38,700 bases of DNA from Candidatus Palauibacter australiensis (GTDB lineage Bacteria > Gemmatimonadota > Gemmatimonadetes > Palauibacterales > Palauibacteraceae), in assembly GCA_026705295.1 (NCBI GenBank), contig JAPPBA010000098.1, positions 1 to 38,700 of the forward strand. The letters are read 5' to 3'. This document shows positions 1 through 38,700 of the stretch, piece after piece. A model generated the notes under the pieces. The model worked only from the letters and a program-made list of their open reading frames with translations, ran no database searches and was not told where the DNA came from. Every line of letters begins with the position of its first letter. Within the stretch, counting starts at the first letter, position 1. Position numbers and translations under genes: made by a program.

Positions 1-579
1 CAGGTATCGGGAGAACAGCGAGGCGGGCATGTCGAAGACGTTCGTCGCCATCAGGAAGTTGACGAACATCGGCTTCAGGACCTTGTACCTGAAGTCTCCC
101 GAGAAGCCGGCCACGTTCAGGACCGTCCCCATGCTGATGTAGTTGAAGGGGTTGAGGCCGTTCACGAACTTCGACCGCGAATGGGTCAGCCGCCCGAACC
201 GGTGCAGGAGCCGCAGGATGCGCTGGAACTTCGCAATCTCGAGTTGCAGCTGCTCCCGGATGTCCGAATCGAAATCGTGGGCGTAGGTCCCCCCGCGGTA
301 CTTCACGCTGTAGCTGAACCTCGTGTCGATCAGGTCGATGCCGAACTGCTCCAGCAACACCACGAAGTGCTGATAGACGGAGGGGATGCAGGCGGTGACG
401 GAAATGTCGAACGGGATCGCGCCGCCGTCCTCCTGGGGCATGTCGACGGTCACGGCGTTGCCGCCGAGCTGCTCCCGGGCCTCGAACAGCCGGAAATCGA
501 ACCGTTCGGAATCGTGATGCAGCGCCCACGCGGCCCCGAGACCCGAGACGCCTCCGCCGATGATGGCGATGTTCTTCAT
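1..579 (-). CDS. FAD/NAD(P)-binding amine-oxidase-like oxidoreductase, 3'-truncated by the window edge
   Basis: Reading from the ATG at 579 leftwards gives 193 codons with no stop, so only the N-terminal part is present. The protein opens with MKNIAIIGGGVSGLGAAWAL, the Rossmann dinucleotide-binding GxGxxG loop (residues 8-13), followed by an acidic residue ending the second strand (LFEAREQLGG), which is the FAD-binding pattern of the amine oxidase / phytoene desaturase / protoporphyrinogen oxidase superfamily. Proteins that start like this are usually annotated as 'NAD/FAD-binding protein' or FAD-dependent oxidoreductase; the substrate cannot be told from this fragment. The start is supported by an AAGGGGAG ribosome-binding site about five bases upstream. 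It is divergent from the PQQ dehydrogenase at 790, with about 210 bp between them. There is no signal peptide, so it is probably cytoplasmic. Confidence 0.85.
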   Translation of the reverse strand, partial: MKNIAIIGGGVSGLGAAWALHHDSERFDFRLFEAREQLGGNAVTVDMPQEDGGAIPFDISVTACIPSVYQHFVVLLEQFGIDLIDTRFSYSVKYRGGTYAHDFDSDIREQLQLEIAKFQRILRLLHRFGRLTHSRSKFVNGLNPFNYISMGTVLNVAGFSGDFRYKVLKPMFVNFLMATNVFDMPASLFSRYL

Positions 580-657
580 CCGTCTCCCCTTCCCGCGGGT
601 GGTCATGTTCTCCCGTCCCGGAAACGTTGCCGCGCGCGTGCGTGTTCACACATGCGG

Positions 658-686
658 ACGCCGGCGGCGCGCTCGGCGGCCGGCGT
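658..686. other. GC-rich inverted repeat in a divergent intergenic region
   Basis: The arms ACGCCGGC and GCCGGCGT (658-665 and 679-686) are perfectly complementary around a short GC-rich loop. The repeat lies between two divergent genes and is not followed by a T-run on either strand, so it is not an obvious terminator. In DNA this GC-rich such palindromes can arise by chance. I see no confident promoter in 580-789. Confidence 0.25.
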
Positions 687-789
687 CGCTGGCGAGCCTT
701 GCTGTTGGGGGGCCGCCCGCACCAGTTTTTTCGGGCTTCGCCAACCCATGAACCACGAGATGGACGTCATGATTTTCCCTGGAGACAAG

Positions 790-1950
790 ATGATCAAGCG
801 GACCCCACTGGCGATCTTCGCCGCCGGGCTTCTTCTGTCGACCGCGACTCCGGCGCTGGGCCAGGACGTCAGGCAGTCGGCTTACCACGACTACCGGCTC
901 GTCCCGGTGGCGGAGGGGCTGGTGCGCCCGTGGTCGATCGCGTTCCTGCCCGACGGCGAGATGCTGGTCACGGAAAAGGCGGGCACGCTCCGCGTCGTGC
1001 GCGACGGTATGCTCCTTCCCGAACCCGTGAAGGGCGTGCCGGAGGTGATCTCGGCCGGACAGGGCGGACTCCTCGATGTCGTGCCTCACCCCGACTTCGA
1101 GGACAACCGGCTCCTCTACCTCAGCTACTCGAAGCCGGACGAGACCGAGCGCGGGACGACCGCGGTCATCCGGGGACGCTACGAGAACGGCGCTCTGACG
1201 GGCATCGAGGAGATCTTCCTTGCGGTATCGGAAGGGCGGGGGCACTACGGGTCCCGTCTCGTCTTCGACGGACAGGGGCACCTCTTCATCAGCGTCGGCG
1301 ACCGCCAGGCCTCGACCCGTGGCGATCTCTACGCGCACCCCGCGCAGGACCCCTCGACCCATCACGGCACCGTCAGCCGCGTGTACGAGGACGGGGGGAT
1401 TCCCGAGGACAACCCGTTCCTCGGCGACCCGAGCGTTCAGCCGGAGATCTGGAGCTTCGGGCACCGCAACCAGCAGGGGATGGTCATGAACCCGGAGACG
1501 GGCGACCTGTGGGCCACGGAGCACGGTCCGCAGGGCGGTGACGAGCTCAACCTGGTTCAGCCGGGGCTCAACTACGGCTGGCCCATCGTGGGCTACGGCG
1601 TCAACTACGGCTCGGGCACCGCGATCCATGAAGGCACGCACAAGGAAGGGATGGAGCAGCCGGCCCACGTCTGGGTGCCGTCGATCGCGACCTCCGGGCT
1701 GCTTTTCTACACGGGGGACCGCTTCCCGCACTGGAAGGGGAACCTGTTCGTGGGCGGGATGGCCGGGGAACAGTTGGCGCGCCTGACGCTGGACGGGCAG
1801 GACGTGATACGGGAGGAGACGCTCGTGCAGGGGCTGGGCCGGATCCGCGATGTTCGGCAGGGTCCGGACGGGCTCATCTACCTGGCCATCGACGGCCGGC
1901 GGGGCGAACCGACGGCGATCGTGCGGATGGAGCCGGTCGCCACGCACTAA
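790..1950 (+). CDS. PQQ-dependent aldose sugar dehydrogenase (glucose/sorbosone dehydrogenase family), secreted
   Basis: The 386-residue protein has a Sec signal peptide (MIKRTPLAIFAAGLLLSTAT then PALGQ, cleavage near residue 24). The mature part fits the soluble PQQ sugar dehydrogenase beta-propeller (YliI/Asd type): GLVRPWSIAFLPDGEMLVTE near the start, RGHYGSRLVFDGQGHLFIS in the middle, then GHRNQQGMVMNPETGDLWA and EHGPQGGDELN, the last including the family's conserved His and metal/cofactor-binding stretch. The expected activity is oxidation of aldoses to lactones in the periplasm with PQQ and calcium. The open frame runs upstream to 181 but that part is antisense to the FAD gene. I chose ATG 790 because GGAGA lies five bases upstream and the signal peptide starts there. 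The gene ends 15 bp before the convergent transaminase. No PQQ biosynthesis gene is in the window. The exact sugar is unknown. Confidence 0.9.
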   Translation: MIKRTPLAIFAAGLLLSTATPALGQDVRQSAYHDYRLVPVAEGLVRPWSIAFLPDGEMLVTEKAGTLRVVRDGMLLPEPVKGVPEVISAGQGGLLDVVPHPDFEDNRLLYLSYSKPDETERGTTAVIRGRYENGALTGIEEIFLAVSEGRGHYGSRLVFDGQGHLFISVGDRQASTRGDLYAHPAQDPSTHHGTVSRVYEDGGIPEDNPFLGDPSVQPEIWSFGHRNQQGMVMNPETGDLWATEHGPQGGDELNLVQPGLNYGWPIVGYGVNYGSGTAIHEGTHKEGMEQPAHVWVPSIATSGLLFYTGDRFPHWKGNLFVGGMAGEQLARLTLDGQDVIREETLVQGLGRIRDVRQGPDGLIYLAIDGRRGEPTAIVRMEPVATH

Positions 1951-1965
1951 GGTGGCGTCTCGGAA

Positions 1966-2832
1966 CTAGGTCGCCGATCCTTCGGGGGCCACGGCCCGCC
2001 GGTAGGCTTCCGACAACGCCCGGGTGATCTCGCCCGGGCGTCCGCTTCCGACGGGCCGTCCGTCCAGTTCGACGGTCGGCCGCACCTCCGTCGTCGTCCC
2101 CGTGAAGAAGATCTCTTCCGCGCCCCGGAGTTCGTCCGTCGTGAAAGCGCGTTCCCGGGCGGGGATGCCCAGTCCCGCGCACAGTTCGAGCGTGAAGGCG
2201 CGGGTGACGCCGTGCAGGATGTGGTTCGTGGCCGGGGCCGTCGTCACCTCTCCGCCGAGCACCGCGAACACGTTGTTGTGCGTCCCCTCCTGCACCATCC
2301 CTTCGCGGATGAAGATCGCGTCCTCGACTTCCGCCTCCACCGCGGCCTGCTGCGCGAGCACGTTGGGCAGGAGGCCGGTCGTCTTGATGTCGGCACGGGC
2401 CCAGCGCTGGTCGGGCAGCGTGATGGCGCCGAAGCCCCGCTCCCACCGCTCCGGCGTCGTGCGGAGGAGTTCCTTCGCGAAGGCGTAGACCGTGGGCGGG
2501 ACCGCCTCTTTCGGGAACGCGTGCGTGCGGGGGGCGGCGCCGCGCGTCACCTGCATGTAGAAGACGGAGAACTCCGCCGCGACGAGATCGTTCCGCGCGA
2601 TGAGTTCGTCACCGACGTCGGCGAGGGGAGCCACGTCCGCCTCGATCCGGAGCGTTCGGAGGCCCCATGCGAGCCGGGCCAGGTGGCGTTCGCGCAGGAA
2701 ACAGCGGCCGGCGTACGCCGGGATCGCCTCGTAGACCGCGTCCGCGAACAGGAAGCCCCGGTCGTTCACCGAGACCCGCGCCTCGCCGACGGGGAGGTAG
2801 TCTCCGTTCAGATAGACGATGATGGTCCGCAA
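1966..2832 (-). CDS. Class IV PLP aminotransferase, D-amino-acid-transaminase-like
   Basis: This 288-residue enzyme belongs to the fold-type IV PLP aminotransferases (BCAT / D-AAT / aminodeoxychorismate lyase). The N-terminus YLNGDYLPVGEARVSVNDRG followed by FLFADAVYE is typical of D-amino-acid transaminase. The predicted Schiff-base lysine is K150 in DIKTTGLLPNVLAQQ, and the cofactor-binding segment EGTHNNVFAV and the C-terminal TGTTTEVRP match the family. The expected reaction is exchange of an amino group between a D-amino acid and 2-oxoglutarate, useful for D-Ala/D-Glu supply to peptidoglycan or D-amino-acid catabolism; a branched-chain role is less likely from the motif. The start is TTG at 2832, the only start that preserves the YLNG strand, with GGAGGGG only about two bases upstream, so the start is a little uncertain. 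It is cytoplasmic and not obviously in an operon. Confidence 0.88.
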   Translation of the reverse strand: MRTIIVYLNGDYLPVGEARVSVNDRGFLFADAVYEAIPAYAGRCFLRERHLARLAWGLRTLRIEADVAPLADVGDELIARNDLVAAEFSVFYMQVTRGAAPRTHAFPKEAVPPTVYAFAKELLRTTPERWERGFGAITLPDQRWARADIKTTGLLPNVLAQQAAVEAEVEDAIFIREGMVQEGTHNNVFAVLGGEVTTAPATNHILHGVTRAFTLELCAGLGIPARERAFTTDELRGAEEIFFTGTTTEVRPTVELDGRPVGSGRPGEITRALSEAYRRAVAPEGSAT

Positions 2833-2873
2833 CCCCTCCGCTCTCGGGAAACCGTCCGCGGTCCGCCTGGCCG

Positions 2874-2920
2874 CCGGCCGGTCCGCACCACCGGCCGGCC
2901 CGCACCACCGGCTGGCCCAC
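2874..2920. repeat. Tandem 17-bp repeat (about 2.7 copies) in a divergent intergenic region
   Basis: Units at 2874-2890 and 2891-2907 (CCGGCCGGTCCGCACCA and CCGGCCGGCCCGCACCA) differ at one base. A third, degenerate unit starts at 2908. Each unit holds the palindrome CCGGCCGG. The array lies between the transaminase start (2832) and the serine hydrolase start (3071). It may be a protein-binding array or replication slippage in GC-rich DNA. Confidence 0.6.
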
Positions 2921-3070
2921 CGGTGTCGACACTAGATGCCCGTCCCGAGCCCCGGCGGGCAAGTTCGGTCCCGATCTGGTTCACGTTCGTACACCGCGTT
3001 AGCGTTGAGCGGGCAAGCTCAGCGGGCGGGTTCCGCTGTCGGCCCGTTTCCTTCTGCTTTCGGAGGACCG

Positions 3071-4288
3071 ATGACGGTTTCGCGGCGAGTTCGCGGCATC
3101 CCTGCCGCTCGGTGGCTCTTCCCGGCGATCATCCTGCTCTCGACGATCCTCGCGGGCGCGACGCGGTTCGCTCCGGCCCTGGCGGCGCAGGAAGCGCGCA
3201 CGCTCTCCTACGGCGAACCGGAGGAGGTCGGCATGTCCCGCGCCGTCCTCGAGGGCGCCCTCGGCCTGTACCACGAGGCCGTCGAGCGGGGCGACATCGT
3301 GGGCGCCGTCCTGCTGGTCGCCCGCAACGGGAAGATCGTCCTCCACGAGGCGGTCGGCATGCGGGACAAGGAGCGGGGGCTGCCGATGGAGCGGAACTCG
3401 ATGTTCCGCATGGCCTCCAACACGAAGCCCGTCGTGGCCACCGCGGTCGCGCAACTCGTCGAAGAGGGCAAGCTCTCCTACGACGACCTCGTACGGGAGT
3501 ACATCCCCGAGTGGGACAACTACCGGGCGGGGTTCATCACGGTCGGACACCTGCTGTCCCACAGCAGCGGGCTCCGGATCCCCACGCTCTTCCTGCAGCC
3601 GCTGGGCGAGAACCCGACGCTGCAGAGCGAGTCGGCCCGCTTCGGCGCGATCGGGGCCGAGGTGACGCCGGGCGAGACGTACTCCTACAACAATCCGGGC
3701 TACAACACGCTCGGCGCGCTGGTCGAGATCGCCTCCGGCCAGTTGCTGGAGGACCGGCTCATGGAGACGGTGTACGGACCGCTCGGGATGGCCGACAGCT
3801 ACAACCACCACGCCGAGCACCCGGTCGGCGGGAAGGTCGACCGCATGGGCGCCGTCTACTACCAGCGCGGCCCCGACGGCGACTGGATGCCCGGCGGCAC
3901 CCCCGGAGGCCCGGTGGCCTTCCCGTTCGCGCGCGCTTCGGGCGGGATGATCTCGTCGGCGTGGGACTACGCGGTCTTCGCCCAGACCTTCCTGAACGGC
4001 GGCACCTACGACGGCGCCCGGATCCTGGCGCCGGAATCCGTCGAACTCATGACCTCGCCGAAGATCCACATCGCAGGAGAGGGGGACGAGGCGAGCTACT
4101 ACGGGTACGGCTGGCGGCTCGCCGACGGCACCTTCGGCCACGGCGGGTCGGACGGCACGAACGCGTGGCTCGACCCCGACCGCGAGATCATCGGTCTCGT
4201 GTTCACGCAGACGCCGCGCGGCGACAACCGCGGCACCCGCCTGGAGCGCTTCCGCGAACTCGTGAACCTCTCGCTCGAGGGCAACTGA
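3071..4288 (+). CDS. Secreted serine hydrolase, class C beta-lactamase / penicillin-binding-protein-like
   Basis: The 405-residue protein has a long basic-hydrophobic N-terminus (RWLFPAIILLSTILAGATR, then an APALAAQ cleavage site) indicating export. The body is the serine beta-lactamase-like fold (Pfam Beta-lactamase, PF00144). S116 and K119 form the S-x-x-K catalytic motif in MASNTKPVV, YSYNNPGYNTLGA carries the Y-x-N motif, and GHGGSDGTNAWLDP is the third (H/K-G-G) motif. The family covers class C beta-lactamases, D,D-peptidases and esterases, so the substrate is not assignable. The long conserved LLSHSSGLR segment is also family-typical. The frame is open from 2936, but ATG 3071 has GGAGG four bases upstream and begins the signal peptide, so I use it. 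It ends 12 bp before the convergent ABC permease stop. Confidence 0.9.
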   Translation: MTVSRRVRGIPAARWLFPAIILLSTILAGATRFAPALAAQEARTLSYGEPEEVGMSRAVLEGALGLYHEAVERGDIVGAVLLVARNGKIVLHEAVGMRDKERGLPMERNSMFRMASNTKPVVATAVAQLVEEGKLSYDDLVREYIPEWDNYRAGFITVGHLLSHSSGLRIPTLFLQPLGENPTLQSESARFGAIGAEVTPGETYSYNNPGYNTLGALVEIASGQLLEDRLMETVYGPLGMADSYNHHAEHPVGGKVDRMGAVYYQRGPDGDWMPGGTPGGPVAFPFARASGGMISSAWDYAVFAQTFLNGGTYDGARILAPESVELMTSPKIHIAGEGDEASYYGYGWRLADGTFGHGGSDGTNAWLDPDREIIGLVFTQTPRGDNRGTRLERFRELVNLSLEGN

Positions 4289-4300
4289 CGCCGCGGAGAG

Positions 4301-5110
4301 TCAGGCGGACGATCGGCGGCGCAGCCACTCGACGGTCAGCAGGAGCGCGAGGGCGAACACGACGAGGAAGGTGGCCACAGCGAGGATCGCCGGGCTGATC
4401 TGTTCGCGGATGCCGGCCCACATCTGTCGCGGGATCGTCCGCTGTTCCAGTCCGCCCATGAAGAGGACGACGACGACCTCGTCGAACGACGTGGCGAAGG
4501 CGAACAGCGCCCCCGAGATCACGCCCGGCGCGATGAGCGGCAGTTGCACGGTCCGGAAGATGCGCACCGGTCCCGCGCCGAGGCTGGCCGCGGCCCGCGT
4601 CAGGTTGCGGTCGAAGCCCGCCAGCGTGGCGACCACCGTGATGACGACGAAGGGCATGCCGAGCGTGGCGTGGGCCAGGATGAGCCCAAGGTGCGTCTGG
4701 GCCAGGCCGACCTGGGTATAGAAGAAGAACATCCCGGCCGCGGAGATGATCACGGGCGTGACCATCGGCGAGATGAGGAGTCCCGTGATGAAGCGGCGGG
4801 CCGGCATGGCGGGACTTGAGAGCCCAAGGGCGGCGAGCGTGCCCAGCGCGGTCGCGAGCACCGTGGCGGAGAGGCCGATCACGAGGCTGTTCACGAGACC
4901 CCGGGTCCAGGCCTCGTTCTCCAGGACCTCCCGGTACCAGCGCAGCGACCATGCCTCGGGATCGAGCCGGAGCATCCCCTCGGTGAAGGTGAAGTAGGGC
5001 TCCGCGTTGAAGCTCAGCGGGACGATCACGATGATCGGCGCCACGAGAAAGATGAACACGAGGACGCAGAACGTGAGGTGCGCGAAGCGGCCGATGCGGG
5101 CTCCAGTCAC
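4301..5110 (-). CDS. ABC transporter inner-membrane permease, PotC-like (permease 2)
   Basis: The 269-residue protein has about six membrane segments, the first being LTFCVLVFIFLVAPIIVIVP. The conserved cytoplasmic EAA loop that contacts the ATPase is AAASLGAGPVRIFRTVQLP with the following IAPGVISG. PotC of spermidine/putrescine importers has this length and layout. The start is GTG at 5110 with GGAGAG just upstream. It is the last gene of the importer operon running right to left from 9899, but unlike the other operon members, which overlap or lie within 25 bp, it is separated from permease 1 by about 200 bp holding an inverted-repeat element. Substrate specificity is set by the binding proteins and is not proven; polyamines are the default for the family, but related importers take other small cationic or carboxylated molecules. 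Confidence 0.92.
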   Translation of the reverse strand: MTGARIGRFAHLTFCVLVFIFLVAPIIVIVPLSFNAEPYFTFTEGMLRLDPEAWSLRWYREVLENEAWTRGLVNSLVIGLSATVLATALGTLAALGLSSPAMPARRFITGLLISPMVTPVIISAAGMFFFYTQVGLAQTHLGLILAHATLGMPFVVITVVATLAGFDRNLTRAAASLGAGPVRIFRTVQLPLIAPGVISGALFAFATSFDEVVVVLFMGGLEQRTIPRQMWAGIREQISPAILAVATFLVVFALALLLTVEWLRRRSSA

Positions 5111-5146
5111 GGTCTCTCCGTCCCCCGAAGGTCTTGCGGCACCAGA

Positions 5147-5315
5147 CTAAAGTGTGGTGTCGCAGAAATCTGCGAGTCACCGAGAGTGCCGGGGCGCCGG
5201 CTTCCGCAAGGCGCTCCGACGAGGAATAGCAGAGCTATTTCGAGGAGGAGCAACGCAGCGGGGACGGATGCAGCGGCGCTCGAATGACCGCAGTATTTCT
5301 GCGACACTACACTAA
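5147..5315. mobile_element. MITE-like inverted-repeat element inserted between two permease genes
   Basis: The ends are terminal inverted repeats: 5151-5169 (AGTGTGGTGTCGCAGAAAT) and 5295-5313, whose reverse complement differs at one base in 19. Similarity continues inwards in a looser form (CTGCG, GTCA and CGAG blocks) to about 40 bp per arm. The centre carries a second small hairpin, AATAGC/GCTATT at 5225-5239. CTAA is found at both outer edges (5147-5150 and 5312-5315), which could be a target-site duplication, though the right copy overlaps the repeat end. No transposase is encoded. The length of about 165 bp, the inverted termini and the lack of coding capacity fit a MITE or a similar dispersed palindromic element. 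The right edge contains the TAG stop codon of permease 1 (5312-5314 on the minus strand). Confidence 0.7.
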
Positions 5316-6526
5316 CCCAGGCTCATGCGCTCGACGCCCACCAGCCGGTCGTAGAGCAGGTAGAGGACGAGCACGCCCGCGAGGAGGAGCGCGCCGAGCG
5401 CCGCCGCCAGCCCCCAGTTCAGCGACGTCTGCATGTGGTAGGCGACCATGTTCGAGATCAGTTGGCCGCTGCTCCCACCTACCAAGGCCGGGGTGATGTA
5501 GTAGCCGATCGCGAGGATGAAGACGAGGAGCGATCCGGCCCCCACGCCGGGCAGCGTCTGCGGCCAGTACACCCGCCGGAACGCCTGCGCGGGGGTCGCG
5601 CCCATCGAGGCCGCGGCCCGCATGTGCAGCGGCGGGATCGAACGCATCACCGAGTACAGGGGCAGGACCATGAAGGGGAGCAGGACGTGCGTCATGGCCA
5701 CGAGCGTGCCGGTCATGTTGTACACCATGGAGAGCCGGCCGTCGTCGCCGACGAGCCCGATCGCGACCAGCAGGTCGTTGATCACCCCCTGTGTCTGGAG
5801 GAGGACGATCCACGAGGTGGTGCGGACGAGGAGCGAGGTCCAGAAGGGCACGAGGACGAGGGCGAGCAGCAGGTTGCCCCGGCGGGGCGGCGCGTGCGCG
5901 ATGAGGTGCGCGATCGGGTAGCCGAGGATGAGGCAGAACACGGTGATCGCCAGGCTCACGAGCAGGGTGCGCCACAACAGGGGCAGGTAGATGCGCCGTT
6001 CCTCGGGCTGGGGGGCGACGGAGCCGTCCGGCAGCCGCTGCATGTCGACGGCGTTGAGGTAGTGGCGGGCCGTGAAGCGCTCGCCCGCCGCGCGGACGGC
6101 GTGCCAGGTCCCCGGGTCGACCCACGCGGAGTCCAGGCCCGCCATCGCCTCGCGCCACGGCCCGTCCGTCACGTCCTCGATGTTCCGGGCGGTGCGCGTG
6201 AACACGCTGCGCAGCCCGCTCCGCAGCCGGTTCACGCGGCCGGCGACCTGCCCCAGCGTCCTCGCCTCCCGCGCCGATCCGAGTTCCCGCGCCGCCGCCT
6301 CGTATACCGCCTCGGAAGGCAGCCCTTCCCCTTCCCATTCGCGCAGCGCTGCGAGGGTCGCGGGCAGCGCATCGGCGACCACCGGATCGTGGACGCTCCG
6401 CATCAGCATCGTCGCCAGCGGGGCCAGGAAGGTGACGCCGAGGAAGACGAGGAGCGGCAGCACGAGCCCCATCGCCCGCAGCCGCTCGCGGGGGGGCGGT
6501 CCGACGCCTCTCAGCGCGCCAACCAC
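5312..6526 (-). CDS. ABC transporter inner-membrane permease, PotB-like (permease 1)
   Basis: The protein (about 404 residues from GTG 6526, or 386 from ATG 6472) begins with a positively charged patch RERLRA and a membrane segment GLVLPLLVFLGVTFLAP. An unusually long periplasmic loop of about 150 residues follows, then the usual five-helix permease core. The EAA loop is AAASMGATPAQAFRRVYWPQ followed by TLPGVGAGSLL. The long TM1-TM2 loop is known in a subset of PotB-like permeases. I prefer GTG 6526, which overlaps the upstream binding-protein stop by 16 bp and keeps the basic residues ahead of TM1, but no good ribosome-binding site decides between the two starts. The stop codon TAG lies inside the edge of the inverted-repeat element, so the insertion may have supplied or shifted the gene end. 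It probably forms a heterodimer with the PotC-like permease. Confidence 0.88.
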   Translation of the reverse strand: MVGALRGVGPPPRERLRAMGLVLPLLVFLGVTFLAPLATMLMRSVHDPVVADALPATLAALREWEGEGLPSEAVYEAAARELGSAREARTLGQVAGRVNRLRSGLRSVFTRTARNIEDVTDGPWREAMAGLDSAWVDPGTWHAVRAAGERFTARHYLNAVDMQRLPDGSVAPQPEERRIYLPLLWRTLLVSLAITVFCLILGYPIAHLIAHAPPRRGNLLLALVLVPFWTSLLVRTTSWIVLLQTQGVINDLLVAIGLVGDDGRLSMVYNMTGTLVAMTHVLLPFMVLPLYSVMRSIPPLHMRAAASMGATPAQAFRRVYWPQTLPGVGAGSLLVFILAIGYYITPALVGGSSGQLISNMVAYHMQTSLNWGLAAALGALLLAGVLVLYLLYDRLVGVERMSLG

Positions 6527-7614
6527 GCGCTGAAGCGCTCGTTCAGCACGTCCTGGTTGTCCACCCACCAGTCCCAGTCCCTGCGGAGCGCGCGCGCCAT
6601 GTTGGGGGGATGCGTGGGCAGGTGCGGTCCCATCTCGACGCCCGTCTCCAGGTGGGTGGTGATCAGCGGCGCGGCCGAGGCCCGGACGGGGCCGTACGAG
6701 ATTCTGCGGCCGAGCGCCGCGAGCGCCTCCGCGGTACTCGCAAATCTCACGAGTCGCATCGCCTCCTCGACCCGTGGCGTGCCGGCGACGATGGCGAGCT
6801 GGTTGATGTCCAGAAGTTGCCCGTCCCACACGATCTCGAACGGCTGGTTCTCCAGCACCTGGGCGTTGAAGATGCGGCCGTTGTAGGCCGTACTCATCAC
6901 CACTTCGCCGTCCGCCAGCATCTGCGGCGGCTGTGCCCCCGCCTCCCACCACACGACGTGATCCTTGATCGTATCGAGCTTGCGGAACGCCCGATCCAGG
7001 CCCTCCGGGGTGTCGAGCAGGGGGTACACCTCCTCCGCCGACACGCCGTCCGCCAGGAGGGCGAATTCGAGGTTCGCCATCGGAACACGGCGCATCCCGC
7101 GGCGCCCGGGGAACTTCTCGAGATCGAAGAAATCCGCGATCGTCTCCGGTCTGGCACCCGGGAAGCGGCGTGCATCGAACGCGTAGATCGTGGACCAGAC
7201 GACAACCCCGGCCCCGCAGTCGGAAAGCGTCCCTGGCGCGAAATCCTCCGCCGCCAGCGTCCCGTCCGCTCCGGGTGGTAGCGTCTCCGCGTCGATGTAC
7301 TCCAGCAGCCCCTCGTCGCAGGCGAGCGTGACGTCCGAGGCGTTCAGGTCCACGACGTCCCAATAGACGTTGCCCACTTCCACCTGGGCCCGGATCTGGG
7401 CCAGACCGCCGGTGAAGTCCTCGACGCCCACCCGGATCCCGGTGGCGGCGGTGAACGGTTCGAACCACGCCTCCGTGCTCGCCTTCTGATACGAGCCACC
7501 GTAGGAGACGGCGGTGATCGACTGGGCGGTCGCCTGTCCGGCGAGACACGCGACGAGAGCGGCGGCGCACGCGGAGGTGCGCGCCACGGCGCGCGCGAGC
7601 GGGTCAGTTCGCAC
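6511..7614 (-). CDS. Periplasmic substrate-binding protein of the PotD-like importer (second of a tandem pair)
   Basis: The 367-residue protein has a cleavable Sec signal (ACAAALVACLAGQATAQS) and no clear lipobox, so it is likely a free periplasmic binding protein. The mature part opens with ITAVSYGGSYQKA, as in PotD / extracellular-solute-binding family proteins, and has the domain-hinge block FFDLEKFPGRRGMRR. Two cysteines (in ACDEGLLE and DCGAGVV) are shared with the upstream paralogue and may form a disulphide. Over the whole length it is closely similar to the product of 7604-8734, including an identical run of 33 residues beginning VVWWEAGAQPP. The GTG start at 7614 overlaps the previous gene's stop by 11 bp, implying translational coupling. 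The ligand is unknown; an aromatic/acidic cage such as WWEAGAQ would suit a cationic ligand, but that is inference. Confidence 0.9.
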   Translation of the reverse strand: MRTDPLARAVARTSACAAALVACLAGQATAQSITAVSYGGSYQKASTEAWFEPFTAATGIRVGVEDFTGGLAQIRAQVEVGNVYWDVVDLNASDVTLACDEGLLEYIDAETLPPGADGTLAAEDFAPGTLSDCGAGVVVWSTIYAFDARRFPGARPETIADFFDLEKFPGRRGMRRVPMANLEFALLADGVSAEEVYPLLDTPEGLDRAFRKLDTIKDHVVWWEAGAQPPQMLADGEVVMSTAYNGRIFNAQVLENQPFEIVWDGQLLDINQLAIVAGTPRVEEAMRLVRFASTAEALAALGRRISYGPVRASAAPLITTHLETGVEMGPHLPTHPPNMARALRRDWDWWVDNQDVLNERFSAWLAR

Positions 7615-8734
7615 GGGTCAGCCAGGCGCTGAAGCGCTCGTTCAGCGCGTCCTGGTTGTCCACCCAGAACTCCCAGTCGTTCCGCAGGGCGCGCGCGATG
7701 TTCTCGGGGCTCGTGGGCAGATGGGGCGCCATCTCGACGCCGGTCGCCAGGTGGGTCGTGACGAGCGGCTCTCCCGACCGGCGGGCCGGACCGTAGGAGA
7801 TCCGGCGCGCGACGGCCGCCAGCGATTCCCCCGTCGTCGCGAACGCAACGAAGCGGAGCGCGTTCTCCAGCCGCGGCGTCCCCGCCACGATGCTCAACTG
7901 ACCGTAGTCGAGCACCTGGCCGTCCCACACGATGACGAACGGCTGCTCCTCCAGGATCTGGGCGTTGAAGATGCGGCCGTTGTAGGCGGTGCTCATCACG
8001 ACTTCGCCGTCCGCGAGCATCTGCGGCGGCTGCGCCCCCGCCTCCCACCAGACGACCTGGTCCGCGATCGTATCCAGCTTGTCGAAGGCCCGGTCCAACC
8101 CCTCCGGCGTGCGCAGCACGGCGTAGACCTCGTCAAGCGGTACGTCGTCGGCGATGAGCGCGAACTCGAGGTTGACCTGAGGCACGCGACGCATGCCGCG
8201 GCGCCCCGGGAACTGCTCGAGGTCGAAGAAATCCGCCATCGTCGCGGGCCGCGCATCCGGGAAGAGGTCGGCGTTATACGCGTACACGGTGGAGTAGAAG
8301 AGCATCCCGGCCCCGCACTCCCCCTGCATCTCCGAATAGAAGTCCTCCCTCGCGGGGGTCCCGTCGGGGGCCGGCGGGAGCATGTCGATGTCGATCCTTT
8401 CCAGGAGGCCCTCGTCGCAACCGCGCATCGCATCGGCCATCTCGAGATCGACGACATCCCAGTAGACCGCTCCGACGTCGACCTGCGCCCGTATCTGGGC
8501 GAGGCCGCCGTTGTAGTCCTCCATGTCCACGCGAATCCCGGTCTCATCCATGAAGGGGACCTGGATGGCCCCGCGATACGCCCGCCCGTAGGAGCCTCCC
8601 CAGGAAACGGCCGTGATCGCCGGATCTTCCGGCGCCTGCGGCCCGCACCCGAGCGTGAACGCCGCCGCGCCGGCGAGGACGACGAGCGCCACGTTGTGCG
8701 GCGTGCGGACCGTAAACTTCCTGTTCGTATTCAT
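7604..8734 (-). CDS. Probable lipoprotein substrate-binding protein of the PotD-like importer (first of a tandem pair)
   Basis: The 376-residue protein starts at an ATG with a signal sequence ending LAGAAAFTLGCGPQ. C30 is a plausible lipidation site, although the residue three before it is Thr rather than the usual Leu. The mature protein has the same architecture as its neighbour at 6511-7614: ITAVSWGGSYGRA near the N-terminus, then GGLAQIRAQVDVG, FFDLEQFPGRRGMRR, and a conserved C-terminal WVDNQDALNERFSAWL. The two proteins differ mainly in the signal region and in scattered ligand-face positions. It lies 22 bp downstream of the ATPase gene and overlaps the next gene by 11 bp. Having one anchored and one soluble binding protein for one permease pair could broaden ligand range or simply be a recent duplication. 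Confidence 0.9.
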   Translation of the reverse strand: MNTNRKFTVRTPHNVALVVLAGAAAFTLGCGPQAPEDPAITAVSWGGSYGRAYRGAIQVPFMDETGIRVDMEDYNGGLAQIRAQVDVGAVYWDVVDLEMADAMRGCDEGLLERIDIDMLPPAPDGTPAREDFYSEMQGECGAGMLFYSTVYAYNADLFPDARPATMADFFDLEQFPGRRGMRRVPQVNLEFALIADDVPLDEVYAVLRTPEGLDRAFDKLDTIADQVVWWEAGAQPPQMLADGEVVMSTAYNGRIFNAQILEEQPFVIVWDGQVLDYGQLSIVAGTPRLENALRFVAFATTGESLAAVARRISYGPARRSGEPLVTTHLATGVEMAPHLPTSPENIARALRNDWEFWVDNQDALNERFSAWLTRAN

Positions 8735-8756
8735 CCGTTTCTCCGATCTGTCGCCG

Positions 8757-9899
8757 TCATGCGCGGCTCTGCTCGTCCCCTTCGAAGTCCAGCGCGCGGC
8801 AGTCGTTGACGGTCCAGCCGATGCGGACGGTGTCGCCCACCATCATGGCGCCGTGCCCCACGATGTTCGGGATCTTGGCCACGACGTCCCGGCTACCGCA
8901 GGCGGCCAGCCGCACGCGCAGGTGGTCGCCCAGAAAAGTCATGTCCTCGATGGTGGCCTCGACCACGTTGTGATAAAGACCCTCCTCGGGCTTGATCGCG
9001 ATCCGCTCGGGGCGGATCGAGAGCGTGACCGTGTCGCCGACCCCGCACGGTGCGATGCGAAAAGCCCGGATCCGCTCGCCCCCCACATCCACCTCGCACA
9101 GGTCATCCTCCACGAGCGCCACCTGGCCGTGCAGCCGGTTGTTCTCGCCGATGAAGCGGGCCACGAACGCGCGTTCGGGTTCCTCATAGAGCCCCTCCGC
9201 TCCGGCGATCTGCTCGATCCGGCCGCCGTTGAGGACGGCGATCCGATCCGACATCACCATGGCCTCCTGCTGGTCGTGGGTGACGTAGACGACGGTCACG
9301 CCCAGCCTCTGGTGGATGGAGCGGATCTCGTACTGCATCTCCTCGCGCAGACTGCGGTCCAGGGCGCCGAGCGGCTCGTCCATGAGCACGAGTTCGGGTT
9401 CGAATACGAGGGCCCGCGCGATGGCCACGCGCTGTTGCTGGCCGCCGGAAAGCTGGCCGGGCCGACGGTCCTCGAGGCCACCGAGGCGGACGAGATCGAG
9501 CGCACGCTCGACGCGCTCGCGGCGCCGTTCCTCGGCGACACCTCGCACTTCCAATGGAAACGCGAGGTTGGCGCCCACCGTCATGTGCGGAAAGAGGGCA
9601 TAGTTCTGGAACACCATCCCGATCCCGCGCTTGCGGGGCGGAAGGTCCTGGACGGAGCGCCCTCCGATGCGGATCGCGCCGGACGTCGCGGTCTGAAAGC
9701 CCGCGAGCATCATCAGGATGGTCGTCTTCCCCGAACCGGAAGGACCGAGCAGGGTCACGAATTCGCCCCTGCCGATTCCGAGGTTCAGGTCGTCCACCAC
9801 CAGGGTGCGGCCGTCGTAGCTCTTGCTCACGCCCTCGAACTCCACGTGCGCGGTCGGGCTGTGACGGTCGCTCGCCGCACCGTTGGGACCCGCGATCAT
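8757..9899 (-). CDS. ABC transporter ATP-binding protein, PotA-like
   Basis: The 380-residue ATPase shows all canonical motifs: Walker [10 protein letters not shown] (catalytic Lys about K58), Q-loop [11 protein letters not shown], signature [15 protein letters not shown], Walker [13 protein letters not shown] and switch His in VTHDQQEA. The C-terminal ~120 residues form a TOBE-type regulatory domain ([17 protein letters not shown]), as in PotA and other CUT1/polyamine-type ATPases. It energises import through the two permeases downstream. The reading frame stays open to 10280, but that extension is antisense to the start of the DUF3500 gene and has no homology pattern, so I take ATG 9899. 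It is the first gene of the five-gene operon, so the promoter should lie in 9900-10029, shared divergently with the DUF3500 gene; I could not pick a confident promoter. Confidence 0.94.
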
Positions 9900-10029
9900 C
9901 TGGCGATTCTGCCTTGTTGTTCGGAATATGGGATGGTGGTCAGCCCCGATCGGGATCGACCAACTTGAAGCCGGCGGCGCCAATCCGCGAGTCCGCGCGG
10001 CGGACGCTGTCTTGAGCGGAGGAGGAACG

Positions 10030-11073
10030 ATGAAGATCAGGAATCGGACGGCCGGACGGGTCACGTGGGCGACCTGCCTGCTCGTGCCCGCGGTCGCGCT
10101 CGCGCTGGCGACGGGAGGAGAGCCGGGCGCGAAGATGAACTCGGCCTCCGCCGCACAGGCCTTCATCTCCCTCCTCGATGAAGCGGGACGGGAGAAGGCG
10201 CTCTTCTCCCTCGAGGACGAGGAGCGCTTCAACTGGCACTTCGTCCCGAGGGCCCGGAACGGACTGCCCCTCGCCGACATGACGACAGAGCAGCGCGGCG
10301 CCGCCCACGATCTCCTTCAGGCCACCATGAGCAGCCAAGGCTTCCTGAAGGCCAGCGCGATCATCGAACTGGAGCGCATCCTCGGACTCCTGGAGGGACG
10401 GCCCGAGCGCCGGGACCCGGAGAACTACTACGTCGCGATCTTCGGCGACCCGTCGGGGGACGGGCCGTGGGCGTGGCGGTTCGAGGGACACCACCTCTCC
10501 CTCAACTTCTCGTCACCTTCGGGCGTGCTCACGGTGACGGGGCCCGCATTCATGGGCGCGAACCCGGCCCGCGTGCCGTCGGGCCCGAAGGCGGGCTGGC
10601 GACCGCTGGGGCGGGAGGAAGACCTGGCCCGGGCGCTGATGCGGAGCTTCACTGCGGAACAGCGCGAGCGCGCGACGATCGCGACCGAGGCTCCCAGCGA
10701 CATCCTCACCGGGAACGACCGCGAGGCCCGGCTCGACGCGTTCGAGGGTCTTCCCGCCGATGCCATGACGGCAGGGCAGCGCGCGATCCTGTTCGAGATC
10801 GTTCAGGAGTACGCCGGGAACGCGGCGGCGGGCGCCGACTGGATGGCCCGGGTCGAAAGCGAGATTCCGGCGAGCGACATCCACTTCGCCTGGGCGGGAA
10901 CGCTCGAACCCGGCGAGGGACACTACTACCGGGTCCACGCCCCGGTCTTCCTGATCGAGTACGACAACACGCAGAACGACGCGAATCACGTCCACTCGGT
11001 GTGGCGGGATCTGGAGAACGACTTCGGGGGCGACGCGCTGGCGCGCCACTACGAGGAGTCCGACCACCACTGA
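10030..11073 (+). CDS. Secreted DUF3500-family protein of unknown function
   Basis: The 347-residue protein has a Sec signal (WATCLLVPAVALALATGGEP). The mature sequence matches what I know of the DUF3500 family: an early FNWHFVPRARNGLPL block, the FGDPSGDGPWAWRFEGHHLS block with LNFS after it, and the C-terminal FLIEYDNTQNDANHVHSVWR. These His- and Asp-rich conserved stretches suggest a metal-dependent or redox enzyme, but no activity is established for the family to my knowledge. The start ATG 10030 is preceded by GGAGGAACG, an excellent ribosome-binding site, while the frame upstream to 9883 has none. It stands alone on the plus strand between two minus-strand operons, and the C-terminus ends in a short acidic/His tail (EESDHH). 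Confidence 0.88.
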   Translation: MKIRNRTAGRVTWATCLLVPAVALALATGGEPGAKMNSASAAQAFISLLDEAGREKALFSLEDEERFNWHFVPRARNGLPLADMTTEQRGAAHDLLQATMSSQGFLKASAIIELERILGLLEGRPERRDPENYYVAIFGDPSGDGPWAWRFEGHHLSLNFSSPSGVLTVTGPAFMGANPARVPSGPKAGWRPLGREEDLARALMRSFTAEQRERATIATEAPSDILTGNDREARLDAFEGLPADAMTAGQRAILFEIVQEYAGNAAAGADWMARVESEIPASDIHFAWAGTLEPGEGHYYRVHAPVFLIEYDNTQNDANHVHSVWRDLENDFGGDALARHYEESDHH

Positions 11074-11128
11074 GTGGGCGCGGCGGACCCGGTCCCGCGC
11101 GGGGGTCGGCGCCGGCGCGGCGGGTTCC

Positions 11129-13561
11129 CTACCGCCCGATGAGCCCCAGGAAGCGGGGATGCTCGCGCACGCGCTCGAAGTCGTCCGCGTTCGGCAGGGT
11201 GCGCCGTCGTCCGGGATTGAGTTCGACCGCCCGCTCCAGGGCGTCGAAGGCGTCCTCCTCGCGCCCGTCGTCGAGCAGGAGCGCGGCCAGCGTTACCCAC
11301 GCGTTGTCGTTCTCCGGCGACCTGGCCGAGGCGTCGCGCGCGAGCGCCAGGGCGCCCTGCAGATCGCCGTCCCGCCGCAGCCGCGAGGCTTCGCGCAGCA
11401 TCTGGCCCGAACGGTACATGTTGAGGACCCGGCGCAGTTCGGCGAGCGGTTCGTCGTGGTCGTCCACGCGGATGTCGACGACGCGGTCGCTGTAGCCCCC
11501 GTTGACCCGCGGCGCCACGACGAGGATGGCGCCGGATTGCATGCCGCGCGCATCGCCGCCGGCCGCCTGCGCGGCGTCGAGCGCGTCCATCAGCCGCTCC
11601 GCGAGCGGTCCCGTGGACGATTCGAACGAGGCCGCCATCGCGTCGACCACCTCGGGCCCGGTGAGGATGTTCCCCTGCGCGCAGTAGTCCACGCCGCACC
11701 TGTGGCCCTTCCAGTCGCTCGCGCCGGCGCCGGTCCAGGCGGCCGTCCTTCCCTGCTGGTCGAGGATGGCGACCTGGCGGCGGTCCCGGCCCTCGTCGCT
11801 CCCGACCATCATCTCGAGGGCCTCCTCCGGCGAGTAGCCGGCCTGCAGGAGCTCGATGCCGATGGCCCCGTACATGGGGTTCGCGGCGGCCTGGTGGGCG
11901 ATGATCACGAGTCCGCCCTTGGCGTGCATGGCGCGGTTCCCGGCCCCGAACGCCTTCGACTGCACGCCCATCCCCAGCTCGCCGGTCGCGGGATCGCGCC
12001 CGATGATCGAGTACGTGCCGAGGTAGTTCGGGTCGAAGAGCGCCGCGGCCCCGGATGTCGGAACCATGCGGGGCTCGGGGGCCGCCTCGGGCGAAGCCCA
12101 GGCGCCGCCCAGCGCGCGATGGACCGCCAGCCGCGCGAGGGCCAGGTCTCGCGTCGCACCCGCCAGCGCCGCCTCGACGTTCAGAAGCGTGCGCAGGGCG
12201 TCAAGATAATCGGTGTAGCCCACGACCCCGGACTCGTACCGCTGCGACTGCAGCTCCATCGTCGCCAGTGCCTCCTCGCGCTGGGAGGCGAGGAACGCGT
12301 GCCGCCGCGTCTCGTTCTCCAGACCCGCGAGGGCGGTTTCGACTTCGTTCACCGCCGTCACCACGGTCCGTCCGTACATGTGGGCGGCCTCATCGAAGCG
12401 GCCCTCGGCCAGCGCGAGGTTGTTCCGGAGCCGACCGGCCTGGAAGATGGGCGCGGTCAGGTTCGTGATCAGGTTCGTGAACCATTGCTGCACGTCGAAG
12501 AGTTCCCCGGCGTCCGCGCTTGCGAGCCCGATGGAACCGGAGAGCGAGAGCGACGGAAGCAGTTGGGCCCGGCGCGCGCCGATGCTGTAGCGGGCCGCGT
12601 CCAGCCGCTGGCCCGCCGCCCTCACGTCGGGCCGCTGGAGCAGGAGATCCGCCGGGATCCCGGCGGGGACGGGGTCCGCCGCCAGTTGCGGCGCGAGGGA
12701 GTCGGGCAGGATCGCCTCGACATCCTCCCGATAGCCACCCAACAGAACGGCCAGCCGTGCCTCGGCGCTCGTGAGCTGCGTCTCGATCTGCGGCAGCCCC
12801 GCCTGCGTGTTCCTGAGGTCCTGGCGGACCTGTGACAGCGTCCACGAGTCGATCAGGCCGCGATCGTAGCTGGTCGAGGCCAGCGACTCGCGTTCGAGCA
12901 GCACCTCCACCGTCTCGCGGGTCAGTTCGGTCTGACGCCGCAGGCTGACGATGTCGAAGTACGTGGTGATGGTCTCGGCCAGGATGCCGATCCGCGCCGC
13001 ATGGAAATCCGACTCCGAGGCCAGGTATTCCGACCCCGCCGCCCGCGCGTCGTTGCGGGCGCGCCCCCAGAAGTCCAGTTCCCAGGCGAAATCGGCGCTG
13101 ACCGAGTAGGTCGTCAGATCGATTCTGTCCGGAAACACGAAACCGGCGATCGAATCCCCCGGACCACCCAGCCCGAGGGCCTGTATCTGCGCGCCAATGC
13201 CGGCGTCCGTCGGCGTGTCGGTATCGGTGACGTTCCCGCTCGCCCCCACGCTCGGGAAGAGGTCGGCCCGCGCGATGCGCGCCCGCGCGCGAGCCTGCCG
13301 AACGCGCGCAACGCCCGCGGCGAGGTCGAAGTTGGAGGCAAGCACGGAATCGACCACGGCATCGAGCACCGGATCGCGGAACGTCGTCCACCACTCCAGC
13401 GGCTCATACGTCCCCGGCTGCAGGTCGGCCGCAAAATCCTCCGGCATCTCTGCCACCGGCTCCGGAAGGGACGGCCCCGGGGCCAGCGAACAGGCGGAGA
13501 GCAGCAGCAGCGGGACGGCCCCCGCCGGTTTCGTCAGACGCGGTACTCCGGTGCGCGCCAT
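11129..13561 (-). CDS. Fusion: TolC/OprM-type outer-membrane efflux lipoprotein + DUF1028 (Ntn-hydrolase fold) + TPR-like tail
   Basis: One uninterrupted 810-residue frame. Residues 1-24 are a lipoprotein signal with lipobox LSAC (C24). Residues ~40-488 form a complete outer-membrane factor of the NodT/OprM class: EWWTTFRDPVLDAVV, the DFAWELDFWGRARN hallmark, two TolC repeats, LLQRPDVRAAGQRLDAAR, and a natural end at ALGGAW. A ~27-residue linker follows. From T516 (GTYSIIGRDPATGELGMGVQ) to about 735 is a full DUF1028 domain, including AANPMYG, GRDRRQVAILD and GGDARGMQSGAILVV. The last ~75 residues (DGDLQGALALARDAS, ALERAVELNPG) look like TPR helices. The outer-membrane factor's C-terminus faces the periplasm, so the added domain would be periplasmic. 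It starts 7 bp after the TorF-like gene. No RND pump or adaptor gene is nearby. I do not know this architecture from characterised proteins. Confidence 0.9.
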   Translation of the reverse strand: MARTGVPRLTKPAGAVPLLLLSACSLAPGPSLPEPVAEMPEDFAADLQPGTYEPLEWWTTFRDPVLDAVVDSVLASNFDLAAGVARVRQARARARIARADLFPSVGASGNVTDTDTPTDAGIGAQIQALGLGGPGDSIAGFVFPDRIDLTTYSVSADFAWELDFWGRARNDARAAGSEYLASESDFHAARIGILAETITTYFDIVSLRRQTELTRETVEVLLERESLASTSYDRGLIDSWTLSQVRQDLRNTQAGLPQIETQLTSAEARLAVLLGGYREDVEAILPDSLAPQLAADPVPAGIPADLLLQRPDVRAAGQRLDAARYSIGARRAQLLPSLSLSGSIGLASADAGELFDVQQWFTNLITNLTAPIFQAGRLRNNLALAEGRFDEAAHMYGRTVVTAVNEVETALAGLENETRRHAFLASQREEALATMELQSQRYESGVVGYTDYLDALRTLLNVEAALAGATRDLALARLAVHRALGGAWASPEAAPEPRMVPTSGAAALFDPNYLGTYSIIGRDPATGELGMGVQSKAFGAGNRAMHAKGGLVIIAHQAAANPMYGAIGIELLQAGYSPEEALEMMVGSDEGRDRRQVAILDQQGRTAAWTGAGASDWKGHRCGVDYCAQGNILTGPEVVDAMAASFESSTGPLAERLMDALDAAQAAGGDARGMQSGAILVVAPRVNGGYSDRVVDIRVDDHDEPLAELRRVLNMYRSGQMLREASRLRRDGDLQGALALARDASARSPENDNAWVTLAALLLDDGREEDAFDALERAVELNPGRRRTLPNADDFERVREHPRFLGLIGR

Positions 13562-13568
13562 CGCGTGC

Positions 13569-14285
13569 TCAGGGCGCGATGCTGAAGCCGAACACCAGAT
13601 GCGCCCGGTCCTGGTCGGGATTCAGGATGTACGCGACGCTCACCGGCACGGCGAAGGTGTCCGTGATCGCGAGGTCCTTGCTCGCCGTGACCCCCATGTT
13701 GACCACGGCCGCTTCGTCGGTGCCGTAGAAGTCGCTCTCGCCGCCCACGAAACCCAGGTGCAGCCCGACATCCACTCCCGACATCTCGAACGGCACGCCC
13801 ACCTCCGCGTACAGCACGCTGCTCTCGGTAAGCATGCCTCCGAAGAGGGAGATCGGGAACGTCTCCGGACCTGAGAAGGCGAGCGACATCTCCACCGTGT
13901 GCGACGCGCCGGCCCCAAAACCCGTCCGGGCGTCGGGCGAGGGGAAGTAGTAGTCGGTGATTCCGACCGCGACGGAGAGGCCCGATTCGGACGTCACCGT
14001 GTAGGTCGCCCAGAGATCGTTCTCGTTGGCGGAAGCGCCCGACGCGGAGATGGAGTACGAACCCCACGCGCCGAACTCGAGCCCCCCGGCCCCGAAGGTG
14101 ACCGCCGGTTGCACGGCCATGGATTCGCCGAAGTCGACGCCGCGCCACACGTAGCGGCTCACGACGTCGGCCCCGATCGAGACGGCTTGGCCCCACGCGG
14201 GGACGGCGAAGGCGAAGAGGGCCGCGACGGCAGCGACGAGCCGGAGGCCCCGGAACCGGAACGAATCAACGCGGATCACGGACAC
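13569..14285 (-). CDS. TorF-family (Gcw_chp) putative outer-membrane porin
   Basis: The 238-residue protein has a Sec signal (LVAAVAALFAFAVPAWGQ) and a mature part rich in alternating beta strands ending in the C-terminal aromatic/hydrophobic pattern of a beta barrel (HLVFGFSIAP). The early VVSRYVWRGVDFGES motif is the hallmark of the TorF / Gcw_chp family of small predicted porins. Their substrate is unknown; from memory such genes sometimes sit beside ammonium-transporter genes, which would fit the Amt gene in this same operon. The start is GTG at 14285, preceded by GAGGAG at good spacing, and it overlaps the transglutaminase stop by 10 bp. The gene ends 7 bp before the efflux-DUF1028 fusion, so the two outer-membrane proteins are likely co-expressed. 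Confidence 0.83.
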   Translation of the reverse strand: MSVIRVDSFRFRGLRLVAAVAALFAFAVPAWGQAVSIGADVVSRYVWRGVDFGESMAVQPAVTFGAGGLEFGAWGSYSISASGASANENDLWATYTVTSESGLSVAVGITDYYFPSPDARTGFGAGASHTVEMSLAFSGPETFPISLFGGMLTESSVLYAEVGVPFEMSGVDVGLHLGFVGGESDFYGTDEAAVVNMGVTASKDLAITDTFAVPVSVAYILNPDQDRAHLVFGFSIAP

Positions 14286-15163
14286 GATTCTTCTCCTCTT
14301 TCAATGGTGACCCGGGTGCGGAGCATCGACTCCGCCGAACCCCGGAATACGCCGCGAGTGGGCGGCACATCGGCATAATCGCGGCCCACCGCGACCCGCA
14401 CATGGCGCACATCGCATTGTGTGTCGTTCGTCGGATCGAAGCCGACCCATCCCAGGCCGGGAAACCAGCTCTCGACCCAGGCGTGGCTTTCGCCGCTCGT
14501 CACACCACCGCCGTTCCCGCCGCCGCCGTTCCCGCTGTCGGGACCCAGATAGCCGGAGACGTAGCGGGTCGGGATCCCCCAGCCACGCAGGATCGAGGCC
14601 ATGACATGAGCGTAGTCCTGGCACACACCCTCGCGGCTCTCGAGGATGCGCTCGATCGGCGAATCCACGGCGGTCGTACCTGGAATATAATCAAACGACT
14701 CGTGAAGCCGGCTTCGCAGGGTCGTGGCGGTCGCCAGCGGGTCGGCCCCGCGTTCGAGGCCGCAGCTCTCGATGAAATCGGCGAGGAGCGGCGAGGAGCG
14801 GACGAAACGGCTGGGTTGCAGCATCAGCCCGAGTTCGGGAGCGCTCGCCGCCGCGCCGATCCGAGCCCACGCCTCTTCCCCGACCTGCAGGGGAATCTCA
14901 GGTGTCGGGCCCACCTCCACGGTCGAACGTCCGACGATCGAGAGACGGCGATGCGCGCCGGGGCGATCGAAGAAGTGGCCCCGGTTGTGAAAGGGTCCTT
15001 CGAATTCGAACACGGGACCGGACGGGTCGGTCTCGATCACGAACCCGCGCACGACCTGTGTTCGATCCTGCACGGGGTGCAGATAGAGCGTCATGACGGA
15101 CGCCCGCACCGGCGCGCTGTACACGAACTCGACCGCGTGTTCGATCGTGTAGCGCGCGATCAT
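14276..15163 (-). CDS. Bacterial transglutaminase-like cysteine protease/amidase
   Basis: The 295-residue protein carries the N-terminal beta domain of bacterial transglutaminase-like proteins (RYTIEHAVEFVYSAPVRAS, then LHPVQDRTQ) and the papain-like transglutaminase core. The catalytic triad is visible as C181 in GVCQDYAHVM, H227 in ESHAWVESWFP and D243 in GFDPTND. A glycine-rich insert GGGGNGGG precedes the His strand. Proteins of this group accompany alpha-E and circularly permuted ATP-grasp genes in many bacteria and are thought to cleave or rearrange amide bonds made by the ATP-grasp enzyme; no reaction has been shown to my knowledge. The ATG at 15163 overlaps the alpha-E stop as ATGA. 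A longer frame to 15529 is only the alternative-frame shadow of the alpha-E gene. There is no signal peptide, so it is cytoplasmic. Confidence 0.93.
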   Translation of the reverse strand: MIARYTIEHAVEFVYSAPVRASVMTLYLHPVQDRTQVVRGFVIETDPSGPVFEFEGPFHNRGHFFDRPGAHRRLSIVGRSTVEVGPTPEIPLQVGEEAWARIGAAASAPELGLMLQPSRFVRSSPLLADFIESCGLERGADPLATATTLRSRLHESFDYIPGTTAVDSPIERILESREGVCQDYAHVMASILRGWGIPTRYVSGYLGPDSGNGGGGNGGGVTSGESHAWVESWFPGLGWVGFDPTNDTQCDVRHVRVAVGRDYADVPPTRGVFRGSAESMLRTRVTIERGEESCP

Positions 15164-16152
15164 GACGGGAGCCCCGCGGTCACCGGGTAGTCGACGTACG
15201 TGGCCTGCACGAGGTCGTGCAGCGTCCGGCTGTCGCGTGTCAGAGAGCCGAAGACCCCGGATGCGGCATCGGGGGCGGTATCGGGGGCGGCATCCGCCTC
15301 GCCCGGGTCGAGTTCGAGGGCCGCCGCGATGCGAAGCGCCAGACGGTGCGGCGCGGCGAGCGGCGGGCGTCCGCCGGCCGGGTCGATGCCGCGCAGCGTG
15401 GATCCGATCCGGCCGGTCGCGTAGTGCAGCGAATGGGAAACCTCCGGGTTCCGCATCAGAAAGCCGAGTACGGAGGTGCGCTGCAGCCTGAGCGACCGGT
15501 CCCGGCGGTAGGGTTCGAAGGCGCCGCACACGCGCAGCAGGTCGGCCCAGGAGAGGACCAGGCCGTCACCGTGCGGCCGCGCGATTCGATCCCACACGTC
15601 GAGCAATACGATCTGCTGCTGCAACCGTTCCACGTAACGGCCGAGTTCGAGGAAGCGCCACGCATCGTCGCGCGCCATGGTGGCGTCCACGACCCCGGCG
15701 AGGAGGCGGAGCCGGTCGATGGCCTGGCTGACCAGGCTAACGGGCCCTTCGCCCCATACCTCGGCGAACTCCGTCTCCTCGAGCCACAGGTACCCCTGGT
15801 TCAGGCACACCCACACGCGCAGGGGCAGCCGGGGCCGGATCTCCCTGGCGTTCTCCCGCGCCATCCCCCAGCACGAAATCACCGACGCCGGGTTCGTCGT
15901 GTCCTCGACGAGGCCGCCCGTCAACGTGTAGGCATCCGCGATGAGGAAGGCTTCGGCCTCGTCCACATCGGCCGGCGCCTGGGGAGGGGGCTGACTCAGG
16001 GCCCGGTAAACGACGCGCCATCCGAGGGCGAGTTCATCGGCATCCGCATCCACGAGCCGGGTCAGCTGATACTCGAGCAGGCGGGCCGTGTTTTCGGTCC
16101 GTTCCGCGTAACGGCCAAGCCAGTAGAAGTTCGCCGCCATCCGGGCTAGCAT
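15160..16152 (-). CDS. Alpha-E domain protein (DUF403)
   Basis: The 330-residue, mostly helical protein begins MLARMAANFYWLGRYAERTE, the signature opening of the alpha-E family (DUF403), and keeps the family's NPASVISCWGMARENAREIR and WRFLELGRYVERLQQQ blocks. Alpha-E proteins occur next to, or fused to, circularly permuted ATP-grasp enzymes and are assumed to be partners in a peptide or amide-ligation system of unknown product. Here it lies 24 bp downstream of the ATP-grasp gene and overlaps the transglutaminase start by 4 bp. A short acidic region (EADAAPDTAPDAAS) near residue 300 looks like a disordered linker. It is probably a cytoplasmic, non-catalytic or poorly understood partner. Confidence 0.93.
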   Translation of the reverse strand: MLARMAANFYWLGRYAERTENTARLLEYQLTRLVDADADELALGWRVVYRALSQPPPQAPADVDEAEAFLIADAYTLTGGLVEDTTNPASVISCWGMARENAREIRPRLPLRVWVCLNQGYLWLEETEFAEVWGEGPVSLVSQAIDRLRLLAGVVDATMARDDAWRFLELGRYVERLQQQIVLLDVWDRIARPHGDGLVLSWADLLRVCGAFEPYRRDRSLRLQRTSVLGFLMRNPEVSHSLHYATGRIGSTLRGIDPAGGRPPLAAPHRLALRIAAALELDPGEADAAPDTAPDAASGVFGSLTRDSRTLHDLVQATYVDYPVTAGLPS

Positions 16153-16176
16153 CGTCCGTCGCCTCTCACCCGGCCG

Positions 16177-17676
<1,500 letters not shown>

Positions 17677-17700
17677 CGAACGCCTCCCTTGGGCGGACGT

Positions 17701-19140
17701 TCAGTCCGCGTCGCGGAAGTCGTTGTCGTCGTCGGGATCCACCATGAGGATGAATTCGGGATAGGCATCGATCCCGAGTTCCGCCGCGTCCTGGCCGATG
17801 CTCTCGACGCTCCGCGACACGCGAACGCCCAGCGTCCTGTCCAGCACCGTCCAGAAGATCCAGGAAACGGAGAAGACGAACGCGCCGACGGCCGCGACGC
17901 CGGTCAACTGCGGGACGAAATCGCCGCCGGCCGCGATGCAGGTGGCGAGCGTGCCCCAGATGCCGGCGAACAGGTGCGCGGGCACGGCCCCGACCACGTC
18001 GTCGATCCGCCGCACCTCCAGCAGCTTCAGGCCGAACATGCACAGGAGCGAGCCGACGGCGCCGATCAGGATCGCCCACAGCGAGTTGGTGATGTTCGGT
18101 CCCGCCGTGATCGCCACCAGGCCGGAGATCGCCCCGTTGAGCGTGGCGAAAAGGTCGACCCGGCCGAGTATGGACCGCGACAGGCAGAGCGCCGTGATGA
18201 CGCCGGCCGCGGCGGCGAGGTTCGTGTTCACGAGGATGTTGCTCATCGATACCGCGTTGACGACGCCGGAAAGGGCGAGTTCGGAGCCGCCGTTGAAGCC
18301 GAACCAGCCCATCCAGAGGATGAACACGCCCAGCGTGACCGCGGGGATGTTCGACGGGGGGGTCGGCTTGATGGAGCCGTCCTTGCGGTACTTGCCCCAG
18401 CGCGGACCCACGACGAGCGCGCCGGCGAGCGCCGCCCAGCCGCCGGTCGAGTGCACGATCGTCGAACCGGCGAAGTCCGAGAAACCCATCTGGTCGAGCC
18501 AGCCGCCGCCCCACGTCCATGCGCCGACGATCGGGTAGATGACCGCGGTGAGCCCGCCCACGAAGACGAAGAAGGTCCAGAGCTTCACCCGTTCCGCCAG
18601 CGCGCCGGAGACGATCGAGGCGGTCGTGGCGACGAAGACCATCTGGAAGAACCAGTCCGACATCACGGAGTAGTTGTTGTCGCCCGCGGCTTCGCGCACG
18701 GCTGCGGTCGCCGCATCCACGTCGGCGTCGGCCGCCACCGCTTCGATGAGCGCGACCTCCTCGGCGGAGGGGCCGTAGAGGAGGCTGATCGAACCGATCA
18801 CGCTCCCCACATCGACGTACATGAGGTTGTAGCCGATGACGTAGTAGGCGAGACCCGCGATGGCGTACAGTCCGATGTTCTTCATGCAGATCATGGACGC
18901 GCTCTTGGACCGCACGGACCCGGCTTCCAGCATCGTGAACCCGGCGCACATCCACATCACGAGCACGCCCCAGACGAGGAACGAGTACGTGTTGAGAACG
19001 AACCCGAGATCTCCGGCAACGTCCTGCGCGGCGAGGACAGCCGGCGCCAGGACGAGGCCCGCGCCGGAGAGCAGCGCGGCGGTTGCAAGGCTCCTTCCCG
19101 CCGCGAACCGGCGGAACCAGCGTACCTGATGGGTGCTCAC
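17701..19140 (-). CDS. amt: Ammonium transporter (Amt family)
   Basis: The 479-residue protein has an N-terminal signal-like helix (SLATAALLSGAGLVLAP, then LAAQD) followed by about eleven membrane helices. Amt hallmarks are present: the pore twin histidines H230 (STIVHSTGGWAALAGA) and H389 (GAVPAHLFAGIWGT), plus the family block WMGWFGFNGGSEL. It should move ammonium/ammonia across the inner membrane as a trimer. The C-terminal tail is short and acidic (DPDDDNDFRDAD), and there is no adjacent glnK/PII gene. The start is GTG 19140 with AAGGAG six bases upstream; the frame stays open to 19236 but nothing supports that extension. An insertion of about 40 residues rich in Ala/Asp/Glu (residues ~120-160) lies in a periplasmic loop. 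It is the first gene of the operon that continues into the ATP-grasp system. Confidence 0.94.
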   Translation of the reverse strand: MSTHQVRWFRRFAAGRSLATAALLSGAGLVLAPAVLAAQDVAGDLGFVLNTYSFLVWGVLVMWMCAGFTMLEAGSVRSKSASMICMKNIGLYAIAGLAYYVIGYNLMYVDVGSVIGSISLLYGPSAEEVALIEAVAADADVDAATAAVREAAGDNNYSVMSDWFFQMVFVATTASIVSGALAERVKLWTFFVFVGGLTAVIYPIVGAWTWGGGWLDQMGFSDFAGSTIVHSTGGWAALAGALVVGPRWGKYRKDGSIKPTPPSNIPAVTLGVFILWMGWFGFNGGSELALSGVVNAVSMSNILVNTNLAAAAGVITALCLSRSILGRVDLFATLNGAISGLVAITAGPNITNSLWAILIGAVGSLLCMFGLKLLEVRRIDDVVGAVPAHLFAGIWGTLATCIAAGGDFVPQLTGVAAVGAFVFSVSWIFWTVLDRTLGVRVSRSVESIGQDAAELGIDAYPEFILMVDPDDDNDFRDAD

Positions 19141-19189
19141 GGCGGCTCCTTCTTCAACAGGTTTCGTCACTTGATCGTGGCCCTCCGCG

Positions 19190-19265
19190 ACTCCGGCAGA
19201 CCGCGGAAAAGCCCCGCTGCGTTCGAGCGGCGCCAACGCGGGGTTTTGCCACGGCCTGCCGAGTT
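19190..19265. repeat. Large imperfect palindrome in the amt leader; copy 1 of a dispersed 30-bp motif
   Basis: On the minus strand the leader reads CGGCAG, CCG, GG, AAAA, CCCCGC, CGTT and then, after an 11-base loop, the complementary blocks ending CTGCCG, giving a hairpin of about 75 bp with small bulges. Its core, read towards amt, is a CCCCGC/GCGGGG stem followed by CTTTT, which resembles an intrinsic terminator 50-120 bp ahead of the amt start. The left arm (19195-19224) matches 33304-33333 at 26 of 30 bases. It may therefore be a repeated palindromic element, a leader attenuator, or both. Confidence 0.6.
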
Positions 19266-19391
19266 TAGGTTGCGTCCCTGCTCGGCATCGCGCAACGGGT
19301 TCTCGGTGCGCCGGTAGCCGAACGGCGGTGGCCGGCTATCTTCGGGTGTGACCGGGCTACACCGGAATCTTCGACGAGAGGGCATATCACT

Positions 19392-20450
19392 ATGTGGAAA
19401 CGCTCCATCGGAGTGGTCGCCGCATTTGGGCTGGGGCTGACGCTCCCCACCGTCCACCCCCTCCTTGCCCAGGAAATCCGGGCGCGTGGCGGCTCCACCG
19501 TCACCGTGGGCGCCCGGATCCAGGCGCAATACGAGGCTTCGAGCGTTGACGAGGCGCCAACCTCGTTCTTCATCCGCCGCGCGTGGGTGACGATCGACGG
19601 GAGGCTCAACGATCTCGTCACAGGCAGGGCCCAGTTCAACATCGACGGCGCATCGGTCCTGGAAGCCTACCTGGAACTCACGCCGAGCGAAGCGCTGCAG
19701 ATCCAGCTGGGGCAGTTCAAGAAGGGGATGTCCTACTTCTGGCTGGTGCCCAATGCCTGGCTCCCGATCATCGAACGAGACGCCCGGGTTACGGGGGTGG
19801 ATCACTGCCCCGGCGTCGGAAGCGTATGCACCTTCGGCCGCCTCACCGACGCGCTTGGCCTGGACAACTACGAGCCGGGCATCCTCGCGCAGGGGCGCGT
19901 GAGCGAACTCTTCGGCTACCGGTTCACGCTCACCAACGGCGAGGGGATCGGGAACAAGGACGTGAACACCGGGAAGTCGGCCTCGGGCCAGCTCTCGCTC
20001 TTCCCGACCGGAGGGACCACGCGCGTGTCGGCCTACTTCGCCCTGGACGAGACGTTGAACAGCCGGGACGAGACGATGGGCGTCCCGGCGATCGGGGCCG
20101 AGGTGGAACTCGGGACGTGGATGGGCGGTCCCCACCTGATCGCCAACGTCCTGCAGGGCCGCAACTGGAAGCTGAACGATGACGCGAAGTTCTCCGCCTT
20201 CCAGTTCATGGCCTTCTGGTACCTTCCCACCGCGCCGGAGTCCGGGTTCTCGGGGATCGAGCCGATGCTTCGGGTAAGCTGGGTCGATTCCGGTGCGGAA
20301 CACCCCGAAAAGGTCACCGGGACGGTGGTCACGCCCGGCGTCATGGTGTACTTCACGGGCCGAAACGGGATCTCCACGAACGTGGATTTCTACAGCTCTG
20401 GCGGCCGGTCGGACTGGTCCTGGAAGGTGCAGGCGTTCGCTTTCTTCTGA
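19392..20450 (+). CDS. Outer-membrane porin, phosphate-selective porin O/P-like
   Basis: The 352-residue protein has a Sec signal (IGVVAAFGLGLTLPTVHPLL then AQE). The mature part has the features of OprO/OprP-like 16-strand porins: an early GARIQAQYEASS strand, FFIRRAWVTIDGRLNDLVTG with a strand carrying AQFNIDG, then LQIQLGQFKKG, and a final strand WSWKVQAFAFF ending in Phe, the usual barrel terminus. Such porins take up phosphate/polyphosphate or other anions. Here the specificity is unknown. Two cysteines (DHCPGVGSVCTF) may form a loop disulphide. It is divergent from the amt operon and is followed by a strong terminator. The ATG at 19392 has only a weak GAGAGG about 13 bases upstream. Confidence 0.82.
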   Translation: MWKRSIGVVAAFGLGLTLPTVHPLLAQEIRARGGSTVTVGARIQAQYEASSVDEAPTSFFIRRAWVTIDGRLNDLVTGRAQFNIDGASVLEAYLELTPSEALQIQLGQFKKGMSYFWLVPNAWLPIIERDARVTGVDHCPGVGSVCTFGRLTDALGLDNYEPGILAQGRVSELFGYRFTLTNGEGIGNKDVNTGKSASGQLSLFPTGGTTRVSAYFALDETLNSRDETMGVPAIGAEVELGTWMGGPHLIANVLQGRNWKLNDDAKFSAFQFMAFWYLPTAPESGFSGIEPMLRVSWVDSGAEHPEKVTGTVVTPGVMVYFTGRNGISTNVDFYSSGGRSDWSWKVQAFAFF

Positions 20451-20482
20451 TCGGGCCCGGACGGGCCGCGACGAATCAACGG

Positions 20483-20536
20483 ATCAGGGGGCGCGCCGGC
20501 GATCTGGCGCACCCCCTGATTCGTTTCCCGGTCTTT
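20483..20536 (+). terminator. Intrinsic terminator after the porin gene
   Basis: A 15-bp stem (20483-20497 with 20506-20520, one mismatch) around an 8-base loop is followed by a T-rich stretch and a TTTTTT run at 20533-20538. It sits between the porin stop and the convergent STAS gene stop, and the palindrome could serve both directions. Confidence 0.85.
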
Positions 20537-20539
20537 TTT

Positions 20540-20875
20540 CTACTTGAAGCTCGCCTGAGCTTCCTCGACCGTATCGAAGACCTTGGTCAGCCGGACGAAA
20601 CCGCTGACCTCCAGCACTTCGAGGATATTCTCCGGGACGTGGCACAGGGCGAGCCCGCCGCCGGCCTGGTTGGTCTTGCGGATGGCGATCAACAGCGCCC
20701 GCAGCCCGGCACTGCTGATGTAGCGCAGGCTCCCGCAATCCAGGACCAGGTTGGTCGCTCCCCCATCGATGATGCCGGAGAGCTCCCCGTCGAAGTCCTT
20801 GGCGTTGCTGGAGTCTACGCGCCCGCTGACCACCCCTACGGCGGTATCTCCCGAATAGCTGGTCTCAATGTTCAT
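20540..20875 (-). CDS. STAS-domain anti-sigma factor antagonist (RsbV/SpoIIAA-like)
   Basis: The 111-residue single-domain protein matches STAS antagonists: SGRVDSSNAKDFDGEL in the first half and LDCGSLRYISSAGLRALL, where one of the paired serines is the expected phosphorylation site of the partner kinase, then FDTVEEAQASF at the end. In partner switching the unphosphorylated form binds the RsbW-type kinase and frees its target. The ATG at 20875 lies inside the end of the RsbW-like gene (11 bp overlap), so the two are made together. The phosphatase that would reset it is probably the divergent receiver-PP2C protein at 21544. Confidence 0.93.
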   Translation of the reverse strand: MNIETSYSGDTAVGVVSGRVDSSNAKDFDGELSGIIDGGATNLVLDCGSLRYISSAGLRALLIAIRKTNQAGGGLALCHVPENILEVLEVSGFVRLTKVFDTVEEAQASFK

Positions 20876-21308
20876 CTGGCGATTCCTCGGTTCCGGCAGC
20901 CCCCAGCGGCTGCCTTAGGGTAAGGCAGTTGAAACCCTCGACCCGCTCGTACGCAAGCGTGTCAATAAAAGACTTCGTAAGGTGGATGCCAAGCCCCCCG
21001 ATGGGACGATCTTCCGCCGCAAGGCTTATGTCGGGGGTCTCCGCGTCCTCAAGCGGGTTGAAGGGTCGGCCGTTGTCCCGAATCGTGATCTCAATGTCGG
21101 CGTCTCCGAGCCGAATGTCCACCGTGATGACCGGATCCCCCGTAACTCCCTCGAATCCGTAGGAGATGACGTTCGTCAGGAGTTCGTCCAGCGAGAGCTG
21201 AAAACGGAAGACGATGTCGTTGGAAAGCCCGCGCTCGAGGCAGAAGCGCTCGACCTCGTCCACTACGCGACGTGGCTCGCTCGGGTCCGGCTTGACGGCG
21301 ATCCGCAC
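20865..21308 (-). CDS. RsbW/SpoIIAB-like serine-protein kinase, anti-sigma factor (HATPase_c_2)
   Basis: Taken from GTG 21308 the protein is 147 residues, the usual RsbW size. It shows the GHKL ATPase motifs: the N-box LSLDELLTNVISYGF, the G1 box IRDNGRPFNP and the G2 region RPIGGLGIHLTKSFIDTL. Such kinases phosphorylate a STAS antagonist and sequester a sigma factor or other target. The frame is open to 21791, but the extra sequence is low-complexity Ser/Arg and antisense to the receiver domain at 21544, so I chose GTG 21308, which has AGGAG upstream. No sigma factor gene is adjacent, so the target must be elsewhere or may not be a sigma factor. It is followed by the STAS gene with an 11 bp overlap. 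Confidence 0.9.
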   Translation of the reverse strand: MRIAVKPDPSEPRRVVDEVERFCLERGLSNDIVFRFQLSLDELLTNVISYGFEGVTGDPVITVDIRLGDADIEITIRDNGRPFNPLEDAETPDISLAAEDRPIGGLGIHLTKSFIDTLAYERVEGFNCLTLRQPLGAAGTEESPDEH

Positions 21309-21543
21309 TCCCGCTCCGCTCCTGTTCGCTGGCTGCCCACTCGCTGTGCCGGGCGCCCTCGGCGCCGAAACTACGCACGCTGCCGAGGTTCGACATATTG
21401 CGCGGCCGGTCCCCGGTTGCGGAGATTCCCGCACCGCAGCGCGGGGACCCCCGCGCGAAATCGACAGGGACGATGACGACTGGACGCGGTTTCGGACAAG
21501 GGCGGGGACCCATGTTCGACGATTCACCTCAGCCGAGGCCTCG

Positions 21544-22701
21544 ATGCCGAAGATCCTGGTAGTAGACGACGAACCCGATCTGGAGCTGCTCCTCCGGCAG
21601 AAGTTCCGGCGCCGGATCCGCTCGGGCGAATTCACGCTGGTCTTCGCCCAGAACGGGGTCGAGGCCCTCTCGAAGTTGGAGAAACACGACGACGTCGACG
21701 TCGTGCTCTCCGACATCAACATGCCCGAGATGGACGGCCTCACGCTGCTGGCGCAACTGGGTGAACTCGACCGCGACCTCCGCGCCGTCATGGTGACGGC
21801 CTACGGGGACATGAAGAACATCCGCACCGCCATGAATCGCGGTGCCTTCGACTTCGTCACCAAGCCGATCGACTTCGGTGATCTGGAAACCACCATCGCC
21901 AAGACCTTGGAGCACCTCGCGGTGATGCGAGCCGCGCTTCGCGACCGGGACGCGCTGGTGGCGTTGCGCCAGGAGCTTGGCGTGGCGGCGAGGATGCAGG
22001 AGTCGATTCTGCCGACGAACTACCCCAGCGACCCGCGCTACGAACTCCATGCCTGGATGACGCCGGCCCGCGAAGTGGGAGGGGATTTCTACGACTTTTT
22101 CCGCCTCGAGGAAGACCACATGGCGATCGTCATGGCCGATGTCTCGGGCAAGGGCGTGCCGGCGGCCTTCTTCATGATGGTGAGCCGCACGCTGCTCAAG
22201 GGGACGGCAATCGGCGAGGCGGACCCCTCGGTCTGTCTCGACGAGGTGAACCGGCTTCTCATCAACGAGAACGAGGAGTCGATGTTCGTGACCCTCTTCT
22301 ACACCAAGTTCAATCCCGTGAACGGTCAGGCCACGTTCGCGAACGCCGGGCACAATCTTCCGTTCCTCATCAAGGCGTCGGGAGAGGTCGAGCAGATCGT
22401 CTCCGATCCGGGACTCGTGCTCGGCATCATGTCCGGGGTCGATTTCCCCAAGGGGTCGATCACGCTTGAGCCGGGCGATGCCGTCTTCTTCTACACGGAC
22501 GGCGTGACGGAGGCGATGAACGAGGATGGCGTCGAACTCGGCGAAAAGGAGCTGGCCGAGGTGCTGGGCGAATGCCACGGCTCGTCGGCGGAAGACATCA
22601 ACCGGCACGTGATACGGGCGGTGCAGGAACATGCGGGAGAGGCGGACCAGTCCGACGACATCACCTGCCTGACCCTCCGGTACCTGGGGACGCCCTCCTG
22701 A
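21544..22701 (+). CDS. Response regulator with PP2C-type (SpoIIE/RsbU) serine phosphatase output
   Basis: The 385-residue protein has an N-terminal receiver domain (MPKILVVDDEPDLELLL; phosphoacceptor D57 in VVLSDINMPEMDG; conserved Lys in FVTKPIDF), a helical linker (LRDRDALVALRQELGVAARM) and a C-terminal PP2C/SpoIIE phosphatase (AREVGGDFYDFF, MADVSGKGVPAAFFMM, FFYTDGVTEAMN, SDDITCLTLR), whose aspartates bind the two metal ions. It should dephosphorylate a STAS antagonist, most simply the one at 20540-20875, when its receiver is phosphorylated by the kinase at 23876-26104. It is divergent from rsbW/STAS. The upstream ribosome-binding site is weak. Its stop overlaps the next start as TGATG, so the three plus-strand genes are coupled. 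Confidence 0.94.
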   Translation: MPKILVVDDEPDLELLLRQKFRRRIRSGEFTLVFAQNGVEALSKLEKHDDVDVVLSDINMPEMDGLTLLAQLGELDRDLRAVMVTAYGDMKNIRTAMNRGAFDFVTKPIDFGDLETTIAKTLEHLAVMRAALRDRDALVALRQELGVAARMQESILPTNYPSDPRYELHAWMTPAREVGGDFYDFFRLEEDHMAIVMADVSGKGVPAAFFMMVSRTLLKGTAIGEADPSVCLDEVNRLLINENEESMFVTLFYTKFNPVNGQATFANAGHNLPFLIKASGEVEQIVSDPGLVLGIMSGVDFPKGSITLEPGDAVFFYTDGVTEAMNEDGVELGEKELAEVLGECHGSSAEDINRHVIRAVQEHAGEADQSDDITCLTLRYLGTPS

Positions 22702-23879
22702 TGCGGCGCCGGTCGTTCGCGCTCGCGGCCGTCGTCGCGGCCGGCACGCTGCCCGGCCCCGCCATGTCGCAGCAGGGCGAAGCCGCGACCGAGGGGGTGT
22801 ACGCCGATTCCATCGTCTTCGGCCAGTCCGCGGCCCTCGAAGGGCCCGCCGGCGAACTGGGCCGCAACATGAACCTCGGCATCCGGGCCGCGTTCGAGGA
22901 AGCCAATCGGGAGGGCGGCGTCCACGGGCGCGCCCTCCGCCTCATCGTCCGCGACGACGGCTACGAACCCGAACCCGCCGTCGCCAACACGCAGGAACTC
23001 ATCGAGCACGGCGTGTTCGGCCTCATCGGCGCCGTCGGCACGCCGACCTCCGCCGCCGCGGAACCCGGCGCGAGCGAAGCGGGCGTCCCCTACATCGGGG
23101 CGTTCACGGGCGCCGGCCTGCTGAGGGGCCCGGACCAGCGTTACGTCGTCAACCTCCGGGCGTCGTACGGCCAGGAAACCAAGGAGATGGTGGACCGCCT
23201 CGTGGATGACCTCGACTTCCGGCGCATCGCGGTATTCTACCAGGATGACAACTACGGGCTGGCGGGCCTGACGGGCGTCCGCAGCGCGATGGACGAGCGT
23301 GGCATGGCACTCGTCAGCGAGGCGCCATACATGCGGAACACGCGGGCCGTGAAGCGCGGTCTGCTCGACATCCAGGCCGGCAACCCGCAGGCCGTCATCA
23401 TCATCGGCGCCTACATCCCCGTGGCGCACTTCATCCGGTGGGCGAGGAAGATCGGCCTCGACGCCCTGTTCGTGAACATCTCTTTCGTCGGCAGCTACGC
23501 CCTCCTCGACGAGCTGGGCCGCGCTGGAGACGGCGTCGTCGTGACGCAGGTCGTGCCCTTCCCCCGCGACCCGAGCGTCCCCGTGGTGGCGCGCTATCAG
23601 GCCGCGCTGCGGGCGGTCGATCCCGCCGCCCGGCCGGGCTTCGTATCGCTGGAGGGCTATCTGGCCGGACGGCTGGTCGTGGAGGCGCTGGCAGCCGGCG
23701 ATCCGGACGTTCGGCCCAGCCGGGAGTCCTTCCTCCGCACGCTGGCGGAATCCGGGCCCATCGACCTCGGCGGGTTCACCGTCGAATACGGCGTGGAAGA
23801 CAACCAGGGCTCGGACCTCGTGTTTCTGACCGTGATTCGGGAGGGCGAGTTCGTTCCCGTGACCCGGCTCTCCCGGTGA
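22701..23879 (+). CDS. Periplasmic ligand-binding protein, LivK/Peripla_BP_6-type, probably a sensor component
   Basis: The 392-residue protein has a Sec signal (RRRSFALAAVVAAGTLPGP then AMSQQ) and the two-lobed type I periplasmic binding fold: IVFGQSAALEGPAGELGRNM, the GLIGAVGTPTSAAAEPGASE lobe hinge, RRIAVFYQDDNYGLAGL and GFVSLEGYLAGRLVVEAL. These match branched-chain amino-acid/amide/urea binding proteins. No LivH/M/G/F permease or ATPase genes are near. Instead the start overlaps the response-regulator stop by one base (TGATG), and the stop overlaps a membrane histidine kinase. The likely role is therefore to bind a small ligand in the periplasm and present it to the kinase, as TorT does for TorS. 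The ligand is unknown; amides, amino acids or urea are family-based guesses. Confidence 0.88.
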   Translation: MRRRSFALAAVVAAGTLPGPAMSQQGEAATEGVYADSIVFGQSAALEGPAGELGRNMNLGIRAAFEEANREGGVHGRALRLIVRDDGYEPEPAVANTQELIEHGVFGLIGAVGTPTSAAAEPGASEAGVPYIGAFTGAGLLRGPDQRYVVNLRASYGQETKEMVDRLVDDLDFRRIAVFYQDDNYGLAGLTGVRSAMDERGMALVSEAPYMRNTRAVKRGLLDIQAGNPQAVIIIGAYIPVAHFIRWARKIGLDALFVNISFVGSYALLDELGRAGDGVVVTQVVPFPRDPSVPVVARYQAALRAVDPAARPGFVSLEGYLAGRLVVEALAAGDPDVRPSRESFLRTLAESGPIDLGGFTVEYGVEDNQGSDLVFLTVIREGEFVPVTRLSR

Positions 23880-26104
23880 GTACCGCGGGGCCTCCGGTGA
23901 AACAGAGCGACGAGCGCATCCACCGCGCCTTCGAGTGGGCGCTGGCGCGGCTCCCCGGCCGGATCGGGGCGCGGGCACGGGAGGCGACGGGCGGCCGGTT
24001 CGGCATCGGCAGCCAGATCGTCGTCGGACTGGGCGGCGGCGTGCTCCTGACGATCAGCGCCATCCTCCTCGCGCTCCTCCTGATGACCATCGTCGAGCGC
24101 GGACAGAGCGAGGTCACGCAGGAACAGATCCCTTCGCTCCTCGCCGGCCACCGCGTGACCCAGCACAGCGAGGCGCTCCTGCGCGCATCCCCGCAGCTCC
24201 TGTCAGCCGCGGACCCCGCGACGCTGGCGGACGTCCGGGCCGCCGTCCTGCTGGAACAGGACAGCCTCCAGTACTGGGTCGGGGAGGTCGGCGGCGGAAC
24301 GGGCATGGAAGCGGATGTCGCCGGTCTGGCCGAAGGCCTGGTGGCGAACATCAACGAGATCTACGAGTCGGTCAACAACCGGATGACCTACGCTGCCCGG
24401 CTCGCCGAGATGGCGGCGACCGTCGAGGAGACCGGACTCCGTCTCCAGTCGGTGCTCGAGGAGGCAATCGACGATCAGTATTTCTTCATGCGCACGGGGC
24501 TCCGCCAACTGACGGACGTGCCGGCGCCGGGTGCCCAGCGCCAGGCGCTCGACGAAATCGAGCAGCACGACGGCCTGCTGAACTTCAAGGCGTCGCAGAA
24601 CCAGGCGATCACGCTCATCCAGCAGGCCTTCACCGAGACTGATGCGGAGCAGCTGCTCGCCAACCAGGGGCGCGTGGAGACCGCGCTTCGCGATGTGCGG
24701 GCGACGCTGCCCAGGATCCGTCCGCTCCTGAGGGAGACGCTGGCCGACGCGGTGAGCGTCCCCAGCGAGCTGTACGGAGGTCCCGCCGGCATCTTCCAGA
24801 CCCGGCGGCGGGAACTGGAGGAGGTCGGTCTGGCCGAGGAACTGCTCGAGCGCAACCGGCAGACGACGGTCGAACTCGACATGGGCGTCCGGGCGCTCAT
24901 GGATCGCGTCGAGGACAGCGCCCAGGAGGCGGCCAGTCGCTCCGAGTTCCTCGTGCAGCTGGGGTTCTGGTTCCTCCTCGCCGTGATCCTGTTCACGATC
25001 GGCGCGGCCCGCATCGCCTGGAAGACCTTCGGCCGGTCCCTCATCGTTCGACTGAACAGCCTGTTCGCGACCACGCGGCGCATGTCCGAGGGCGACCTCG
25101 AAGTGAAGGTGGAGGTCGAGGGGAACGACGAGGTGACCGACATGGCGCACGCGCTGGAAGTCTTCCGCAAGCACGCCCTCGAGGTGCAGCGGCTGAACCT
25201 GGTCGAGAAACTGGCGCAGGAAGTGCAGACGAAGAACGAGGCGCTGGAGCAGACGCTCGACGACCTCCGGCGTACGCAGGAACAGGTCATCACGCAGGAG
25301 AAGCTGGCCTCGCTCGGCGCCCTCACGGCGGGGGTCGCCCACGAGATCCGCAATCCGCTCAACTTCGTGAACAACTTCGCGGTTCTGTCGAAGGAACTGA
25401 TCGACGAACTGAAGGAGGAGCTGAACGAGGTCGCGGAGGGGAACGCGGAGATGGACCGCGAGTTCATCGACGAGGTTCTCGGCGACCTGGACATGAACGT
25501 GTCCAAGGTTCGGGAACACGGAGGCCGGGCGGACCGCATCGTCGAGGGAATGCTGGCTCATTCGCGCGACGAGGCCGGCGCCGCGGAGACCATCGACGTC
25601 AACCAGCTGGTCGACGAGTACGCGAAGCTCGCCTACCACGGTTTGCGCGGCACGGACTCCTCCTTCAACGTGACGCTGGACCGCGATTTCGATGACGAAG
25701 CCGGCGAGGTCACCGGCATCGCCCGCGATTTGAGCCGGGTCTTCCTGAACATCGTGACCAACGCCTGTCACGCGACGGCCGCCCGCAAGGAGGCGGAGGA
25801 GGACGCCGACTATTCGCCCACCGTCGCACTCAGGACGAGGGGCTACGAAGACCACGTCATCGTGTCGATCCGGGATAACGGCACCGGTATTCCGGACTCC
25901 ATCGTCCGGAAGATCTTCGAGCCGTTCTTCACGACGAAGTCGGGGACGCAGGGAACCGGGCTCGGACTGTCGATCTCCCGCGACATCGTCGTGGGCCACG
26001 GCGGCGAGCTCGAGGTGGAGAGCGAGCCGGGCGAGTTCACCGAGTTCCGGGTCAAGCTGCTCCGCGAGAGCAACATTTCCGAAGTGGCGGCGGCCGTGAC
26101 ATGA
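23876..26104 (+). CDS. Membrane sensor histidine kinase with large periplasmic domain, HAMP and HisKA/HATPase (TorS-like)
   Basis: From GTG 23876 (GTGA overlap with the binding-protein stop) the protein is 742 residues. TM1 is about residues 46-72 (QIVVGLGGGVLLTISAILLA). A ~285-residue, mostly helical periplasmic domain follows, then TM2 about 358-382 (FWFLLAVILFTIGAARIAW), HAMP (RRMSEGDLEVKVEVEGNDEV), a coiled coil, HisKA with phospho-His H489 (AHEIRNPLNFV) and HATPase (NIVTNACHA, DNGTGIPD, FEPFFTTKSGTQGTGLGLS). The all-helical sensor and paired binding protein recall TorS/TorT. A second GTG at 23897 is an alternative start. It should phosphorylate the receiver at 21544-22701, thereby switching the PP2C and the STAS/RsbW pair. 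It ends 28 bp before the amidohydrolase start. Confidence 0.93.
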   Translation: MSTAGPPVKQSDERIHRAFEWALARLPGRIGARAREATGGRFGIGSQIVVGLGGGVLLTISAILLALLLMTIVERGQSEVTQEQIPSLLAGHRVTQHSEALLRASPQLLSAADPATLADVRAAVLLEQDSLQYWVGEVGGGTGMEADVAGLAEGLVANINEIYESVNNRMTYAARLAEMAATVEETGLRLQSVLEEAIDDQYFFMRTGLRQLTDVPAPGAQRQALDEIEQHDGLLNFKASQNQAITLIQQAFTETDAEQLLANQGRVETALRDVRATLPRIRPLLRETLADAVSVPSELYGGPAGIFQTRRRELEEVGLAEELLERNRQTTVELDMGVRALMDRVEDSAQEAASRSEFLVQLGFWFLLAVILFTIGAARIAWKTFGRSLIVRLNSLFATTRRMSEGDLEVKVEVEGNDEVTDMAHALEVFRKHALEVQRLNLVEKLAQEVQTKNEALEQTLDDLRRTQEQVITQEKLASLGALTAGVAHEIRNPLNFVNNFAVLSKELIDELKEELNEVAEGNAEMDREFIDEVLGDLDMNVSKVREHGGRADRIVEGMLAHSRDEAGAAETIDVNQLVDEYAKLAYHGLRGTDSSFNVTLDRDFDDEAGEVTGIARDLSRVFLNIVTNACHATAARKEAEEDADYSPTVALRTRGYEDHVIVSIRDNGTGIPDSIVRKIFEPFFTTKSGTQGTGLGLSISRDIVVGHGGELEVESEPGEFTEFRVKLLRESNISEVAAAVT

Positions 26105-26132
26105 GGTTCGCCGCATGGATCATGGAGGGATC

Positions 26133-27782
26133 ATGAGAACGAAACGGTATTGCCGGGTCATCCTGACGGCGGCCGGGGTCTTCCTCCTCGGCGCGGGATC
26201 GCTGCTCGCGCAAGTCGGCCGCCCGGAAACGACGCCACGCGGGGACGACGAGGGCGACGGCCCCTACGACCGCCTGATTCTTCGCGGCGTCACGATCATC
26301 GATGGAACGGGCGCGCCGCCGCAGGGCCCCGTGGACATCGTCATCGAGGGCGACCGCATCGTCTCCGTCAACACCGTCGGCTTCCCGGGGCTCGACATCA
26401 ACGAGGATCGCCGGCCCGATGTGGAAATCGAGGACGATCCGGGCGCGAACGTGCACGAGGTCGACCTCTCCGGGCACTTCGTCATGCCCGGCTTCGTCGA
26501 CATGCACGCGCACACCGGCGGCCTCCCCAAGGCGCCGCAGCCCGAGTACGTCTACAAGCTCTGGATGGCGCACGGGATCACGACCTCCCGCGGCGTGGGT
26601 CACGGGCCGATGATGTGGTCGCTTGAGGAGAAAGCGAAGGCGGCGCGCAACGAGATCGTCGCCCCGCGCATGTACACCTACGTGCGGCCCGGCGAGGCCT
26701 GGGGCCAGGGGCTGGTGCACTCGCCCGAGACGGCGCGCGAATGGGTGCGCTGGGCGGCGGCTCAGGAAGTCGATGGACAGAAGATCGACGGGCTCAAGCT
26801 GGGTTCCTACGACCCGCCGATCATGGAGGCCCTCATCGACGAGGCGCGGCAACACGGGCTCGGCACCGTGGCCCACCTCGGCCAGATGGGCGTGGGGCGG
26901 ATGACCGCGCTCGACGCGGCCGAGATCGGGCTCGACATGATGACCCACTACTACGGCCTGTTCGAGTCGATGCTGTCCGACTACAGCGTCCAGGACTGGC
27001 CGCTCGACTACAACTACCAGAACGAGCAGCACCGCTTCGGCAACGTGGCCCGGCTCTGGGACCAGGTCGATGGCCCCGGCTCCGAGAGCTGGAACGCGCT
27101 CCAGGAGCGCTTCCTCGAACTCGGGTTCGGGATCGATCCGACGATGACGATCTACGAGGCGAGCCGGGACGTGATGGCCGCCCGCAACGCGGACTGGCAC
27201 GAGGACTACACGCTCCCCAGCCAGTGGGACTTCTACCAGGCGAGCCGCGCCGCGCACGGCTCCTACTGGTTCTACTGGGGCACGGAGGAAGAGGTCGCGT
27301 GGCGGAACTTCTACAAGGTGTGGATGCAGTTCCTCAACGAGTTCAAGAACCGCGGCGGCCGGGTGACGACGGGCTCGGACTCGGGCTTCATCTACAAGCT
27401 GTACGGCTTCGACTACATCCGGGAGTTCGAACTGCTGCGCGAGGCCGGTTTCCACCCGGTGGAGGTCATCCGCTCGGCCACTCTGCACGGGGCGCAGGAG
27501 TTGAACGATCCCAAGGGACTCCCGCCCGACTTCGGGATGATCCGCCCCGGACTCAAGGCCGATTTCGTCGTTGTCGAGGAGAACCCGCTTCAGAACCTGA
27601 AGGTCCTGTACGGAAACGGCGCGCCGAAGCTCAACGACGAGACCGGCGAGACGGAGCGCGTCGGCGGCATCAAGTACACGATCAAGGACGGCATCATCTA
27701 CGACGCGAAGCGGATGCTGGCCGACGTGCGCGAGATGGTGCGGGCGGCGAAAGCCCAACTTGCGACGGAGGACGACGATTAA
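26133..27782 (+). CDS. Secreted metal-dependent amidohydrolase (imidazolonepropionase-like family)
   Basis: The 549-residue protein has a Sec signal (VILTAAGVFLLGAGSLLAQV). The amidohydrolase TIM-barrel hallmarks are present: VTIIDGTGAPPQGPVDIVIE (N-terminal beta-sandwich), FVMPGFVDMHAHTGG with metal ligands H125 and H127, GLKLGSYDPPIMEALIDEAR with a candidate bridging Lys, HGLGTVAHLGQMG, MMTHYYGLFES and TTGSDSGF with the catalytic Asp. The C-terminal LKADFVVVEENPLQNL is typical. It probably hydrolyses amide or cyclic-amide bonds, possibly peptides, in the periplasm; the substrate is unknown. ATG 26133 is used because GGAGGGATC precedes it; an in-frame ATG at 26115 lacks a site. It is followed 25 bp later by the DUF305 lipoprotein and then the LVIVD protein. 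Confidence 0.92.
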   Translation: MRTKRYCRVILTAAGVFLLGAGSLLAQVGRPETTPRGDDEGDGPYDRLILRGVTIIDGTGAPPQGPVDIVIEGDRIVSVNTVGFPGLDINEDRRPDVEIEDDPGANVHEVDLSGHFVMPGFVDMHAHTGGLPKAPQPEYVYKLWMAHGITTSRGVGHGPMMWSLEEKAKAARNEIVAPRMYTYVRPGEAWGQGLVHSPETAREWVRWAAAQEVDGQKIDGLKLGSYDPPIMEALIDEARQHGLGTVAHLGQMGVGRMTALDAAEIGLDMMTHYYGLFESMLSDYSVQDWPLDYNYQNEQHRFGNVARLWDQVDGPGSESWNALQERFLELGFGIDPTMTIYEASRDVMAARNADWHEDYTLPSQWDFYQASRAAHGSYWFYWGTEEEVAWRNFYKVWMQFLNEFKNRGGRVTTGSDSGFIYKLYGFDYIREFELLREAGFHPVEVIRSATLHGAQELNDPKGLPPDFGMIRPGLKADFVVVEENPLQNLKVLYGNGAPKLNDETGETERVGGIKYTIKDGIIYDAKRMLADVREMVRAAKAQLATEDDD

Positions 27783-27807
27783 CGGCCGACGGGCGGAGGG
27801 CTCTGGA

Positions 27808-28458
27808 ATGAAGTTCGCGCGCGGGACCGGGCTCCTGCTCGTGGCGCTGGCCGCGTGCCGCGGCGACGCGGGCGAGGCGGAGGGGGAGGTGCGGACGGTC
27901 CAGCCCGGCGCCCCCGGCGAGGCCACGCGCGTCCTGACCGTGGAGGAAGCCGCCTCCCTCGATCACGTCACGCATACCGAGGCGGACGTGCGCTTCATGC
28001 AGGGGATGATCCCGCATCACGCCCAGGCGCTGGAGATGGCCGCGCTTATTCAGGAGCGGACGGAGCACGAGGGGCTGCTCCTGCTCGGGCGCCGGATCGA
28101 GATCTCCCAGCGCGATGAGATCGCGTGGATGACGCGCTGGCTCGAGCGCCGCGGGGAGACGGCTCCGATGATGGGGGCCGGACACGCGCACGGACTCGGC
28201 GAGGGCGAACTCATGCCGGGGATGCTGTCGCACGAGGAGATGGCCGCCCTCGCCGCGGCACGCGGCTCCGAGTTCGACCGGCTCTTCCTCGAAGGTATGA
28301 TCAAGCATCATCAGGGCGCGCTTATGATGGTGGCGGAACTGTTCGACAGTCCTGGCGGAGGCCAGGAGACCGAGATCTTCCGGTTCGCGGCGGATGTGGA
28401 CGCGGACCAGGACATGGAGATCCTGCGCATGAGCGACATGTTGAACGCGATTCCATGA
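27808..28458 (+). CDS. DUF305 lipoprotein
   Basis: The 216-residue protein starts MKFARGTGLLLVALAACRGD, with lipobox LAAC (C17). The mature part has the two copies of the DUF305 helical repeat: RFMQGMIPHHAQALEMA and, later, FLEGMIKHHQGALMM. The paired M-x-x-H-H motifs look like ferritin-like or metal-binding helices; some DUF305 proteins are associated with copper handling, but no function is established here. A His/Gly-rich stretch (GAGHAHGLGEGELMPG) lies between the repeats. The start at 27808 has GGAGGG upstream at good spacing. It sits 25 bp after the amidohydrolase and about 38 bp before the LVIVD gene, so the three are likely one transcript. Confidence 0.92.
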   Translation: MKFARGTGLLLVALAACRGDAGEAEGEVRTVQPGAPGEATRVLTVEEAASLDHVTHTEADVRFMQGMIPHHAQALEMAALIQERTEHEGLLLLGRRIEISQRDEIAWMTRWLERRGETAPMMGAGHAHGLGEGELMPGMLSHEEMAALAAARGSEFDRLFLEGMIKHHQGALMMVAELFDSPGGGQETEIFRFAADVDADQDMEILRMSDMLNAIP

Positions 28459-28496
28459 GCGCTCATCGACGATTCACGGAGGTAGGAGGTAGGAAG

Positions 28497-30350
28497 ATGT
28501 CACGCAGAGAGACCTTGACCGTGGGACGGCGGATCGGCCGCCCGGCGGTGGCGTTGTTCGTGTTGGCGTTCGGCTGGCTGGCCGGCGCGGATGCCCTGGC
28601 GGCCCAGGACCCGCCACCACCCCCTCCGGAGGCCGTCTGGGAATGGGATCCGGACGATCCGCGCATCGGGCTCGCGCCGGGCCTCCACGACGCCGGCATG
28701 GCGATCGGCAACCTCGAGCGGCTGGTCAGCCTTCCGAAGCCCGACCCGTTCCTCACGGACGAGGCCGGCGGACGCGGGCCGACCAACTCGGACATCGCCT
28801 TCCAGGGAGACCTCGTCTTCCAGGGCAGCTACTGGGGCTTCCAGGTGTTCGACGCCTCGGATCCCGCCCAGCCCGAACTCGTCGTCGCGGTCGTGTGCCC
28901 CGGCGGGCAGGGCGACGTCAGCGTGCACGAGAACCTTCTCTTCATGTCGGTCCAGCAGGCTTCGGCCCGGCTCGACTGCGGCACGGAGGGGGTCCAGGAC
29001 AGCGTCAGCACCGTGCGCCTGCAGGGGATCCGGATCTTCGACATCTCCGACATCGGGAATCCGCGCCAGGTGAAGACCGTGCAGACGTGCCGCGGCTCGC
29101 ACACGCACACGCTCGTCACCGACCCAGGCGACGACTCCCACGTCTACATCTACGTCTCGGGTACGGGACGCGTCCGTTCGGGCAGCGAACTCCAAGGCTG
29201 CTCCGGCCTGCCGGCCGACGAGGACGAAGACACGGCGCTGTTCCGGATCGAGATCATCGAAGTGCCGGTGGCTGCGCCGGAGAATGCGGAAGTCGTGAAC
29301 ATGCCGCGCATCTTCGCCGACCCCGAAACGGGGGATATCGCGGGCCTGTGGGCGGGAGGCGACCACGGCGAAGGCACGCAGGCGTCCCGTCTCACGAACC
29401 AGTGCCACGACATCACGGTGCGCTCGGACCTCGGACTCGCCGCCGGAGCCTGCTCGGGGAACGGCATCCTGCTCGACATCTCCGACCCCGAGAATCCGGT
29501 CCGCATCGACCAGGTCGTCGATCCGAACTTCGCCTACTGGCATTCGGCGACCTTCAACAACGACGGCACGGCGATCGTCTTCACGGACGAGTGGGGCGGC
29601 GGCGGAGCGCCGCGCTGCCGCGGCTCCGATCCGGAGACGTGGGGCGCCAACGCGATCTTCACGATCCGCGACCGCAAGATGGAGCTGGCGGGCTACTACA
29701 AGCTGCCCGTGCCGCAGACGGAGCAGGAGAACTGCGTGGCCCACAACGGCTCCATGATCCCGGTGCCCGGCCGCGACATCATGGTGCAGGGCTGGTACCA
29801 GGGCGGCCTCTCGATCTTCGACTTCACGGATCCGGAGAATCCGTTCGAGATCGCCTACTTCGACCGCGGCCCGCTCGACGCGGTGGAGATGCTGAGCGGC
29901 GGCTACTGGTCGGCGTACTGGCACAACGGTGCGATCTACGGCGCGGAGATCGCGCGCGGCGTGGACGTGTTCCAGCTCGCCGCCAGCGAGCACCTGTCGC
30001 AGGCGGAGATCGACGCGGCGATGTCCGTGATGGTCGGCGACTCCAACGTGCAGAACCAGGAGCTGTTCGAGTGGCCCGCGAGCTTCGCGGTCGCGCGGTC
30101 GTACCTGGTCCAGATGCAGCGCGGCAGCGGCATCCGGGCCGAGCGCGGGGAGCGGGTGGCGTCGCTGCTCGACATGGCGGAGAGCCAGTCCGGCGCCGAG
30201 CGGAACGCCACGCTCGATGAATTGAACGCGGTCGCCGCCGAACTCGACGAGGACGCGCGCCTCGCCGCCAACGCGGCCGCGCCGGGAGATGCGCGGCGCC
30301 TGGCGCTGCTGGCCGACGCGATCCGCGACCTGACGGCCTCGCTGCGCTGA
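28497..30350 (+). CDS. Secreted LVIVD-repeat beta-propeller protein
   Basis: The 617-residue protein has a Sec signal (VALFVLAFGWLAGADALAAQ) followed by a proline run (DPPPPPPEA). The body consists of LVIVD-like propeller blades: VFQGSYWGFQVFDASDPAQP, IRIFDISDIGNPRQV, NGILLDISDPENPVRI and LSIFDFTDPENPFEI. Conserved His pairs (SHTHTLVTD, AYWHSATF, CVAHNGS) line what may be the active or metal face. The C-terminal ~100 residues are helical and alanine-rich. It is an exported beta-propeller of unknown function, probably periplasmic or surface-exposed. ATG 28497 follows GGAGGTAGGAAG. It is the last gene of the amidohydrolase-DUF305-LVIVD cluster and is followed by a strong terminator. Confidence 0.88.
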   Translation: MSRRETLTVGRRIGRPAVALFVLAFGWLAGADALAAQDPPPPPPEAVWEWDPDDPRIGLAPGLHDAGMAIGNLERLVSLPKPDPFLTDEAGGRGPTNSDIAFQGDLVFQGSYWGFQVFDASDPAQPELVVAVVCPGGQGDVSVHENLLFMSVQQASARLDCGTEGVQDSVSTVRLQGIRIFDISDIGNPRQVKTVQTCRGSHTHTLVTDPGDDSHVYIYVSGTGRVRSGSELQGCSGLPADEDEDTALFRIEIIEVPVAAPENAEVVNMPRIFADPETGDIAGLWAGGDHGEGTQASRLTNQCHDITVRSDLGLAAGACSGNGILLDISDPENPVRIDQVVDPNFAYWHSATFNNDGTAIVFTDEWGGGGAPRCRGSDPETWGANAIFTIRDRKMELAGYYKLPVPQTEQENCVAHNGSMIPVPGRDIMVQGWYQGGLSIFDFTDPENPFEIAYFDRGPLDAVEMLSGGYWSAYWHNGAIYGAEIARGVDVFQLAASEHLSQAEIDAAMSVMVGDSNVQNQELFEWPASFAVARSYLVQMQRGSGIRAERGERVASLLDMAESQSGAERNATLDELNAVAAELDEDARLAANAAAPGDARRLALLADAIRDLTASLR

Positions 30351-30369
30351 GCCCGGCCTTTCGCAGGAA

Positions 30370-30399
30370 GCTCCGGGGGTCGCAGGTGGCCCCCGGAGC
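30370..30399 (+). terminator. Intrinsic terminator after the LVIVD gene
   Basis: A perfect 10-bp stem GCTCCGGGGG / CCCCCGGAGC with a 10-base loop, followed by GAATTTCTT, lies 20 bp after the stop. The T-run is short but the stem is very stable. Confidence 0.8.
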
Positions 30400-30487
30400 G
30401 AATTTCTTCCGGCGGGGAACCCGGAGCGCGCGGGACCGTATGACGGTGTGACCACGTCGAGTTGAGCAGGTCCCGCGAAGCGAGCCC

Positions 30488-30955
30488 GTGACGAACCACG
30501 ACACCCTGACGGATCCACCCCCCACCGGCGAGTTGACCCGGGGCATCGTCCCCGGAGGCACCTTCCTCGCCGACTTCCTCTACCCCGAGCCGGCGGAGCG
30601 CCGCGTCGGGGCGATCATCGGCTGGTGGGAGAAACGCCGTCTCCCCTACAACCTCATCGTCGGCGGCACCGGGCTCGTGACGATGACGTTCGGCGCGGCG
30701 CTCACGGCGGTGGTCGCGACGCTTCAACCGGTCGACCTGGTCCGCGGGGCGATCTGGTGGGCCGTGTGGGCGAATGTGTGCTATACGCTCGGACCCGTCG
30801 TCGAGATCGCGCTCCAGAAGCTGTTCGGCGAACGGCTCCTTCCGGCCGGCCCCCTCCTCTTCCGGGCGGGCGTGACCGTCGCCGTCGGCGTCACGCTGCT
30901 GCCCATCATCCCCCTCACGATCGGGTTCATCCTGAACTTCCTCGGACTGCTCTGA
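30488..30955 (+). CDS. Small hypothetical membrane protein (paralogue A1)
   Basis: The 155-residue protein has a soluble N-terminus (~55 residues) carrying GGTFLADFLYPEPAERRVG and IIGWWEKRRLPYN, then about three membrane segments (LIVGGTGLVTMTFGAALTAV; GAIWWAVWANVCYTLGPVVE; GVTVAVGVTLLPIIPLTIGF). I do not recognise a family. It is closely similar in sequence, length and layout to the product of 31511-31981. The start is GTG 30488. It begins about 90 bp after the terminator that closes the LVIVD gene, so it probably has its own promoter. The conserved WWEKRR stretch at the membrane interface would face the cytoplasm by the positive-inside rule. Confidence 0.8.
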   Translation: MTNHDTLTDPPPTGELTRGIVPGGTFLADFLYPEPAERRVGAIIGWWEKRRLPYNLIVGGTGLVTMTFGAALTAVVATLQPVDLVRGAIWWAVWANVCYTLGPVVEIALQKLFGERLLPAGPLLFRAGVTVAVGVTLLPIIPLTIGFILNFLGLL

Positions 30956-30987
30956 CCGCCGCGAGGTGGGGCCCTTGGCTCCTGTGG

Positions 30988-31506
30988 GTGCTGGCGAGCG
31001 GAGTCGGCGGAGCCGTGGGCGTGGTCCCGGCGAGGATCATCGGTACGGCGATGGGCGAGGCCGTCCTCGGGGCCGTTGCCCTGGGCGGGGTCCTCGGCGC
31101 GATCGCGACCGCCCAGTGGCTCATCATGCGGCGGCGCCTGTCCTGGGCGGCCCGGTGGGCGACGGCAAAGATCGCGGGTGGACTCGTGGGAGGTGCCGTC
31201 GCTCTTGGCCTGTTGGACGCACTGTCCGCGAACGGAAGTGAAACCCTGGGCGCCGTCCTGGGAACGCTCGCGGGACTGGCCGCGTTCGGCACGGTCCAAT
31301 GGCTGATTCTCCGACACGCCACGCGTGCCGGCTGGTGGGTGGCGGCAAGCGTTGCGGGTCTCGTCGCGGCCGGCCCCCTCGGCGTGGGCGTGCTGGGGCT
31401 GCTCGTTGGAGACGGCGGAGGCTTCGGAGCGATGTACGGAGCGATCACGGGCGTTCGGTTCGTCTCCGTGATCTCGAAGCGTCCGGCTTCCGCGCCGGCG
31501 GCCTGA
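30988..31506 (+). CDS. Small hypothetical Gly/Ala-rich membrane protein with internal duplication (gene B)
   Basis: About 172 residues from GTG 30988. A CTG that overlaps the A1 stop (30952) is an alternative start; I see no convincing ribosome-binding site. The protein is almost wholly hydrophobic with five to six predicted helices rich in Gly and Ala. It contains a visible internal repeat: a helix ending in QWLIMRRRLSWAARW and a later one ending in QWLILRHATRAGWW, each followed by an Ala/Gly helix. Membrane proteins with repeated QWL(V/I)LR blocks occur in several phyla without known function. It is placed between the paralogues A1 and A2, with 32 bp and 4 bp gaps, so all three are likely co-transcribed. 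Confidence 0.65.
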   Translation: MLASGVGGAVGVVPARIIGTAMGEAVLGAVALGGVLGAIATAQWLIMRRRLSWAARWATAKIAGGLVGGAVALGLLDALSANGSETLGAVLGTLAGLAAFGTVQWLILRHATRAGWWVAASVAGLVAAGPLGVGVLGLLVGDGGGFGAMYGAITGVRFVSVISKRPASAPAA

Positions 31507-31510
31507 GGGA

Positions 31511-31981
31511 ATGAAGCCCGACGCCATGACGGATTCGACCTCTCCCGGCGGCGGACTCCCGGAGGGCAGCGTCCCCGGGGGCACCTTCCTCGCGGACTTC
31601 CTGTACCCGGCTCCGGCGGAGCGTCGGGTCGGGGCGATCGTCGGCTGGTGGGAGAAGCGCCGGCTTCCCTACAACGTCGTCGTCGTCGGAACCGGACTTG
31701 TGACGACGACCGTCGGCTCGCTGATCATGGCCTTGAACGGAGAATTCGAACCGCTCGTGTGGTTCCGGGTCGGTATTTTCTGGCTGGTTGCGGCTAACGT
31801 GAGCTATACGCTGGGTGCCGCGATCGAGATCGTACTCGACAAGTTATTCGGCCGCGGAGTCCTTCCCGCCGGCCCTCTACTCTTCCGGGCCGGAGTGACC
31901 GCTTCCGTCGGCGCGACGCTGTTCCCCATCATCTTTATCGTGCTGGGGTACATTGCGATGAGTCTGGGCATCGGTCCCTGA
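31511..31981 (+). CDS. Small hypothetical membrane protein (paralogue A2)
   Basis: The 156-residue protein repeats the layout of the A1 product: GGTFLADFLYPAPAERRVGA, IVGWWEKRRLPYN, then three membrane segments (VVVVGTGLVTTTVGSLIM; IFWLVAANVSYTLGAAIEI; ASVGATLFPIIFIVLGYIA) and the shared GVLPAGPLLFRAGVT block before the last helix. ATG 31511 is preceded by GAGGGA at short spacing. The second ATG at 31526 gives an N-terminus (MTDSTSPGG) that aligns better with A1 and may be the real start. Its function is unknown. It starts 4 bp after gene B. Confidence 0.8.
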   Translation: MKPDAMTDSTSPGGGLPEGSVPGGTFLADFLYPAPAERRVGAIVGWWEKRRLPYNVVVVGTGLVTTTVGSLIMALNGEFEPLVWFRVGIFWLVAANVSYTLGAAIEIVLDKLFGRGVLPAGPLLFRAGVTASVGATLFPIIFIVLGYIAMSLGIGP

Positions 31982-31999
31982 CCGCGGCGCGGTGCTTCG

Positions 32000-32015
32000 C
32001 GTTCCCGCGGGAACG
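32000..32015. other. Perfect 16-bp palindrome in a convergent intergenic gap
   Basis: CGTTCCCGCGGGAACG is its own reverse complement. It lies between the A2 stop (31981) and the alpha-hydroxy-acid dehydrogenase stop (32024). There is no T-run, so a terminator role is uncertain; a dimeric protein site is possible. Confidence 0.4.
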
Positions 32016-32023
32016 TCATGTCG

Positions 32024-33274
32024 TCAGTCGACGCCGATGGAGTGGGGGCCGATGTCGGCGAGTGACGGGGTCCCGACGGCGCCCATGGTGATGCGCAGTT
32101 CCTCGATCAGGATTTCCAGCACCCGCTCGACGCCCGCCTGGCCGAAGGCGCCGAGTCCCCACAGGTAGGGGCGCCCGATCGCCACCGCCGTCGCGCCCCG
32201 CGCGAGGCCCTTGAAGATGTCCGTGCCGCGGCGGAAACCTCCGTCGACGATGATCGGCACCTCGCCGCCCGCCACCTCGACGACCTCGGGAAGCGCGTCG
32301 ATCGTGGCGCGGCCGCTGCCCTCCGCGCGGCCGCCGTGGTTCGAGACCCAGATGCCGTCCACGCCGTGTTCCAGCGCGAGTTCGGTATCCTCGCGGGTGA
32401 CGAGCCCTTTCACGACGATCCGCTGGTCCGTGATGTCGCGCAGGCGGTGCACGTAGTCCCACGTCATGGTGGGGCCGGCGCTGTCCGGCGGACCCTGGGG
32501 CAGCCCCTCGTACATCGGCTTGACGGGGTCCGCGCGGCCGCCGCTCCGGTGACAGCTCTCGCAGTTGCGGTCATCGATCCGCCGGTAGCGCTCCAGCGTG
32601 AGACGATTGCTCCCGCCCAGGAGATCCACCGTGAGCACGATGACGGGGCAGCCGGCTTCACGAACGCGGTTCACGAGCGCGACGGTCGCGTTCCAGTGGC
32701 GCGGCGCGTACAGCTGGTACCAGACCGGCTCCCCCCGCGCCTCGTTCACCGCCTCGACCCCCGTGGAACTCACCGATGAGAGCGTCTGCAGGTGGTTGCG
32801 GGCCGCGGCCGCCCGCGCGGTGGCGAGCTCGCCGTCGCGGTGAAAGCCGACCTGGCTTCCCGCCGGAGCGATCATGAGCGGCGTCGGCCACTCCCGCCCG
32901 AAGATCGAGACGCGCATGTCGAGGTTCGAGACGTCGACCAGCCGGCGCGCGCGGAGGTAGATGCGCTCCAGCGAGGCCCGGTTGTTCGCCTGCGTCCCCT
33001 CACCGTCGACGCCGGTCTTGATGTATCCCCAGTGCGCCGTTGGAACCGTCTGCGCGGCCACCTTCTCGAGGTCGAAGACGTCGAGGGCCTCCTGCGCCGA
33101 CGGGACGAGGTCATCGAGCGACCGCGCCGGCGCCTCCTGCGCCACTGCGCGCCCCACCAAGCCCAGGTCGCAACCGGCGAACGCACCCAGGAGAGGGCTG
33201 GCCGCAAGCCAGCGGAGGAGGTCGCGACGGTGGACGGCCTTCGATTCCGATCCCGGCTCCGGCGTGTCGTACAT
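32024..33274 (-). CDS. Tat-exported FMN-dependent alpha-hydroxy-acid dehydrogenase with a CxxCH motif
   Basis: The 416-residue protein opens with a twin-arginine signal (HRRDLLRWLAASPLLGAFAG, ending near AVAQE). The catalytic domain is the FMN alpha-hydroxy-acid oxidase barrel (lactate/glycolate oxidase, L-lactate dehydrogenase, flavocytochrome b2): PLMIAPAGSQ, VWYQLYAP, IVVKGLVTREDTELA, the active-site His/Arg block WVSNHGGRAEGSG and the FMN phosphate block IIVDGGFRRGTDIFKG with AIGRPYLWG. Unlike cytoplasmic relatives it is exported. A loop before the IVVKG strand contains CESCH (C238-H242), a c-type haem attachment pattern, so the enzyme might be a flavocytochrome that passes electrons to the respiratory chain. 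The substrate (lactate or another 2-hydroxy acid) is unproven. ATG 33274 has GGAG at good spacing. Confidence 0.92.
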   Translation of the reverse strand: MYDTPEPGSESKAVHRRDLLRWLAASPLLGAFAGCDLGLVGRAVAQEAPARSLDDLVPSAQEALDVFDLEKVAAQTVPTAHWGYIKTGVDGEGTQANNRASLERIYLRARRLVDVSNLDMRVSIFGREWPTPLMIAPAGSQVGFHRDGELATARAAAARNHLQTLSSVSSTGVEAVNEARGEPVWYQLYAPRHWNATVALVNRVREAGCPVIVLTVDLLGGSNRLTLERYRRIDDRNCESCHRSGGRADPVKPMYEGLPQGPPDSAGPTMTWDYVHRLRDITDQRIVVKGLVTREDTELALEHGVDGIWVSNHGGRAEGSGRATIDALPEVVEVAGGEVPIIVDGGFRRGTDIFKGLARGATAVAIGRPYLWGLGAFGQAGVERVLEILIEELRITMGAVGTPSLADIGPHSIGVD

Positions 33275-33303
33275 TCGGCGCTCCCGGTTGGCACCCCGCG
33301 ACT

Positions 33304-33333
33304 GGCAGCCCGTGGCAAAGCCCTGCTGCGTTC
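33304..33333. repeat. Copy 2 of the dispersed 30-bp motif, upstream of the alpha-hydroxy-acid dehydrogenase
   Basis: This stretch matches 19195-19224 at 26 of 30 bases (consensus GGCAGNCCGYGG then MAAAGCCCYGCTGCGTTC). Here the opposite arm is degenerate: only CCTGC-TGCGTT and AACGCAGG (33353-33370 region) can still pair. As at copy 1, it lies just upstream of a minus-strand gene in a divergent intergenic region. Confidence 0.55.
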
Positions 33334-33489
33334 ACGGTGCCCGCCGCCACGGCCCGCGTCAACGCAGGTCGGCCGGAAACCCTTCGGGCAACGCCGAAAT
33401 TCGATAAAATGTCTTTCAAGCGCCGATCCTTATCGGCGCCGCGTGCCCGAGGCGGTTCGCCCGCGGGCTCCAGGCCCTTCGCGTGAGAT

Positions 33490-33520
33490 CATTCGAGAGA
33501 CGATTCAAGACGATTCGAGA
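33490..33520. repeat. Three near-identical 10-bp units ahead of moxR
   Basis: CATTCGAGAGA, CGATTCAAGA (33501-33510) and CGATTCGAGA (33511-33520) follow one another directly before the GGAGAGG ribosome-binding site of moxR. The 10-bp period places each unit on the same DNA face, which would suit a regulator site, but could be slippage. Confidence 0.4.
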
Positions 33521-33538
33521 GGAGAGGAACGCACCGCG

Positions 33539-34528
33539 GTGAGTCACGACATCGAAGCGATACAGGAGAAGATCCGCGAGCAGAGCGCCTTCGTGGAGCG
33601 GCTGGCCGACGAGGTGGGGCGCGTCATCGTGGGGCAGCGAACCATGGTCGAGCGGCTCCTCATCGGCCTGCTCGCCGACGGCCATGTGCTCATGGAGGGA
33701 GTGCCGGGACTGGCGAAGACCCTCACGGTGCGGACGCTCGCGCAGGCGATCGACACCGGCTTCCAGCGGATCCAGTTCACGCCGGACCTCCTCCCCGCCG
33801 ACCTCATCGGAACGCTGATCTTCGACCCCAAGCGGAGCGAGTTCCAGACCCGAAAGGGTCCGATCTTCTCCAACATCATCCTCGCCGACGAGATCAACCG
33901 GTCCCCCGCCAAGGTCCAGTCCGCGCTCCTCGAGGCGATGCAGGAACGGACGGTCACGATCGGGGACGAGACCTTCCCCCTCGACGACCCGTTCCTCGTT
34001 CTCGCGACGCAGAATCCGATCGAGCAGGAGGGGACGTACCCGCTCCCCGAGGCGCAGGTGGACCGTTTCATGCTCAAGCTCTCCGTCGGATATCCGGACA
34101 AGGAGGAGGAGCTGGAGATCATGCGGCGCATGGGCGTCGGGTCCGCGCCCGAGCCGCAGACGGTCGTCACGCCGGACGAGATCCTCCGGGCGCGCCGCGC
34201 CGTCGACCTCATCTACATGGACCGGCAGGTCGAGCGGTACATCGTGGAACTGGTCTTCGCCTCGCGCGCGCCGGCCGACCACGGACTCGACGACCTCGCG
34301 GACCTCATCGCCTACGGCGGGTCGCCGAGAGCCAGCATCTGCCTGGCGCGAACGGCGCGGGCACACGCCTTCCTGCGGCACCGGGGTTACGTGACGCCGG
34401 AGGATGTGCGCTCCGTGGCCCTCGACGTCCTGCGGCACCGCGTGCTCGTCACCTACGAGGCCGAGGCCGAGGAAGTCACGAGCGAAGACGTGGTGAACCG
34501 CATCCTCGACAGCGTCGAGGTCCCGTAG
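33539..34528 (+). CDS. moxR: MoxR-family AAA+ ATPase
   Basis: The 329-residue protein is a typical MoxR ATPase: VIVGQRTMVERLLIGLLADG, Walker A EGVPGLAKTL, KGPIFSNIILADEINRSPAK with Walker B (ILADE), sensor-1 ATQNPIEQEGTYPLPEAQVD and arginine-finger region DRFMLKL, then the C-terminal lid domain (GGSPRASICLARTARAHAFL). MoxR proteins act as chaperone-like ATPases with VWA-domain partners, which here are encoded immediately downstream (DUF58, BatA, BatB). GTG 33539 is preceded by GGAGAGG about 11 bases away. The long upstream open frame to 32792 is antisense to the alpha-hydroxy-acid dehydrogenase. It is the first gene of the operon, 28 bp before DUF58. Confidence 0.95.
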   Translation: MSHDIEAIQEKIREQSAFVERLADEVGRVIVGQRTMVERLLIGLLADGHVLMEGVPGLAKTLTVRTLAQAIDTGFQRIQFTPDLLPADLIGTLIFDPKRSEFQTRKGPIFSNIILADEINRSPAKVQSALLEAMQERTVTIGDETFPLDDPFLVLATQNPIEQEGTYPLPEAQVDRFMLKLSVGYPDKEEELEIMRRMGVGSAPEPQTVVTPDEILRARRAVDLIYMDRQVERYIVELVFASRAPADHGLDDLADLIAYGGSPRASICLARTARAHAFLRHRGYVTPEDVRSVALDVLRHRVLVTYEAEAEEVTSEDVVNRILDSVEVP

Positions 34529-34556
34529 GGGTTCGGGGGCAGGAGGGGATCGAGGG

Positions 34557-35432
34557 ATGATTCCGCGGGAGATCCTCCGGAAGGTCCGCCGCATCGAGAT
34601 CACGACGCGGGGGCTCGTGGACCAGGTGTTCTCGGGCGAATACCACTCCGTGTTCAAGGGACGCGGCATCAACTTCGCCGAGGTCCGCGAGTACGACTAC
34701 GGCGATGACATCCGCACGATCGACTGGAACGTCACCGCCCGCACCGGAACGCCCCACGTCAAGATCTTCGAGGAAGAGCGCGAACTCACGGTGATGCTGC
34801 TCGTCGACGTGAGCGCGTCCGGAGATTTCGGCACCCGCGAGCGCATGAAGGGAGACCTCGCCGTGGAGGTGTGTTCCCTCCTCGCCTTCAGCGCGATCAA
34901 GAACAACGACAAGGTCGGGCTCATCATCTTCAGCGACCGCGTCGAGAAGTTCGTCCCGCCCCGGAAGGGCCGGCGGCACGTCCTGCGCGTGCTGCGCGAG
35001 ATGCTCTACCACGAGCCCGCGGGCCGCGCGACGGACCTCGGCGCGGCGCTCGAATATCTTTCCCGCATCATCCGCCGGCGGGCCGTGGTGTTCGTGGTCT
35101 CCGATTTCGTCTCGAAACCCTTCGAGAAGGCGCTCGGGGTCGCGGGCCGGCGGCACGACGTCGTCGCCCTCCGCGTGAGGGACCGCCGGGAGTCGGAGCT
35201 GCCACCGATCGGACTCGTCGAACTCGAGGACGCGGAGACGGGAGAACGGATCGTCGTCGATACGTCGAACCGGGACTTCCGCGCGGCGTTCGCAAGCCGC
35301 GGGGAGGAGGCGCGGGCGGGGCAGGACCGGACCTTCCGGCGCAGCAAGGTCGATGTCGTGGACCTCAGTCCCGGGCGCCCCTACCTGCGGCCGCTCATGC
35401 GCTTCTTCGAGGAACGGGGGCGGCGCATATGA
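34557..35432 (+). CDS. DUF58 domain (VWA-like) protein
   Basis: The 291-residue protein shows the DUF58 core HSVFKGRGINFAEVREYDYG followed by DDIRTIDWNVTAR, and a VWA-like region starting LLVDVSASGDFG, where D-x-S-x-S is the metal-ion-dependent adhesion pattern. FVVSDFVSK and a C-terminal RRSKVDVVDLSPGRPYLRPL complete the usual layout. DUF58 proteins accompany MoxR and Bat proteins and are assumed to be its substrates or partners at the membrane; no activity is proven. ATG 34557 has GAGG upstream. Its stop overlaps the next start as ATGA. It has no membrane segment in this copy, so it is likely cytoplasmic. Confidence 0.95.
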   Translation: MIPREILRKVRRIEITTRGLVDQVFSGEYHSVFKGRGINFAEVREYDYGDDIRTIDWNVTARTGTPHVKIFEEERELTVMLLVDVSASGDFGTRERMKGDLAVEVCSLLAFSAIKNNDKVGLIIFSDRVEKFVPPRKGRRHVLRVLREMLYHEPAGRATDLGAALEYLSRIIRRRAVVFVVSDFVSKPFEKALGVAGRRHDVVALRVRDRRESELPPIGLVELEDAETGERIVVDTSNRDFRAAFASRGEEARAGQDRTFRRSKVDVVDLSPGRPYLRPLMRFFEERGRRI

Positions 35433-36433
35433 GTCGCGGACCGGGGCGCGGGAACCGGCGGCGGGCGATCATGGGCCTCCTGCTGGTGTGCGGGGCGCTC
35501 AGCGCGCGTGGAGACCTCCGGGGACAGTCGCCGCGGGTCACGATCGAGCCCGACACGACGGAGATCCACGTGGGCGATCCGCTCGCGCTGCGGCTCGCCG
35601 TCGAGCACCCGGCGGATTTCGCGGTGCGCTGGCCCGATTCCCTCTCGCTGGGCCCCTTCGAGACGCTGGCGCTCGAGGTGAGTCCGCCCGAAGCCTCGGC
35701 GGACGGCACCCGGACCGCGGCGGTGCTTCACGTGACCGCCTTCGAACTCGGAGAACTCGAGATCCCGTCCTTTATCCTCGAACTCACGGACGGAGGCGAC
35801 GGGACGACTACCGTCTCCACCGACCCGGTGGTCATCGGAGTGACCACGGTCGGGCTCGACGAGGGCGGGGACATCCGCGACGTGACGGGTCCGCGCGCGA
35901 TCGCGCGGGACTGGCTGCTCCTGTGGCCGTGGTTCCTGCTCGCCGCGGCCCTCGCCGGCCTCAGCTACTGGTGGGGGCGCCGGCGGCGCCGCCGCCCCGA
36001 CCGGATCGACTCCCGGCCGCCGGTCCCGGCCCGGCCGGCGCACGAGATCGCGCTCGAAGCCCTGGACCGGCTCGAAGCGTCCCCTCTCCTGGAACGGAGC
36101 GAGATCAAGCCGTACCACATCGAGGTGTCGCGGATCATCCGCGCGTACCTGGAGGGACGCTACCGGATCTGGGCGCTGGAGATGGTCACGCCGGACGTGA
36201 TTTCGAGCCTGGGACATGCCGGCGTGGACCCCGGCATTCGCACGGCCTTCGAGCGCTTCCTGGACGCCTGCGACCTCGTGAAGTTCGCCAAATGGCGGCC
36301 GGATGACACGGCGTGCCGGAACATTCTCGCCGACGCGCGCTCGCTGGTGGAGCGGACGCAGTTTGTGCCCCCGCCGCCCGTCGCGGAGCCCGAAGCGACG
36401 GCGGACGACCGGATCGAGGCGGCGGGGTCGTGA
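35429..36433 (+). CDS. BatD-like / DUF4381-like membrane protein of the Bat operon
   Basis: The 334-residue protein has an N-terminal signal (AIMGLLLVCGALSARGDLRG), a beta-rich periplasmic domain of about 130 residues (TIEPDTTEIHVGDPLALRLA onward) that resembles a short version of BatD, and a single membrane segment near residues 160-185 (DWLLLWPWFLLAAALAGLSY) followed by a basic RRRRR stretch and a helical cytoplasmic tail (IEVSRIIRAYLEGRY, ERFLDACDLVKFAKWRP). The layout matches the unnamed proteins between DUF58 and BatA in many operons (DUF4381/BatD-like). Start and stop overlap both neighbours (ATGA, GTGA). Its role is probably to couple the VWA proteins to the periplasm. Confidence 0.85.
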   Translation: MSRGPGRGNRRRAIMGLLLVCGALSARGDLRGQSPRVTIEPDTTEIHVGDPLALRLAVEHPADFAVRWPDSLSLGPFETLALEVSPPEASADGTRTAAVLHVTAFELGELEIPSFILELTDGGDGTTTVSTDPVVIGVTTVGLDEGGDIRDVTGPRAIARDWLLLWPWFLLAAALAGLSYWWGRRRRRRPDRIDSRPPVPARPAHEIALEALDRLEASPLLERSEIKPYHIEVSRIIRAYLEGRYRIWALEMVTPDVISSLGHAGVDPGIRTAFERFLDACDLVKFAKWRPDDTACRNILADARSLVERTQFVPPPPVAEPEATADDRIEAAGS

Positions 36434-37425
36434 TCCACCGGTTCGCGGACCCCGCGTTTCTCCTGCTCCTGCTTCTCCTCGTCCCGGCACTCGCCTACCG
36501 GCACCTGGCGAAGGGAGGGCGCAGCGCCGGCGCCCTGCGCTACCCGGATCTCGCGCTCCTCCGCCACGCCGGGGCCGAGCGCACCGGCCGCCTGCGCCAT
36601 GTGCGGCTGGCGCTGCGACTTCTCGCCCTCAGCGCGCTCATCGTCGCTTTCGCCCGCCCCCAGTCCGCCTCGACGAGCGAGGACGTCTCGACCGAGGGCG
36701 TCGACATCGTGATGGCCCTCGACATCTCCAGTTCCATGCTCGCGCAGGACCTGGCGCCCAACCGGCTGGAGGCCGCCAAGGAGGTTGCGGCCAACTTCGT
36801 CGAGCGCCGGCGCAACGACCGCATCGGGCTCGTCGTGTTCGCGGGTCAGGCGTTCACCCAGGCGCCGCTCACGATCGACCACCCGGCCGTCTCCGCAGTC
36901 ATGGCCGAACTGGAGGTGGGGATGGTCGAGGACGGGACCGCGATCGGACTCGGACTCGCGACCGCGCTCAAGCGACTCGAGTCCAGCCAGGCCGAATCGC
37001 GGCTCATCGTGCTCCTCACCGACGGCCGGAACAACCGCGGCGAGATCGATCCGGCGACCGCCGCCCAAATGGCCCGGGCGCTGGGGGTCAGGGTCTATAC
37101 GATCGGGGCCGGTTCGCGGGGGACAGCCCCGGTCCCCGTCGATGATCCGGTCTTCGGGCGGCGCCTCGTCTCGATTCCGGTGGATGTCGATGAACCGACG
37201 CTCACGGAGGTCGCCGAGGTCACCGGAGGTCGCTACTTCCGGGCCACGGACCGCGAGAGCCTCGAGCGCATCTACGAGGAGATCGACGCCCTCGAGACGA
37301 CCGAGGTCGACGTGCAGAGCTTCACGCGGTACGGCGAACTCTTCCACTTCCCGCTCGCGGCGGGACTCGGACTGCTGCTGCTCGAGATCGGGCTCGCGCA
37401 GACGGTCCTGCGAAGACTGCCGTAG
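36430..37425 (+). CDS. batA: BatA-like VWA-domain membrane protein
   Basis: The 331-residue protein has two N-terminal membrane helices (FLLLLLLLVPALAYRH; LRLLALSALIVAFARPQS), a VWA domain with intact metal site D98-x-S-x-S (DISSSM), LLTDGRNNRGEIDP and FGRRLVSIPVDVDEPTL, and a C-terminal membrane helix (FPLAAGLGLLLLEIGLAQ). This is the BatA layout, first linked with aerotolerance in Bacteroides. The GTG start overlaps the BatD-like stop. It is paralogous to the product of the next gene. The likely role is membrane-complex assembly with MoxR; the substrate is unknown. Confidence 0.92.
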   Translation: MIHRFADPAFLLLLLLLVPALAYRHLAKGGRSAGALRYPDLALLRHAGAERTGRLRHVRLALRLLALSALIVAFARPQSASTSEDVSTEGVDIVMALDISSSMLAQDLAPNRLEAAKEVAANFVERRRNDRIGLVVFAGQAFTQAPLTIDHPAVSAVMAELEVGMVEDGTAIGLGLATALKRLESSQAESRLIVLLTDGRNNRGEIDPATAAQMARALGVRVYTIGAGSRGTAPVPVDDPVFGRRLVSIPVDVDEPTLTEVAEVTGGRYFRATDRESLERIYEEIDALETTEVDVQSFTRYGELFHFPLAAGLGLLLLEIGLAQTVLRRLP

Positions 37426-37444
37426 CGAGGGGGGAGGCGAGATC

Positions 37445-38476
37445 GTGTTCCGCTTCGGGTTCGTCACGGCGCTGTTCGGACTGGCGCTCATCCCGCTGGC
37501 CGCCGGACTCATGTGGCGCGGCGCGGTGCAGCGGCGCCAGGCGCTGGCCCGCTTCGGCGATCTCGCGCTGGTTCGCCAGTTGAGCCAGAGCGTGAACTCG
37601 CGGGCCCGCGCCTGGAAGGCCGTCGGCCTCCTCGCCGTGCTCGGACTCTCCGTCGTCGCCGTCGCCCGTCCGCAGTTCGGCTCGCGCGTGGAGACCGTCC
37701 GCCGCGAGGGGATGGACATCGTCGTCGCCCTCGACCTCTCCACCTCGATGCTGGCGGAGGACCTCGCCCCCAACCGCCTGCAGCGCTCGAAGCTCGAAAT
37801 CCAGCGCCTCATCGAGCGGCTGGATGGGGACCGCATCGGCCTCATCGCCTTTGCCGGCCAGGCCTTCGTCCAGAGCCCGCTGACCTCGGACTACGGGGCC
37901 GCGCGCCTCTTCCTCAACGCGATGGACACGGACCTCGTGCCCGTGCAGGGGACGGACCTCGGTGCCGCACTCGAACTCGCGCTCGACGCCTTCTCCGACG
38001 CGCCGGTGGAGGAACGCGTCATCATCGTCGTCACCGACGGCGAAGACCACGAGGGGGGCATCGAGCCGGCGCTGGATCGCGCACTCGAGGCCGGGGTTAC
38101 GATCCACACGGTCGGCGTCGGTTCGACGGACGGCGTCCCCATTCCCGAGTACGACGCGGCGGGCCGGGCGGCCGGGTTCAAGCGCGACGAAGCGGGGGCC
38201 GTCGTCACGACCCGCCTCGACGAGACGACGTTGCGGGAGATCGCGGCGCGAACGGGCGGCCAACTCTACCGCAGCACCCCCGAAGCGAGCGAGTTGACGG
38301 CGCTCATCGAAGAGGTGGCGGAGCTGGGCGGACGGGAGATCGACGCGCGCGAGGTCACCCAGTACGAGGAGCAGTTCCAGATATTCCTCGGAGCGGCGAT
38401 TCTCCTATTGTTCCTGGAGGGCCTGTGGACGGACCGGAAGAAGACGGTGAGGGTCTGGAGAGGGAGGTTCTCGTGA
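37445..38476 (+). CDS. batB: BatB-like VWA-domain membrane protein
   Basis: The 343-residue protein repeats the BatA architecture: two N-terminal helices (VTALFGLALIPLAAGLMW; VGLLAVLGLSVVAVARPQF), a VWA domain with metal site D97-x-S-x-S (DLSTSM) and EDLAPNRLQRSKLEIQ, VVTDGEDHEGG, and a final membrane helix (IFLGAAILLLFLEGLW). BatB differs from BatA mainly in the PIPEYDAAGRAAGFKRDEAG insert after TVGVGSTDG. GTG 37445 is preceded by GGAGG at good spacing; it lies 19 bp after the batA stop. Its GTGA end overlaps the next start. Confidence 0.92.
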   Translation: MFRFGFVTALFGLALIPLAAGLMWRGAVQRRQALARFGDLALVRQLSQSVNSRARAWKAVGLLAVLGLSVVAVARPQFGSRVETVRREGMDIVVALDLSTSMLAEDLAPNRLQRSKLEIQRLIERLDGDRIGLIAFAGQAFVQSPLTSDYGAARLFLNAMDTDLVPVQGTDLGAALELALDAFSDAPVEERVIIVVTDGEDHEGGIEPALDRALEAGVTIHTVGVGSTDGVPIPEYDAAGRAAGFKRDEAGAVVTTRLDETTLREIAARTGGQLYRSTPEASELTALIEEVAELGGREIDAREVTQYEEQFQIFLGAAILLLFLEGLWTDRKKTVRVWRGRFS

Positions 38477-38700
38477 GTACGACGCCTGGCGGGAGCGTGC
38501 GGTTGTGGCTGCCCGTGGCCATCGCGACGCTTGCGGCTGCGGCCGCGGCTCCGGGCGAGATCCGGGCGCAGGCGGGGCGCGCGGAGACGCGCGAGGGGAA
38601 CCGCCTTTACGAGGAGGGACGTTTCGCCGAAGCGCACGAGAAGTACCTGGAAGCGCTCCTCGAGGCCCCCGACTCCCCCGTCATCCGGTTCAACGATGGG
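38473..38700 (+). CDS. TPR protein of the Bat operon (BatC/BatE-like), 3'-truncated
   Basis: From GTG 38473 (GTGA overlap with batB, GGAGG just upstream) the frame runs 76 codons to the window edge. The N-terminus is a Sec signal (LWLPVAIATLAAAAAAPGEI, then RAQA). The first TPR-like pair follows: NRLYEEGRFAEAHEKYLEAL. Tetratricopeptide proteins in this operon position are usually called BatC or BatE. The rest of the gene is outside the window. Confidence 0.85.
   Translation, partial: MSTTPGGSVRLWLPVAIATLAAAAAAPGEIRAQAGRAETREGNRLYEEGRFAEAHEKYLEALLEAPDSPVIRFNDG

What the first reader, a model, noticed from the sequence alone, without database searches (positions are those of the whole stretch)
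11129..19140. Six-gene run linking Amt, the ATP-grasp/alpha-E/transglutaminase trio, a porin and a channel-hydrolase fusion
All six genes are on the minus strand with gaps of 24, 24, -4, -10 and 7 bp. The central trio is a recognised but functionally unknown amide-ligation module that in other bacteria can co-occur with Ntn-type (proteasome-like) hydrolases. Here the Ntn-fold component would be the DUF1028 domain tied to an export channel, and an ammonium transporter stands at the front. A working model: the ATP-grasp makes an amide-linked product in the cytoplasm under nitrogen control, the transglutaminase edits it, and the channel exports it with a periplasmic hydrolase processing it.
Basis: partly seen in the sequence, partly recalled or inferred. 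Interest (0 to 1): 0.75.

Follow-up and report, generated by a model that had tools for sequence, protein, structure and literature searches.

The report
Ammonium-linked ligase cassette of sponge symbionts
A run of genes in a bacterium that appears to live in sponges joins an ammonium importer to a long-known but unexplained set of amide-bond enzymes; the pairing recurs in several unrelated groups that seem to be marine-animal symbionts, which ties the mystery enzymes to nitrogen, while the exporter-hydrolase fusion at its end is a local addition of one genus.

Summary
In detail: six minus-strand genes with the stated gaps, in a Candidatus Palauibacter genome (Gemmatimonadota; placed by near-identical named MAGs). 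The run splits in two. Five genes (Amt, CP-ATP-grasp, alpha-E, transglutaminase, Gcw_chp porin) are one conserved block, present in this order in 30 of 41 other Gemmatimonadota trio loci read. The same ATP-grasp subfamily has Amt within the fetched flank in 49 of 80 named loci, from three phyla, some with glutamine synthetase, GlnE or an RsbV/RsbW/binding-protein/kinase unit; 0 of 6 plasmid-borne trios have it. All 80 titles fit sponge or coral MAG sets, over half by inference. Trees show cross-phylum transfer. The sixth gene, a NodT-type TolC lipoprotein fused to DUF1028-TPR, is complete in 11 of 17 Palauibacter genomes (11 of the 12 with the trio); no full-length match lies outside the genus among 395 phylum genomes. 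DUF1028 models as a proteasome-type Ntn fold with an invariant Thr at the nucleophile place. No Anbu was recognised. A nitrogen role is plausible; export of a trio product is unsupported.

The parts
17701..19140 (-). amt: ammonium transporter, marine subtype (TIGR03644); first gene of the run
   Evidence: 519.8 bits, cut-off 514
16177..17676 (-). circularly permuted type-2 ATP-grasp ligase
   Evidence: one solved relative at E 1e-5 or better, 3n6x, E 3.1e-178; 60-98% identical to the 80 named loci; under 60% to all 109 plasmid records with a match
15160..16152 (-). alpha-E protein
   Evidence: all-helical model, no informative fold match
14276..15163 (-). transglutaminase-like protein with Bact_transglu_N; Cys (GVCQDYAH), His (SHAW) and Asp (FDPTND) motifs readable in the sequence (triad motifs recalled)
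13569..14285 (-). Gcw_chp (TorF-like) outer-membrane protein; last gene of the conserved five-gene block
11129..13561 (-). fusion protein, 810 aa: NodT-type TolC lipoprotein + linker + DUF1028 + TPR
12092..13561 (-). TolC (OEP, NodT/TIGR01845) part of the fusion; lipobox-like LSAC with Cys24 (motif recalled)
11435..12016 (-). DUF1028 domain, residues 516-709, first residue the invariant Thr516
12014..12016 (-). codon of Thr516, predicted N-terminal nucleophile after Gly515
   Evidence: model residue 7 is paired with chain residue 1 at the start of six of the listed HslV/proteasome rows
11201..11383 (-). TPR repeats of the fusion
19141..19391 (.). divergent intergenic region of amt and the porin gene; conserved blocks in 10 Palauibacter genomes, the likely promoter region (inference)
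19392..20450 (+). protein without Pfam match, read as outer-membrane porin from its sequence; divergent from amt and kept there in 21 of 40 Gemmatimonadota loci
20540..20875 (-). RsbV-like STAS protein
20865..21263 (-). RsbW-like HATPase
21544..22701 (+). response regulator with SpoIIE phosphatase
22701..23879 (+). periplasmic amino-acid/amide-type binding protein (Peripla_BP_6)
23897..26104 (+). HAMP sensor histidine kinase

Best explanation
The run is a nitrogen-linked operon of what appears to be a sponge or coral symbiont, made of a conserved core and a genus-specific tail. Core (shown as a unit by conservation): an ammonium transporter, an ATP-grasp amide ligase, alpha-E, a transglutaminase-fold cysteine enzyme and an outer-membrane protein. 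Inferred working: ammonium enters through Amt and is fixed by glutamine synthetase (a neighbour in other members); when nitrogen supply changes, the cytoplasmic ATP-grasp builds amide or isopeptide bonds and the transglutaminase with alpha-E trims or transfers them, so the trio stores, moves or recovers nitrogen as amide. Tail (shown as a fusion under purifying selection; function inferred): in Palauibacter a TolC-type lipoprotein carries a proteasome-type Ntn hydrolase domain into the periplasm. Thr516 after Gly515 is predicted to be its nucleophile, freed by self-cleavage from the TolC part, and it would split an amide- or peptide-bearing substrate beside Amt and the porins. That is scavenging, not export of a trio product.
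For: Five-gene block in order in 30 of 41 fetched non-Palauibacter Gemmatimonadota trio loci, plus one cut off by its contig end; sorted by ATP-grasp identity to the window, Amt is there in 30 of 31 loci at 70% or more and in 0 of 10 below 70%. Amt within the fetched flank in 49 of 80 named loci (34 of 52 with 6.5 kb on both sides): Gemmatimonadota 38 of 40, Binatota 5 of 9, Pseudomonadota 6 of 15, in different arrangements; 0 of 6 plasmid-borne trios. In a tree of 17 of these Amt genes they group by phylum, so the linkage may have been made more than once. Glutamine synthetase in 15 of 80, GlnE in 5 of 80 (identities checked by Pfam on two and one of them). dN/dS, window against three relatives: DUF1028 0.015-0.031, ATP-grasp 0.056-0.093, TolC 0.110-0.131; linker indels keep the frame in the 10 of 11 fusions compared. 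Thr, with a small residue before it, in 12 of 12 DUF1028 aligned, five of them from the fusion lineage; Ntn fold, HslV and proteasome chains at Z 11-13. Trio under NtrC/sigma54 in B. cenocepacia (PMC5491218 passages); Anbu up in nitrogen-limited P. putida (PMC5666114 passages).
Against: [quoted passage not shown] No sigma54 site upstream of amt in 39 loci scanned, although RpoN is present. 31 of 80 named loci have no Amt in the flank, among them all 7 Rhodothermota/Bacteroidota and all 7 Acidobacteriota; seven of the 31 have under 2 kb on one side. The fusion was found in one genus, and one species has lost the TolC part.
Confidence: 0.4

Rival explanations
1. One reading: the trio makes an amide-linked product under nitrogen control and the TolC part exports it, with DUF1028 processing it on the way.
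For: Single run of genes; TolC part is a NodT-type efflux outer-membrane subunit; fusion and trio go together inside Palauibacter, 11 of 12 trio-bearing against 0 of 5 trio-lacking genomes.
Against: The block stands elsewhere without the fusion; no MFP or RND gene stands in the run, though sister-family TolC relatives have them; the TolC part is lost in one species while DUF1028 stays.
Confidence: 0.12
2. The trio is a protein-tagging and turnover system as proposed for the Anbu operon, and DUF1028 stands in for Anbu as the proteasome-like peptidase.
For: DUF1028 has the HslV/proteasome-type fold, the superfamily of Anbu; the genome has HslV beside HslU and no Anbu was recognised; the fused gene lies directly downstream of the trio and porin.
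Against: DUF1028 rides on what reads as an outer-membrane lipoprotein, so it would lie in the periplasm, away from cytoplasmic tagged proteins (inference); found in one genus only.
Confidence: 0.13
3. The fusion is a hitch-hiker: an ordinary efflux subunit and an ordinary periplasmic DUF1028 enzyme that became one gene downstream of the nitrogen block without a joint task.
For: Both halves exist apart in the sister family (66% and 74% identical in G058) and DUF1028 stands without TolC in 4 of 5 trio-lacking Palauibacter; the TolC half can be lost.
Against: Fusion kept in 11 of 12 trio-bearing genomes, with frame-keeping linker indels and purifying selection on both halves.
Confidence: 0.25
4. 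The gene order is only an inherited or transferred neighbourhood with no functional link between Amt and the trio.
For: 38 of the 49 Amt-linked loci are in one phylum and share further neighbours; an ATP-grasp tree of 17 Amt-linked rows also follows phyla.
Against: Amt near the trio recurs in Binatota and Pseudomonadota in other arrangements with phylum-typical Amt; 0 of 6 plasmid-borne trios have it.
Confidence: 0.1

Closest known systems
Anbu operon (ATP-grasp, alpha-E, transglutaminase, Anbu)
   Same: The three enzymes in the same order; nitrogen-responsive expression reported in other bacteria (PMC5666114, PMC6376114, PMC5491218 passages)
   Different: No Anbu recognised; Amt in front and a Gcw_chp porin behind; here also an apparently outer-membrane-bound DUF1028
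Trio loci on plasmids of other bacteria (Sinorhizobium, Deinococcus, Caballeronia, Paracoccus, Hymenobacter, Tsukamurella)
   Same: ATP-grasp, alpha-E and transglutaminase close together
   Different: ATP-grasp under 60% identical in all 109 plasmid records with a match; no Amt, RsbV/W, binding protein or fusion within about 8 kb in 6 of 6 loci read
DUF1028 proteins (2imh, SPO2555)
   Same: Same family and fold, 32% identity, Z 28
   Different: Fused behind a TolC lipoprotein and followed by TPR
NodT/OprM-type outer-membrane factor of RND pumps
   Same: TIGR01845 above cut-off, lipobox-like start
   Different: No MFP or RND partner in the run; carries a C-terminal enzyme domain
Steroid gene clusters transferred among Ircinia symbionts (PMC9531527, passages)
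   Same: A small gene cluster spread by transfer over many phyla of sponge symbionts
   Different: Other genes and another metabolism

Membership tests
Anbu operon | circularly permuted type-2 ATP-grasp gene | tested here: met
   CP_ATPgrasp_2 512.7 bits, cut-off 32
Anbu operon | alpha-E gene next to it | tested here: met
Anbu operon | transglutaminase gene with Bact_transglu_N | tested here: met
Anbu operon | Anbu (proteasome-family Ntn hydrolase) in the locus or genome | tested here: not met
   Own genome has one PF00227 match, HslV beside HslU. In 29 sampled genomes 28 matches in 25, of which 25 matches stand beside hslU; of the other three, two are neighbours in one Entotheonella genome, read by me as a 20S proteasome pair, and one is a weak partial match left unclassified
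Anbu operon | control by nitrogen supply | tested here: inconclusive
   RpoN present in 5 of 5 genomes; best sigma54-like site upstream of amt reached by at least 12 of 100 shuffles in each of 39 loci
DUF1028 as Ntn hydrolase | Pfam DUF1028 | tested here: met
   220.1 bits, cut-off 26.2
DUF1028 as Ntn hydrolase | Ntn (proteasome-like) fold | tested here: met
   predicted model, pLDDT 85.5; 2imh Z 28.0, HslV and proteasome chains Z 11-13
DUF1028 as Ntn hydrolase | conserved Thr/Ser/Cys at the place of the N-terminal nucleophile | tested here: met
   Thr in 12 of 12 aligned sequences; paired with residue 1 at the start of six HslV/proteasome rows, while other HslV rows give ranges that begin elsewhere
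DUF1028 as Ntn hydrolase | self-cleavage and hydrolase activity | not testable with these tools
   needs protein
NodT-type RND outer-membrane factor | TIGR01845 above cut-off | tested here: met
   299 bits, cut-off 210.05
NodT-type RND outer-membrane factor | MFP and RND genes alongside | tested here: not met
   none in the run; beside the relatives in L057 and L058 both stand, beside L059 the MFP
Marine-type Amt (TIGR03644) | model score above cut-off | tested here: met
   519.8 against 514
TorF (TIGR02001) | model score above cut-off | tested here: not met
   23.5 against 47.15; Pfam Gcw_chp is met

The most novel reading that the evidence does not exclude
A nitrogen cassette that spread among unrelated sponge and coral symbionts and in one genus took up a self-cleaving, outer-membrane-borne proteasome-type hydrolase in place of Anbu, so that the amide-ligase trio of the cytoplasm and an amide-splitting enzyme of the periplasm form one nitrogen store-and-release or scavenging circuit tuned to the host's ammonia.
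Probability: 0.15. Interest if true: 0.82.

Novelty: new variant of a known kind. Interest (0 to 1): 0.6.

Why it matters
The ATP-grasp/alpha-E/transglutaminase trio is widespread and its job is unknown. Physical linkage to an ammonium transporter, and in other members to glutamine synthetase and GlnE, in three phyla with different arrangements, points to nitrogen handling by a route independent of expression data and gives a concrete test. If the apparent limit of this subfamily to sponge and coral MAG sets holds (80 best of 106 loci seen, sources partly inferred), the transfer across phyla suggests a trait useful in ammonia-rich animal hosts. A TolC protein fused to a proteasome-fold hydrolase is an architecture for which I found no description: 'DUF1028' occurs in 0 papers of the library searched, and searches for the sponge-trio combination gave none; subscription papers and preprints are mostly outside that library.

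Tried and rejected
Sigma54 site upstream of amt: in 39 loci the best score was reached by 12 to 100 of 100 shuffles (loci with amt under 450 aa left out). Rfam: no match in the window. Alpha-E fold: loose helical matches only, best Z 10.2 at rmsd 6.0, no function read from it. Literature on TorF/TIGR02001/TIGR03644: one listed paper, unrelated by its title. Insertion of the block beside an ancestral DUF1028 site: four trio-lacking Palauibacter loci show none of the other 11 window or pump proteins I queried near DUF1028, one of them close to a contig end, so not supported. Recent co-transfer of Amt with the ATP-grasp: the tree of 17 Amt rows follows phyla, so not supported; the ATP-grasp tree of the same 17 rows also follows phyla, so the transfer claim rests on the 35-row tree, a quick tree without bootstrap. 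AU test: p 1e-57 for all 10 Gemmatimonadota rows, which include two long branches, and 0.0037 for the 7 Amt-linked rows.

Errors of mine: two queries (duf1028, also used, and rr21214) were translated out of frame; their rows there are meaningless and were redone with the right frame. The same wrong-frame pieces were among the training genes of the gene caller (and the regulator piece). The first gene caller missed known genes and was replaced; the second failed on lower-GC loci among L142-L155, nine of which were redone by longest ORF. Ten of the 16 loci are the Gemmatimonadota loci already known to lack Amt, so only the six plasmid loci are a control; for the ten I give the split by ATP-grasp identity instead. 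Several of the ten are short contigs, and L067 and L096 end inside or beside the trio.

Dropped or unsure rows: only the best 80 of 106 confirmed loci were returned, and the patterns were made from this subfamily, so 'sponge and coral sets' is a statement about those 80. I moved five loci with Pseudomonadota titles or lineage (L118, L119, L120, L157, L183) to Gemmatimonadota because their contig lengths equal those of genomes placed in family f6 of the phylum search, and counted two titled Deltaproteobacteria (L136, L147) as Binatota by gene order, an assumption. Two of 43 non-Palauibacter alpha-E loci (G348, G400) were not fetched. Palauibacter genome G003 has 7% contamination in the tool's table. 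Source of the MAGs: jk18x (21) from passages of PMC9531527; RHO (12) and Plut (3) from the species names rhopaloidicola and poriticola; Spongia_Bin9 (1) from its title; the other 43 are inferred from prefixes (some fit the hosts listed in passages of PMC8163846) or recalled.


Full report
What is there. The six genes and their spacings are as reported. The window is a whole 38.7-kb contig of a 3.58-Mb genome. Named relatives with 95-98% identical ATP-grasp include three Candidatus Palauibacter species, Gemmatimonadota; a published study places Palauibacterales MAGs in sponges, sediments and saline soils, clustering by origin (PMC10469786, passages).

Conservation inside the genus. Of 17 Palauibacter genomes (own one included) 12 have alpha-E and 11 have the full-length fusion. 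In the 10 other fusion-bearing loci the neighbourhood from the RsbW gene through the fusion to the DUF3500 and ABC genes is the same, one being cut inside amt by its contig end. Of the five trio-lacking genomes four have a DUF1028 without TolC and one has none detected. The fusion is therefore not an assembly fault: the ten copies compared (of 11) keep the frame through linker indels, and dN/dS of the DUF1028 part against three relatives is 0.015-0.031, the lowest of the run.

Conservation outside the genus. In 395 genomes of the phylum (own included) 54 have alpha-E: 11 Palauibacter and 43 others. I read 41 of the 43. Thirty have amt, ATP-grasp, alpha-E, transglutaminase and Gcw_chp porin in this order (porin of L075 and amt of L095 in pieces), one more lacks only amt at a contig end, and ten have the trio without amt and porin, several of these on short contigs. 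The split follows the ATP-grasp itself: 30 of 31 loci at 70% identity or more to the window have amt, 0 of 10 below. No full-length fusion match at E 1e-60 or better lies outside Palauibacter in the 395 genomes; the halves occur apart, outside the genus with TolC up to 68% and DUF1028 up to 75% identical (two candidates scored per genome).

Other phyla. A scan of named genomes with an alignment of this ATP-grasp subfamily confirmed 106 loci and returned the best 80, at 60-98% identity. Amt lies within the fetched flank (up to 9 kb) in 49 of 80: Gemmatimonadota 38 of 40, Binatota 5 of 9, Pseudomonadota 6 of 15, none of 7 Rhodothermota/Bacteroidota, 7 Acidobacteriota, 1 Bdellovibrionota and 1 Tectimicrobiota (phylum labels mended as told under what was tried); with at least 6.5 kb on both sides it is 34 of 52. 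In the Amt-linked Binatota the order is trio, glutamine synthetase, Amt; in four Rhodospirillales loci Amt with RsbV, regulator, RsbW, binding protein and kinase faces ATP-grasp and alpha-E; in the Acidobacteriota RsbW and RsbV follow the trio; in three other Binatota and in Entotheonella the whole signalling unit follows ATP-grasp and alpha-E (domains checked by Pfam on ten of these proteins). RsbV is found in 41 of 80, the binding protein in 33, the kinase in 34, glutamine synthetase in 15 and GlnE in 5. As a contrast, six plasmid-borne trios of named bacteria have no Amt, RsbV/W or binding-protein hit within about 8 kb, and none of 109 plasmid records with a relative reaches 60% identity.

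Transfer. In a tree of RplB from 35 of these genomes each phylum with several members is one group except Proteobacteria in two, and Gemmatimonadota have SH-aLRT 100. In the ATP-grasp tree of the same genomes 19 rows from five phyla form one clade of support 100, the four Rhodothermota/Bacteroidota rows pair with a Gemmatimonadota row (97), and a Bacteriovoracales row pairs with a gammaproteobacterium (97). Holding Gemmatimonadota together is rejected (p 1e-57 for ten rows, two of them long branches; 0.0037 for the seven Amt-linked rows). In a smaller set of 17 Amt-linked genomes both Amt and ATP-grasp group by phylum, so recent transfer of the linked pair is not shown; the Amt linkage may have been made with resident Amt genes. 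All 80 record titles fit sponge or coral MAG sets; for 37 this rests on what I read or on names, for the rest on prefixes or memory.

The hydrolase. DUF1028 aligned from 12 genes, five of them of the fusion lineage, shows one invariant Thr at its start, preceded in all by Gly, Ala or Ser. The model (pLDDT 85.5) matches the solved DUF1028 protein 2imh at Z 28 and HslV and proteasome chains at Z 11-13; model residue 7, the Thr, is paired with chain residue 1 at the start of six of the listed rows, while other HslV rows give ranges that begin elsewhere. This supports a proteasome-type Ntn hydrolase; cleavage and activity are predictions. The TolC part has a lipobox-like start and is NodT-type, so the C-terminal domain should face the periplasm (inference). 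Of three sister-family relatives two stand with MFP and RND genes and one with an MFP; none stand here, though the genome has several RND genes elsewhere.

Anbu. The classical trio operon carries Anbu (PMC5666114, PMC6376114, passages). The own genome has one proteasome-family match, HslV beside HslU, and of 28 proteasome-family matches in 29 sampled genomes 25 stand beside hslU; two others are neighbours in Entotheonella and one is weak, so no Anbu was recognised.

Nitrogen. Links known before: NtrC and sigma54 control of the trio cluster in B. cenocepacia (PMC5491218 passages), nitrogen limitation in P. putida (cited in passages of PMC5666114 and PMC6376114), and correlation with urea domains in marine metagenomes (PMC3597751 passages). 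What I add is the repeated physical linkage with Amt, glutamine synthetase and GlnE; I found no description of it in my searches. A sigma54 site was not found, so control may run through the neighbouring RsbV/RsbW, SpoIIE regulator, binding protein and kinase; that is a guess from position.

Verdict. Real, conserved and informative; the five-gene block is the unit, the fusion a genus-specific extra. New variant of a known kind.

Noticed in passing
window 19194-19262: A 69-bp palindrome (-42.4 kcal/mol, z -3.6) sits between the conserved upstream region and amt in this genome only of 10 compared; the genome has 31 matches including this one, several as pairs of about 35-bp ends some 100 bp apart, which looks like a MITE of about 170 bp with an internally deleted copy here.
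   Followed up: partly
window 20540-26104: RsbV, RsbW, response regulator-SpoIIE, Peripla_BP_6 binding protein and sensor kinase form a unit that also stands near the trio in Rhodospirillales, some Binatota and Entotheonella loci; the RsbW/RsbV pair alone follows it in 7 of 7 Acidobacteriota loci.
   Followed up: partly
   Followed up: partly
window 5307-9935: Polyamine-type ABC genes with two related binding proteins next to the run, kept in the other Palauibacter loci as far as these reach.
   Followed up: no
window 10030-11073: DUF3500 protein on the plus strand, convergent with the fusion, kept in the 10 other fusion-bearing Palauibacter loci.
   Followed up: no
L068-L072 (family f7): Five of five other-type trio loci of this family show one or two further transglutaminase-like matches in front of the ATP-grasp.
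   Followed up: no
L118, L119, L120, L157, L183: Records listed under Gammaproteobacteria whose contig lengths equal those of Gemmatimonadota genomes in the phylum search; the labels look wrong.
   Followed up: partly
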